Shown here piece after piece: positions 1 to 64,000 of a stretch of 64,000 nucleotides of DNA. Origin of the DNA: Prorocentrum cordatum (Eukaryota; Sar; Dinophyceae; Prorocentrales; Prorocentraceae); assembly GCA_963575745.1 (NCBI GenBank), contig CAUYUJ010005780.1:665001-729000 (forward strand), read 5' to 3'. Numbering within the stretch: position 1 is the stretch's first letter; every line of letters begins with the position of its first letter. The notes under the pieces were generated by a model. It saw only the letters and a program-made list of their open reading frames with translations. It was not told where the DNA came from and searched no databases. A program made the position numbers and the translations under genes.

Positions 1-52
1 TACTACTACTACTACTACTACTACGCTACTACTACTACTACTACTACCACTA
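1..52. repeat. (TAC)n microsatellite
   Basis: Nearly pure TAC/CTA triplets from the window edge with one interruption (CTACG). The array continues beyond the window start, so its true length is unknown. Confidence 0.95.
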
Positions 53-1986
53 CGAGCCACGAGTTTGCAGTTCGCTCACGCGGGGGGGGCTTCATTACAA
101 CCAACACGCTGAAGATAGCGAGGTGGCACCCCTGCGATTGCCCACGAGGATAGGAACTATACGATTGAATTCCCGAATTCCCCTTTGTGCGGTTGCAGAG
201 CCACTTTTTTTTCTGGTCGTAATGGAGACATCGACGCTGGATGTAAAAAAACACATGGTTGTAAAGTGCGGCTCTGGTTGTAAAGACACCTACGCGTTCC
301 TCCCCCCCGGCTCGCGCCACTCGTTCGCGCGCAAACAGGAATTGCGTCCGAAGGTCGATGGCCATTCTGAACGGGATGCGGAGAAGACCCGTGCGCATAG
401 CTACCGCACCCCCCCTTGAACGCGCGCGGGCCCGTCCTCTGGAAGTCCGTCGGTCGCTGAATGTGCGGCGACGTCACCAAAAAGCTGACCGTTTCGCGCG
501 TTTGCTTGCAGGCGGTCCTGACTGGAATGTCCACGGGTTGGTCCTCCATGATCTCCTCGAGACCCCGTTCTGCGAGTCGTCGGCAGGAGCCGCGGCCCCC
601 TCGCCATTGGCGAATAGCACCTGTGGGAAGCGGGTAATCGGCCAGTGGGATAGGCCTCAGCTTCCCTTCCCTGCGGCAGGCGGACACCATCGTAGGTAAT
701 GGGTTTCGGAATCGATTTGCGGGGGAAGTTCTCCCCTGGCGATATGGATTCCGCGCCCCGCTCGCCGTCCAGGAGGCCGATGGAAACGCCAAATTGTCCA
801 GCGATTGGTCGCGGCATCTGCTCGCCGCGCTTGCACCGGCGGCCTTCGGGGTGTCTGGGCGGCACTCATGGTCATAGGAAATATTCCAACTGCGATTTGG
901 ATGAGGGCATTGGCGTTTCTCCCCGAAATCATCGGCAGAAACAGCCCCAAGGACGTTCACGCTTAAGCCGTGACGTTCGCCCTTCTTCTTTCGTACATCA
1001 TCCACTGAAAAAAGGAAAAGCGTAGTTTCCCCATCTGGTGGCATCGCTTTCGTCGATGATAGAACTTTCGGCTGGTAACCAATGCTTGGCCAAATCTCCG
1101 TCATGGGGAAACTTTCGCAACCCGATGAAACGGCAACACGAACTGTTGCTATTCATGGTGGTTTCCTTCTTGTAATAGTTTCGTGCTCAGCTCCAAGCGA
1201 TGCATGGGAAACGTACTCCTTGTAGCCATGGCTTAGTATGGTGCTGTGCCGGTAAGCTATGGCTAAGATCATAAGGGGGACGGCCCTTTCCTGCTGGCCG
1301 GGCGCGCGCGCGGCGGGTGGAACAGTCCTTTCCTGCGACCGAGACCAACACGGCTTCGGTAAATGTCAGCAAGTGAGTCTGAGGCAAAGCCAAAGTGAGA
1401 CTAAACCAATGTTTGCTTCCCTTTCTCCTCATAGTTCTCCTCTTCCTCCTCTTTTCCGCATCATCATCCATCGCCTCCCCGCTTCCTCCCCCTTATCATC
1501 CCGTTCCCAATTCCTCCTCGTTCTCCCACCTCCCCTCCTCCCTTGTCTTCCCACCGTCTCATTCGCCTACTTCTCCTCCTCCTCCTGAAATAAAAAATGA
1601 GAGGACAGAGGCGGCCCAGCAAGCAGCAGCAGGCGGCGAAGAAACCCTGAAAGAATCGCGCACGAACCCGGATCGGGCAGAGGCAGGTGTTGCACACGAG
1701 GCACGACACGACACGACTGCAAGTTCTGCCACAGCGTGCCCGAGCTGGCGCAGCTGGCGATGAGGCGGGAGGGACGGACGCGCGGCGGGGAGTTGTGCGC
1801 CACCAAACCCACCCCCTTTAAGCCGTAGGCGTTCATCCTCCTCGTTTTTGTTTTCCTCCTTCCCCCCTTCCGCTTCGCCCCCCCTCCCTCAAAGACTGGT
1901 GACATCTGCGAACGGTGGCATATGTCCTTCGACGTGCTCTCGGCGCAGACCATAGCATCAGCCTAATCCTGCTGCTAAACGCTCCT
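53..1986. other. No gene recognised
   Basis: Mixed-composition DNA. A minus-strand frame stays open from about 1,104 to 157, but the translation has no recognisable domain and competing frames are equally open over 400-950. A pyrimidine-rich stretch (TCCTCC-type) lies at about 1,425-1,590. I see no splice pattern or domain that supports a gene. Confidence 0.5.
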
Positions 1987-2066
1987 CTTGCTCCTGCTCA
2001 CGCTCCTCCTCCTCCTCCTCCTCCTCCTCCTGCTCCTCCTCCTCCTGCTCCTCCTCCTCCTCCCCG
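1987..2066. repeat. (CTC)n microsatellite
   Basis: CTCCTC triplets with occasional CTG interruptions. Reads as poly-Pro, poly-Leu or poly-Ser on + and poly-Glu on -, so the ORFs across it are artefacts. Confidence 0.95.
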
Positions 2067-2501
2067 CTCCCACTCAAGGCATGTGCCTGCAGTCCATCAC
2101 GGTAGGGACTGGCGGGATGACCAAGTTGGGCTTTGTTGGAGCGAAGTGCCACAGCGATCAGCAGGAGAGTTGAGCCTGGTCAAATGGTGACTTCTTTGCG
2201 AAGTCTCAGGCGCAGCGGGGGTGAAAACTCGACTTCCTCACGTATGGTTCTGCCGCACAACAGCAGACCAGTGCAAAGGTGAGAATTCATGAGCGTTCGT
2301 CGTAAAGGTCTGGGCTGAGGCCCTACTATGCAACTTCAGACACTGACCCTGGCCAAATCGAGCTCCACCCGTTCCCTTCTGTACCAGGTGCCGGGGTCAG
2401 GCTTTCGAAATTCTGACTCCAAACGCCAACCCGCGGCTTGGATCCCCGCTCGTGGGAGACCGGCCGAAAGCTCTTCTTCGGCCCGCTCTAGAGGCCTCCA
2501 A

Positions 2502-2698
2502 GATGGGGTCCGAGTAGATTGGGTCGGAGGATCGCGCTGCATCGCCGTTTCATCGGCGATGTATCGGCGACCTCGGCGATGCATCGGCGCCGTCAACGTG
2601 GAGAAAATCGGGTTCCACGTAGAGCTGCATCGCCGATGCATCCGCAATGCATCACAGATGCGGCGCGATCCTCCGACTCCATCTACTCCGACCCCATC
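2502..2698. mobile_element. Foldback/MITE-like element, ~197 bp
   Basis: The first ~39 bp (starting GATGGGGTC) and the last ~39 bp (ending GACCCCATC) are inverted complements with about four mismatches. The interior is built from repeated CATCGGCGATG palindromes. It has no coding capacity, so it fits a non-autonomous inverted-repeat element. A fragment with the same terminus and the same GTGGAGRAAATCGGG interior lies at 43,886-43,980, which shows it is a family and not a one-off hairpin. Confidence 0.75.
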
Positions 2699-4104
2699 TG
2701 GGAAGCCAAGACTGCCTAGACTCTGTGTCTCTCTCTCTCTCTCTGCGCCCTGCCCCCTCCGCAATGGGCATGATGGAGCTGCCTTGGTCGCGGATCCCCG
2801 CCCGCACGATCGGGCGGCCACGATCGAACTCACAGCCAACGTCGGCCAGCGCCATCCGGGAGACGACCGGGCGTCGGGAACACCACTGGCGCTCAGGCCA
2901 TACACGGGGTCGGTCGGGAACTTTTACTTGGCGTGTCGCGGCGGCGGCCCGGGAAATTGACGTTGACGCTGACGCTTGGGGACCAGGAAATGGATAGTGT
3001 GGCGCGCCGAAGCGTGGTGGGCCAGGACCTGCGGAACGACACGCTGTCCAGGAGTTCCCGGACGTAAGAGCTATGCATAGAGGCCCGAATTCGCTGGCAA
3101 TAGCCCGCCCCGACCGTCAGTCCACGGCATCGGCCACCCTGGCGGCAACCTCCCGTAGAAGGGTTGCACGCTGACAACAGCAATAGACACGCGATTTCCA
3201 CTACTCGCAAATGTAACTACTCGCAAATGCCACTGGATTCGCCGCGGGGGATTTACGACCCACTGCATCGAGGCAAACATGTGTTCTTTTCCGGACGTTT
3301 GCGAGTAGGCACTCTGCGAGAGGTGGAACGCGCTCGGTGAACCAAAGTCAGGGATCGCCTACATCAGGGGAGGCGAGCCCGTCGATGCTGGTAGCAACAT
3401 TTAGGAGTGCCAGGTATCACCACCACCCAGATTTGAGGTCGTCTTCTCGGAGATCCAGATAAGCGCCGCGCTTCTCCGCACCACGTGCAGCCCTGGCATC
3501 TTCGGCGAGGCGACCACGTCAGACGCGCTCGCGGAGAAGCCATCGTACTCGTCCTGCGGCCCCGCCCTTCGTTGCTGGCTCCCCGTGATGCACGGGGTTC
3601 GTCAGAGGTTTCCCGGAGGGCGCAGTGTCAGAGAATGCGCGAGCCACCGCTGTGGCCGCAGCGGGGTGAACGATGCGTGCGCCTAATTGAAGAATGAAAA
3701 TCGATGAGCGTAGTTTGGTTTCGCCTATGAGGCACGAAGAATGCGAGGGTGACGAACGAGGCAGGGTGAGAGAGTTAGCGCACCGACAATGGGGCCATAG
3801 CTGGGGTTCGCCATTGCGCACGAAGGGGGCGATGGGTGTGCAGAATGGGGCGGGGAGAAAACTTGGACGCACCAACGGTGGAACCGTAGCTGGAGCTCCA
3901 TGTGGGGTAAGAAGCGCGCGAAAGGGATGGTGCGCCGAGCCGAGCAGAGTGAACGAACGCGCGATCCTCCGCTGGGGCCGTACGTACGAATTTCCGCACT
4001 CGTGCACTGGCGCCGGGACTGCGCATTCTGCCATACCACCCGTCGCTGCTCGGCCGCCACCTCTTCCATGGTAAACTATTTTCCTTTCGGGTGGCGATGC
4101 TGCG
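2699..4104. other. Gene-free stretch with an irregular tandem repeat
   Basis: No gene recognised. At about 3,636-3,990 a degenerate unit recurs (GCGCACC-x-CGGTGG-x-CCGTAGCTGG-type) at about 3,636, 3,779, 3,865 and 3,960, so spacing is irregular. Several frames stay open across it because the units lack stops. Confidence 0.4.
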
Positions 4105-4341
4105 ATGCAAATTGTGCGGACGGTCTCTTCTGAAATGGCCCAGACAGCAAGTAGTTTCTGGCAAGGTTACGCTTGCGATCCAACACTCAGCTCAGCACAG
4201 CTGCTGGACGAGTTCCCGGCGGCCCTGGGTGTTCTAGAAAGCATTCTGGGTGACGACAAGGGCTGGAACCCCTTCATGGATGTGAACTTACAGCAAAAAC
4301 AAATGGATAGTTCGAGGCTGCTGTTAGGGCAAGTTTGCTGA
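4105..4341 (+). CDS. Possible coding fragment, unknown function
   Basis: A 78-codon + strand frame with balanced, protein-like composition in its last ~65 residues (QTASSFWQGYACDP through LLDEFPAALGVLESILGDDKGWNPF). The flanking DNA does not read this way. No family is recognised. It could be a single exon or the relic of one. I see no matching neighbour exon, no clear splice boundary that I would defend, and no start context. Dinoflagellate genes are often intron-rich, so a lone exon is possible, but chance is not excluded. Confidence 0.2.
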   Translation: MQIVRTVSSEMAQTASSFWQGYACDPTLSSAQLLDEFPAALGVLESILGDDKGWNPFMDVNLQQKQMDSSRLLLGQVC

Positions 4342-4994
4342 GCAGTCCAGAAGAAGGTCAACAGAGGAAAACCCACGTGCCAGGACTTCCCACTGGTGAG
4401 TCAATCCACAAACTGGACCTGGACCGTACGTGGAGGAGGCATGCAATCTCATTCCGTCGTAACGCTTCTCTTAAACAGAGCGCCTACCGGAGCCCCGCGG
4501 AACCCATACTCCAAGCAACTACGAGAAACCGCTCGAGCGATTCGCTCCAGACCGTTGCAATTCAAACCCGAACACGCGTACGCATGCACTAGCATACCCT
4601 CCTCGCCCTCCTCTGCCCCCTCAATTCCAAGGGATGGACACAGAGAGGGACAATGATAAATGATAACAACCCTGCCCCGCCGGATGCAGGGTGTCCATGT
4701 GCAGGCTTGCCCAATCGTCAAACCTGGCAGCTAGAACAGACAGCGAAGTTGAAAGGTATCCGAACATGCGCAAATACTATTCACTGCCCACTCCGTGCCA
4801 CGAGGTAAGAGTGGAGGGATGGCAACAGACAGCCTGCCAACAATCGCCCTTGCCATAAGTGCCTGCATTTGAGTAGAACCCTCGGACAACGTGTGCTGCC
4901 GCCCGAGTCGGAACGACGGTTGTCCGCTGGCGCAGACCCACGTCATGTCAGAGGTGGATTGGCCACTTCTCGTCGGCGAGCCCAGGAGGAAGTG
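4342..4994. other. No gene recognised
   Basis: Unstructured DNA. A partial minus-orientation copy of the short CACGGAGTGGGC repeat (fuller copies near 34,691 and 38,641) lies at about 4,782-4,800. Confidence 0.4.
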
Positions 4995-5190
4995 AGTGAG
5001 GGCAGGCCTCCTGAGAAGGCGGCGGGGCTTCTCAGAACCTCTCGTGCCTTCTAAGAAGCCGTCAGCGTCTGCGCAACAGCCTTGAAAGCTCCTCAGCGGG
5101 CGCGAGGGCCTTTTTGGAAGCCCCGCCACCCTCTGAGAAGACATGCCCCTCTCACACCCCCTCTGGGCTCGCCGCCGAACTTCGGGGCGA
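4995..5190 (+). repeat. Dispersed repeat G, copy 1
   Basis: A series of CTTCTCAGAA/CTTCTAAGAAGCCGTC segments ending in CTCGCCGCCGAA. A second, diverged copy in the same order lies at 51,625-51,810, so this is a dispersed repeat family rather than a gene. Function unknown. Confidence 0.6.
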
Positions 5191-5380
5191 CAACGATCGC
5201 TACGCTAGGCATGCCCGCGGCGCCTGGTCGAGCAGAGGCTCGGGTGGAAGCTCGGACGGAAGCTCAGGGAAGCCGCGGGGGTCCAGGACCCGCCGAGGGT
5301 CCGAGAAGGCAGCGATGTGCCCAAGGTGAACAGGAAACGTAAATGCGCCAAAGCACGGCGCGAACGGCGGGCTGTTTAAT

Positions 5381-5590
5381 TTGGAGCGTCCGGCACCGGA
5401 GCAATTCTTTACTCCTGCCCGCGTACGCGAGATCCTCGGTTATCAGTTCGATGAGGCGCGCACGACATGTAAGGATACGCGGGGAGGGGGACGCAAGCGT
5501 TCGTTCATTACACCTGCAATATTTGCGTTCGATGTGCAGAACAGGCTGGTCATGTACAGGGACTCGTGCTCTTCGTCAGGGTTGTCATAA
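5381..5590 (+). CDS. Possible coding fragment, unknown function
   Basis: A 69-codon frame whose first ~60 residues look protein-like: APEQFFTPARVREILGYQFDEARTTCKDTR, then RKRSFITPAIFAFDVQNRLVMYRD. No family is recognised. The frame is open for a few residues upstream of the ATG. Composition differs from the repeat DNA on either side. It could be an orphan exon or decayed gene. Confidence is low because of its length and the lack of neighbouring exons. Confidence 0.22.
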   Translation: MERPAPEQFFTPARVREILGYQFDEARTTCKDTRGGGRKRSFITPAIFAFDVQNRLVMYRDSCSSSGLS

Positions 5591-6029
5591 TTGTTCCTCG
5601 CTTGCGTTCTCTGTTTGGTCCCGACTGTGAGCGCAGGCGGGTAGGACCTGGATGAGCACGGGGCTCATGGTATCGGGGTAGCGCGACGGAGCGCCAAACA
5701 TATAAAAGCAATAACAACACACGGGGTATGACAGCTAAACCCGCAGCTCGTGTGCATACTGACCTGGCACGTGCGCGCATCATTACGCATGGTGCTGTGA
5801 ATTTCGCGCGCCTGGTGCCAACATACAACGGGAATCAAACGATCGGCGGAGATAACATCCTGCTCTCAACTGTCGTCGTGGTGGCCACCTCCGTGGAACA
5901 ACTGGTTCCCGGCGAGCCGTCACCCGCCATACTCGTCGATTGCGTGCTGTTGGTCCGGCGCGCGCCGTCGAGGCCGCGACTTACCGTATTGAGCAGGGAC
6001 CGACCGTCCCGGTATTCCTATCAGCCTAC
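5591..6029. other. No gene recognised
   Basis: Mixed-composition DNA; several short open frames on both strands, none with a recognisable domain. Confidence 0.4.
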
Positions 6030-6170
6030 CACGAAATGTTCTTAGAACCCAAGAATGTTCCAAACCAATGTTCTTATAACATAGGTCCGATGTGTTAAAA
6101 CAGGGCGGACCCAGCCAGAAATGTTCTAAGAACATTTCGTGCAAACCACAAAAAGGGTTCTTAGAACATT
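6030..6170. mobile_element. Palindrome cluster, MITE-like
   Basis: The 19-base left arm (6,030-6,048, CACGAAATGTTCTTAGAAC) is perfectly inverted at 6,123-6,141. A further GGGTTCTTAGAACATT lies at 6,155-6,170. The short palindrome TGTTCTTAGAACA or a near match occurs about five times in 141 bp. It is AT-rich compared with its surroundings and has no coding capacity. Best read as a small foldback element. Dense binding sites for a dimeric protein are an alternative. Confidence 0.65.
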
Positions 6171-8459
6171 ATTTGGTGGGCCTATAGGCGAGCCAGGACG
6201 CTTCGCCACTGCTTGATCGTACTCACTACCTGCTGGAACGCCATGCTCGTGACGCTGGCCTTTACGAATTTGATCTCCCCCTCGTCACCACGGCTCATGC
6301 GGTGCCTGCCAGAAACCACGCTGTGCGACCCTGACCTACTAGTTCAGCCCGCGCTGTAAACATGTCTGGACGGGGGGCAAGATCATTGACTGAACCCTCG
6401 CCGGGCTGCCAAGCGTTGAACATCGAGCGAGGCCAACGCATAGCAGCGCATCGTGCTGCCTCGACTCAAACTGCACGCTCGTCGCTCGTGAAGTTGCTGC
6501 ACCTGGAACTGGCGGTCTGCTGCTTTGCTGACCGCTGCGCGCCATTATTTTGCAAACCCCGCCACAACTCCAAGCCGTCGCCGCGCAATTGCACCGCATT
6601 CTCGGTCAACAGCACCTTGGGACCGCGGAGCCGCCTGCCTGCTGCACTCTGGGCGCAGGGTGACCTACTGCCTGTCATCGTGCTCGAGTCCAACGCTTCA
6701 AATCCTTCCTGGAAGCCTGCACGGTATCAACTTCCCCCTGACTCGAGGCTCTGGGCAACCCAGCGATGGACGCGCGATCGTTCTGGTCAGGGGACGTGGT
6801 CGTGGAGGCCAAAGTGGGGAGCTGCAGCTTCGCGCCACAACTGTTGCCGCTCCTGCTGCTACCCCTGCCTCGCTGCTGGTCCTACGCACCCGCGGAAGAC
6901 CAGGCAGAACGGCTGCTCTCCACCAGGCCGATGCCAAGACGTATCTGCCATGCTAATATCCGTCGTGCCGCCGCTCGTGGCCAGCACTCCGGTGCCCGCC
7001 CGCCATGCTGCCACCTGGCGCGCTAGTCGCGAGGCGCCCGGCACGCCGCTCGCCACTTCGCGGAGGTCAAGCTGCGGCTTTGCGTCGTGCTGCATCTCGC
7101 GCCCGTGCTCAAGCCATCTGCTGCGACGCCAATCCCAGTAGCTGCTCATCTTCGCCGTGCCACTGATGGCAATTGTCTGTCGTGCTGGATCATATCATGA
7201 TGCCACTGGTAACTGCCCAACCGTGCCGTGCTCGCACCCGTAATGCCTCTGATGTCGCACGACCAGGCTAGCGCGAACAGCCTGGCACGCCCAACAGCAA
7301 AAGACTAAAGCTGCTGCTCGCCGTCGTGTTGTAGATGATGTCTGTCCTTCTACCTGCCGCACTGTCTGGACCCAGACACGGAAGTCCGACCAGAGCAGCT
7401 GCCCACCGACTGTCATGCCAGTACCCACCAGGCGTTTACTGGTGCCTGGCGTGCTGGTACCAATCATTCTGCTCGGCATCGTAGCTGTCAATATGTCGCG
7501 AGTCACCCCAACAAACCCGTGGAGATCAAGAATGTGAAACCGACGTTGTCCGTCGTGCAGCACTGGCCCCGTCCTGTTGCCACCTCCCATGCTGCTGGTT
7601 CTCTGCAATGCGGCTACTGGCACCTGTAGGCCACGGTGCTCCTGGCTTGACGGTGCATGCCATGCTGGTCGACTCCGTGGCTGTCGCCCCCCCCCCCAAG
7701 GTCAAGGTGGAGTTGCTGCAATGCGTGCTGCTGTGTACAGTCTGAGCTGCGTCTACGTCGACGCACACATAATGCAACGCGCATAAGATCAAGGGCTCAT
7801 CATGCAGCAAATCCTGCACGGCAAGATATACATGACGTTTGGTGCACAACTATTGGCACAACCGCTTACTGCGGTAAGATACGTCATGCGTGGTGAACTG
7901 CGCTTTGAATATCGCGTGCATGCAATTCGCGCCGTCAAGTAGAGACGGATACAAACGCTGCAACGAACATGGCGCACTATGCGAACTCACTCGCCGTACA
8001 CCGCGTGTCCGTGTTCGATCCCATCCTCATACGTGGGTTGTTGTCTTCTCTGCACGTCCCCGAGCAGGAACCTCACTCATCCACCCCTTTCACACTCATC
8101 ATCTTCATCATGACCGCATCACTCGTCATTATCATCATCATCGTTCTTTCGTTCGGACTGCCGCTGGGCCTACCAAGCGCGTGAGAAGGGTGTTCTGAAG
8201 TTGCTGGCATGGCACCACGACGAGCTCATAGCGACCCCAGGGGGCCTTCGACTGGATCTAGTGACATGTCTGTGCCTTCACAACTGCTCAACGAGGTTGT
8301 ATCCCCTGGCTGGGAATACGGAATGTGATGGGAATGATCGACCGCATCATCATCACGGCCCGTGATCATCATTCATACACTCGTCATTTCAGCTCGCGCA
8401 CTCAGTCATGCAATCATACAGTCATCACTAAACACACATGAAGGTCTCGAAAAGGAACC
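6171..8459. other. No intact gene recognised
   Basis: A + strand frame is open at 6,362-7,141 and others overlap it, all Ser/Arg/Cys-rich with no domain. Short stretches switch frame repeatedly (for example, the translation is more protein-like in a second frame near 6,770-6,960), so a badly decayed coding relic is conceivable but unproven. ATC/TCA-rich low-complexity DNA lies at about 8,085-8,150 and 8,340-8,430. Confidence 0.4.
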
Positions 8460-8931
8460 TCATCTGTAGCTGACTTGTGAGGGAGTCTCAAGCGAGAGCC
8501 CCTCTTTAGAGGCTCACCAGAACATGTTACTAATCCGAAAGGGGGCATTCGAAACCTCTAGCTATCGAGATGGTAGCGCTCCTGCGGACTGACTTATCGA
8601 AGACAATGTCGAGCGATAGCCTCATGTGCGAGCGCATTGCGAGGAAATCTCGAGCGGAGGCCCAACCCCCTTGGTCTCCCATGCTACCACCCAAGCGGGG
8701 TCGTCAAAAACCTGCAACCGCCGTTAAGTGTTGGATCCTGGAGATCGGCGTTGGTAAAAGTATCGAGCGGGATCCTCATTTGTGAGCGCATTGCGAGGAA
8801 GTCTCACGCGGAAACCCTCTCCCTGTAGGCCGTCCCCAGATCATGTTACCGATCCGAGGGGGTCATCCAACAGGGTCATCCAACACTTGTAGTAGTTAGT
8901 CGTCGCGCCACTGAGGACTGCATCTGAAAGA

Positions 8932-9746
8932 AATCCCACCAGCCCTCTGGGCGTCGGTGGTTTAGGGCGTTTCCTCTTCCACCCCTCCCTCTTCCCCTTC
9001 GGGGAGGGGTTTACCCCTCCCCCTACCCCCTCCCCACTGACCTGGACAGGAGGGGCGGGGAGCGGTCAGAGCGTCCAAAACAGCCTCGGCGAGGAAGCCA
9101 AAATCATTGATTTTAGCACGGTTTTGGCCCCATGTTGGCCTCCTGGGGGGGCAACGCTAATTAAAGCTCAGCTCTTCTTTGATAGATCTCCTCCAAGATG
9201 GCACAAAGAAGCGCCCAGGAGGCTCCAAGAGGTCCCAAGATGGCCCCAAGATGGCCCCAAGAGGCCCCCAAGAGGCCCCCAGAAGGCCCCCAAGAAGACC
9301 CTCAGAGGCCCCAAGAGGCCCCCCCCGAGGCACCCAAGACCCCGAAGAGCCCCCCAGGATCGCCAAGAGACCCCCAAGACGTCCCAAGAGGCCCCCAAGA
9401 ATCGCCCAAGAGATACTCCAAGAGGCTCCTAGAGGCATCCAAGAGACCTCTGGCCCGTGTGCTTGCCCTCCTCCTCCTCCTCCTCCTCCTGTTCCTCCTT
9501 CCTGCTCCTACTCCTTCTCTTCCTCCTCCTCCTCCTCCTCCTCCTCCTCCGCCTCCTCCTCATCCTATTCATCCTCCGTCTTCCCACTCCCGCATCCATC
9601 CATCCATCCACCTCCTCCTTCTCCTCCTCACTCCTTTGCACGGTTCGGCCGTCCTCCTCTTTGCTGCCGCACTTCCCTGATCACCTCAACTCGCCTGGAC
9701 ATCGTTTCGGGATGGGCTGGTGGGGATAAGCGAAGCGTCTAGAATT
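8932..9746 (+). repeat. Dispersed repeat A, copy 1
   Basis: Begins AATCCCACCAGCCCTCTGGG and ends GCGAAGCGTCTAGAAT. It matches 63,343-63,826 almost continuously except for ~330 extra bases (about 9,360-9,685) carrying a CTC microsatellite. Contains a polypyrimidine block, a unique ~150-bp core (CCAAAATCATTGATTTTA) and a CCAAGAGGCCCC array. Open frames on both strands are by-products of the stop-poor repeat. Its termini are not inverted repeats, so the class is unknown. Confidence 0.85.
9466..9640. repeat. (CTC)n microsatellite
   Basis: CTCCTC triplets and CATCCATC interruptions, lying in the part of repeat A that the 63-kb copy lacks. Confidence 0.9.
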
Positions 9747-10194
9747 TCGAACGCGACTTTCATGTGTAATTACATTGCGAGGATGTCTCGAGCGGGAGCC
9801 CTCTCGCCAAGGGCCCGTTAGATCATGTTACCGACCCGAGGGGGTCATCCCAAACCTGCAACCGTCGTCACCCATGGGACCCTGAGGAAAGAATCTGGAG
9901 GAAATCTCTAATTGGAACCTCGTATGTTAATGGTGGTGGGCGATACAACAACTACACCACCTCTGCCCCGGGGGGTCGCCTTCGTATTGTGTAGGATATA
10001 CAAACAATCTCTGGGGGGCGAAAGTGTGGTTTAAATCGTCCTCTCCTCGCAAGCGGAGGAGTAGGAAGGAGAAGGGGTTGAGTCCACCGGGTGGAGGAAG
10101 GGGAGCAGAGGGACCGGCGAAAACCCAAGACTCATCCACGAGATTGGAATACACCTTCCCTCAAGTTCCCTTCGCATGAGCCCCTGTAAAGGTT

Positions 10195-10612
10195 CATTTT
10201 CAGTGAGGGAAGTGCCCCATTGGAAAACAACCGTTTGAAAGTCCAGAACTGTGCCAGAATATCACTCCGGGAACTTGGGCGCCGCGAGCCACCGGTCTTG
10301 ACGTCCCTGAATCTTGCCCGAACACCGTTCCTGGGACTTCAACACCGCGAATCAACGTGACCGTTGCGCCCTGCCATCCCGACATCGTTCCATAACATAC
10401 CTTCTGGTACGTTAACCATGAGAACCCTTCGAACTGCTGCAAACTCTTAAGACGGATGCGCGCAACGCTAAGACAAAGGGGCCACCCTCCATCCGCGAAG
10501 CTCTTCCAAACTTTAGAATCTAACGTGCACGGCGCTACGGCGAGAATCACATTTTGAAAACGGGCCGCCCTCCATCCGTGAAGCTGTTGCAAACTTGAAC
10601 TTCAGGAGAACA
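10195..10612 (-). repeat. Dispersed repeat D/E, inverted copy
   Basis: Read on the minus strand this holds GTTTGCAGCAGTT, GATGGAGGGCGG, GTTTTCAAAATGTG and CTCGCCGTAGCGCC, followed by units of GATTCGCGGTGTT/CCCAGGAACGGTGTT. The same two modules in the same order occur on the plus strand at 52,910-53,540. An open minus frame of 130 codons here is repeat-derived. Confidence 0.65.
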
Positions 10613-11160
10613 AATACTGAGGAGGTCTCAGGCGACATGCCTGTCCCGCCTTTTCGACTGGCCTCGGGGTGCGACAGGGAGTGGGGAGGGGCAGCGAGCG
10701 ACGGAGCACCTCCTGGCCTCCCCTGGCCTTCGGACTGCCAGCCCTAGGGCCTCCCTTGGCCTCCCAGACGCCCCCTCTGCCGACCCGAACGGTCCGCCCT
10801 CTGTGAGCCGAGGTCCTTGGCTCGGTAGATGGGGGCCACGGGGCCGGCGAAACTATTTGTCTGATCGTCCCCCAAGAAAAAATCGGTCCGTCATCGTCTC
10901 CCACCATTATTGGACTAAAAGCGAAGGGTCTCCTTAACGGCAAGGGGATCTCGAGCCGGAGCCCCTTCCTGCAGGGCTCCCCCGATCAGGTCACCAATCC
11001 CGCGGGGCAATCCGAACCCCGTAACTGTCGTTAGGCTTCGGCTTGTGTGAACTGACTTTGGAGAACGTCTCGAGAGGGAGCCCCCTATTGGGCCCCCTGA
11101 TCATGTTACAAATTCAACACACTCATCCGAAACCTGTAACACTTGTCACTTCTGAGCTGT

Positions 11161-14100
11161 TGTCACGTTGGGGCTCTCGAAGCTTGTATTTTGAGAAGTC
11201 TGGAGCGGGAACCTCCCGAATCATAGGAGGAGCTAGCCGGAGGACGAGGCAAATGCGAAGACGTAGGAGAAGAAAGATGCGTACGTAAGGGCCGGGGGAC
11301 AACCGAGGACTAGGGATAACTGGGAGGAAAAGTGCAGAGAGCCAAAGCAGGGACGCCCGCGAACGAGCAAGCACACGAAAGGTGCGCACGCGCAAACACG
11401 TCCAATAAACATGCACATGTTTTGGAGGCGGCCCCGGGTCTGAGCTGCTTGGACCCCGAGAGAGTCGGTCAAGAAAGGGGGATACGGTCAAATCCGATCA
11501 AAATCGACCCCCGGATCCCTCCCGGGTTTCAACTGCTGCTGATATTCACCTCTGATCCGTCTTTGGCGGTCCCCGGACCCGAAAACGGCCTCCAGATACC
11601 AAACCATACAAAATACCTTCTCGAACCCAGATCCTCGAACCCCCGCCCCGCCCTTCCTGATGGCCAGAACTAGTGCTGGGCAACCTCAGACCCCCAGACG
11701 GCTCCAACACGCGCTGTGTCCACGCGCGCATAGCACGAAGGATGAAAGTACGAGAGGCGCACCGACCTCCTGCATGGACAGAAGCGCCGTGATGTATCGG
11801 AGGGCGTCGCAGAACACCGGCTCGCGTCGGAGGCCGACAGCTCGGGACATGCCTTCCACTGCAAATGCTGGCGACAAACAAGACAACGAGCTCTCGAAAG
11901 AAGAGAAGGACACATGATACTTCTCACGAATCTGAATAAAAAACGAACTAAAAAATGCGTTCCGAGTTCGGTTTGATTTCCTTTGCCCTCGTTATGTTTT
12001 CTTTCCGCCTTTGCTGCAAAACGGAAACGGTCCTCGAAATCGCCCAAACACCGCTTAGAACGCGCTCTGAGTCAAGCACTCATCTGCAGACCCCCACCAG
12101 GTCGGGACACTCGGGGCGCAAGCGTGTGATCGGCCTCTGGCTCGCGCCTTTGGCTCTGATGGGGCGCTCGCTGTCACATGCGGGGGCTTCGCAAGTCCCA
12201 TCGACTCATGCCCCTCACTCTTCTATCCCCACTGCTTCCAACCTCCTCCTCCTCCTCCTCCTCCTTTACCTACCTTCTTCCCCTAAGGATCCTCGGCGAT
12301 CCATCGAAAGGCCACCTGAGGTGGCAGCGCCACATCTGGCGATCGCGTCCTTGGACCCCCGCAAGATGGACGACACCGAAACATGATGCCGAGGGTGGCG
12401 CAAAGCTCGGTAGGGGATCCGGGATACCCGTTGAGGGGGAATGGTCCCCCCCATCATCCACAAGACACTTATTATCGTCGCCAGGCTGGGGGGGGAGAAG
12501 CATGGCGAAGGATGGGATTGATGCGCAGCGTCGAACCACCCCGATCCGTTCCGTTTCCACACTGGGAAACGGGGCTTGTGATGCGGCGCGGAGGGTAGGC
12601 GGGTGGGTGGAGGAGGAGAGCGCAAGGGGAAGGGGAGGGAGGAAAGCCACCCGAGGCGGGGAGAGGGAAGGCCCCCAGAGCGGGAGGTGGCCTAGGAGAG
12701 TGGCAGCAGAAGCGAAAGGAGCAATTAGCCACCGACCAAACATTGGGGCGGGATACCGCACCTATCGCATGCGCGCGAATCACTGGGTTGCGGTGAAAGA
12801 AGCCGCGGGAAGCTGGGGACTTGAGCGAGTGCACTGCGCATCCACATGTTCTCAAAAGACCAAACGCCGCTCGATTAGCCGGAAAACAACACGCCAAGCA
12901 TCGGCAAACGGCAAAACGAAAGGTCAAAGATGATCTTGTATGTCAGACTGCGTGCACACGTGCCGATACTACCAAAGTTATCGCATGGAAAAAAACGACA
13001 AACTCAATGACCAAAGCACACGCCCACTGCTGCACATCGCCGCTGCCCCGTGTGGCCTTCCAGCCGCAGTGGCCGTGGTCGTAGCTAGGGTCGTAGCAAG
13101 CGCCGCCTGCAACCCGAATAGCCCCGGCCAGGGAGCCCATGACCATAGGATTTAGCAACAAGAGCCATGGCCTGGACCAAGAGATGTTACACTAAATCTC
13201 TCTCTGCAAGGCTTCCCACGTTCGTTCAAAGTGAACGCCAATTAACACACTGCAGCCAATGCAAGGTTCGCTGTGGCAGCCCGAATGCCCCTGGTGACCC
13301 CGCGGTGGTACATGTCTTGAACCGGCCTGCTAAGCGCTAATTTCGTTTAAGCGAGTGCATCATGATGTGGTGGATCGGGTGCCACAGCGGCAGCAAAGCG
13401 GCCTCCTCGAAAAGCGCATTCAACAAACCTCGCGAGACGTGTCGGCCCTGGCGGGCTCGAGAGGGTCCCATGGTCCTATGGTCCCGTTTCCCATCTGGCA
13501 AAATTCTGCATGATTGTCAATGCCACCTGCTGCACCTGTGGTCACGAATGTCGCCCGAGCTGGCTCCTCAACAACAAATGCGTGCTGCGCTGCTACCTGC
13601 CCTGCTGCCGAGATTCGCGTAGAATGGTGTTCACAACCAGTGAGGGGAATTGACTCAGTAGGGGCACTACGTCAACCCGCTTTGGGAAAGCGTCCTGGCT
13701 AGAACTACTCCATTGTGTCGCGCAGCGCTGAGACCGAACGAGAAGAGGAGGCAGACGAGGACGAAGTGGCGAGTGAGAAACAGAAGGGTAAGGGAGAGAA
13801 AGCGAATGCGAAGGAGACGCAGGAGGAGCAAACGGGGCTAGATGAATAAGATCAAGCCGAAGCTGGCGAAACCATCACGCATCGTCATGCGAAAATGCTT
13901 GACGCGAAGCCACTCGCCTTCTTTCACACATGCCCTACAATGGCCTGGGTACAAAAACCTGACACGGACAGACAACTTTAAATGCGGCCGAGATCCCTGG
14001 ACTCAGGCGCTCATGAAAGCAAAGCAAACAACATAACATAATCAGATCGAAAGTCTCCCTGAGTACGAGAAGCGAAACAGCATGGATCTAAGTGGCTAAT

Positions 14101-14395
14101 GCAAGCGACTTCCAACTAAAAGGGATCTCTGTAGGTGAGGTGACGCTCAAGCCTGGAGACTGACCCCAATGGATGCTCTCTCCAGTGGGCGCGTCTCATG
14201 GCACCACCCCGTTTACAATGCCCTCAGAGCTGGACAACTGCGCAAGTCCCCGGCGACCTGCACCCTTCCTCCGACGCGCAACGGGTTCGCACGAGCATAG
14301 GGGACACAGATCCTGCCCTTGTCGAACGCACTACCCCTCAGAGCCAACAAGTCACTGCCCTCAGAAGGGGCGGCGAAAGAGACCACCCTTGCACG
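11161..14395. other. No gene recognised
   Basis: Mixed DNA with GA-rich patches (about 11,220-11,290, 12,600-12,710, 13,735-13,840) and a CTC run near 12,243-12,266. The longest open frames (12,178-12,933 plus; 12,270-12,761 minus) are low-complexity and have no domain. Confidence 0.5.
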
Positions 14396-14440
14396 GAGGA
14401 GGAGGAGGAGGAGGAGGAGGAGGAGGAGGAAGAGGAAGAT
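14396..14440. repeat. (GAG)n microsatellite
   Basis: GAGGAGGAG triplets; the flanking DNA reads open in three frames across it. Confidence 0.95.
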
Positions 14441-16003
14441 GCGAAATACCGCAACACTCCTAGCTCAACTCAAGAGTCACCCGGTAACGGCTTCGGTGTT
14501 GGCTGTGTCGATGGACATGGCACTGACGGCGCGGTCTGACTGGTAATCTACCAATGAGAGCGGCAACGGAGAATTGTGGCGATCCTTGAGCCAATGGTTA
14601 CGGATCGGATGTCGCCTGCCTCTTCTGCTGCACTGCATGGCTCTCACCCGCTCCCAACCGATGAGTCTCCCAAGAATGGTGATCGTCGTTACCTGGGGGG
14701 GGAGCGCTTGAGCGAAATTAACGCGTCGGTGCGGTGGTGCGATCTTCACAGTGTGCGCCCGAGCACCAGCATAGGGCATAAGGGGGGGTCCAGGCCACCA
14801 CCCTTGTACAGTCGATACCGACCGTGGCCCGGAGGAGGGGGGGGAAGGGGGGGGTTGGCCCAGGTTATGGCCGTTACGCGCTAGAAGAGAAACAACCGAT
14901 CCCCAAATGCCCCTCCAATGTCGACCGTGTCGCAGAGCGTGCTGCTAAACTCCGGGCCAAGGCTGACAAAGATGCGGCCGATCATCGCGTGGAACTCCTT
15001 CCCGCGCGAAGAGATCCGTTGGGCGGCCACGCTGCGGCGACAATCTCTACCATTTGATGACGGCAAACTTCCTTCAAGGCAAGGCAGGTTGAGAGCAAAA
15101 CAGTGCGCTGGTTGCCTTCGAAAACTTTGGTTCCCCAAATAAGCTCAATTGCGCCCATTGTTTCACATGCCCCGGCCCCTCAATCGTCTCTCTCCCCTCC
15201 ACCTACTCCCTCCTCTCTCTCCGTACTTCGTCCGCTTTTCCATTGTCCCCCCATCCTTCTTCCCATCCTCCCGCCCTCAATTACACGAGGCAGGGGTGGG
15301 CCCAAGCCAGATCGGACACCCGCATGCAGGCACCTGCTTGACGACAATACCAAAACCGCTGGATGTACGGGCCTGATGGATCCGCCCCCCATCCTGGAGG
15401 ATGGGAGAGTGCGTGACCCAGCGGATGCCGGCTCAGAGCCCATGAGATGGGCAGACCGACCCCCGCCAAAATTGACTCCCAGATCCCCTCCCATTCCCCC
15501 CATCCCCTCCACTCCGCTCCCAAGGAATCCCCCCCCATGTCACGGCTGCAGCTCGGACCTCAGGCCTCAGACGAGCTCGCCAAGCCACGCACTTCCCGCC
15601 CGCCCCGGGTCCGCGCTCGCGGAGCCCGGGTCAGAAAAGATATTCACGTGTGAGGCAAGTCAGGCGCTCGCTGGAGGGCACCGGCAACGCTGTACTCAAA
15701 TCGGAACGTCCCATGGGGGGACAGGAGCACGCACGTCACGGGGGAAACCAACTAATCACCTTTCATCGGCCAGTGGAGTTGATCTGCATCAAACGCTGTC
15801 AAACAACAGGACTTCTTCCTCGCCGATCGGTCGCACAGCTGGCTGACATTGCGCAACCAGTTACAATCGCGGATCGCCAGCATGTCCTAATAATACAGCC
15901 ACGACTGCAACGTGCCAGCGAGCAATGAGATCGGCCAAGCTTGCACCCTGCTGTCGACAGAAGGAATCAAATCGATGGCAGTGGTGGCGCTCACGGACTC
16001 CCA
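14441..16003. other. No gene recognised; left flank of the giant element
   Basis: Pyrimidine-rich DNA at 15,180-15,290 and 15,480-15,540. A 247-codon + frame (15,103-15,846) is Pro/Ser/His-rich without a domain. No copy of the 12-bp CCGCNACTGCGG motif occurs here, although it starts 170 bp beyond the element boundary. Confidence 0.5.
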
Positions 16004-16107
16004 ATAATCCGAAAGCCCTTATAACGGCGACGAGGCGACGATCGAAAGCAGTGCCCCGGCACTGCTTTGAACGCGTTCAAAGCAGTGCCCCGGCACTGCT
16101 TTGAACG
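16004..16107 (+). repeat. Left terminal inverted repeat and hairpin pair
   Basis: 16,004-16,033 matches the inverted right terminus, followed by a direct duplication of GGCGACGA that is single at the right end. Hairpin 1 (16,045-16,068) has arms AAAGCAGTGCC/GGCACTGCTTT. Hairpin 2 (16,074-16,107) has 16-base perfect arms starting CGTTCAAAGCAG with a 2-base loop. The TTATAA at 16,019-16,024 is mirrored at the right end. Confidence 0.85.
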
Positions 16108-16109
16108 TA

Positions 16110-16156
16110 TGATATGATGATATGATGATGATTATGATTGATGATGATGATGATTT
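16110..16156. repeat. (ATG)n microsatellite
   Basis: ATGATGATG/ATGATT-rich spacer between the left hairpins and the first CCGCNACTGCGG copy. Confidence 0.85.
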
Positions 16157-16223
16157 TTCCAGCGTACACTGTCCGCAACTGCGGCAATCAACATCATGCT
16201 CCACTTGCCCGCAACTGCGGCCA

Positions 16224-18172
16224 TCACCAACGCTGCCCCTCGAAGCTCCGCGGAGGGCGCTCGGCAGGTCGCCCGCTCGAGCCCCACTCGACTTCACGCT
16301 GAGGAGGCGAGCCCTCAGGGGCATTGTCCGCAACTGCGGCATGATCAGAGGGCCACCACTGCGCGCCATCAGCGCCCCATTCGCTCGAGCTCCAGTCCCA
16401 CCAGGACCAGCCCTGCCATCTCGTGGCGGGACTGCGCGCCTCCCATGCGCCGCTGCCGCTGGCGTCCCAGGACCCAGCCGCCACTGCGGCACAAGAAGGG
16501 GTCGCATCGTCGCCGTTGGCAGCTTGCGGCGGTGGCGTGTTCCCAGCTCGCTCAGCCCCAGCGTCTCTCCCCGCAACTGCGGTTCCCATCTGGGGTCGGA
16601 CGCCCTTCCCCGCAACTGCGGTGTCCGCGTAGCTGCCCTTCTTGCCGCCCTTCTTGCCGCCCTTCCTGCCGCCCTTCCTGCGTTCCAACCTCGCGGCGAG
16701 TCTTTCAGGTGACCTGCGGCACGTATTGTGCGTGAAAGCCACCAGAGGGAAGTGCGCTCCGTGCCTCGCCCTGCCGAAGGCGCCATGCCATATCTTGTCG
16801 TCGAGGTTGCCCTGCTTCACTCTGAAGGGATGGCGCACCCAATCGTCGCGTTCCCTGCGCGCCATCCTTTGCTCGAACTCCGCAACTGCGGTCAAGGATT
16901 CGCCAGATGGCGTCAGGAAGGCGCGCATCTTGTTTTCAACGGGCTCAGCCTTGGGCACGTAAGTCTGAAGCATCTTCCCAGGGCCATTCGTGTAGTCGAA
17001 GACAGGGAAAGACGGATCATGCTGGGTCGTCAAGAATCCGCCCTCACGGTCGTGCAGAACACTCAGGCCATGGTGAAGCTTGTACTGCCCAGGACAGTTT
17101 ATGAACAAAATCGCCATGCTGTCTGCCCTGGGCTGGCCGCCTGCTGTCTTCCAGGGGGTCCACGCGGCGACGTCCACAGTCAGGCCGCAATTGCGGCACC
17201 AGGACACAAGCTGGAACATGCACATGTTGAAGTCCCCCATGCAGACCTTCACGTCCCATTCCCTGACGTAGGCGACGAACCAGTTGTAGAACTCATGGAG
17301 CTTCGTGACGCCCCAGTCTTGGTTGGCCAAGCTGTGGTGGACGTGCACCGCCATGACGTTGAAGGAGCCCCCCAAATGGGCACGGCCTGGTCCAGGTGGA
17401 CGCGCACCACCATCGCCCTGGAGTACTTGTTGTGCAGCTTTGGCGCAGGAGCCTCCGCAACTGCGGACGGTTTCTTCTTCTTCTTCTTCGTTTTGGACTT
17501 CTCCTGCTTGTGGAAGAGTCTCGCAAAGTCTACGTGTTCAATGTGGCCGCCACTGCGGTCCCTCATGCCAACAAGGAGGGTCCCTGATGGCTCGCCGCCC
17601 TTAACGCACAGGTAGTTGTATTGAGTCCGACTCCGAAACCTATCGTCCGCAACTGCGGCTGCACTGTCCCTCGCGTCGTGCTCCCCACTGAGTACCGCGC
17701 AGGTCTCGTCGTCGCACTCGCAGAGGGCGATGATCTGGGCAGGGTTCGCGCGGAGCTGCGCCCACTCGTCCGCGCGTTGCGTGGGTCTAGCTGCAGTCCC
17801 TCCGAAGTTGGCCACGTAGAAGCCGACCCGTCCCGCTTCGAACTCCGTTTTCTCCTCCCATGCGTCGACAAGAGCTCTTTGTTTTTCCGACAGATTGCTT
17901 GTCTCGATGATGGGCACCCGTTTCCAGGGTCTCCGCGACGACAACACTCTCGGCATGTAGGAGTCATGTGCTGCCGCAACTGCGGCTCCCGCACCTCCCC
18001 GGGACTCAGCCTCGTCAGCGGAGGCAGCCGAGGACGCGACGGTGCTGTCGCCATCTTGCGTCCGCTGGTCGTCGTCATCATCCGCAACTGCGGCTTCCTC
18101 GTCTTTGCCTCCCTCCTCCTCCTCAGCGTTGTGGATGAACACCGTTCTGGCGAATCGAGGTCCACGGTCCAT
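16224..18172 (-). pseudogene. EEP-superfamily nuclease-like protein, one-base frameshift
   Basis: Likely an endonuclease/exonuclease/phosphatase (EEP) fold protein: a metal-dependent hydrolase of nucleic acid or phosphoester substrates. The upstream frame (chosen ATG 18,172, MDRGPRF; in-frame ATGs also at 18,211 and further up) carries an NPAQIIALCECDDE block like the metal-binding Glu region. The downstream frame carries VMAVHVHHSLA and then VCMGDFNM (GDFN at 17,237-17,226), the Asp/Asn signature of the family. The two frames join across a G6 run (coding strand; 17,368-17,373). One extra G would give a continuous ...IWGGSFNVMAVH... reading. Either the copy is mutated, the base was lost in assembly, or -1 slippage occurs. 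The C-terminal ~170 residues are low-complexity: Lys/Gly repeats, then a Trp-rich tail (WSWWDWSSSEWG). It carries several copies of the 12-bp motif. Last gene of the minus-strand series. Confidence 0.6.
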
Positions 18173-18538
18173 ACTCCCTGAGGATGCGCTCGGGCGCGCG
18201 GGCGGCCACATGCTTGCGTCTTCGCGTGCGCCACCTCGAGCCACGGTGGCTACGGAAATGGATCGTGAATGGGCATGGGGTCGGATGGAGGGAGGAGACA
18301 AAGAGGATTCGAGGAGTGGCAGAAGGAGGGCGAGGACTCAAAGGAACCGAAAGAACAACAAATGGACTGGCGGAGAAGCAGAAGGAGGGCGACGATTGCA
18401 AGGGACTGTGAAAGGATTATTTTCACAGCAGCAGGAAGACCGCAACTGCGGTTTTGCCTCATCTCCTGCCCGCGCGGGAGCCGCTTGGAAAAACAACTTC
18501 CCTCTGGACTTCCTGTGGGTCCGCAACTGCGGCCTGCA
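18173..18538. other. Intergenic spacer inside the element
   Basis: GA-rich on the plus strand (18,290-18,400); holds two 12-bp motif copies (18,443, 18,522). No start or terminator signal recognised. Confidence 0.5.
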
Positions 18539-21500
18539 TCACGCTAGGGCTGGGATTACCAGCGCCATTTGCCCTCCCAGGGTTCTCACTGTTTCCGAAT
18601 GCACGAACTGCGACAGCGCCGAACGGTTCCCAGACGCCGCGTCGTTCGCGACTTTTTGCAGCCACCCAGCAAACGTGAGCGGCCATTGCTCCTTGTGCTG
18701 CTTGCACATCTCCTCGTCCCAATGCGTCTTGAACCATGCCCACTCCCCCCTCTGCTCGTCTGAGAGGACGCCTTTTCCGCGAGCCAGGCGATCCAGAGCT
18801 GCCATCCTGTTTTTCTTGATCTTGAACTCCTCGGGATTCCACTGCGCTAGGGCGTGTTTGTTAGCCAAAGCCGTTTCCACCGCAACTGCGGCCTCCTTCT
18901 TTGCCCTCAAGGCGGCCTCGGCCTCTCGAATCTGCTTCTTGAGATCGTGCAACGCCTTCGTCCTGTCGTTCGCTTCCAGAGCCAGGCGCCGCTTTTTCGC
19001 CACCACTGCGGCTTCGTGGTCTCGCTGGGCAGTCAACGCTCGTAGGACCTCGTTGTCCTCCCGCGCCAGCTCTCTCAACCGCTTCTTTTGTTTGTGTCGT
19101 TGCTGTCGGCAATCCTGCGCTAGTTTCTCCATGCCCACTTGGCGCAGCATATCTTCCGCCTCGCGGAGCGTTTCTGCCAAGGACGTCGCCACTGCCACCT
19201 GCTCGGCCGCCTCTGCGTCGACCACGCAGTCCATGGATACCGAGGATCCTTGAGGCCCAGGTGCCGCAACTGCGGCATCGCACTGTTCCGCAAGAGCCTC
19301 GGCCCACGAGGCCTCCTCTTGCTCTTCGTCCTCCTCGTGCTCCTCGTGCACCTCCTCCTCCTCCTCCTCCCCGCCCTCCTCATCGCCCTCCTCGTGGCCT
19401 GGCTCCTGGCCTAGCGCTTCGTCGCCGAGCTTCTCCAACACGGAATCTGTGGCGTCGTGTTTCTCGTATTCGTGTATGAGACGCAGCACGTCATTGTAGG
19501 ACCATTTCAAACGTTTCTGCTCGCATTCTTCCCTCACCTCCGCGACTGCGGTGTCCACTTTTGCTCGCAGCCCCCCTGCTTCCCAGAGTTCCGCCGCCTC
19601 TCGGCAAATCTCGAGATCTCCTGACTTGTCGAAGGGCGCTCGAATTCCCACTTTCAGGAAACCTTTCGCGGCGTCCAAGTGCAACTGCACATTCTCCAAC
19701 ACTGACAGCATCAAGTCGGCGCAATCGGAACGCCGCAACTGCGGCACGTGCTTCCCCAACGCCATTTGCTGCACCAGCGCTTTGGTCTCGAGGGCAATGT
19801 ACCGGCGCTTCACGTGCTGGTTCAAGTCCGTGTCCACGGGCTGCGCAACTGCGGTCGTCCCCCCGCCGTGAATGATCAGCACGTAGCCGCGCTGCCAGGC
19901 GAGTCTCCGCACAGCGTCTGCTTTGTGCGGGGAATGGTCGTCGGCCATGAGGATGCGCCACTTTCCCCGCAACTGCGGGTCGTCGGGCCAGGCCCGCAAG
20001 TGCCGCTGCAAGAATGATACAACGTCGTCTGCGCGGTAGGACCCCTTCTCGGACGTCGCCGTGCTCACCCAAGACGGATAGCCGCGACTGCGGGCATGTG
20101 CGGCCAAGCCCTCAGCGATGACAGATCCCCCCTTGAACATTAGCTCCGCCGGCGGTGGTCCGCAACTGCGGATGTCCTCCGCGTCGCTCGACACCGTCAG
20201 GTTCGCTGTCCACCGAGCCCTGCTGTCGTCATGCGCCTCGACAAGCGGGACAATGCCACCCTTCACAGCCAAGGTCGGCTTCGAGGCCGACGACGACTCG
20301 TTGTGGTGAAAGGGCGACTGGTCCCAGTTCAGGATGTGCGGGTCGTACCCCAGAAGCTCCTCTGCAGCTGCGCGGACCCTGGCCACGTTCAAGATCATAG
20401 TCTCAAAACGAGATTGGAGCAACCATTTTGGCACCTTGTACTTGCGGTTCGGCTTCTTCATGCTCAGGCCGTAGGAGCGCCGCCACTTCACCCACCACCG
20501 AGGCCGCAACTGCGGCACCATCGGTTTGCCTCCCCGCTTCATTGTCTCCACGCAGTAGTCCGCGACGAGTTGCTTCGCCTTCGTAACCAGCAGGGATTGG
20601 GAGAACCTGGCCAACATCTTGGGCCTCTCCTCCGCAACTGCGGTTCGCTTGGCCACCGCCTTCCAGTCCACGGAGTACCTCATGTGGGACCACCACTCGT
20701 ACAGAGCGGCTTCCAGCCATGGAGCCTTGTTCGGGCGCCCTTGGTTGCCCCGCGCGCGGCGTCGGCCATGCACGCCCGCCGTGCCATGTCCACCTTGTGT
20801 GCGCCAGTTTTGAAACCACTTGGAGACGGCCTGGCGCTGCTGGACGACCCCCATGCCCTTCGGCCACGTGAACCGCCCGCAAAAAGACGCGATTGAATTC
20901 CGTGGCAGAACGCCCTCGCCCATCCAACCACAACTGCGTGCGTGCGCCTCCAGTTCTTTGCAAACCAGTTCGCGGTCTCTGAGCATGTGCGGGCACACGC
21001 GCCGCTTCTGTTCCGCAACTTCGGGTTTTGGGCGTGCGCTGGCCAGTGCGTGCGCCCTGATCTGCTCCTCCTGCAACGCCTCGGGCATAGCCTCAGCCAT
21101 GGCAAGCAATATACCCATGTCCTGCACGCCCGTCTGCCACTCTAACGCCGCCATGAGAGCGGGGCGTGGCGCGCTCGCCTCTCTCGGCGCCTCTGCTGGT
21201 TCGCCCTCGCCCTCGGAGTCGTGCAGGACCATGGGTCCAGCAGGGCCGCTGGCCCCGCAACTGCGGTACGCCCGCACCTCCTCCAAGGTTAGTTCCTGCG
21301 TGACAACGAGCATGTCGTGCAACCACGGTTCGTCCCAGCGGCGCACCCCGAAATCGTACAGTTCCTCCCGAAGCCATTTGCGCGTCTCGGCATTTTGCGG
21401 TTTCTGCAACATCATCGCCATAAGGTCAATGCCGCAGTTTCCATCGCAAACAGTCCCTAGGACCCATTGTCCCAGAGGACCGTAGAACCTGTTCAACGCG

Positions 21501-22654
21501 TCCGCCCCCTCAGAGCACACGCCACCCACCGCAACTGCGGCCACCCAGTGGCGCACCTCATGGAGAGGGTTCTCGGGAGTCACGGGCCTGAGTTCCACCG
21601 TTGTCCATTCCCCGAACAGATCCTCAGCAGCGGCGAGTACGCACGCCACGCCGTCGACGGCGCATGGCTCAGTGCACTTCTCCTTTGCCCAAGGCATGTA
21701 GAAGTCAAGGAGGTCCTTGCGGTTCTCGCCTTCCCACACGTAAGGTCGACGCCCGAACCGCAAGGCAAACAGCATGAAAGCTGAATACCCTATGTAGGAA
21801 TTCTCGGACAGAATCTGCCTCAGGAGAGCCATCACGACGTCAGGCACCGTCGCCGCCACTGCGGCCTGGATCTTTGGCGCGTCTTCCACAGGTACACCTT
21901 TCTCTGGCGCCAGGGGTGGCGCCGCGACTCGTGGCCGCAAGGCGTCGCCAACAGGCGCCGCAACTCGTGCTGCAGCCTTTGGGTCTGGGCACGGGAAGAA
22001 TGCGACCTGCGTCTTCGACCAGTTCTCTGGCAGCGGCCGCGCTGGTGGCAAGCGTGCTGGAAGTGGTGTGTCTTTGTCCGCTTCCACTCCCTCAGGAGCT
22101 TCAACCGCAATCGCGGTCTCCTGCGCAGCAGGCGGGTCTGGTGTTGCGTGCACTTGAGCTGGAGGAGCTGGAGGGACTGCTGCTGCGGGTGCTTCGGGCA
22201 CAGGGGCTGCTGGAGGTTTGGGTTCTGCGGGTGCTTCTGGTGCTGGAGCTGCGTGTCCTTCTTGCGCAGGAGCTGCGAGTTCTGCTGGTGTTGCTGGTGC
22301 TATGTGTGCAGGGGCCGAGGGAGCCGCAACTGCGGTGCCGCCTGGAGCCGCAACTGCGGGGGGTGGCGTCGCGCCCGGTCGCCAAGCAGACGGCCGCAAA
22401 TGAAAGCGAGGCGGCTCAACAAGGCCGTACTGCGACGCGGGCCACTTCGCTAGGCACGGAAAATCCGCACATGCGTGCACCTTTATCTTCTTGGGGCACG
22501 GAACGCCGCTACTGCGGCCCAAGATGTTGGCGAGCCCAGTGGTGCCATACTTCGTTTTCCTCGGTGCGCAGCCGCTGTCGTAATGGAGCCACTCCACCTC
22601 GAAATGCGTTCCGTCCTCCTCGCCATACCATGTCCGCCCCACGGGAACATCCAT
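18539..22654 (-). CDS. DDE transposase-like protein with CENP-B-type HTH and OTU-like motif
   Basis: 1371 codons, no intron. Start MDVPVGRTW at 22,654 is the first ATG. Residues ~90-260: Pro/Ala linker. ~395-435: VLGTVCDGNCGIDLMAMML then RKWLREELYDF, resembling the DGNC active-site block of OTU cysteine proteases (Cys407); no matching His found. ~585-745: DNA-binding region; WWVKWRRSYGLSMKKPNRKYK resembles the second helix-turn-helix of CENP-B/Tc5-type proteins. ~770-955: DDE_1-like core with LNWDQSPFH (Asp778), ILMADDHSPH (Asp905) and AQPVDTDLNQ (Asp941), giving a 35-residue second spacing as in pogo/Jerky-type transposases. ~1085-1115: acidic; ~1140-1260: predicted coiled coil. All three acidic residues are present, so activity is plausible. 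About 18 copies of the 12-bp motif are written into it in all three frames. It is the natural candidate to mobilise the element. Confidence 0.85.
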   Translation of the reverse strand: MDVPVGRTWYGEEDGTHFEVEWLHYDSGCAPRKTKYGTTGLANILGRSSGVPCPKKIKVHACADFPCLAKWPASQYGLVEPPRFHLRPSAWRPGATPPPAVAAPGGTAVAAPSAPAHIAPATPAELAAPAQEGHAAPAPEAPAEPKPPAAPVPEAPAAAVPPAPPAQVHATPDPPAAQETAIAVEAPEGVEADKDTPLPARLPPARPLPENWSKTQVAFFPCPDPKAAARVAAPVGDALRPRVAAPPLAPEKGVPVEDAPKIQAAVAATVPDVVMALLRQILSENSYIGYSAFMLFALRFGRRPYVWEGENRKDLLDFYMPWAKEKCTEPCAVDGVACVLAAAEDLFGEWTTVELRPVTPENPLHEVRHWVAAVAVGGVCSEGADALNRFYGPLGQWVLGTVCDGNCGIDLMAMMLQKPQNAETRKWLREELYDFGVRRWDEPWLHDMLVVTQELTLEEVRAYRSCGASGPAGPMVLHDSEGEGEPAEAPREASAPRPALMAALEWQTGVQDMGILLAMAEAMPEALQEEQIRAHALASARPKPEVAEQKRRVCPHMLRDRELVCKELEAHARSCGWMGEGVLPRNSIASFCGRFTWPKGMGVVQQRQAVSKWFQNWRTQGGHGTAGVHGRRRARGNQGRPNKAPWLEAALYEWWSHMRYSVDWKAVAKRTAVAEERPKMLARFSQSLLVTKAKQLVADYCVETMKRGGKPMVPQLRPRWWVKWRRSYGLSMKKPNRKYKVPKWLLQSRFETMILNVARVRAAAEELLGYDPHILNWDQSPFHHNESSSASKPTLAVKGGIVPLVEAHDDSRARWTANLTVSSDAEDIRSCGPPPAELMFKGGSVIAEGLAAHARSRGYPSWVSTATSEKGSYRADDVVSFLQRHLRAWPDDPQLRGKWRILMADDHSPHKADAVRRLAWQRGYVLIIHGGGTTAVAQPVDTDLNQHVKRRYIALETKALVQQMALGKHVPQLRRSDCADLMLSVLENVQLHLDAAKGFLKVGIRAPFDKSGDLEICREAAELWEAGGLRAKVDTAVAEVREECEQKRLKWSYNDVLRLIHEYEKHDATDSVLEKLGDEALGQEPGHEEGDEEGGEEEEEEVHEEHEEDEEQEEASWAEALAEQCDAAVAAPGPQGSSVSMDCVVDAEAAEQVAVATSLAETLREAEDMLRQVGMEKLAQDCRQQRHKQKKRLRELAREDNEVLRALTAQRDHEAAVVAKKRRLALEANDRTKALHDLKKQIREAEAALRAKKEAAVAVETALANKHALAQWNPEEFKIKKNRMAALDRLARGKGVLSDEQRGEWAWFKTHWDEEMCKQHKEQWPLTFAGWLQKVANDAASGNRSALSQFVHSETVRTLGGQMALVIPALA

Positions 22655-23029
22655 GAGCGGTCGCGTGGCGAACGACTCGGGCCGGGCACTCGGCTGCGGG
22701 CTACAGAACTAGGAAGAGGGAGGGGAGGAGGGAGGAGCAACTGAAGACGATGCGGAGGGGCGAAGAAGGAGGTACTTTTCAACAACGCCCGCGCGGAAGC
22801 CCCAATCATCGCGCGCACAGGGTTTCGATGCTTCACTCCATGCTTCTCTAAGAAAAACGCTCGCCCACACAAGTTGGCGCACTAAGGCGTGCACCCGTGG
22901 AACACCCTAAACCTTCCGCCTGCCTCCTCACACCGCCTCGCCCTCCGCGTGTTCACGCGCACCCAGCCACCCCGCAACTGCGGGCACTCAGTAGCCCCAC
23001 CGCAACTGCGGCCCATACGGCTTCGGGCC
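22655..23029. other. Intergenic spacer inside the element
   Basis: Presumed 5' region of the transposase gene. Contains a GGAGGGAGG run at 22,711-22,737 and two 12-bp motifs 26 bp apart (22,973 and 22,999). No TATA-like or spliced-leader acceptor that I would defend. Confidence 0.45.
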
Positions 23030-24028
23030 TCAGTCGAACAGACTGGGGATTTGGAGCTCGAGGTAATCCAGAGCCGCTTGCTTGCGCTGGTGCTGCGTCA
23101 TGCCCTCCCACTCGTAGTCGTAGCCCTTCACCGACTGCGCCGACTGCCACTTCTTCTTTGTAAGTTTCTTCACATCCATCTCGATCCTTTTGCCCTTGTT
23201 GGCACACTCTCGCGTGATGGTCGCGACCCAAGCGCCCTTGAAGTCCCAAACGACGGTGAAGCCAGAGCCGCTCCCCTGCGCCACGGGGGGGTCGACCTCC
23301 TTTTGCTTCGCCAGCGGGGTGGCAGGGTCAACCGCCGTTGCCCAGTCCCTGTCCGCCACTGCGGCCTCGTCCTTGTCGCCGTCGCCGATGTCGGGGACAC
23401 CGCCGAGGCTCACGTCGTCCACGATCATGTCGATCAGCCACCCAAGGTCTGCAGCGTCCAGCCACAACGTCCTCCGCTTGAAGCTGGCCACCCGCACGTT
23501 TCGAACGGCCGTGTCGAGCGGAAACTTCATGGGGCTCTTTGCGGGCATCTGTACAGAGTGCACAGTGGCTATGGCCGACTCCACGGCCTCGCCCCTGGGC
23601 AGGCCAGTAGCCGCCGCACGCGTTCCAGTCTTCTGCTTCTTGGCGCTGGTCGGGGTCGCTGCCTGCTTCTTCGTGGCGTCCGTGGAGCTGACCAGGGCCG
23701 ACATGGGGTCATCTGCTTCGTCCCCCGCGTCGCCGTCGCTCTCATCGTCCGCAACTGCGGCGCCGCCCTGCTTCGCGACTTCTTTCTTCAGCGCGTCCCA
23801 GGCCTTGGAGGCCTTCAAGGCCCCTGCGGTCGGTTTACCTTTGGCGCACACCTTGAGCAGCCAAGCCTTTTGCATGTTCACGTGCACGAAAGTTATCTCT
23901 CCGAGGGGCCATGCGTGGAGCACCTTGACATCCTTTTCGGGGACGGGGGTGGTCTGCGCAAGCCAACCTCCACGGATGCACAAGACCTTCTCAACGCACA
24001 CAGGGCTCCATTCGCTCGAAGTCGGCAT
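23030..24028 (-). CDS. 333-aa protein of unknown function
   Basis: The open frame extends up to 24,256 through the central palindrome, but that part is translated repeat. I take ATG 24,028 (MPTSSEWSPVCVEK) as the likelier start. Residues ~1-60: compact globular-looking segment. ~85-150: charged/Ala linker with AAVADDESDGD. ~165-225: RNVRVASFKRRTLWLDAADLGWLIDMIVDD. ~255-333: WDFKGAWVATITRE, then a Lys-rich helix and the C-terminus LELQIPSLFD. No catalytic motif. I associate this RRTLW...LGWLI...GGVP...WDF layout loosely with repetitive dinoflagellate ORFs but cannot verify that. Basic pI suggests nucleic-acid binding (inference). It contains two clear 12-bp motif copies (23,353; 23,749). Confidence 0.6.
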   Translation of the reverse strand: MPTSSEWSPVCVEKVLCIRGGWLAQTTPVPEKDVKVLHAWPLGEITFVHVNMQKAWLLKVCAKGKPTAGALKASKAWDALKKEVAKQGGAAVADDESDGDAGDEADDPMSALVSSTDATKKQAATPTSAKKQKTGTRAAATGLPRGEAVESAIATVHSVQMPAKSPMKFPLDTAVRNVRVASFKRRTLWLDAADLGWLIDMIVDDVSLGGVPDIGDGDKDEAAVADRDWATAVDPATPLAKQKEVDPPVAQGSGSGFTVVWDFKGAWVATITRECANKGKRIEMDVKKLTKKKWQSAQSVKGYDYEWEGMTQHQRKQAALDYLELQIPSLFD

Positions 24029-24123
24029 GTGTGCTACTGCGCTGGACACAGCCGCAACTGCGGGCAAGGCGGGGGTGCGGGCAGTGGGGCCGCGCGCGGT
24101 TGAGCCAGATGGCGAGCTGAACG

Positions 24124-24432
24124 CCTCCCTGGAGGGCCTCCCTCGGTCCCTGCGATCCTCGCGCCTCCCTGGAGGGCCTCCGCCCTCAGAATGCTTCAAA
24201 GCAGTGCCGGGGCACTGCTTTGAAGCATCAGATGCTTCAAAGCAGTGCCGCGGCACTGCTTTGAAGCATTCTGAGGGCGGAGGCCCTCCAGGGCCTCCGC
24301 CCTCAGCCCAGGGCCCTCCAGGCCCTCCAGGGCCTCCAGGGAGGCCCTCCAGGGCCTCCAGGGAGGCCCTCCAGGGCCTCCAGGGCCCTCCAGGCCCTCC
24401 AGGGCGGAGGCCCTCCAGGGCCTCCAGGGAGG
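24124..24432. repeat. GGCCTCCAGGG minisatellite around the central palindrome
   Basis: Tandem and inverted GGGCCTCCAGGGAGGCCCTCC units, mainly 24,285-24,432 with a few units at 24,124-24,180. Many units are themselves palindromic. Confidence 0.85.
24168..24292. repeat. 125-bp central palindrome with the terminal hairpin core
   Basis: The arms 24,168-24,229 and 24,231-24,292 are 62-base inverted complements with one mismatch. Each arm itself contains a hairpin, ATGCTTCAAAGCAGTGCC/GGCACTGCTTTGAAGCAT, the same core as at both ends of the element. Its centre (24,230) is ~12 bp from the arithmetic midpoint of 16,004-32,433. The outer TIR sequence (AGCCCTTATAACGG) is absent here, so it is not simply a junction of two elements. 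Confidence 0.9.
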
Positions 24433-24752
24433 GAGGGAGGGAGTGAGGAAATGAGTAGTTTCGGCTTCCAACTTGGGAGGAAGGGGAGAAAGGAGGAGGA
24501 GAGAGGGAGGAAGTGGAGGAAGGGCGAGGGAGGAGAGGGAGAAGGGAGGGAGGAGGTCCGTTTCGAACCTCCGTGCTCGATCGTCAGCGGTCCGCTACTG
24601 CGGCATCAGCTAACAGAAGCAGTGACACTGCAAACTACACGAGCGCTCCGCAACAGCGGTCACGCGTGCGCCCCCCCCTTCGGCCTGTTGCCCGCAACTG
24701 CGGTCACGCGAGCAAGCCGCCCTGACTGCCGCCACTGCGGCTTCTTAATTAA
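24433..24752. other. Intergenic spacer inside the element
   Basis: GGGAGGAAG purine-rich block (24,475-24,555), then 12-bp motif copies at 24,592, 24,644 (decayed), 24,692 and 24,729. Ends in TTAATTAATTAG, which overlaps the next gene's stop; the same AT string recurs at 32,223-32,234 near the right end. Confidence 0.6.
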
Positions 24753-27179
24753 TTAGAGCGACATCTTCCCGCTTTCGTCGAACCCTTTCTTCGATTTCTT
24801 CGGCGCGGGCTGGCCCGAAGGCTTCCCTTTGGCCCTCTTGGCCGCGTCCGTCTTCCACGTCTCCTCGGCCGCCTTCTTCTTCGGTGCGGTTTTGGGTCTC
24901 GCCTCCCACAGGAGCTCTTCTCCTTTCTTCACGGCCGTGGTATTCACCAGCACAGGGACATTCACGGCGAGCACGACCCCGCCTGTCCCAGGCACGCACA
25001 CCGCCAATTCTTTCGTCTCCAGCTCCATGTTGATGCGCGCAACTGCGCTTTCATTACGGCTGTTTCTCTGCTGGATCTCCTGTTCCGTGACTCTGTTGAC
25101 TGCCCAGAAGACGTGCATTGTCTCTTGCGCATCCCACTTCCATGCTCTCAACCGCACATCGTGGTCAGCCACGTCGGCGGGCGTCTTGTCCGCAGGCGGC
25201 TTGAACTCGGGGTGCAAGTAGAAGGTCGTGGGCGTGGCCCCATTTGGATCTCCTTTCACCCAGACTTGCACGGCCACCCTCTCGGGGTGCGTGCTTGCGG
25301 CGTGCACCTTGGATGCCTTTGGGACGCACGGCCACAACTCGATGCATTTTTCGTCGTTTGCAGCGGTTGCCTTGACGGTGCGTTTCTCTGTGTCAGCGTC
25401 TTGCAACACCTCTACTTGCGCTTCCGCAACTGCGGACATGTGGCGCGCCCAAAGGCACAGCAACACTGCGCTGACCAAAGCAGGCTCCCGCCCCAGCTCC
25501 TTCGCTGCCGCTGAACGCCTCCATTCGGCGATTGGCAAAGGGAAGGATCCGCGTGGAATGGCCGTCGTGTCCCTGCTGCGCTGGTGGTTCGTTGGTAATT
25601 GCGTCGTGGGGTCAAAGGAAATGACCGTCGGCATCAACTCGTGCTCCTCTGCGGAAGCCTTTGTCTTCCCCGCCACTGCGGGCTCATTCGGTTCTGGGCG
25701 CGGCAACGCGTTGAAATCGAACCAATCGGGCTTCCCGCCTCCGACTCCCACTTCGCCGAGGGCCTTCTCAAGGGCGTCCCGATTGGACTTCGGCTCCACC
25801 TTCCCCGTGGCCTCCGCGCAAGCGCGGAGGAGCGCCTGACGATGTCCTGGGATACTTCGTTCCTTGACGTGGGTGTCCTTCAGGTACTGCATGAAGCCGT
25901 CTGCGGTCAGTATGCACAGGTTCGCCTTGAACTCGATCGCCTTCTCAGGGCCCATGCCGTCGATGGCCTTGCTCAGCGTGAACAAGTACAAACGGAGAGC
26001 CGAGTTCATGTCGATGAGGAAGTCTCGGAACTCCTTCTTCTTCCACGATTGTTCTGGGTCAGGGCACCACACAGGAGTGTCAACGCCCCTCTTCCTCGCA
26101 GGCGCGTTCCTGTAGCATCGCATCACCACGGCAACCTTGACCCACGGCACTTCGTCGGGAAGCTCGCTGGCTGCCCCGAAGGCACCGAGCCGAAGGGCCC
26201 TTCTCCTGGAGTTCACGTAGACCTCGCAGAACTGGAGCAGCAAGGGGATGAACTGCGCTTTCGTGCTCCCGAGCCCAACAACGAACGAGAACAGCTCAAT
26301 GAAGTCTGGGTCCTGAACGACTCGATCGAGTTCGTGCATGACGGAGAGCTTGACCTTTTCAAAGGCAACCTGATCCGCAACTGCGGCGTGCAGCTCCGCG
26401 TCAACAGCCTTGCACAGAACACGGAGCGCGGTGAGTTCAGTCGTTCGCAACGCAAAATCGGCTCCTTTATTGAGGGACTGGCTGATGAGCGAAGCACCAG
26501 TGGGTTCCTCGTCCATGATTTTCCAGCTAAGCACTTCCATGAGCATACCCCCCTGCACGAGTTTCTTAGCGACAGGGTCATGTTCCGCCACTGCGGCCAT
26601 GTCGAGATTGCCGTCCTTATCGAGCACGCGCTTCAGCCTCGCGCTCTCGTCCTCCGTGAACTCCATGCCTTGGGGGATGGGCCACTTGGCTCCCAGGGCG
26701 CACGCCCGCAACACGAGGCACAAGTGGGAGTGCGAACACGTCCCATACGCAACGTCTGTTCCGCAACTGCGGTCGAAGCACGCAGCGAGGTGGCCGGTCG
26801 CTTTTTCCAGATTGTACTCTGTGTACGTCTGGAACTTCGGGTCCTCCTTTTTTCTCAGCACCAGCTCTTGTGCTGGGTACATCTGAACGCAGACACCTTC
26901 GTGGTCAGCTTCGGCTTGCGTGAATCCAGCCAGGAAGATTTTCACAGCGAGTTCCCGAACCCTTTCCTGCTGAGGGTAGTGCCCGCCTCGGTTGCCCGTG
27001 TGCGGGGCGAGCATGAGCACAGGGAGGCGCACCTTGTCCCCTGTCCTGAATCTAGACCTCAAGGCGTTGGCCCTCTGAAAGATCCCTTGCGTTCCGCCTG
27101 GAACTGCGGCTGTCTCGTCCGCCACTGCGGCTTTCTTGTCCGCCACTGCGGCATTATCTGTGCCGACGCTGTCGTTCAT
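24753..27179 (-). CDS. 808-aa protein of unknown function
   Basis: ATG 27,179 (MNDSVGTDNAAVADKK) is preferred. The frame is open eight codons further to a GTG, where the SVGTD codons are duplicated. Seen: the N-terminus has tandem AAVAD copies from adjacent 12-bp motifs (27,121; 27,141; 27,197). At ~45-95 is LMLAPHTGNRGGHYPQQERVRELAVKIFLAGF then EADHEGVCVQ. At ~130-160 is FDRSCGTDVAYGTCSHSHLCLVLRA, which faintly recalls ParB-like nuclease folds, though I would not call it. The middle is a helical region (~230-470), then DWFDFNALPRPEPNEP. The C-terminus is Lys-rich (PKTAPKKKAAEETWKTDAAKRAKGK...KKSKKG), consistent with nuclear or nucleic-acid association (inference). Intronless and full-length, with the same strand and motif style as the transposase. 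At least eight 12-bp motif copies in the frame. Confidence 0.65.
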   Translation of the reverse strand: MNDSVGTDNAAVADKKAAVADETAAVPGGTQGIFQRANALRSRFRTGDKVRLPVLMLAPHTGNRGGHYPQQERVRELAVKIFLAGFTQAEADHEGVCVQMYPAQELVLRKKEDPKFQTYTEYNLEKATGHLAACFDRSCGTDVAYGTCSHSHLCLVLRACALGAKWPIPQGMEFTEDESARLKRVLDKDGNLDMAAVAEHDPVAKKLVQGGMLMEVLSWKIMDEEPTGASLISQSLNKGADFALRTTELTALRVLCKAVDAELHAAVADQVAFEKVKLSVMHELDRVVQDPDFIELFSFVVGLGSTKAQFIPLLLQFCEVYVNSRRRALRLGAFGAASELPDEVPWVKVAVVMRCYRNAPARKRGVDTPVWCPDPEQSWKKKEFRDFLIDMNSALRLYLFTLSKAIDGMGPEKAIEFKANLCILTADGFMQYLKDTHVKERSIPGHRQALLRACAEATGKVEPKSNRDALEKALGEVGVGGGKPDWFDFNALPRPEPNEPAVAGKTKASAEEHELMPTVISFDPTTQLPTNHQRSRDTTAIPRGSFPLPIAEWRRSAAAKELGREPALVSAVLLCLWARHMSAVAEAQVEVLQDADTEKRTVKATAANDEKCIELWPCVPKASKVHAASTHPERVAVQVWVKGDPNGATPTTFYLHPEFKPPADKTPADVADHDVRLRAWKWDAQETMHVFWAVNRVTEQEIQQRNSRNESAVARINMELETKELAVCVPGTGGVVLAVNVPVLVNTTAVKKGEELLWEARPKTAPKKKAAEETWKTDAAKRAKGKPSGQPAPKKSKKGFDESGKMSL

Positions 27180-27203
27180 ATCTGTGCCGACGCTGTCCGC
27201 CAC

Positions 27204-27880
27204 TGCGGCCCGGAGCTCCGATATGGCGGACTATGGCACGACGTCCGTCGCTCAGGGTGGAGGCGTGTGTGCCAGGAGCCCAACGACCTGCTGAGCCGAA
27301 TGCCTGCGGACGACTGAAGGCTCAGTTTTAATCCAAAATATCGGGCGAGAGCTTGGGGGGGGTGCAGGCTGGAGGAGGGAGGGGGGTGCAAGCTGGAGGA
27401 GGACGAGGAGGGGAAGGGGAAGGAGAGCTAGGACGGAGGTGGCGGGGGGATGCGGCCTGGAGGAGGACGAGGAGGGAGGAGGGAGGAGGGAGGAGGGAGG
27501 AGGGAGGAGGGAGGAGGGACGACGACGACGACGACTGCTGACGACAGACGACAGACTTGACGACGACGACGACCGACGACGACTGCTGACGACAGACGAC
27601 AGACGCGACGACGACGACGGCAGCGACGACGACGAGGACGGACGACGACGATGATGATGACCCAGCGCGCGCACACTTATTGCAAACTGCGGCTTCGCAA
27701 CCGCGTGCTCTCCTATTATACGCAACCGCAACTGCGGCTTCGCAACCGCAACCCCGCAACTGCGGGCTATCCTACACCGCAACATGCACTCCATCGCTAA
27801 TGGGATGCACTACGCAGGCAGCAGGCGCCCAGTAGTACCGAGCTCTGTTCCGCAACTGCGGCTCCTCGGTCTTGCCGCAC
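27204..27880. other. Intergenic spacer with GGGAGGA and GAC microsatellites
   Basis: 27,350-27,520: GGGAGGAGGGAGGA-type purine repeats. 27,520-27,660: GACGACGAC interleaved with TGCTGACGACAGACGACAGAC units. 27,689-27,905: five 12-bp motif copies in ~220 bp, the densest cluster in the element. Minus-strand ORFs here are repeat translations. Confidence 0.7.
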
Positions 27881-29707
27881 TCACCGCTCGTCCGCAACTG
27901 CGGCAGATCGCGGCTCTTCGTGCTTCCGCTTGCTCGCCCGACTTGCGCGTCCGTGGCCGACGAAGACGATGTTTTGGTGGATGCCCTCGCACCAGTGCGT
28001 GCTGAAGGTCTTCTCGTTGAGCTCCTTCTGAATGACCTTGCCGATTGGGGGCAGCGCTGCCGAGCCGAGCTTTTCTCTGACTCCGCTACTGCGGTCAGGG
28101 TCATCCTCCCACTTGGGCATGTACTTCGCTGGGACCCAGCGCCGAGAGATGATGGAGTCGCTTGTTCGATGCATCCAATCAGGGAGCCACTGGGGATCGT
28201 TCTTCGACGGCCTCCCTGCAAAATCCAGGTTGCAGTCCGCAATGCGCACGTCGCACGGGCCAATGGGGAGGACGTAATTCGGATGCATGACGCGTGTGCC
28301 CTCCACAATGCCTCCGAACAGGGCGGGTCCAGCCCTGAACGCCACCCCCACCGGGCAGGTGTAGCTGGCTCCGCAACTGCGGCCAAATGCTGCGAGCTGC
28401 TCAGGCGGGATGTCAAACAGGCCGCACAAGAACCGCACATCATTTTTATGGATGGAAGCAACCGCGTCCTTGAAGAAACCTGGCTGCCACGCTGTTTGTT
28501 CTGTTTGCGTGATCTTCTGTTGGAGACGTTCGGTGACTGCGTGTCTGGACACGACGGCAAAACGGATCACCGCGGCAGGATTCACGTCGGAGCCCTTCAG
28601 GCGAAAGCGCAGGATCGTGACGGCGTGGGTGGCCCCAACAACATGACCCGCAACTGCGGTCTCTGCGATGATGTGCGGGCGCACGAGCACCACGCCCGTG
28701 TCTCTGAACAGGGCAACCGTCGTCCAGTAAGGCTCCGCGGTGTTGTTTTTCAAAGTGACAGCGTCTTCGACGGCAGTCCTGAGTCCAACGGGAACGTCGT
28801 AGCTGCAAGCGCCTTCGACGTTCCCCGTGCGGAACAGCTCGGGGTCCCATACGACGAAGACGACCGCCGCAGTTTGGTGCAAGATGCACCTGAAGACATC
28901 TTCCTTTGTTGCCACCTTCGTGATGACCACCACGTTGAACACCAAAGCGATGGTGGACGGAACCCGATTGCCGTCTTCTGTACGAAGGAATCCTTCGTTC
29001 CACTTGGGGCGTTCCCCAAAGTAGTTTATCCCTGGAGGGGACCTGGTCCGCTGCTTCTTCCGCGGTGCTCCCGCATCTTCCCGCAACTGCGGTTCCGACG
29101 GAGGCCCCGCGCGACCCCGCGACTGCGGTTCTGACAGCGGCGAGTCTTCCGTGGGAGGCGGCCTTTTCCTCGGCCGCGAATCGGCCGAGGCGGTTGTCTC
29201 GGCGGCTTTCTCCTGGGAGGCGGCCTCGTCTTCGGGTTGGGCGCCTCGTTTGGACTCGGCTGCGAGCAGCACGGCCGAGGGCGCGCTGCTCCCAGATGAG
29301 CCGCGCGCGGCACCTGGCTCGCCGGCCACCCCCGCAACTGCGGTCTCGGTGGCGGCTCCCGTCACTGTTGGTTGGTCCTGCTGCTTCGTCGGCGTCTGCG
29401 CCCGAGGCCCCCATTTTGCCTTGGGGGTCAAGTGCGCCCTGCGCAACTGCGCCTCTTCGCGCCTCCCACCAGCAGAGCTCCCACTCGCAGCGCTTATCGG
29501 CGGCGGCGGCCGATATTCCCGCGAGGAGCTAGACGACTGCGGGGAGGCCTCGCGCGGCGGTCGCTCGGGGCTTCCGCAACTGCGGTCCTCCGTCGGCTCC
29601 GCGACTGCGGCATCCGCGGCAGCCCCTTGCAGGCCGAACCTTTCCCGCAGTTGCTGCTTCAGCTCGGCGAACCGCTTGTCGACCTCGGCTTTGCGACCTG
29701 GGTCCAT
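27881..29707 (-). CDS. 608-aa protein, possible degenerate EEP-like fold
   Basis: Start MDPGRKAEVDKRFAELKQQL (29,707) opens a short charged helix. Residues ~30-225 are a Pro/Ser/Glu-rich linker carrying DRSCG, AVAEP, EPQSRG and EPQLR from the 12-bp motif. The globular part is ~225-580. IALVFNVVVITK and HQTAAVVFVVWDPELF could be the first strands of a nuclease fold. PAAVIRFAVVSRHAV, then KNDVRFLCGLFDIPPEQLAAFGRSCG (~424-446), lines up by eye with VMAVHVHHSLA and WDVKVCMGDFNMCMFQLVSWCRNCG of the EEP-like gene at 16-18 kb. If so, the catalytic GDFN is replaced by GLFD and the protein is probably inactive. This is an inference from pattern only. The C-terminus is basic (SRASKRKHEEP). Confidence 0.6.
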   Translation of the reverse strand: MDPGRKAEVDKRFAELKQQLRERFGLQGAAADAAVAEPTEDRSCGSPERPPREASPQSSSSSREYRPPPPISAASGSSAGGRREEAQLRRAHLTPKAKWGPRAQTPTKQQDQPTVTGAATETAVAGVAGEPGAARGSSGSSAPSAVLLAAESKRGAQPEDEAASQEKAAETTASADSRPRKRPPPTEDSPLSEPQSRGRAGPPSEPQLREDAGAPRKKQRTRSPPGINYFGERPKWNEGFLRTEDGNRVPSTIALVFNVVVITKVATKEDVFRCILHQTAAVVFVVWDPELFRTGNVEGACSYDVPVGLRTAVEDAVTLKNNTAEPYWTTVALFRDTGVVLVRPHIIAETAVAGHVVGATHAVTILRFRLKGSDVNPAAVIRFAVVSRHAVTERLQQKITQTEQTAWQPGFFKDAVASIHKNDVRFLCGLFDIPPEQLAAFGRSCGASYTCPVGVAFRAGPALFGGIVEGTRVMHPNYVLPIGPCDVRIADCNLDFAGRPSKNDPQWLPDWMHRTSDSIISRRWVPAKYMPKWEDDPDRSSGVREKLGSAALPPIGKVIQKELNEKTFSTHWCEGIHQNIVFVGHGRASRASKRKHEEPRSAAVADER

Positions 29708-30372
29708 GGCGTGGCCGCGCGCGGCCCCCGTCCGACGGGGGAACTGCGGCCGGCTTGGGAGAGGAAGGACAACGAGGGAGACGGCGGGGATGAGGACGAG
29801 GAAGGCGAAGAGGAGGATGGAGAGGACGCGACGGAAGAGGATGGCGCGAAGAGCTCAGACGAGGGTGAAAGGAGCAAGGGGACTGCGACGAGGATGACGG
29901 GGCAGAAACGGAGGAGGAGGAATCAACAAAGTCCGCAACTGCGGCCCTCGGGGGGGACTGCGACGAGGACGACGGGAAATGACTCGGCCAACGGAGGCGG
30001 GCTACGGCCAACGGAAGGAACTGCGACGAGGAGGAAAGGCGGAGGGAGGAGACTGCGACGAGGACGACGGGGAAGGGGCGACGAGGACGACGAACAACTG
30101 CGGATCCATCTGTTTAAGTACCTGTCTCCGCAACTGCGGCCGCGCTAATTAACGTCACGAGTGCTTCAACGGAGGTGATGCGCGCCCGAAGCACCTAATT
30201 ACAGCGGTCAGTCGTGGGAGCGCCGCAACTGCGGCCAAGCTGTATGAAGTCGCTAGAAGGCAGCGCCGCAACTGCGGCCGAAAGCGCGCATAGTGAGTCA
30301 AACGAGCGCGGCGTCACGCGATCGGTCCCCGCAACTGCGGTTCCATGGCTGCGCAATCCCGCAACTGCGGTG
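29708..30372. other. Intergenic spacer with GAGGACGACGGGG repeats and motif cluster
   Basis: Purine-rich (GACTGCGACGAGGACGACGGG units at 29,880-30,090), then motif copies at 29,934, 30,127, 30,222, 30,266, 30,330 and 30,358. Open + strand frames are shadows of this stop-poor DNA. Confidence 0.6.
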
Positions 30373-31539
30373 TCAAGGCTGCGCGGACCACCGCGGTTGC
30401 AGCTGCGCCCCCTTGCTCGCGTCGAACCGCCCAGGATTCGGATGGGCGTGCAGCATCTTCCAGAACGTGAACGTTCCGTGGCCATCGCTCTTGCCGAGAC
30501 CTGCCCTCGGGCCCCGCACGGGATGCGAGTGCGGCTCCACCTCATACGTGTTGAACTTCGGGCTAGACCAGGATGGGTGGACGCGAATGCCCGAGCCGTC
30601 GTCGCGGATGAGGACGAAATCCCACTGGGGCAGAGGGATTCTTTGCGCCTGTCCTCTGTCCACCCCTTTCGTGTGCCTCATGTTGTCGAGACTGCTAGGG
30701 CACGGGCGGCACTCGCAGCGGACCAACCCGCGACTGCGGTCATTGTCAGGGCCGCACACGACGCGCAGCATTGTAGGTCCATCCATCTGCGCGACCATCT
30801 CCAGCCAAGACCACGGCACTTTGACAGTGTGGTCCCAGTCCCAATCCCTGTTGTCCTGCGCCTTCCCCTTTGCGCGGTACTTAAGGATCTTCGAAATTTC
30901 CTCCGCAACTGCGGTACCTCCGAAGACGGGCGTGCGGCTGCCGAAAGGGTTTTCTCGGTCTTCGTACTCGTCTCGGAACCACTTCAAGGCCGCGTTGTGC
31001 TGCTTATAATTGCCGTTCCAGTTCGCCCTGAAGTTCTCGAAGAATTCCAACTTGAAAATTGGCAGCGGCTCATTGCGCACAATTTGAAACAGCGCAACTG
31101 CGCCTTGTTCTTCGCGCCCTGGGGGAAGCAGGGGACCGCCTCCTTTGCCCGCCGCTGTTGCGGCCGCGGGCTCCGCGGCAGGAGAACCTGCCGAGGCACT
31201 CGAGCGGCCACCTTCCCATGCATTCCACCAGCCACCCTCGTCGTCCCACCAGCGGGCGCCCTCCATTCCCCAACCCTCGCATCCGTTGCCGCCCCATCCG
31301 CCGCCCTCCCATCCGCGACTGCGGTCACTTCCGTCGCCGCCATCCTGCGCTTTTCCTCTCCATCCGCCAAGAGAATCTCCGCCGCCCCAGCCGCCACTGC
31401 GGTCACCTCCGCCGCCGTATCCGCCACTGCGGCCGCCCCAACCCCCACTTGTTCCCCAACCGCCGCCGCTGCTCTTTGAAGAATCCGCAACTGCGGCCCG
31501 TGTTTCCTCTTCCGCTTTGTCATCCCACCCTGCACGCAT
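30373..31539 (-). CDS. 388-aa Gly/Trp-rich protein of unknown function
   Basis: The frame opens at 31,743, but its first ~68 codons translate a GAG/CTC microsatellite into a false hydrophobic stretch. ATG 31,539 (MRAGWDDKAEEETRAAVAD) is preferred. Residues ~20-125: Gly/Trp/Ser-rich repeats (GGWGGRSGGYGGGGDRSGGWGGG) in which variant 12-bp motifs encode RSGG, followed by GARWWDDEGGWWNAWEGG. A comparable Trp-rich stretch ends the EEP-like protein at 16.4 kb. Residues ~165-388 are globular: LPIFKLEFFENFRANWNGNYKQHNAALKWF, WDWDHTVKVPWSWLEMVAQ, CECRPCPSS. No family recognised. First gene of the minus-strand series and nearest the right end. Confidence 0.55.
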   Translation of the reverse strand: MRAGWDDKAEEETRAAVADSSKSSGGGWGTSGGWGGRSGGYGGGGDRSGGWGGGDSLGGWRGKAQDGGDGSDRSRGWEGGGWGGNGCEGWGMEGARWWDDEGGWWNAWEGGRSSASAGSPAAEPAAATAAGKGGGPLLPPGREEQGAVALFQIVRNEPLPIFKLEFFENFRANWNGNYKQHNAALKWFRDEYEDRENPFGSRTPVFGGTAVAEEISKILKYRAKGKAQDNRDWDWDHTVKVPWSWLEMVAQMDGPTMLRVVCGPDNDRSRGLVRCECRPCPSSLDNMRHTKGVDRGQAQRIPLPQWDFVLIRDDGSGIRVHPSWSSPKFNTYEVEPHSHPVRGPRAGLGKSDGHGTFTFWKMLHAHPNPGRFDASKGAQLQPRWSAQP

Positions 31540-31879
31540 CTCTGCCCCGACTGCAGGCCGCGGAGGCGGGCGCGAGCCCGCCCAACCGCCGTGAAACCTA
31601 CCGTCGGCGCGGGCTTGAGCCGAACGTGCATGGAGGAGGAGGATGAGGAGGAGGAGGGTGAATGTGAGGAGGATGATGCGTTCCTGGGAGGTGTGCCTTC
31701 GCGTGCAACACAAGAGCCCTGAGAATTCCTGAGGCCCCTCCAACAGCCAAGGACGCGGATGACAAGAAAGTCGAGAAGATTGGGAACCGATTGAGGATTA
31801 AGAGGCGTGCGACGAAAGGGATGATGATGACGAAGAGGAAGATCAGTGAAGGGGAGGAGCGGACAGGAATTATGGAGGA

Positions 31880-32215
31880 GTGATAGCAGAGGAGGAAGAG
31901 GGGGAAGGGGGAGGAGGAGAAGGAGGAGGAGGAGGGAGAGGAAAAGGGGGAGGAGGAGGAGGAGGAAGAAGGTGAGGAGGAGGAGGAGGAGGAGGAGGAA
32001 GAGGAGGAGGAGGAGGAGGAGGAGGAAGAGGAGGAGGACGACGACGACGAGGAGGAGGAGGAGGAGGAGAGGGAGAAGGAGAACGGGGACAGGAGGACAA
32101 GGACGGAGAAATATAACAAATGAGGGGGAGGAGGCGGAGGAGGAGGAGGACGAGGAGGAGAAGCAGGAAGAGGAGGAGGAGAGGGGGGAGGAAGAGTGCG
32201 CGTGAGACTGGGAGA
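31880..32215. repeat. (GAG)n purine tract
   Basis: ~335 bp of GGAGGAGGAAGAGG with GACGACGACG at 32,038-32,050. No 12-bp motif occurs in this last kilobase of the element. A spacer between gene 1 and the right terminus. Confidence 0.95.
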
Positions 32216-32329
32216 ACGAGGTAATTAATTAGAGAGGGAACGGGGGAGGAGGGAGGACAAGGAAGAGCATACAGCGACGAGAAGAGGAGAAGGAACAGAC
32301 GAAGGCTCCTGCTGATCGCATTTCCGCAT

Positions 32330-32433
32330 CGTTCAAAGCAGTGCCGGGGCACTGCTTTGAACGACTGGTGATGTTCAAAGCAGTTCCCCGGCACTGTGTT
32401 CCATCGTCGCCGTTATAAGGGCTATTGGATTAT
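32330..32433 (-). repeat. Right terminal inverted repeat and hairpin pair
   Basis: Hairpin 1 (32,330-32,363) has perfect 16-base arms identical to left hairpin 2 apart from the loop (GG for CC). Hairpin 2 (32,373-32,402) is imperfect (CAGTTCCCCGGCACTGTGTT). 32,403-32,433 is the inverse of the left terminus with two mismatches. Confidence 0.85.
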
Positions 32434-34819
32434 GCTTAACGATCACCGGCGCCGTTGGCGGTCGCACCAGTGCACTCCGCTCCTCAGCGAACTGGCAACA
32501 CGGCTGGACGCCCCACGTCGGGCCAACTCCGAGAAGGCAAGGCAAGGCACTAAGGCAGCATTCGCGAGGAAAATATATGCGAATGGAACTGCTGGTTTCG
32601 CCCGTTGGAGCACAGCGGCCCTTCTGCCCATGTATCCTCCTCGTTCTCGGGGAACGCGTCCTCGTCGCAGATGAGGCTGCGCTCCGAGCACACCCTCCCG
32701 CCCCCGTGCCTGCGCACATGAGCTCTCGGATGCAGACCAAGGCACCCGCCGTCCAAAAATCTTCTCCTGCTCCTCCATCTCCTCCGTCCTCTTGCTTCTT
32801 GATCCCGTCAAGGGATCCGGGTAACAAAAACACTTAACATAAGCAATGTACCTCCTAGCGAGACATTGGCACACCATGCCCATGTGCCTCCTCATCGTCA
32901 TCCTACTCCCTTCCGTCTGAGAAGCGCAACGCAACGAACAAATGATGTGGCACTGTGAATTCAACCTACGCCTCTCGCTTGCCCCGGCCTCCACCCTTCA
33001 CTGGTCCCCTCTCCTTCGCCGACCGCCGGGCCGCCCTTTCTCCTGATTCCCTGGTCCTGACAAGCATACTCACCTGACCAGCCCATCCCCCAGCCTCCCT
33101 AGCCACCATTCCTCATCCATCCTTTCCGATTCTTATCCCTTCCATCTTTCTCCTCTTGGCCCTTCACGCTAGTCTGATGCACGGAGGCGGTGGGCCCATC
33201 CCACCCCTCCTCCCCCAGCATGGCGAGACTCCTCACTGGGAGCTTTCCTGCGAAGCGAGGAGACCCCGAGGATGGCATCTCGGGAGAGGCCGCAGAACGA
33301 AAAGAACCTGGAATGGGACCACACGTGCTCCCAGACACCCTCCCTGGCCTCACCTGCAATGGACTCCCCCTGGCCCTTCCCCTCCTCACCCCCAGCCTCC
33401 CCCTCCTCCCCAGCGCTGGGCCCTCCTGTAGCCCTGCTCACCATCCACCCACGCGATGTCCCTGTCCCCACACCCCTCCTCTGGCAGCTCGCGTCCACCC
33501 GGCCGAGCACCTGCCGGGACCCGACGGGCGGACGCGGGCTTGCGAGATACAAGCGCGCCGCTTGCTCCTGATCGTCCCGCCTTTTCACTCGTCCTCCTCT
33601 TCCCCTTCCTCGTTTACCCTCGCTTGCACAGCGCCTTAGGAAGGACGCGCGACGAGGGAAACCGTATCCTCCCCTTCCGGCCTTTTTCTCCTCCTGCTCC
33701 TGCTTCTCTGATGCCACAACTTCTTCCTCCTCATCCTCCTCCTTCTCCTCCGCGTCCTCCATATCGCGAGCCCAATCGGTGCGAGACCCTTGAGATGAAA
33801 CAAAACATCATGTGATGAAGAAAAGCCGCACACCAACCTTCGACAATCGAGAGCAGCCCCCCCTTACACACAACTCCCAAGCGTTTTCAGCTTGGGTTTG
33901 GAGATTAACACCTCCGATCTGGACGCTTTGACTGACCAGGGGCGTGCCTCATGCCTTCGGTATCTCCCCTGTTGCCCAGGAGAATCTACAGAGCCAGCTG
34001 TATGTGTCTTTCATGTGTCAAAAGTCCTCGCTGGAATTGAGAATCTGACACCACGCATGCGCAGAACAATGGGGTCGCGGCCGCAAGAAACCCTGACGCG
34101 AAAACCACCCTGAAACTCTACAAAATATCATGCCCAGGGCCCGGGTGTCTGATCCAAGGGTTCTAGCTGGAGAAGCCCACGGTCACCTGGCCCGAAACGT
34201 ATCTTCCTGGGTCGCGCTGGCAAAATTCGCGGGCCACCATCAGAATAGACCGGTGAGATCTTGAGCGGAGTTCTTCCCATGTCGCTGCGCCTTGAAAGGA
34301 AACCAGGGAGTTTCAGGGGAAATGTGTTCTCTGTTGTTGTTCTTGATTGGTTTTGTTTGAACCACTCTGCAACCCGCTTCGAGACATGGAGGGTACCCTG
34401 ACGACCTGAAATTCTTGCGCGCTTCTTGCGACATCTGCAACCATAACCCGCACGGTTGCTGGCAATTCAACTGACCCGTTGCAGATAAGTTTCTTCGGTG
34501 GCGGGGCCACTGTATGCGAGACGTGTGATTGGGGGGGTGAGACCAAAAACATGTTTGGCGCAACAATTTCTGAACGGCCTGGGTACGCAACCGTACATCG
34601 CTGGAAACGAAGAAACCCAAGATTCACCGAAGAAAAACATCTGGCTGTTTGTTGCGCGTCTCCACTGTAACGGGGTGCCAGAAACTGGCACGGTGCCTCT
34701 GGGCACGGAGTGGGCGTATCCTCAGGTCCGTCGCGTGGAGCCCAGACCCCAAATACCGAAATTTGAGTTCCCCCTCGGTTTATGTGGGACTTTGGCGTTC
34801 TCGCTGTGTCGGCTTTCCG
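32434..34819. other. No gene recognised; right flank of the giant element
   Basis: Mixed DNA; pyrimidine-rich at 33,340-33,480 and 33,580-33,760. A 26-bp hairpin-forming repeat (CGGTGCCTCTGGGCACGGAG) lies at 34,691-34,716. No 12-bp motif copies. ORFs here are short or low-complexity. Confidence 0.5.
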
Positions 34820-34960
34820 ACGCTCCAGGACAGCCCAAGAGGCCCCAAAGACCACCGCAAAACGGCCAAAGAGGCCTCCAAAATGGCCCCCACGAAGGCC
34901 TAAGAACGCCCCAAGACGGCCCAAGAGGCGCCTAAGACGGCCCACGAGGGACCAAACACG
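34820..34960 (+). repeat. CCAAGAGGCCCC array 1 (degenerate)
   Basis: CCCCAAAGACCACC/CCCAAGAGGCG units, followed by the family's trailing sequence AATCCGAGCCTTTCGCCCC (35,000-35,020). The ORFs over it on both strands are repeat translations. Confidence 0.7.
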
Positions 34961-37235
34961 GCCCCAACAGGGGCACAAGAGAGGAAACACGAACCGCAAA
35001 TCCGAGCCTTTCGCCCCACAACCCAGGCGAGGTGGCGGATGGGCCGAAGGCCCTTCGATACTAGATGGTTGCCTGGTATGGCTCCTGCGCTATGCATGCC
35101 TTCAACCATGCGTCCCCGTCTCGCTGCAAGCATGCGGCATTTTCGGTTGTCAGCCATGCCCAAGGCGGCGAGAGATCGCTACAAAGAGGGTTGCAATACT
35201 TTTCAGGTCCAGCCGACGACGACTCATCGACCCCCACTGGGGTGTCTCCAGCATGTCGCCAAGAAGCCACCAAGGAGCCCCAATCAAGCGTCTCTCGAAA
35301 CCCGTGGGAGGCAAACAACACATAATGAAGAGCCGCAGGGAATTCCAAAGTGTCTGCTTCCAAGGCTGTCCAGCTTCAAATCTGTCTGGCAAAAAATCAG
35401 ACAGCCCCGAGACGCGCCGAAGACAGGTCTCAAGATGGACGCAAGACGGCCCGAATATCGTTCAAAACAACCCAAAAGGACTCCAAGATGCTCCCCGGCC
35501 CCGCTCGGAGGTCCCCACGATGGTTATTACGAGCCTTTTGTGAGAGAACTCCGTGGAACTACCGCATCGAAACGGCTCCGAGGCCCACGAGCCCCCCCCC
35601 AAGGAATCCCCTCGAAAATCATTACCTGCTGCGTGGCTACGCTGCTGCGCTGGCGAGTCGGCGCGGTGTGCTGCAGGAATGTGAATATCTGGATATTACG
35701 TCTACTCCATAAGCTATGGGGAGCCAAGCAAACACTACGGTTAGAAGAGCAATGGGAGGAATATCGCAAGGTAACCTCTGCGATCAAGATCGCACAGAGA
35801 CACAGTCCTCTGGTGCTGTAGTCCAAGCACTGAAGCTATTTCGATCGAATGTGGACAATCTCCGTTGAAGACGTCGGGCATTGGGACGACGCTTCCGAGC
35901 GAACTGACCGGATCTGACTTCGAGCGCCCTAACTCGGCCCACACCCAGAGAAAACACATACTGCGTCGGCGTCTACCACCACAATACATCTTCGAGGATC
36001 AAATCCCAGGGCCGTGAGCTAAATGACATGCACATGCTCTATATAGAATAATACGGAACGTGGAATGGTCTGCAAAAGGAAGCCGCGCTCGGTCCCATTT
36101 CATGTTGCCGATGAGACTTGGCATTTGTCGGACTTGTTGCTGCACTGCAAAAGGGCCAGAGCGTACCCTACGTCCAGTCCTTCGGACCTGGCGACACATC
36201 TTCTTCGTGGACATTGTGGTTAAGGGGCTTTGCCGTGATGAGTACCATTATTATGGTCATCGCCACCACGGTGTTCTGCATGATGGCCGTCATCTTCACT
36301 TTTACCATCTTGTACGCAACCTCGACGGCTACCACATCACGGACACCGTCCCAATCGTCATCATGGTGACAATCAACATGGTCGCAACGAATTGTCAGAA
36401 CCTTACCGCGCATGAGAAGTAGAGAAACGGAAAGGTACCCATACCACTACTCCCATGGCATCTCCTGGGGTGCGTTCTGACCAAGACTTCGATGGCGACG
36501 AGCTCTCCCAAGAAGCCCAAAAAAGCGAAAGCCAAGGAAGAGCTGTGGTACCATTACCTTTTCCAACTCGGAAATTACCGCGCATGAAGATGGCCATGGA
36601 TGAGGCGACAGACACATCTCCCAGTGGCAGCGACGGCACCCACTCCGCGCTGGAAGCCACATCCACGCCGGCAGCTCCACGCGTCAAGACCGCCGCGGCG
36701 AGGCCGCCGGCGGCCGCCGCCCTCGGGGCAGAGCAGAAACATCTCAGCTACGGCCGGTGCGAAAGGGGACTCTGCTGGTCGCGCCATCCTGAGAAGCCTC
36801 CAGGCGCCCTCGCGGCGCGAGACGCCGGATGGGCAACCCGGGTACGAAAACTGTAGGCAGAGGTCGCTTCACGGTCAGACGCATAAAGTACGTGGGGATG
36901 CGCATCGACTGTAAGGCGCCCAAATACTGACAAAACCCAGCATAGTAGAGGTTACGGAAACACGTAGGTGCAAACGCGTCCAATCGGATGGTGCAGGGAA
37001 AACATCGAAACCTGTGATGAACATTTTGAGTTTTAACTGCGAACGCATCTCAATGATCAAATGATCACAACTATGTACACCACCTCCTCCTTGTCGAGTG
37101 CGGGGGAAACTTGAGCCCTCCTCGGCCCCACTTTGGATTGAGGTTGAACCGTCCTCCCCTCTTCCCCCCTTTCGGGACAAGGGTTGAACGTCTTTGCCTT
37201 CCCCCCTGTGATCCTGATACCAAAACAAAAACACC
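34961..37235. other. No gene recognised
   Basis: Contains the tail of the preceding repeat and a weak CCAAGA-type patch at about 35,440-35,500. At 36,118-36,369 a + frame reads hydrophobic (MSTIIMVIATTVFCMMAVIFTFTILY), but the underlying DNA is CATCA/ATCATC-rich low complexity, so I do not call a membrane protein. Confidence 0.45.
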
Positions 37236-37870
37236 CGAACTGAACCCGTCTAACCCGACCCAGACCCCAAACCCTAAACTATAACCCAATTCCCAATACC
37301 CAAACCCCATCTTCTAAATTCACACACCCTAACTCGAGCCTCTAACCCCAAACCAACCTCACAACCCAAGCCGAACCCGAAACGCTGACCGTGACACCAA
37401 AATTCATCACACCCCAACCCGAACCTTCAACTATAAGCCTAAACTCAGCACCATAATCAAAATTCCTACGCCTTACACTCCCACAACAGCTCTAAACTCA
37501 AAACCTAACCCTGAAACCCTGAGACCCAAACCATACCACCCTACCCGTACCCCTGAACACTGAACCTGTACTTAAACCCTGGCTGGCACCTTACGTCCTC
37601 AGACCCTAGTCCTAACAACCTAAGCATGAACACAACATCTAACCCTGACACACGAATAAACTCTGCCCCAACAACTAAACACCATACACCATAACCCGAA
37701 TGCCGACATCCTGCGCTAAACTTCTCCCTGGCTACCTAACGCTTCCCCGAAGTACTAAATCTAACATGTTAACACTTAAACCCTAACATCCTGCCCCTAA
37801 CCCTAAACACTGTCCCCCCAATCCAACACCCTAACCCTAAACCCTCACACCATCACACCCTAACCTTTTC
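37236..37870. repeat. Interstitial degenerate telomere-like tract
   Basis: ~630 bp of C/A/T-rich DNA dominated by AACCCTAAAC, CCCTAACCC and close variants, clearest at 37,255-37,285 and 37,780-37,865. The unit fits CCCTAAA, the complement of the TTTAGGG type known in plants and many alveolates. The plus strand is the C-rich strand throughout. Heavily diverged, so an old internal relic rather than a chromosome end. Confidence 0.7.
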
Positions 37871-39163
37871 CCACGCGCCAGAGATCACCACGTTCCGTCC
37901 CTTTCGCCTTCAAAGGAGGGAGGGGGATGGACGTAGACCCCCTGGAAGGAAAGGGGGTTCATCGAGCAACTCCCATGTTCATCTGCCGGGGGGAAACCAC
38001 TGCCACTCATGTCATTTAATGTACATGCAAATGTGTATTACGAATGTGTGTGCACGACCGAATGTACATGAGTGTGTGGCTGTGTTGTGGCTGTGTCCCA
38101 TGATGCAACTCCAAACGCATATCAAACTTCTAACGGCGACACGTATAGCGGCCAGCAACTCGTTCATGTGCAAGTTAAGTGACCTTGACAAGAACGTTGT
38201 TGACCGCTCAAAGTCTCACTGCATGCCGGATGCCAATGCCGATTCAGCTATCGAAAGGCTATCACCTTCTATACAAGCCGACGGTCCTCAACAATGCACA
38301 GTGAACCGCTTCATCGAGGGCAAATGCTTGCACATTAAACGCAAATGACCTCCACGCGATCAGGCGATGTCATCTGCTCAAGCTGCTCACCGTTTCTAGG
38401 CCAAAGTGTGAGCCATGAAGCGGCCCCTTAGAGCAATGATAGCCCTAGTGCTTCCCTAGTTGAGGGGGGGGCAGATGACGGTATACATGTGGACATGTCT
38501 ACTTGCCCCTGGAGATCGACAGACACTTCAAGGACCGACAGACCGACCCTCCAAAAAGGGAGAGAGCAAGGGGAGATCATTGGGCGTGCAACTCCCATGG
38601 AGTGCCTCAAAAGCGCTGAACTGCTCAACATTATCCGTCACCGTGCCTCTGGGCACGGAGTGGGCGGTGGACGCCTCCACAGGTCCTTTGCTAAATCCCT
38701 GGAGTCTCAGTCTTCAGTCCTGAGAAGTCTTCAAGGAGCCAGGAGCCCAACTTCTCGAATTTGGCAGGTCTTAATTGCGGTTCCCCTGGGCTCCCCCGCG
38801 TCTTGTCGCACGACTTTGTCGGGCCCAAGTGGACCCGAAGTCGGGGGGCCGAGAGGGCATCTGGGATGCCTAGAATCGTTGACGATCACCGCTCTCAGAT
38901 GTCGGAGATCGTCCAACACTTACCGAGCTTTGGCAGCTGGTGAAGCCCAGTCCCTGAACGCCTGCACCGTGCTCCTCTCGTCCTCGTCTTGGGGTTCCCA
39001 GAACCGTCTGGCGACAGACCACGCGGTGACCTCGGATTCCCAACATCCTCATAGCACTGTCCGCCACCGCACAATCTTGAGACCTTGGAGATCCCGGTCG
39101 CCCGAGATGTCTCCAGAAAACGATCCGAGTTCCAAAAGCGCGTGGTCAACCCTGCGGGCACGA
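37871..39163. other. No gene recognised
   Basis: Contains a TGTGTG/ATGTACATG-rich stretch (38,015-38,090) and the second CCGTGCCTCTGGGCACGGAG repeat at 38,641-38,666. Long + frame 38,489-39,787 runs through unrelated repeats and is not coding. Confidence 0.45.
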
Positions 39164-39360
39164 TTCATATCCGTATCCACTACGTCTTGGACTCTCTGGG
39201 AAGGGGCGCCTAAAGGCCGAGGCGCAGTGGATATGGATACAAATCTAGCCTCTAAGGGCCAGATCTCTTTGCGTATCCACTGCGCCTCGGGTGCCTGGGG
39301 AAGGGAGCCTGAAATTCCAGAAAATGCTAGGGACATGGACACGAGTCTTGCCCGCAACCC
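39164..39360 (+). repeat. Dispersed repeat B, copy 1
   Basis: GTATCCACTACGTCTTGGAC, GGAAGGGGCGCC, GGCGCAGTGGATATGGATAC, then GCGCCTCGGGTGCCTGG and CACGAGTCTTGCCCGCA. The order and most bases match 42,112-42,305. The internal TATCCAC/GTGGATA pairs could fold. Confidence 0.75.
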
Positions 39361-39595
39361 CGAGTCGTCACCACACGGCACACCGTTCGAGAGCCCCCGA
39401 TCGTCGCGCTGGACGCGCCCCGCCCTGCGCCCGCCGGAGGACAGGCCCCTCGAGGCTAGAAATTTCATCGGACGGCGCAGGGGGGGCCACGGCGCACCCT
39501 CGTTCCCTTCTTTTCGGCCCTCCACCTCCTTCTCATCCCCCCGAATTTCTCTCCAGGGCAATGCACAACTTGCGTTTGAAGGATGCAGCCTTCTC

Positions 39596-39735
39596 GCGAA
39601 GAAGCCCCCGAACGGCCCCAAGAAGCCCCCAGGATGCCCAAAAATAAGCCCCCAGGGCCCCCAAAACAGCCCCCAGGAGACCTCAAGAGGCTTCAACACT
39701 GCCTCCAAGAGACTCCCGAAACGCCTGCCAAGAAA
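39596..39735 (+). repeat. CCAAGAGGCCCC array 2
   Basis: CCCCAAGAAGCCCCCAGGAT-type units, directly followed at 39,797 by GGCCGGCGGAATGAGCGAAG, the same trailer as array 4 at 45,192. Confidence 0.75.
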
Positions 39736-40329
39736 ACCCCACCAACGCTGCATTGACAACGATCCCTTGGACAAAAAGCAGAGATGAGGCTACATGGGCC
39801 GGCGGAATGAGCGAAGCGATTAAATAATGCTTCGGCCGGGGCATGTGGAAAAGGCTTCTCCGTCTGCCTCCTCTTCGTCGTCGTCCTCGTCCGTCCCCTT
39901 TTCCCATAGCGTCTTCTCCTTTTCCGGGGCCTCCTCCTCAAGCGCTTCGGTCCAAACCGAAATTGAGCAACGTGAAGCCCCTTCCCTTTGATACCTTCCT
40001 CGGCGCGGGGGGGGGGTAGTCCCGGGGGAGGACCCGGGGGAGCACCGGGGGGGGGGTTCCCGGGTCAGATACACAACCCCCCCCCCTGAAGATGACCTCC
40101 AAGATCGCTCATGTAGCCCTCGATGGCTCCACATCGCTTCCAAGGAGCCTACTAGAGGCTCGAACATCGCGCCAAGACGTCTCCAAGTAGCCACGGAGGC
40201 TTCCAAGAACGCTTCCGGGATGGCTCCAGGTAGCCCCGGAGCCTTCCAAGGACGTTACCGAGAGGCCCGAATCATTGATTTCCCAAAAGGAACACGTACA
40301 CTTTTGGCGTATACGACTTTTCGGCCTTC
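39736..40329. other. No gene recognised
   Basis: Trailer sequences of the array family, a GC-rich GGGGGGG-containing stretch (40,008-40,088), then leader-like DNA of the next array. Confidence 0.45.
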
Positions 40330-40645
40330 ACGGCGTTGAAGACAGTCCAAGACGCCCCCAAGAAGGCCCCAACACGACTCAAGAGGCTCCCAAGAGGCGC
40401 CTAAACCGGCTCAAAGAGACGCCAAGACGGCCCCAGAGGCTACCAAGACGGCCCAAGAGGGCCCCAAGAGGGGCCCAAGACGGGGAGCCCGAACCAAAAA
40501 TCCGAGCCTTCCGCCCCAAGAAGAACCGTGGAGGCCCCACGAGGCCCCCAAGAGGCCCCAGGAGACCCCGAAGAGGCCCCCAAGGGGCCCCAAGAGGCCC
40601 CCAAGAGGCTCAACAGATGCCCCAAGAGACACCAAAACGGCTCCC
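40330..40645 (+). repeat. CCAAGAGGCCCC array 3
   Basis: CCCCCAAGAAGGCCCCAAC/GAGGCCCCAAGAGGCCCCC units interrupted by GAGCCCGAACCAAAAATCCG (40,488-40,507). Confidence 0.85.
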
Positions 40646-40649
40646 TCCT

Positions 40650-40740
40650 CCACCTGCTCCTCCTCATTCTCCTCCTCCTCCTCCTCCTCCTTCTCCTCCT
40701 CCACCTCCTCCTCCTCCTCCTCCTCCTCCTCCCCTCCCTT
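40650..40740. repeat. (CTC)n microsatellite
   Basis: CTCCTCCTC triplets directly after array 3. Confidence 0.95.
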
Positions 40741-41205
40741 GCTCCCCCTTCTCCCCTCCCTTGCTCCCCCTCCTCTGGTTCCTCGTCTGCCTCCGCCTCT
40801 GCTTACGAACAGCCTCGAGACAGAGGCTCGCAGAAGTAGAGACCCCCAAAGACCTTGGAGGCCAGGGTCTGGTCTTGCCCACACCGCCACCACCAACCAC
40901 TGGTTGTTTCCCCTCACTGACAGATCGCTGTCTTCAGGGTCGGCGGTACCGGACGGCCGGCGCAGTAATGCTTCGGCCGGGGCAAGAGCTCTGAACAGGG
41001 GATTGCTAGTTCTAGTTAGCCTGATCGCGTGAAAAAAATCGTATGGCAGTGTCCATCTTCGGCCGTCTCTCGATTTTGACAACGCCCGGTCACGGATCGC
41101 GGTGCCGTCTTCAGGTATCGAACTCGTTGCCCTCTAGGTCGCAGGTTATGGCAGCCAGCCGAGCATAACAATCGGATAAAGAAGAGAGACCGACAGCAGG
41201 CCCCG
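40741..41205. other. No gene recognised
   Basis: Includes TAATGCTTCGGCCGGGGCA at 40,966, shared with 39,828. No ORF with recognisable content. Confidence 0.4.
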
Positions 41206-41472
41206 TCATGATGATGCCGATGGTGATGGTGACGGGCAGTGGTGGTGGTGGTGGTTGTGGTGGTGATGATGATGGCGGTGATGGTGATGGTTATGGTGAT
41301 GGTGATGGAGATGGTGATGGCGATGGTGATGGTGATGGTGATGGTGAACATGATGCTGTTGATGATGATGGTGATGATGATGATGCTGATGATGATGATG
41401 CTGGTGATGTTGATGTTGTTGTTGATGATGGTGATGGTGATGATGATGCTGCTGATGATGCTGAGGAGGAGG
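41206..41472. repeat. (GGTGAT)n / (GATGAT)n microsatellite
   Basis: ~265 bp of GATGGTGATGGTGAT and GATGATGATG. Reads as Asp/Gly, Met/Val or His/Ile repeats. Confidence 0.95.
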
Positions 41473-42111
41473 ATGATGAGAGCGTCCAGCTCGAACAGGG
41501 CTGGGCTGTCGCCGCCGCGCCAGCCTGGCGTGAGCCTGCCTGACACCCCCCCTCGAGCGGCGGGGCCGCCCACAAGGGGGAAACAAACACGATCGGAAAA
41601 TGGTCACAAAAAGAGAGGGGGTGACCAGCCTCGAGTTTATCTCTATCCCAGCTAAGAAGAGCAATGGCAGTCTGAGGGAATCCTTCCGATTGGTATCGAG
41701 ATGGGGCGATGCCAATCATAGAAATTGAGACGTCCTCCAGGCTGGAAAGGGGGAGCAAAGACCGTTCGCAATTCTCGGAGCAGGGCGAATGGAGACAACG
41801 GCCACTCAAAATCCGCCCCCTCGGATCCCCCCGGGGTTCCCACGCACCAGTTCTCCGGGCTGCGTCCAGCCGAGGCGACGCAGGGTCCCCCCGAAGGCCC
41901 GATACTGTTGTCTCAACTCGCCCTCCCCCGAAGTTCCCGTCCACTTCGAGCAGGGCTCGCTGTCGCCGCCGCGCCAGCGCGGCGTGGAACTGCCGCACCC
42001 CTCCCTCGGAGGGGGCAGGGCATCCCCGCGCCTCCGCGCGAGCCCGCGCGCCATCTCTGGCGCCATCCGCCCGCGGCCGCGCTCTGCCGACGGCGGTGTG
42101 GGCAAGACTTG
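41473..42111. other. No gene recognised; internally duplicated
   Basis: Two related segments (GAACAGGGCTGGGCTGTCGC near 41,495 and CGAGCAGGGCTCGCTGTCGC near 41,946), each followed by CGCCGCGCCAGC and TGCC(TG/GC)ACACCCC. Confidence 0.5.
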
Positions 42112-42305
42112 TGTCCGTGTCCACCGCGTCTTGGACTTTCTGGAAGGGGCGCCACAACGCCGAGGCGCAGCGGAGATGGACAGCAGCATCCGGCCTCTGG
42201 GGGCTAGATCTTGATCCATATCCCCTGCGCCTCGGGTGCCTGGAGAAGGGAACCCGAAACTCCCAGACGCAGTGGATACGGATACGAGTCTTTCCCGCAG
42301 ACGAG
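42112..42305 (+). repeat. Dispersed repeat B, copy 2
   Basis: Matches 39,164-39,360 in order: GTGTCCACCGCGTCTTGGAC, GGAAGGGGCGCC, GCGCCTCGGGTGCCTGGAGA, GCAGTGGATACGGATACGAG. Confidence 0.75.
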
Positions 42306-43885
42306 GGGGGGCCCGCTCCTCTCGAGGCAGACAGCTCGAGCCAGAGGCGGGCGCCGACGGGCCCGGCACGCCTAGCAGGCCGAGGGCCACAGCCTGCGCC
42401 GACGGAGGGGCGAGCCCTGGCAGACGTCGGAGGGATCGTGGCCGAGTACCCCCACCCTCCCCCGGATCTTCATCGCCCCTCCCCTCCCGCAGATGGGAAT
42501 GGCCAGCCAAGCCTGCCAACTGTGCCGGTCAGGCCGTCTGGGTCCCAGAGCCAGGGCCCCAGAGAGCCTGACAGAGAACCCACTGAGGAGCCACAGGAGG
42601 CACAGAAAACGCAAAAGAGAGCACGGACGTCGCCAAGGCTTTCGGGGGCGGCCAAGCGGGGGGCCGTCCAAGAGAAGGGCTCGAACATTGTGGCCCCAAG
42701 CATGCGCGCGGACGAGGGGGGACCAAGGGACGTATAGGAGGAAGAAGAGGCGCCATGAGATCTTGGGAGATACCATGTCTCCCGCCAAATCATTACCCCC
42801 TCTTGGCCGCCCCTGAGACTTGAGACGGTTTCAAGAGAACTCGAGACTGAGAAGGATCCAAGACGGACCCAGAGAGGCTCATGGAAACTCTAAAGGTATC
42901 CGAATATGTCTGGGAATTTAGCCCACTCGCCACACATTGAGCTGATCATCAAGCTGGCCGTGGATACAAGCCTTTCAACGACGAAGCCGCCATCCATGCG
43001 ACCCAGAGAAGGTGATGCCACTCCAACGGGAGCTGGTTTTCTGTATCGCCTTGATTGTCCAGCTGTGGTCTGAAACCGAGAGCATCACACACACACACTC
43101 ACACCACGCGTCACCAACGTAACATATCATGCTCGATGCCACAACATATGCTCGATGCCTCGTCGCTTTCATGACCAAAACGCTCAACACACCGTGCTTC
43201 GCCGTAGCAAGGGATCTCAAACAACACACCAGACCCCACGTACCAATTCACATAACTTGAACGCCTTGGTTCGGACCGCGATTCGGGACTTGCTCGATGC
43301 GTCTGTGCACTGCGTGTTTGACTTGTCAAGTCAACCCTTGGTTCGCAGAAGCGTTTCTACATGTGTCGCGTTGGTTTCATAATCGGAACTTCATCGCCTC
43401 GCACGGCTTTCCACACGGCGGATCACTGGAGCTCCACTGCTTGCTTACCAGTTCGCGGGCTCCTCCGACAATGCCACATCTGGACATACTGCTACCTGCT
43501 ACCTGCATGCGCTCGACCTCCTCAAGGACACAGATAGTCAAGATAGCAATTTGCAGTGCAGTGGTCAGGCCGCGCAGCATGGACCTCCCGACCACTCGAG
43601 GGGGACGAGGCGGGGGGGTCAGACGCAAGCTGCTGAGCTGCACTGCTTCAAGGCGCCTCGAGGCACTGTTGGCGACGATGAATCGACAAAGCTGCTGGGC
43701 ACCGCGGCCGACACCAGCGGCATTCAACCGGCCCTTCCCCCCCCCCCCCGTCTGGAGGAGCAGAAGAAATACCCACACCGCTGCTCCATGACCTCTCCGC
43801 AGGCGCGCTCTGACCAAGATGGCGTGGAGAGGCGACGAGGGATGGGCCGCGGCCCCATAGAGGCCTCCCCAATGAGGTCCGAAGA
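42306..43885. other. No gene recognised
   Basis: GC-rich DNA to ~42,830, then more AT-rich DNA with CA-repeat (43,086-43,100). No supportable ORF. Confidence 0.45.
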
Positions 43886-43980
43886 GATGGGGTCGGAGGA
43901 TCGCACCGCATCGCCGGCGTGGAGGAAATCGGGCTCAAAACCGAGCCGAATGGCCAATGCATCGGCGATGCGGCGCAAAG
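43886..43980 (+). mobile_element. Fragment of the foldback element family
   Basis: Starts GATGGGGTCGGAGGATCGCA, then GCATCGCCGG and GTGGAGGAAATCGGG, matching the left half of 2,502-2,698. The right inverted terminus is missing. Confidence 0.65.
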
Positions 43981-45029
43981 CTTCGATCACATTCGTAGGG
44001 GACAAAAGGGTAGGATAGCAAAGGGTAGGATGGATAATCAGCTCAGGTAGCTAATCTTCCTGGCGCCTCCTGGCGCCAATGTATCGAAACCGTCTGCATG
44101 CAGCAGATTTCGTGACCCCTCCTTTCACTATCCTAACCTTTCGTCTAGCCCGACCAAGGAGGCGTAGGATCGGTATGTGTTCCTCCTGCGACCGCCGCCC
44201 ACACCCGTTTCGGGCCTCCCCGAAGCGCAGCGCCTGGGCCTCCCGACCAGCCCCAACACTCAAGGTGCGGAAGACAACGGGGGGGCATGGCCACGCCAAT
44301 CCCCGACCTCGCTCGGAGCCCCCCCGGACTTCCGATGCCTCGAATTTCCCAATACGGGGCCCCTGGAGGCCTGGACCTTTCTCCCCCAGGGCCAGCTCTC
44401 CACCCTGAGTGGCTTGTTTGCCGAAGACGGCCAGAACACCGTCCGTCGTGAGTGTGACGAAACGTTGGGGGTCTGAGGCCCTCCGGCGGGCGCACTCAGG
44501 AGCCCGCTGCCCGGCCGCGCGCGGCCTGGGCGGCCGCCACCCTCGCCGAAGCTCCCGCGACCATGGCCGGCAGCGCGCGCCGGCTCGAGCCGTCCAAGGC
44601 GGCTCGCGGGAAGGGCACGCCATGCCTTACATGCGTTTTTCTGGAAACCTGCTTTAGCCAAGATGACGGTAGATACTCGCAAATAGAGGCAACCAGCTAG
44701 CGGCAAACAACGGCACACGGCCCGCGCCAATCGTCCACCAATCACCCGCGGTTCGCCGCTGATGGCCGCCAAACGTGAACAAAAATAAGACTTTCAGTGA
44801 AATCCACAACTTCCATCAAATTCGCCGGCCCAACGGGCCAGAGGCGTGCTAAGATCTCCGGTAACTGGTTAACAATATTTCTAGTTCGCGCGCGCGGGGC
44901 GGCCCCTGGGGGTCCCCCGGCGAAAAGTATCCCGACCGCAGCCCGAGCAGGTCTACTCAGAGATGGTTTTGAGGGCCTTTTTCGACATCCCTCACGAGGA
45001 TCGCCTCCGAGGGGGGTGCACTCGACTAC
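43981..45029. other. No gene recognised
   Basis: TAGGATA-type direct repeat at 44,009-44,035 and CCTGGCGCCTCCTGGCGCC at 44,058-44,076. Otherwise unstructured. Confidence 0.45.
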
Positions 45030-45190
45030 CCCGCCCCAGGAGGCCCCCAAGACCCCCCAAAGAGGCCCGAGGGGGCCCCAAGACGCCGCCAAGGAGCCCC
45101 AAGAGACCCCCAAGAGGCCCCCAAGAGGCCCATAGGAGGCCCCAAAGAGGCCCCCAAGAGGCTTCAAAGAGGCCCCATAGAGCGCTCGAG
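45030..45190 (+). repeat. CCAAGAGGCCCC array 4
   Basis: CCCCAAGAGACCCCCAAGAG-type units, trailer GGCCGGCGGAGTGAGCGGAG at 45,192. Confidence 0.85.
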
Positions 45191-48100
45191 GGCCGGCGGA
45201 GTGAGCGGAGCGATTGCATAAAACCATGCCGAGCTGGCACCTCGTGGATCGTTCAACCCTGAACGACACTGGCTTTCCGATTGTGCGGATCTTCGGACGT
45301 CGGCCGAGTCCAGGCCGCTGAAGGCGTTGAGCCTTGAACGCCCGCGCCGGGGTCGCCGCCACGCCTACGCGTCGCGGACCTGCCGCACACGGGTGGGGAT
45401 CTGCATCGTCAAGCGAGGGCAGCGGCGACAATCTCATGCGGGAGCAGTCATACGTCTGAAACTTCGGGACGGGCGACCGCGCGTCTCCATTTGTGAGCTT
45501 GAGCACGGCGCAAAGGCATGCTAAACAGAGCACGAGCCAAGACACCATGTAGTCTCGCGAGGAAAGGCGGATCACGCTCATGCAGAATCAACTATCGCAC
45601 AAACTCGTCGGCTGTTCCAGAAGCGACGCATTCACTCTCCACACAACTCGCTCTCGCCCATTCTAAGCGGCATGCCCGTTTTTCCACCAAAAACAAACAC
45701 GAAATAACGCTCATTCCCCAACAACAACCACATTCAACCGAACAAGCAACACCGAATCCGTGACATCTAAGCTCCCCAATGCTGCCAGTGCTCCCGAATA
45801 ACAAGCAGTGCAAATATTGAAGGGGGCCGCGTGCAAGCTGGGGAAAGGTACCTGGACAGACATAGCGCAAGCCAATCACATCTGCGGAACATGCCGAAAA
45901 CACCAGGTGGCAGAACAAGCAACAGTGCACAACCATCGCGACGGAAGGTGCTCATCAACACACGCTCATGGAGTATTACAGACCCTCAGAGCATCAAACA
46001 ATCCAAGGCAACAGACCGTCGACGCCTCCCCCTGCACATCTGCTTCTCGGGGCCATCTGCCTGGGAACGCATCCCTCAAATGGAGGACGTATATGGCCCC
46101 TTCTTCCTCATCCTCCTCCTTCCCAACTTCATCCCCTCCCGGTTCCCCTCCTTGATAAACTGCCCTTCCATCCCGGCCCCTCCTTTGATTCCTCTCCCTC
46201 TCCGCACCGTGTTCTGATGATGAGAGTGCAATTTTAAAAGGTCCCTCAGCGTGGCGCCAGACCTGCCGTGAACCTCCAATGAGACTTCTTGCGGCGGGGT
46301 CGCGGGCGGAGCACTAACGCAGGAGGACAAGCCAAAAACAACGCAGACGACCACCAACAACACTGAGTTTGGACAATGCGATGTGCTTCTTTCGTTAATC
46401 TGCGTTTTGCCTTCCGCCGACCTCCAAATCCTCTTCGTATACGAACGTGCCTGCGGGGCTTCGCCATTTCCCCGGGTTAAAGAGGCGAACATCAACTTCC
46501 AAACGCTCGGTGTGATCACAAACATATGCTACAAATATTCCATATTCCCTTCCCCTTCCGTGCGATCACTCGACTCAAGTAGCCTCGAGACGAATACGAT
46601 GAAGAGGAAGGGCAAGACGAGGAAGAAAATGGAGACGAACAAAAACGAAAACGGACATCTTTCACCCCCCAGAGAGTAATACTTGTGTACCGAAAGCGCC
46701 TGAATGGGTCAGAAGATGTCGTACAGGCCTCTAAGATTATATTGAGGACTCTATGCCAACTACTTGTGCATATCTTGCACACGACAATAACGACTCGCTG
46801 GGTAGACAACACCACGTTTGCCCACATCCAACACAAACATGTGTGTGAAGACCGTGAAAAAAAACTACGTTCACCGCCACAGGGGCTGTCACGGACCTCC
46901 GACCCCAAACATACTGTGCTCAACTCGGCAACTTCGCCTCCCAAGCGCTCGAATGTCACCCACGATGCACTCCTCACATCCTTGAACTGTTGAATTGCTC
47001 CACAACTCTAAAGTTCCAAGCACGCTTGATGAAAGAATCTGGGGCCCACACATGATTTGAAATGCGTCGGGTAATTCGCACATCCATTATAATACTATGA
47101 CCGTATCAAGGATGGTGCGTCACCGCCCACCATTCCTTCAGTGCTTCTCCTTCTCGTCCTCATTCCCCTTCAATTCATTTCACTCACTCCTCCTTCCCCC
47201 CTCCCTTTGGTTCATTTCCTAACGGCTGCGCTCCCTCGTCCTCCACTGCCTGCTTGTCGAACGCACCCGCGTTCCCAATGTCTGCCTCATCTGTGCTGAC
47301 TTTCGATTCTCTTTCTCAACTCCGTTTTCCTCCTGGCTGTCAACTTCATCTCAAGACGGAGAAGCACGAAAGAGAAAGAGAAAGAGGGGAACCAAACGAC
47401 GGATAGTCACAACTGAAAGACAACTAATCAAATAGAACTGAACTTGCATAGGGTGATTGTTGTTGTAAGATGTTCGGGAAGACTTGCACCTGAACAATAA
47501 CATTTTTGCGTAATGTTGATCGCAAATTATTATTGCGAATCTAGTTGCTCTTATCTCAAACGCCAGCTGCTCGGGGGGGGGGGGTATTGGTCAGATTGCA
47601 GTTGCAACATCGAAGACATAGCTCATTCGGAGGCAGGTTCGGGGGGAGACAACGCCAGTATCGAGCGGCCACGCGTCTGTCATATCGCTCTGCTCACTTT
47701 GTCTTGCTCTCTCCCCCATCTCACTCTACACATGTCCCTCTCCTGCTGCACTCTCGCGCGTACGTCGGCACGTGATGCCCTCTCGTCGGCTCGGACGAAA
47801 CGGTGTGTGTGGTAAAGGGGAGGTTAGCGAGTCAACTCACGGAGAGCCAATGAATTGAGGAACTCGCCTGTATCCTTGTATCCTTGAATCCACGTCAAAC
47901 GCGTCGACTCCACTTCGAATTCGCGTCGAACCAACGTCGGAGCACAAGAGACGACTGCAATTTACAGGACATGACAGGTCCCCCGAAGACCCAACGTAAG
48001 AATAAACGCCACTCACCTCAAAATCGAATCGTGACAACACCGTGCTGACATGACGGCGTACCCTCCAACGGCCCCGGAATGTGCCAAAAACATACATCGA

Positions 48101-50119
48101 ACAGGCAACGTGTTCAGTACCCATGTCTACGTTGGCGGGTGTAATATCGACTACGTTAATTATGACGGGTGTGACCAAATAGTGCAATTCAACTTTTTGC
48201 TTGAAGATGCTGTTGGCATGCCGCATCAGGCATTCAGCCATTTACAATAATCGGATGTACTTGAAAACATTTGCGCGTTTGCGGTCCCTCAGAAACGACC
48301 AGCGGCCAAATTCCCCCTCCTGATCGTTCGGGATACATCGACCAACTCTGCAGAGCACAGAACCGTGCCAGATCAGTTACACGATTAAGCATCAACAAGC
48401 ATGTGAGGCAATGCACCGCACACCATAGACACTCGCACTCATCCCTAACACGGGGCGCAACCTACGCCTTCCACCTACCAATTTGAAACCACCGAGTGGC
48501 ATTCCTGTTTCTAGCTGCCAGCATCATGCCGCGCTGGCTCTCTCGCGGGGTCCCACACGAGCGCTGGATTCGACCATGGTGGAGTGCGGTGGCTAAGCAC
48601 CGCGGTGGTTAAGCACCGCCGCTGGGAAGAGAGGGAGACTAAAGAAATCGTGGATGCCGGTAAACCTGACGCGGCAAATGAACACCAACTCCCGAGCTGG
48701 TGATTTGTGAATGCCGTGTTGAGGCCGAGTCTTTTCAGCACAGAGACCCCTATTGCGAGTGGGTGAACATTTCCCTTGCCAAGATGACAGGAGGGCTGTT
48801 GGCGATGTTACGGCTGGGCGATTCGAGCACGCTGCGCGAGGAATCAGACATCGCGTGCAGACCCTGAGGCGGGTAGGTACGCCCTGTGGCTAAGGCCTCG
48901 TTGGGGCGCGCCCACACCCATGACTTTGGATGTTGTAGTTCTGCTTTGTTCTCGGCATCCTCGGGCGGTGGGATTCCACCGCCAAGTCTCATTCGGAGGA
49001 ACTTGGTGGCCTCGACAAAAACTGTTCTCCTTTTCGACATGAACGAAGACGGTATCTACCTCAGTCCTCGAACCCAAGCGTATGGGCTTGATCCAAGAAA
49101 GCCCTGGCACAGCTGAGCTAGCCATTACCAACACCTCAAGACTATCGCGTATTAGTTCGGTCCAGGGCTCATTTTCAGCCACAACGATTGGGGAACACCT
49201 ACCACGACGAGGGGCAGCCTGCCTGACTGTAGCCTTGCATCCCTGGCGGGCACATGGAAAAAATGGGGCAAAAAGTTCAGCGCCCAGATGCAGTGGTGCA
49301 CAAGCACGTGACAATATAGTAATGTACAAGCACGGCGTGGGACATGGAGAACAAATATATCCGAACCGCGCAATGACTCGGGCTGTGAAACGTCTCCCCA
49401 TCCTCCCCCTGACCGGATGCACACACCAATACCAGTGCATCCGCGTAGCACGTCGCATTTCCTAAAGCGTGCTTGCACTAGGGGCTTCGTGGGCAAACAC
49501 TTTTGTCTGACGAGGTCAGTCGCGCGATCCAGCCATGTAGACCAGGGAGCGAGAAGCTCGCAGAGGTGCACTAAGAATTCTCAAACAACGGTAGCGTGGC
49601 AACGCTGTAGAAATAGCGATCGACGACTAGGAGCCACGAAAGCCCGGCACTGTGCAACCACCACTGGTCCTCTCACATCGCTCCACCGTGCCATTATCAG
49701 GCGGGGAAGCGCACCCGTGAACATGGAAAGCACCCAAAGAGGTCTCATTCTTACGTTTGCAGTCATGACGTGGTGCGGACCGTCCACATGCCGCGTAAAA
49801 TTCGCCATCTCATGGCTACACAACGAGACAACACGTAACGATCCCCTCCCGAGACTCCCTGGGCCTCCGACGCCTCCCTGCCGCTCCCCAAGGCTTTCCG
49901 ACGCTTCCAAGACGGCGGCCAAGGAAAGCAACCGACGCCGCGCAAATGGCACAATATGCTTCCAGCGCTGCAAGACAGGGCTCCGAGACGTCCGAACACT
50001 GTGTTTACCACCTGCACCTTTGCATGTTTGTTCTCGCTGGAGCGGAGTTCGCTGCCTCGCCGCTGACGAAAAAGCTTGCATGACTGTCGGGTTCTCTCCT
50101 TCTCTGCCAGCCCAAGAAT
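45191..50119. other. No gene recognised
   Basis: ~4.9 kb of relatively AT-richer, mostly single-copy-looking DNA. Pyrimidine tracts at 46,095-46,210 and 47,145-47,240; GAAAGAGAAAG at 47,367-47,387; G9-10 run at 47,573-47,583. A short tandem GCGGTGGYTAAGCACC (two copies) lies at 48,580-48,617. No protein family seen in any frame. Confidence 0.5.
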
Positions 50120-50375
50120 CACGCCTCCAAGGTGGCCCCAAGACAGCCCACGAGGCACCCAAGACCTCGAGATGGCCCCAGAGGCCCTCAGGATGGCCCA
50201 ACAGGTCTCCGAGATATCCTACGAGACGCTCAAGGCGACCCCTCAGGGCCCCAAGACGGCCCCTAAAAGGCCCCCAAGACGGACTCCGAAGGCGCTTGAC
50301 TGCCCAAAAGCACCCTAAGACGGCCCAAGGAGCCCCCAAGAGGTCCCGAGTCCCCAAGACGCCCCCAAGAGGCAC
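50120..50375 (+). repeat. CCAAGAGGCCCC array 5 (degenerate)
   Basis: CCAAGACAGCCC/CCCCAGAGGCCCTC/CCCCCAAGACG units. Confidence 0.75.
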
Positions 50376-51624
50376 AAATTAGGAGGGAAGGAGAGGAAAA
50401 GAGGGAGACGATGACGAGCACCATGAGAGACACTCCGACACGAAACCGAAGAGGCTGTAACATTTCACGGCTATCCCAGGCATCGAGGCGCGATGTGTCG
50501 ACTCCGTTTTCGCTCCTCGAACAATCACAACCCAGGAGTGCTGGGCTGGCATTGTGGAGGGACGTGCCGCAAGCATCTGGACATCTATAGCCAGATTCGG
50601 CAGCAATGGCGAACGAAAGGCGTCTGAACCCTTGACATGACCCCCCCTCCCCGGGTGATGTTGAGGAATCAAGCGTGTCCAGCAAAAGATACGAGGGCAA
50701 CTGCTGAGACCCAGTCATGCGCATGAATGCTTTGGACTGCGCATCATGACCACCCTACACCCCTGACGACCTCCATCCTTATTCTCGCCTCCTCCTCCTC
50801 ACTCCCATCTGCCTCCTCCTCATTCCCCTTTCGCTTCTCGTTCCTCCGCTCCCTCCTCCCCGCTCCCTCCCCCTTGATACCCCCCTGGGTGCACGCAGCA
50901 TGCAGTGGTGCCCCCTGGGACACGCGCCCCCGTTGCAGCCCCCGGCGACCGCAGGCCCGGGGCTTCCAGCTCCTCTGGCAGTGGGCTTCGAGCCCCCGGG
51001 CAATGGGCTTCCAGCCCCTGTGCACGGGGAGCCCGAACAGTGCGCGTGCGGCACACAAAGGTCACGACGTCTGAATTCTGACCCCACCAACAGTCGATTC
51101 TCCCGAATCGATGGGAGACGGGTGTAGGGTTCGGATTTCGCCACGTGTTCGACAAATTCCGAATCCTGCCCCCACCGCCCATCCGGTTGACTGAATCGTT
51201 CATCAGCGTGGGTAGGCTCCAGAACTAGCCGATGGGTAATGCGCGTGCGGCACACAGCCGAGGGCGTGCGCCGCACTTCGGCGCCCGCGCCCAGGGCGTG
51301 GCGGATTCGCGGCTGGCGCCGGCGCATGTGCGGCCAGCTGCTCCCACCCGAAGCGGAGCGCGCAGCCTAAGCCTTCGGGGTCTTCGGGGACGCGCTGGAC
51401 TTCGGGGACTTCCTGTGGGAGCGCGGGCCGCAAAGCCAACCACGCGCGGAGGCGCAACTCGTGCGCCAGAGTGCTCCCGTGTCAACCCTGTAGGCGATGG
51501 GGCAGGGATGAGGGCGAGGACCAACGACAGCAGGCGCAGGGAAGGAGGAGCAGGATCAACACGAATTATCGATAGGAGTAAATGTGGTGGTGAAGCGAAT
51601 TATCGGAGACATGCCTGTGGAAGT
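50376..51624. other. No gene recognised
   Basis: CTC-rich tract at 50,785-50,875. Paired GAATTCTGACCCCACCAACAG / AATTCCGAATCCTGCCCCCA segments at 51,070 and 51,155 suggest an old local duplication. Confidence 0.4.
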
Positions 51625-51810
51625 GAGAAGGGACCGGCCTTCTCAGAAAGCGGCAGGGCTTCTCAGAAACCATCTGGCGTTCTAAGAAGCCGTCTACGCG
51701 TTCGGAGAAAACTTACAAAACTTCTCAGAAAGCTGGAGAGCTTCCGAGCAGTCTGGGAAGGCTTGCCCCGCGTCTGACTTCCCCCTGAGCTCGCCGCCGA
51801 AATTAACAAC
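51625..51810 (+). repeat. Dispersed repeat G, copy 2
   Basis: CTTCTCAGAAAGCGGCAGGG, TTCTAAGAAGCCGTC and CTCGCCGCCGAA in the same order as 4,995-5,190. Confidence 0.6.
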
Positions 51811-52909
51811 TGGCAGGGAACTCGGGATGAAGTCGAAAAGCTCCTTTGCGCCAGATCTGATGCCCCTCCCCCATTGCAGGACAACGGAAAGATAAACAGT
51901 TCGGGACGACGCTTCCACCCTGTCATCCAAATGGGACGTTGCGAACAAATGAGGTATCCTTGAACTTCCCCCCCAAAAGATACCATCTGGTAACTGGTTA
52001 CCTATCATACTCGGCATTATGATGCTTGATGCGCGTGAAATTGCAAACGCACGGGCATGTAAATATTCAAAGGCTACTTCCCAATCGTCTTTATTATGAA
52101 TCGCCCTCCCACGTTTTAGATTAGACGCCGCTCACAAGAAAAACTATATTCATATGCAGACAATGCAAGCGAACTAGTTCGCTTGTGGATCACAATCCCT
52201 GGAAGAGAAGGCACACTAAACCTCGTGACATTCTTGAAATGGGGATGCGCTTAAGCATGTAAATAATGCCAGTTCAAAGAAAACTATGATCATTGGAATG
52301 TCGGCTCCGCGCGTAGAAGATCACCAGAACGGCGGCGGACCAGCCTTGGCCAGACGGCAATTCGTGATCGTCTGTTGGAACCAAGACCGGGACAACGTCG
52401 GACATCGGACCGAGACACATCAGGGATTTCTGCGATCCGGCGGTTCTGGAGGTGTATCGGGCCACGCGGTCGTTCCAGAGCGCACCGAATCGCTCTGGGA
52501 ACGGTCTGGGACGCTCTGGAACGGATGTATCCCCGTCCTGGGCCCGCCCGACATCTGCCGGGTGAACCTCCCAACTCCAGGGCGCGCTGGGGGCGCGGCT
52601 GCCCCGGGGTTAGAAGAGCGCTGGGGCCCACCCGCGGGACCCCATGCGCGGCAGGATCATTGCGTCGGCCCCACAGTGAGCCCTCCTCCGCCTCCTCCTG
52701 ACTGATCATCCTCTTGTCTGCTCCTGTCCCCCATCCCTCCTCCTGTTACCCTCCTCCTCTCTCCTCCCCTCTTCTCCTCCTTCTCCTCCTCCTTTCCTCT
52801 TCCTCATTCCCCATCCCTTGTCCTTACCAAACACTCCCTGTCGCACCCACAACAATGTCGGTAGGTCGGCCGGGCGTTTCGCCTGAGACAGTCTCACGAG
52901 CTACGGTCC
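51811..52909. other. No gene recognised
   Basis: AT-rich 52,020-52,280 with ATTCATATGCAGAC and AACTAGTTCGCTTGTGG. CTC-rich tract 52,735-52,810. No supportable ORF. Confidence 0.45.
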
Positions 52910-53540
52910 TGAAACTTCCAATCTGCAACAGATTCAGGGATGGAAGGCGGATGGTATTTTCAAAATCGTCGAAAAAACTGCAGCTAGTTCAACCATGGAG
53001 GGCGGATCGTATTTCCATAATGTGGCTCTCGTCTTTGCGCCGTACACACGGTTTCAAAATGCGGTTCTCGAATAACCGCCGCGCGCGGTCATCGTCGAAC
53101 CTTGCAGCAGCTTCCGGCATGGAGGGCGGTTCATTTCCAACATGTGGCTCTCGTCTTAGCGCCAAACATGCTCGTCTTACTTACAAGTTAGCAGCAGTTC
53201 CGAAGATGGAGGGCGGCTCGTTTTCAAACTGTTGCTCTCGCCAAGCGTCGCGCACATTCGTCTGAAAAGTTTGCAGCAGTGTCAAGGAGTCGCATGCTCA
53301 AGCCCCAGGCATGCTGTTCTGGCACGGCTTAGGATTGTCAAGGCGCAGCAATCACGATGATTCGCGGCGCTCAAGTACAAGAAGCGGTGTTGTGGCACTA
53401 CTTAAAGTTGTCAAGACGCTCATATTGACTCGCGGCCTTGCAATCCCAGGAATGACGTCGTGGTGTGCTTGAGGGTTCGCAGAGGGAAATTTTACAAAGG
53501 GGAACTTCCCGCAATGAACATACATTCTTGTAGGGCTCTG
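52910..53540 (+). repeat. Dispersed repeat D/E, plus copy
   Basis: Four ~65-80-bp units of GCAGCAGTT, ATGGAGGGCGG, TTTTCAAAATGTG, CTCTCGTCTTAGCGCC (52,920-53,280), then two or three units of GTTCTGGCACGGCTTAGGATTGTCAAG with GATTCGCGGCGCTCAAG (53,290-53,460). The inverted counterpart is at 10,195-10,612. Confidence 0.7.
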
Positions 53541-54149
53541 TGGAGAGGGAACTTGGACGGAGGGTTGATTGCAACATCGTTGATGCGTCTTGGGCTGGGA
53601 CTGGTCCTCCTCCTCCTCCTCCTCTTCCTCTTCCTCCTCCTCCTCCCCCCCCCATTTCCCTCCTCCTCATACGCTCTCCTCCCCCTCCTGCGCCGCTCCT
53701 GAACTTCGACCTGCCCTTGCGGAATGCCGTCGCTGGCGCGGAACTCGCCTTCTTCAGGGTCCTCGCTCCCTGCGGGGAGGAGGAAGGGGAGGAGCTTAGC
53801 GCTTGAAGCTTGCCGAACGTCAAAATCAAAAGGAGGAGATAGCCAAAGGCAGGGGGACGTGGTCTTCGCACCCCTGAGGGCATCGAAGAGGTGGAAAGTC
53901 TGGGCCCCCCCCCTGCCCTCCTCGCCACTTCTCCACAACAGCTGCCAACCTCCGCCTCCCTGACGTGGCAAATCCCTAACCTAACCTGACCCAGGCCCTG
54001 TCGACACTGCGCCAAAGCTAACCTGACCCATTAAAACTAACGTGACAACGGCTCGGCGACATCAGTGTGTCACGCGCGCGCTGTAGCAAATTATGCGCCA
54101 GAATGGGGCGACACAGCAGCATGCAAGACAAAACTGCCAATTGTACCAC
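53541..54149. other. No gene recognised; (CTC)n at 53,606-53,680
   Basis: CTCCTCCTCCTCTTCC microsatellite followed by GC-rich DNA; ACCTGACCC direct repeats at 53,977-54,030. Confidence 0.5.
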
Positions 54150-54750
54150 GAAAGATGTGGCCGGCGCCTGGGCGACAGCGACATTGTTCATCAGACATGT
54201 GACCAGTGCTACAGCAAGAACGACATACTCAATGAAGGATGCGGCTGGCGCCTAGGCGACAGCAGCATTTTCCATCAGACATGTGACAGGTGTCACAGCG
54301 AGAACGGCATGCTCAATGAAGGATGTCGCAGGTGCCGAGGCAAGAATAACATTTTCAATCAGACATGTGGCCTGCGCCGAGGCGAGAACGACATGCGCAA
54401 TGAAGGATGTCGCCGGCGCCTAGGCGACAGCCACATTTTCAGTTCGAAAACCTGGACAGCGCCAAGGCGAGAACGGCATGATCAATGAAGGATGTCGCCG
54501 GCGCCCAGGCGACAGCAGTATTTTCAATCAGACATTGGGCTGGCGCCAAGGCGAGAGCGACGTTCTCCATGAAGAGCGTCGCTGGCGCCGAAACGACAGC
54601 AGCATGTTCTATCAGAGATGTGGCCCACGCACAGGCGAGATCAACACGATGAATGAAAGATGTAGCCGGCGCCTAGGCGGCAACAACATTTTAATCGGAG
54701 ATGTGGCCCACGCACAAGCCGCAGCATCATTCCGAGACAAACGTGTCGCC
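54150..54750 (+). CDS. 42-bp tandem repeat reading as a 14-residue Cys/Arg repeat
   Basis: About 14 tandem 42-bp units alternate between two types, so the higher-order period is 84 bp. Type A reads C-x-x-R-L-G-D-S-x-I-F-H-Q-T; type B reads C-x-x-C-x-S-E-N-x-M-L-N-E-G. A + frame from ATG 54,093 runs through ten units to a stop at 54,486-54,488. The second part continues in another frame from 54,478 to 54,819. The break is one extra base between about 54,441 and 54,465 (57 bases where the repeat expects 56). Substitutions mostly keep the frame, which hints at past protein coding, but no family is recognised and no promoter or SL acceptor is seen. Either a decayed repetitive protein or a non-coding minisatellite. 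Confidence 0.45.
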
Positions 54751-55029
54751 AAAATGCAAGTTTCACGCCCATTCCGCGCGGGCCGGGCTCGGTGTCACCG
54801 AGGTCCGGGTGGTGGGTAGTCCACGTTAGGGGGGGGTGAGACTGTCCTCGAGGATCGAGTATCGAAGACCGAGGCGAAGATCGAGAGTCCTCTCTCACCC
54901 GACTCTGGCCGGTAGATGTGCCGCTGACTCCGCGCACGTTGTTCTACAGTAAAAACACAACCATTGATGTGTTGGTGCGTGTCTTCGTTGATTGATCACG
55001 GAGTCGATTTCGGTGGTTGAAAAGGGTGT
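54751..55029. other. No gene recognised
   Basis: GAGGATCGAGTATCGAAGACCGAGG-type short repeats at 54,845-54,890; nothing else. Confidence 0.4.
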
Positions 55030-56220
55030 TGCCGCTGCAACGGTGGCCTCATTCCAGGACCGGCCCTGTGCTTCCCTCGTTCGGAATGGCGCTCTCGCCT
55101 GGGCGCGGGCCTGTTTTCCGGACCGGAGTCCTTCCTTGTCGTTGTCGCCCCCCTGTCCCCTCCTTCGCCGTCCCCTCGTCCTCCAGCTCCTCGCACTCCT
55201 CCTACCACTGCTCCTTCTGTTGCGGCTGTCCCTCCTTCCACCCCTCCTCCCGCATCCTCCTGCTCATAATCCTGCTCATCCATCTACTCAGCCTCCTGCT
55301 CATCCGCCACCTTCTCCTCACCCACCTCCTCGAAAGTGCACGGCCCCCCCTGCTGCTTGCTTTCGCAGAGCGCGATGAGGTCATTTGGGGGCACCAAATC
55401 TGCTATGACACCCGTTCGCGGACAGAGAAAAAACAAAAAACATCGCAATTCCCGATATGGCGCGAGCGCATCTAAGCTTTCCACCTCTACAATTACTCAA
55501 TCTGAATATACTCTCCCTCTTTCCCTGATGGCGTCCGGGTGATGGCCGCGCACCCTCCGCGTACTGTTTGTTTTCACACAGGATGCCCGGGAAATCCCGG
55601 GAAACGACTCTCGCTGAGGCGCCGGCGTCATTTTTCCCCAAATGCTGCTCTCGTTGAGGCGCCGGCCTCATTTCTGTTCCCGAATCGTTCCGGATCGTGC
55701 TCCCGCTGCAGAGTGGGCCTCATTTTCGGATCGGTGTTTGGCCTCCGTCGTTCAGGATGGCGTTCTCGCCCCAGCGCGGGCCTTTTTCTCGCGCGCCCAT
55801 CCGCCCGCCACCACTGCACCGCACCGCCACCACCACCACCACCACCACCACCACCACCACCACCACAACCAGCACCAGCACCAGCACCAGTACCAACACC
55901 ACCACCACCAGCACCACCACCACCAGCACCAGCACCACCAACACCACCATCACCACCACCACCACCACCACCACCACCACTACCACCACCACCACCACCA
56001 CCACCACCACCACCACCACCACCACCACCACGACAACCACGCACACACGCACGCACGCACGCACGTGCACCACCACCCACTACGCACGCGCGCGCGGAGC
56101 CACAGGTCCGCTACGACACGCGTCCGCGGATAGAGAAAATCAGCGCCATGGTAAGGGATGGGAGGGAGGGGTAGGACGTCAGATATGACGCGAGCGCACC
56201 TAACTTGCCTTCTCCCTCTC
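55030..56220 (+). repeat. Tandem duplication of a ~500-600-bp block
   Basis: Block 1 (about 55,030-55,495) and block 2 (about 55,610-56,220) share GCGCTCTCGCC(T/C)-GGCGCGGGCC near their start and CTRYGACACSCGTYCGCGGA, AGAGAAAA, GATATG(G/A)CGCGAGCGCA and TCTAA/CCTAA near their end. Block 1 carries a CTC tract between, block 2 a CAC tract. Block 2 also has extra TGAGGCGCCGGCCTCATTT units at its start. Confidence 0.65.
55825..56037. repeat. (CAC)n microsatellite
   Basis: ~210 bp of CACCACCAC with CAG interruptions, followed by CACGCACGCACG. Confidence 0.97.
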
Positions 56221-56240
56221 CCCGTCCCCTCTCCCCCTCT

Positions 56241-56262
56241 TTGGTAGCCATTTTGGCTCAAG
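56241..56262 (+). other. Relict dinoflagellate spliced leader
   Basis: GTAGCCATTTTGGCTCAAG (56,244-56,262) is identical to bases 4-22 of the conserved 22-nt dinoflagellate spliced leader; the first three bases are TTG where the leader has DCC. A ~35-bp polypyrimidine tract lies directly upstream, and the GTAG inside the leader can serve as a new trans-splice acceptor. Known: retroposed dinoflagellate genes keep such relicts at their 5' ends. Confidence 0.88.
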
Positions 56263-57125
56263 CCATTGGGCAGGAGTCGGCGGCGGCTGGCTTCTTTCTG
56301 GGAGGATCGCGGACCCAGCACGGTCCGCTATGGAGCCTGTGCTCGCGGCGTGCCCGGCGGCAGTGGCGGCGGCTTGCGGCGCGGTGTTGGCCGTGTAGTC
56401 TGGAATCGAGGGCAAAATACTGCACTCCGCGGTGACTGCTGCCGCCCGATGTGCAGCATCCGCAGTTGGTGGTCCTCGGCAAGACGCCGACGTGCAGCGG
56501 GATGTCGTTGTTGCGCACATCGTGCTCCTGGAGCGTGTCCTCGGCATTGTGAAGCGAGCGCTGCACCTTGACGCCAAGCTTTCGCGAACGGCAGCGAAGC
56601 GCGCCCTCCGCCAGCGTGGAGGCGGGGCACTCGCATCGCGGCTTGGTCGCCTCAGCAAGTTGGGGAACTCTGGGGCGTATTTGGACGTGGAGCTCTTCGG
56701 TGACCTTGAATCCTTTTCTGGAGGACAAGGACGCTGGCGGCTCCACCATGCGCGATGAGACGGGCAGCACGGTTGTGACTGAGCAGCATGATGGCTGCGC
56801 TGCGAATAGCAGCACCGGTGGTGAGGACTTCGACGGCGCGGGCGTGAACATCGTGATGAAGAGCGACCTTGCTACTGAGCCGCTGACCTTGAGCGCGGAC
56901 CAATAGATGATGGATGAGGCGGCTAGCGTCGCCGTGGAGCTGGAGGCCAGGCTGGTGGAGGGCAACGCTGCGCACAAGGCCGTCTGCGGGGCGGCCTTCG
57001 ACTCTGGCTTGGTGCCGCCGCGGCACTTGTCCTACGGCGAGGCTGTCACCGTGGGGGAGTCCTCCGTGGGGCTCGAGACGCCGCTCGTGAAGACGGGCAG
57101 TCGCGGAGAGGATGTTATACCGTAA
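56263..57125 (+). pseudogene. Spliced-leader retroposed gene relic, product unknown
   Basis: Inferred body of the retroposed mRNA. The first ATG after the leader (56,330) gives MEPVLAACPAAVAAACGAVLAV and stops at 56,396-56,398. A second frame (56,432-56,758) reads DVQRDVVVAHIVLLERVLGIVKRALHLDAKLSRTAAKRA...LDVELFGDLESF. A third (to 57,125) reads STVVTEQHDGCAANSSTGGEDFDGAGVNIVMKSDLATEPLTLSADQ, a TAG at 56,904-56,906, then MMDEAASVAVELEARLVEGNAAHKAV. Together these suggest one decayed coding sequence with two frame changes and a stop. The minus strand is also open (56,977-56,258), but its Ser/Pro/Leu-rich product looks like an antisense shadow. No protein family recognised and no poly(A) relic seen. 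Confidence 0.5.
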
Positions 57126-58249
57126 TCCCGCAATCCCCACCGTCCCCCTCCATCCTCTTCCCGACTACCCAATTGGAACCATCAGGCGGCGGACAACGGG
57201 CGCACCGGATCGCCAGACGCAAAACTCCGCCGACAAGTACCCCGCGAAAGTCGTCTCTTAGAGGAAGCGGAGCGACACACGTAACAAGCGCACTGGCAGG
57301 ATTGTCTGCCACGCTCTTTCTGTTGGGCCTCCTAATCCCCTTTCACTCCTGCTACCTCACATTCCCTGCTCGCTCTGGTTGGTCTCACCCCCCTCCCTTC
57401 CGCCTGGAAAGAGTCCAACCTGGAACACACCCTATGTGCACAACGCAGTCGGATCCGGCAGAAGGGGGCCGGCGGCGGAGACGGAGAACGCAAGGGCGAC
57501 CGACGAATGATGCAAAGGTGTCTCTACTGAATCTAGTCGTCTCAAGATCGACCCCAGGACCTTCACATGAACGCGCCCAGACCAGGATCCCGACGTGGAT
57601 CCAGCCGCGGCGACGAAAGACTGAAGACTGCCATATACAAAAAAACACACTTCGACCATCGATCCTCGCCGCCGTCGTCGTCGTCGACGCCGCCTCTGTG
57701 TCGTCTCCGTCCTCAAATCGAGGCGGCAACGCCCACGGGCCTTCCTCAGCCCGCCGGTCACCGCGCGCGCCACCTCGTGGGGCATCTCCTCGCGAAGGGG
57801 GGCGGGGTCTCCTCCTCCTCCTCCTCCTCCTCCTTCTCCTCCTCCTCCTCCGCCCGCTTCCGTCCTCCTGTCCATTTCCTAACAGTCTTAGGTGATCACG
57901 GCGTGCACCCCGACAAACGAATTAGTGCAACTGGGCAGAGCACTGCAAAGCAAAGCAGCGCTCAGATAACTAGGCACTGCAGAATAACACCATGCGGGAA
58001 GCGGTGCAAAGTAAAAGCCAACGCAAAGACGTGCAAAGCAATGCCAGGAAATGAGAGCAGCACATCTAAATTCAGCGTAACGCGTACATACAGAGCAAAA
58101 GAGCGCGCGGCGAAACCGATCAATGCAACGCAATGTCACACAATTCATGGGCACATCCTGTGGCTACGGAGAAGAAAACATCCTGGGCCTCGGGCGCGGA
58201 CGCAACCCGTGTGCAAATCACACGGCACTACCCGGGGCCCAAGGCGCAA
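57126..58249. other. No gene recognised
   Basis: GTC/GTCGTC stretch at 57,671-57,690, (CTC)n at 57,808-57,852, then GCAAAGC-rich single-copy DNA (57,935-58,100). No supportable ORF. Confidence 0.45.
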
Positions 58250-58322
58250 CCCGTTGGGCAACCTGTGGCGCAACCCGTCATTGGGTGCGCTCACGCGTTG
58301 CGCTACAGGTTGCCCCAACGGG
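58250..58322. repeat. Large imperfect hairpin
   Basis: ~29-base arms (CCCGTTGGGCAACCTGTGGC... and its inverse) with two mismatches and one bulge, enclosing a short TGGGTGCGCTC loop region. No T-run follows, so it is not a bacterial-type terminator. Confidence 0.7.
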
Positions 58323-58574
58323 GATTCGGCGCACCCATCGTTCGGAAACTGTGGGTAGAAACATTGAGTAGAAAGGGAATGAAAGCGGATTGGGTGTTTA
58401 CCTGCCCCCAAAAAAGAAGGACGAGGGGAAGTCCGCCGACCCCTTGGGGTTCATCGGCATGTGTCATCGGCGTGCGAAATGCTTCCCACTTCCCACTCCC
58501 CAAACCACTCCCTCCCCCAGGAGCCTGGTCCGGTCGATTTGGAGGGGGGGGGCTCCCCCTGGGACCGCCCGAAC

Positions 58575-59125
58575 GCCTGACGGGGGGACAGAGGGCCCCA
58601 AGAGGCTCTCTGGACGGTCCAAGACGACCACGGGCCGCCGAAAGATCTATCCAAAACGCGCACGCCGTCCTCCAGACGGCCCAAAAAGGCCCCCCTAAAC
58701 GCCCCAAAAAGACCCCAAGAGGCGTCCCAAGAAGGCCTCCAAGAGCAAAAATCGCCCCAATGTCCTCGGAAAGCGTGCGTTTGTGCACATTCGCCTCTTG
58801 TGCGTTGACAACATCCACGACGGCCGAAGAAGCCTTCGCCCCAAGACGGCCCAAGAGGCCCCCAAGAGGAGAGGGCCCCAAGATCGCTCAAGAAAAACCC
58901 AGCCCAGAGGGGGCCCCAGGACAGCCCCAGGAGCGGGCCCGGAAGGGGGAACCCGAACGGACATCTCGAGCCTTCGACCCCAAAACGCCCCTCGGCTGCT
59001 CCAAAAAAGCCCCCGCAGGCCCCCAAACGAAACCCAGGAAGCCTCCAGGAGGCCCCCACGAGGTTCAACAACTGGTTCCCAAACGCCCGCGGGACCCCCC
59101 CCACGAGGCCCCCCATCTGCCATCC
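58575..59125 (+). repeat. CCAAGAGGCCCC array 6 (long, degenerate)
   Basis: GGGCCCCAAGAGGCTCTC, GGCCCCAAGATCGCTC and CCAGGAGGCCCCCACGAGG units with the family's AACCCGAACGGACATCTCGA insert at 58,949. Open frames on both strands are by-products. Confidence 0.75.
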
Positions 59126-59204
59126 GAGTGGCCTCGGACCGCAGCCCAGGCAAGGCGGCGGGATGTGCCGAACGCCATTCGGTCACTTTCTTCTGGTTTT
59201 TTGA

Positions 59205-59494
59205 CGTATGTCTTCCAACTGCAAACGTGGGTTCCCATCCGTTCTCTTATGCGCGCACGACAAACACTGAACATGTCAGCAGCGGAAATCACTGCTCCCT
59301 GTGCGGGCGGTGCCGCCCTTGCCTGGGGCCCCAAGGGAATCCTTCGCGAGCTCGCGGTCGACTTTCCAAGAGGGCCCTGGCACGCCCCACATATCGCTCC
59401 AAGACACCCACGACGGCTCCAAATCGTACTGTGACAGATGCCCGCCATTTGTAAACGTGGGTTCTCGCCCGTTCCCCCATGCGTGCATGGCGAA

Positions 59495-59529
<35 letters not shown>

Positions 59530-60690
59530 CCTAAGAGAACTGCACACACATCCCGCACAGCTCGGAACTACCGCCTCCTGACCCTCGAGAGATCCTCGAC
59601 AGCATCGTGGACAGCCCTCGCCAACCCACTCCCGCATCTCAGCACACGTTCTTCCACCCAAGCGGGGCCCCGACACGCCCCACGAAACGGCAACGACGGT
59701 CCCAAAACGTGTTTTGACGTATGCCCGCCAATTACAAACGTGGGTTCTCACCCATTTTCCTATGCGTGCACGGCGAGCACAGAAAATGTCAGCCGCAACT
59801 GCCTGTGCGGGTGGTGCCGCGCTTAGTAGGGGTCGCGGAATCTTCCGCGACCACGCGGTAGAATGTCCAAAAAGGGCCCGACATGCCCCGTATCTCGCCC
59901 CAAGACGCCCACGACGGCTCCCGTGTCTCCTCCATGCGTGCACGGCGAACACTGACAATGCCAGCCGAAGAAATCACTACTGGCGGGTGCGGGCGACGTC
60001 GCGATTGCCAGGGGGTCCCGGGATACTCCTTGGCGAGCACGACGCTGTCCAAGAAGGCCCGACACGCCCACCGTCTCACTCCAAGACGCCCACGACGGCT
60101 TCAAGGCTGCCCCAGAAGCCTCGAAAACACTTGACGAGAGCCCCACGCAGCTTCTCAGCTGCTATCAGACGTTTCTTTAAGCCCAAAGCGTTCCCACGAC
60201 CGCGCCACGACGGTCCCACCGGCCACCAGAAAGGCCACGAACCAAAGCACGAGACGTCGAACACGAGCCCGTGCGGGCGGTGCCGCGCTTGCCGGGGGTC
60301 CCGGGGGAAATCTTTCGCGAGCACGCGGTATACTGCCCAAGAGGGTCCCAACACGCCCCACACGTCGCTCCAAGACGCCGACGACAGCTCCAAAGCGTAT
60401 TTTGGCAAATGACAAATGGCCACCGTTTGTAAGCGTGAGTTCTCGCCAGTTTCCCCATGCGTGCACGGCGAACACTGACAATGCCAGCCGAAGAAATCAC
60501 TACTGGCGGTGCGGGCGGCGTCGCGATTGCGAGGGTTCCCACGGCACTCCTTCGCGAGCACGCGGTACATTGTCCAAGAGGGCCCTGACACGCCCCACAC
60601 CTCACTCCAAAACGCCCACGACGGCTCCAAAACGGCCCCAGAAACGTCGAACACACGTGACGAGAACCCCACGCAGCTTTTCAAGAGGGC
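59205..60690 (+). repeat. ~290-bp tandem array H
   Basis: Units begin TGCCCGCCATTTGTAAACGT-GGGTTCTC, continue ATGCGTGCACGGCGAACACTGA, AATGCCAGCCGAAGAAATCA, GTGCGGGCGGTGCCGC, CCGGGGGTCCC, TTCGCGAGCACGCGGTA, TGTCCAAGAGGGCCC and end GCTCCAAGACGCCCACGACG. Unit starts near 59,206, 59,435, 59,725 and 60,413 are clear; two shorter units near 59,930 and 60,260 lack the first part. Some units carry an extra CACTTGACGAGAGCCCCACGC segment. The minus-strand ORFs (up to 297 codons) are repeat-derived. Confidence 0.8.
59501..59527. repeat. (GA)n microsatellite
   Basis: Thirteen GA repeats inserted within array H. Confidence 0.95.
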
Positions 60691-62599
60691 TTCCAGGGGC
60701 CAACTCCGTCAATGTCCCACAGGTTGAGAGAAAGTGCACTTTGCGGCATAATCAGGATCATCTTCGGGCGTCCGCCATCACAGCGTATTATTGTTTTACA
60801 CGACGGCGTGATTGCAGACCCACCATCCTGCAACGTGCACGCGGGGCAACATCTGCCGACCCGTTGGGGTGTCGTCGGCGTGTGAGATGCTCCCCCCTCT
60901 TGGGTTGTTGTCGGGGCCTGTATCTAGAGCCGTTACATGGCGGCCGACACAACTGTCCGCAGATTCTGCCGATCTGCGGATTGCAGCCCTGAGCACGTCG
61001 TCTGCGGCAACAGAAAGCACAACACTTATACGCCGACCTTACGCGGGCAGCCTACGCGCCGTTGAAGATGACACCGTTTTCGCCCGTCGCTCACTTAGAG
61101 CCTGAATGATCGGCCAACCAGGAGATCAATCTCCGGCATGGAGATCCGGAACTCCAGCCCGGATGTTAGAGGCCCTAGGCCTCCTCCCCGATTCCCACCC
61201 TCTCCACCCCATCAGCAGGGGTGTCCGTCAGCTTCGTGATGATGCGCTCCTCCATCTTATGAAGCTGGCCTGAGCAGGGGAGGGCGGACAGCCGAAGGAT
61301 TGAAGCTCGGAGGCCTGCGCAGTTCAGCGAGGGCCCATTTCACTGATCCCAAGTCACCTGTCCCCCGCCCTCCCTCCTTCGCGGGCAACAGGTGGGGAGG
61401 GATGCTAATCGAATTGGTGCGCGAAGCGAGGGTATCCCAGGGTGGCGAAGTCTAACTGTGTTCGAGAGCGAACAGATGGGACAGCAAGCGACCGGACGGC
61501 AGGCGCACGTTCGACAACCCGCTGTGACCCTCGGGCACGTGAGGCAAGTTTCCTTCCCTCGGTCCACACACGGCACCATGGCCTCACGGCTCTCACGGTG
61601 CGCTGTTGCCCACGGCCCACGGCCGCAGCAGGCCAAGGGCCCACAAGGAAGCGGCATTCCCGCCCTGGTCTCCCCGTCAGTGAGACAAGTCAGTAGGGAT
61701 ACTGATACTGCTTTGTTGCCCCGACTCGACAGTACACGGCAACCAAGGTGCCAGGCTGAAGCCGGCACTTGAGCGGAGGTGGGCCACCCACTCGGTCGAG
61801 ACGTCGTTCTCAGTGCTGCCGACTGGCAGCAGCGACGGCTGTGGCTGCAACCGAGCGGGCACGAAACAACTGTTTTCCGAAATCACCACCAACCCTCCGA
61901 AAGGAGTACTGGGCAAATCTGCGGCCTTACATGCACAAGATCCTCAACTACGCTTTTTGGCCCCGGATTCTGCAAACTCCCCCGCATCCTTCTAGTATGC
62001 CAAGTCACGGAGAAAGACGCTTGCACCGAAAGTAACATCTGCGGCTATTAGCTGCATGTTGCCAGAAGAAAAGGGTTGCGTTCCTGCCAGGACGTGCTCC
62101 ACGAACGGGATAATCTTGGTCGGCAACTCCCACAATTTTCTCTTGAAATAGTGTGCGATCCACGACCCCACGGACTCGGAGGTGACAGAGGACACTGTCC
62201 CTGGCATCTCCCCTGCGCCATCAACATACCGTACTGGGCAACGCCGTCGCCAAAACGGCGGAGCTTCCTCACAAATAATCAGGTCAGATCTCGATCTCAA
62301 GAACTCTAGTTCCGCCTATGCCCAGAAGCCTCACAACATTCCCCACCCCGAAGCAATACTTTGCGTTGCCGGGCATCGATCTTCAACTCCAGAGTCTGAA
62401 GGCAGCCCGTGTTGAACAAAGCCCCCATACGGCCATTACCTATCGGTCTAGTCAGTCGGGAAGGCACTGGGCCTCGCCAAAAGGAGGAACAAGTGCAAGC
62501 GTTCAGAGGCATCCTTGAGCTTTGACGCAAACAAAAACGACGCAGACACACGATCGATTGTATTGCAACGGCGGGTCATTGGCTCAGCCTGCTGCATTC
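60691..62599. other. No intact gene recognised
   Basis: Mostly single-copy-looking DNA. 60,855-60,900 repeats a segment of 58,435-58,485 (CCGACCC(C/G)TTGGGGT, CGGCGTGYGARATGCT). On the minus strand 62,210-62,000 reads SWIAHYFKRKLWELPTKIIPFVEHVLAGTQPFSSGNMQ, which is protein-like and might be an exon, but no family is recognised. Confidence 0.4.
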
Positions 62600-62615
62600 T
62601 GGAAGGCAGGTGGAG

Positions 62616-62780
62616 CAAACGCTCCATGAAGCAGAACAGGACGGGCAGCGCGAGCAGCACGGCCGCCACAGCCCCAATCACATAGGTCATGAAATTGCCG
62701 AGGACCACCTTGACAGAACTTGATATGAAATGTCCGAGCCTCCTGACCCAGGCGCCGATATGCGTCCCGCCCCCCGCTCT
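62616..62780 (-). CDS. Possible exon with a transmembrane segment
   Basis: A minus-strand reading of ~55 codons, RLGHFISSSVKVVLGNFMTYVIGAVAAVLLALPVLFCFMERLLHLPSRMQ, contains one strong hydrophobic segment of ~20 residues (VIGAVAAVLLALPVLF) with balanced flanks. It differs from the Leu/Ser microsatellite translations elsewhere. The frame stays open to 62,448 but loses protein character after the MQ, so the exon may end near 62,616. Family unknown; a membrane transporter or autophagy-type membrane protein is conceivable. The weakly protein-like minus-strand block at 62,210-62,000 lies in the right direction for a downstream exon. Confidence 0.25.
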
Positions 62781-62801
62781 CACAAACAAGCATACCCCCA
62801 C

Positions 62802-63342
62802 ACGTATCCTAACAAGTCACGCCCATGATGGATGCTGACTGAAATCAGGATGGGCCTCGTGGAGCATCGGAATGACAATTCCGTCGTTGCCCGACGACTT
62901 CGAGACCCTTGGACGAGATCTCATATCCCCAGGCCACATGAGCATCGTCACCACCCCCTGACGTATCTCACAACTGTGATGTGGATCCTGCTCCCCCTGG
63001 CACCTCCACCTTTAAAGCATTGCCGTGGTCTACGTTCTCATGTCCCTCCCTCTCGCCACCCCCCTGTCGCTCCCCCCACTCACATCCTCCCATTTCTTCT
63101 CCTCCTCCTCCTCCTCGACCCTCTCGTCGGCTTCCTCCTGCTCCACCTCCTCCGCTTCCACTTCCTCATCCATCTCGCACCCCTGCTGCTACTCTCAACA
63201 TTTCACATCCTGCCCGTCATGCTCCGCCTCCTGATCCTATTCCACCCTTCTCTGTCACCCGCCTCATCGCCCCTCCTCCTCCTCTCCTGCTCTCCCTGGT
63301 CATTATCCCCCCCCACCCCACTCCCCCCTGCGGATGATATTC
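62802..63342. other. No gene recognised; pyrimidine-rich
   Basis: CTCCTCCTC-rich DNA (63,090-63,310) leading into repeat A copy 2, whose left boundary at 63,343 is sharp. Confidence 0.5.
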
Positions 63343-63826
63343 CAATCCCACCAGCCCTCTGGGCGTCGGTGGTTTAGAGCGTTTCCTCTTCCACCCCTCC
63401 TTCTTCCCCCTCGGGGAGGGGTTTACCCCTCCCCCTCCCCCCTCCCCACTGACCTGGACAGGGGGGGCGGGGAGCGGTCAGAGCGTCCAAAACGGCCTCG
63501 CCGAGGAAGCCAAAATCATTGATTTTACTAAGGATGTGGCCCCATTTTGGCCCCCAGAGGGGGCAGCACTAATTGAAGCTCCCCTCTTCTTTGATCGATT
63601 TCCTCCAAGATGGCCCCAAGAAGCGCCCAGGAGGCACCAAGAGGCCCCAAGATGGCCCCAAGATGGCCCCAAGAGGCCCCCAGGAGGCCCCCAACAGGAT
63701 CCCAAACGACCCAAAGAGGCCCCCCCGAGGCACCCAAGACGCCGGAAAGCCCCTCAGGACGACCCTCTACTCGCCTGGGCGTCGTTTCTGGACGGGCTGG
63801 TGGGGATACGCGAAGCGTCTAGAATT
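63343..63826 (+). repeat. Dispersed repeat A, copy 2 (includes CCAAGAGGCCCC array 7)
   Basis: AATCCCACCAGCCCTCTGGG through GCGAAGCGTCTAGAATTC. Near-identical to 8,932-9,746 without the ~330-bp microsatellite insertion. The CCAAGAGGCCCC part is 63,605-63,765. Confidence 0.88.
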
Positions 63827-64000
63827 CTTCCCATCCTCTTTGTCATCAATGTGGACTTCCTGAGGAGCCTCGTATTCCTTCTCTGCAATATCCTTCTCCT
63901 TCCACGTGCATCCCTCCTCCCCCCCCTCCCGCTTCCATCGTCCATCTGCAATTGACTCATCCCTTGTCTGTCTGCCGTCCCGTCATCTGGAGATCTGCCC
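63827..64000. other. No gene recognised
   Basis: Short pyrimidine-rich tail (63,890-63,940) to the window edge. Confidence 0.5.

Follow-up and report, generated by a model that had tools for sequence, protein, structure and literature searches.

TIR element and its genes

The 64-kb window, which is the whole stretch of DNA analysed and the scope of all statements made here about the array, contains a 16.4-kb TIR element (Table 1). The DNA probably comes from a dinoflagellate, with Prorocentrum cordatum as the likely host. The TA at the outer edge of each end lies inside matching TIR sequence, so that TA alone is no proof of a target duplication. Viewed as a pogo / Tc1-mariner-like element, the locus has TIRs, TA on both sides but within this matching sequence, and, in the 1371-aa ORF, a DDE_1 match at E 0.094 only, below the Pfam cut-off. 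The 1371-aa product is a putative DDE transposase, for which an alignment of six sequences has D778, D905, D906, D941 and D943 invariant; HTH_psq was matched in one relative only (P0005), at E 0.043 and again below the Pfam cut-off, and the structure model of the transposase (pLDDT 46) was too poor for a fold search.

Residues 578-775 of the 816-aa element protein are weakly predicted to adopt a SET fold, from one model (pLDDT 63) for which the best Foldseek match had E 0.038. Foldseek returned nothing below E 0.001 for this model, and sequence searches for SET in the same ORF gave no support. Searches of the remaining element ORFs against Pfam gave no match above cut-off, PDB sequence searches returned three chains each, at E 0.3-0.8 and unconvincing, and Rfam at gathering thresholds gave 0 matches. 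All traceable element genes lie on the strand opposite to the CCGCNACTGCGG matches described below.

Table 1. Features of the element and of the 12-mer array, in window coordinates
Feature	Coordinates	Strand	Remarks
TIR element, 16.4 kb	16004..32433		ends set by aligning both termini; TA at outer edge of each
Palindromes of type TTCAAAGCAGTGCC/GGCACTGCTTTGAA near left end	16047..16110		counterparts near 32330-32393
Inner copy of TTCAAAGCAGTGCC/GGCACTGCTTTGAA-type palindromes	24167..24293		63-nt arms
Overlapping pair of ORFs, frames differing (16224-17375, 17249-18301)	16224..18301	-	5 12-mer copies each
1371-aa ORF, putative DDE transposase	18539..22654	-	15 12-mer copies; relatives P0001-P0005
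408-aa ORF, without family match	23030..24256	-	3 12-mer copies
816-aa ORF, residues 578-775 with predicted SET fold	24753..27203	-	7 12-mer copies; relatives; model and fold match
608-aa ORF, no assigned function	27881..29707	-	9 12-mer copies; relatives P0025-P0027
456-aa ORF, Gly-rich	30373..31743	-	first ATG 31539; the array's last 12-mer lies just inside it
Array of 69 CCGCNACTGCGG (coding strand CCGCAGTNGCGG)	16173..31496	+	irregular spacing, 21-705 bp
Single-mismatch copy	17185..17196	+	other four start at 19000, 19843, 21013, 24648
GCGCAACTGCGC	25037..25048	+	two further copies start at 29441, 31092

Counts, orientation and spacing of the 12-mers

Scanning the window for CCGCNACTGCGG gave 69 exact matches between 16173 and 31496, all on the + strand (69/69) and 0 on the - strand, while dinucleotide shuffles of the window gave a mean of 0.08 and a maximum of 2. 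The ~47.5 kb of flanking sequence held 0 exact copies and the 15.3 kb of the array 69, which makes a host-genome-wide motif that is merely dense here very unlikely. Five single-mismatch copies were found in the same orientation, as were three of a symmetrical variant, GCGCAACTGCGC, in which the outer pair is altered on both sides; with the 69 exact copies these come to 77, in agreement with the ~75-80 copies of the initial annotation. Its further description, of a motif in a single orientation, recurring every ~200 bp, stopping within 170 bp of the left end and ~900 bp of the right end and absent from the remaining ~47 kb, was borne out by the exact copies, with a mean spacing of 225 bp, the first 12-mer 169 bp from the left element end and the last ending 937 bp before the right end. 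The - strand carries single-mismatch matches only, four inside the element and two outside, and one of the inner four is a near-palindrome at 17185 that is counted on both strands. The centre of the 12-mer is AC in 69/69 copies, with 0 copies of the reversed core.

Spacing ranges from 21 to 705 bp and is irregular; regular spacing was considered and found unconvincing (CV 0.78 vs 0.93 simulated, P 0.075). Chi and replication barriers in bacteria are directional DNA sites that act on moving enzymes, and the strict polarity, dyad arms and asymmetric centre of the 12-mer would suit a polar DNA signal of this kind, read by a polymerase, helicase or recombination enzyme. With this near-random spacing and no identified enzyme, however, such a signal is quite unlikely, and we know of no such system in eukaryotic transposons.

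A methylation target or biased-repair product, as proposed by one model for HIP1 (PMC4390886), is very unlikely here. The 12-mer is CpG-rich (two per strand), and three of the four core sites with altered outer bases differ at both the first and the last base, but it is polar and, within the window, confined to the element, and there was no methyltransferase family among the ORFs tested. The 12-mer shares with HIP1 of cyanobacteria a GC-rich, palindromic make-up and a very high density; HIP1, however, is a perfect palindrome found across genomes (PMC4390886). As the 12-mer has an asymmetric centre, is polar and has no exact copy in the flanks, the analogy to HIP1 or to uptake sequences drawn in the initial annotation is a poor fit.

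Constraint on nucleic acid and footprint in relatives

Copies of the 12-mer occur in ORFs (50/69) and in spacers (19/69), at a density in spacers twice that in ORFs. All three frames are used, as had been claimed, with 32 ORF copies read as Ala-Val-Ala, 13 as Arg-Ser-x-Gly and 5 as Pro-Gln-x-Arg, and 32 of 39 Ala-Val-Ala tripeptides use the 12-mer's codons. This codon use, the doubled density in spacers and the 69 perfect copies against five with a single mismatch argue that the nucleic acid rather than the peptide is constrained. Constraint at the nucleic-acid and not the protein level, which the initial annotation had placed on DNA, is well supported by the codons, the spacers and the footprint in relatives, and the 12-mer is very probably a selected nucleic-acid tag in the broad sense.

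The relatives are known as proteins only, and their 12-mers are deduced from peptides. Among 10 distant relative proteins Ala-Val-Ala outnumbers Ala-Thr-Ala by 64 to 3, in the sense orientation, and the residues flanking Ala-Val-Ala fit the 12-mer (P=3e-10); judged from these peptides, the 12-mer is apparently retained in related elements. The other frames are rare in the same 10 proteins (RSxG 6, PQxR 3), so that their motif may differ in part. Scored relative by relative, site conservation was above expectation at P<0.05 in only 3/15, uncorrected, which counts against the proposed tag.

The self-spreading 12-base micro-insertion that the initial annotation had thought possible would draw on the fact that twelve bases preserve the reading frame, on the identity of the copies and on site 26386, where an exact 4-residue gap is present in P0012-P0015 and P0018. 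Despite this one gap it is disfavoured, with only a slight chance of being right: near relatives have most 12-mer sites in place and shared, 59 of the 100 sites not retained in relatives aligned without a gap, and no other clean motif-length indel was seen in the three protein alignments.

Searches for the relatives' DNA with pattern A1 gave 20 matching stretches in viral contigs and 62 in genome contigs, and with pattern A3 gave 37 in viral contigs, with no relative among any of these. Pairs of 12-mers were found in 42 stretches of viral contigs, with at least three copies in 4/42 (L006, L009, L017, L039); given the 24-base period of L009 and L017, which lie on one contig, the loci with at least three copies were taken as unrelated repeats.

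Possible readout as DNA or RNA and comparison with known systems

The array has the look of a new form of self-recognition mark, and of the ideas considered a self-recognition tag or candidate binding site holds up best. In its widest form, for which belief and doubt are evenly balanced, this would mean that one family of giant DNA transposons in eukaryotes inscribed a polar 12-base identity code from end to end, even in its coding sequence, and bent its proteins to fit. The code would have been maintained through long evolutionary time, allowing a reader encoded by the element to tell the element's own DNA or RNA from that of the host along the whole length. Our tentative proposal is that the 12-mer serves one family of large DNA transposons as a self-identity tag and is read as DNA by an element protein. 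Most likely this protein would recognise a polar site in double-stranded DNA, in which inverted TGCGG arms flank an asymmetric AC centre. Bound over the full 15 kb, it would label the element as self, for instance as a defence against silencing by the host or to keep the element together during transposition, with the predicted SET-fold protein as a candidate effector. Substitution would account for most gains and losses of sites, with selection acting on the density of the tag.

If an element protein does read the tag, transposons would possess a code for self-recognition that spans their whole length and is strong enough to reshape the proteins they encode, and repeated tripeptides in such proteins could be shadows of a nucleic-acid signal. 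With one 12-mer it would become directly testable how the proteins of an element locate the long DNA or RNA that encodes them within a multi-gigabase host, and the 12-mer would offer a simple signature for finding further tagged elements.

The dyad arms and the near invariance of the sequence point to readout as DNA, whereas the polarity and the covariation of the outer pair point to readout as RNA; an ordinary duplex binding site would not be expected to be strictly polar, and the pairing excess at -1/+1 also leans to RNA. The RNA alternative, which we consider doubtful, is that a sense-strand hairpin, CCGC-AGUN-GCGG, is bound on the transcript by an element protein, for instance to escort, protect or mark the element's own RNA. 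Every copy is sense to the traceable genes, spacers included (19/19), the footprint in relatives is likewise sense-oriented, and the array begins just inside the first ATG (31539) of the 456-aa ORF. The isolated hairpin is stable (-5 to -6.5 kcal/mol), the outer pair in 73 core sites is C-G in 69, G-C in 3 and C-C in 1 (hypergeometric P 6e-5), and the pairing excess at -1/+1 is borderline (22 vs 16.3, P 0.023 with G-U). Against RNA readout, the stem is almost invariant in sequence and is not extended at -2/+2 or -3/+3, and 12-mer density is highest in spacers. The predicted hairpin probability was 0.357 for native against 0.347 for implanted copies (P 0.42; median 0.14), with antisense values of 0.474 against 0.439 implanted (P 0.23).

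Dispersed RNA packaging signals of RNA viruses are many RNA sites along one RNA, on the sense strand only. The 12-mers resemble these signals (PMC6281560) in being many and on the sense strand only, but differ in that the stem is near-invariant and folding in context is predicted not to be favoured. The sense-strand loop AGTN fits the AGNN of the yeast RNase III AGNN/NGNN tetraloop hairpins, whereas those hairpins involve the first 5 bp below the loop (PMC4334505) and the 12-mer stem has 4 bp, with a fifth pair that is standard in 22/69.

No paper in open-licence full text combined the 12-mer CCGCAACTGCGG with 'dinoflagellate', a result that says nothing on the 12-mer alone, and no description of a comparable array was recognised among the titles and abstracts that searches of the open-licence literature listed. 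The VANDAL/VANC anti-silencing system of Arabidopsis is a DNA transposon with many short motifs read by its own protein, which binds them and reduces methylation, motif and reader being family-specific (PMC5735166). The element resembles it in having many copies of a short motif in one transposon family, as seen in its 69 copies and in the peptide footprint of its relatives, but by logic only, as the VANC reader is known and that of the element is inferred. The VANC21 motif YAGTATTAY lies in non-coding regions and often in tandem repeats (PMC5735166), unlike the 12-mer, which is in genes (50/69) as well as spacers, dispersed at 21-705 bp and in one orientation. Subterminal repeats of CACTA (En/Spm) elements are many copies of an element-specific motif of 12-17 bp read by the element protein TNPA (PMC2613891). 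Both CACTA and the present element are large and carry a short repeated element-specific motif, but the CACTA repeats are subterminal, direct and inverted, whereas the 12-mer is element-wide and polar (69/69) and is missing from 0.9 kb at one end.

Counts, strand and extent of the motif array

Exact copies of the motif, CCGCNACTGCGG, number 69 in the 64-kb window, against a mean of 0.08 copies in dinucleotide shuffles of the window, and all 69 lie on the + strand, in the single orientation that the initial annotation had claimed. The claimed absence from the other ~47 kb of the window held as well, with no exact copy on either strand of the remaining ~47.5 kb. Within the element, five single-mismatch copies share the orientation of the array and GCGCAACTGCGC is present in three copies; the - strand of the window gave single-mismatch matches only, four inside the element (one also counted in the + list) and two outside. 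The top-ranking 10-mers within the element were pieces of the motif, and the top word outside it was an unrelated repeat, CCCAAGAGGC (18 copies). The right end of the element is motif-free for 937 bp (chance of 0.016 at mean density), which mildly favours a link of the array to the transcribed part.

Positions of the motif array and of other features in the window
Feature	Position	Strand
Motif array	16173-31496	+
Long palindromes, both ends of element	16047-16110, 32330-32393	
Long palindromes, middle of element	24167-24293	
Two overlapping ORFs, different frames	16224-18301	
Putative transposase ORF	18539-22654	-
Stretch of 816-aa ORF shared with gene models	25863-25967	
Gly/Trp/Arg-rich region of 456-aa ORF	30373-31540	
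CCCAAGAGGC copies	9256-9383, 34834, 34920, 40389-40600, 45109-45153, 50364, 58597-58850, 63668	+
Tandem array, period 84, 6.6 copies	54150-54705	

Constraint on the motif and its footprint in related proteins

Constraint on the motif acts at the level of nucleic acid, not protein. As first annotated, the copies use all three frames of the ORFs, coding for Ala-Val-Ala (32 copies), Arg-Ser-x-Gly (13) or Pro-Gln-x-Arg (5), and 19 lie in spacers, where density is 7.6 copies per kb compared with 3.9 in ORFs. Motif codons account for 32 of the 39 Ala-Val-Ala tripeptides in seven ORFs, and three of the other seven are coded by near variants, GCAGTTGCG then C; outside the motif, in five of these ORFs, Ala is encoded by GCA in 21% of cases and Val by GTT in 16%. 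Neutral decay would not leave 69 perfect copies beside only 5 with a single mismatch. The initial annotation had proposed that selection or an insertion process acts on the DNA; the motif codons and spacer density support constraint on nucleic acid.

Relatives were compared as proteins, and their motif was read from peptides. Protein searches returned relatives of the transposase at 80, 49, 35 and 33% identity, of the 816-aa protein at 79% and 31-44%, and of the 608-aa protein at 97, 65 and 53%. Motif peptides were kept above the prediction from neighbouring windows in the transposase relative P0002 (10 of 12 sites, P 0.034), in P0027, related to the 608-aa protein (6 of 9, P 0.0017), and in a further relative, P0017 (3 of 7, P 0.0088), these being uncorrected P values from 15 tests; site conservation in the other 12 of the 15 relatives, tested individually, was not significant. 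Over all 15, 41 of 141 site-by-relative cells were kept, and 59 of the 100 not kept aligned without a gap. One site in P0026, another relative of the 608-aa protein, had changed at the free position alone (PQLR to PQSR), and site 26386 is an exact four-residue gap in the relatives P0012-P0015 and P0018, with other residues present in P0019 and P0021.

Ten distant proteins contained 64 Ala-Val-Ala (10.3 expected from composition); Ala-Thr-Ala, which the motif would encode if reversed, was seen three times. In these proteins 55 of the 64 residues preceding Ala-Val-Ala can be encoded by a codon with CC at its end, compared with 20 of the 63 that precede other Ala-x-Ala tripeptides (P 3e-10), and 57 of the 64 residues following it have a codon with G in first position, compared with 38 of 63 (P 2e-4); both biases are predicted by CC-GCN-GTN-GCN-G, and a plain protein-level preference would not predict both. 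Arg-Ser-x-Gly (6) and Pro-Gln-x-Arg (3) were rare there, which argues against a fully identical motif in the distant proteins; the near group of relatives had 40 Ala-Val-Ala, 21 Arg-Ser-x-Gly and 11 Pro-Gln-x-Arg. An assembly artefact is made less likely by matching proteins, identical or nearly so, that come from other sources (P0001, a transposase relative; P0010; and P0025, a relative of the 608-aa protein).

Candidate readings and known systems

The motif may be an element-wide DNA tag, which a protein of the element itself would read, and we hold this candidate reading tentatively, at somewhat below even chances. It is suggested by the nearly invariant arms, by the free base, which is A in 48 of 69 copies and then completes a 5-bp dyad around AC, and by flank preferences on the coding strand (purine before the motif in 59 of 69, A after it in 32 of 69). 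This A, found also in 16 of 19 spacer copies, runs counter to codon usage (23 of 32, P 3e-12). What chiefly speaks against a plain duplex DNA site is the strict polarity, which would suit an RNA tag, a predicted hairpin on the sense strand, whose outer pair covaries (69 C-G, 3 G-C and 1 C-C among 73 core sites) and which is stable when folded alone, with borderline pairing at -1/+1. Native sites, however, fold no better than implanted ones (0.357 vs 0.347, P 0.42), and we consider the RNA tag somewhat less likely than the DNA tag. The remaining weight falls to other rivals and unforeseen causes.

VANDAL/VANC (PMC5735166) and CACTA/TNPA (PMC2613891) come closest in logic to the array; their motifs are confined to DNA that is non-coding or subterminal, and those of CACTA occur in both orientations, whereas the array has one. 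HIP1 is a whole-genome perfect palindrome (PMC4390886). The array lacks one or more defining features of each of the three, so we class it with none of them. Judged by these feature tests, rather than by proven absence from print, we take its form to be categorically new.

Other features of the element and window

The long palindromes, TTCAAAGCAGTGCC..GGCACTGCTTTGAA, have GCAGT in common with the 12-mer, and the pair in the middle may be the trace of an old junction between two elements. A TVCDGNCGIDLM stretch in the putative transposase, within its N-terminal half, is reminiscent of an OTU-type cysteine protease motif (no Pfam match to that protease), and MGDFNM in one of the overlapping ORFs is reminiscent of endonuclease/exonuclease/phosphatase proteins (likewise no Pfam match to these). 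The Gly/Trp/Arg-rich region of the 456-aa ORF is of a type found in RNA-binding or condensate proteins, and motif copies encode part of it (RSGG, RSRG). In the 816-aa ORF, 30-35 residues are identical to a stretch shared by two gene models of Prorocentrum cordatum that are unrelated, P0023 (casein kinase I) and P0024 (thioredoxin domain), beginning at the same residue; this may reflect exon use of element sequence or an error in the gene models. G+C is 59.3% in the window and averages 59.7% in the P. cordatum genome (PMC10666404); together with the shared stretch, this points to P. cordatum or a close relation of it as the probable host. CCCAAGAGGC, with 18 copies on + and none on - outside the element and none inside it, is a second one-orientation word in the window, partly in tandem arrays.
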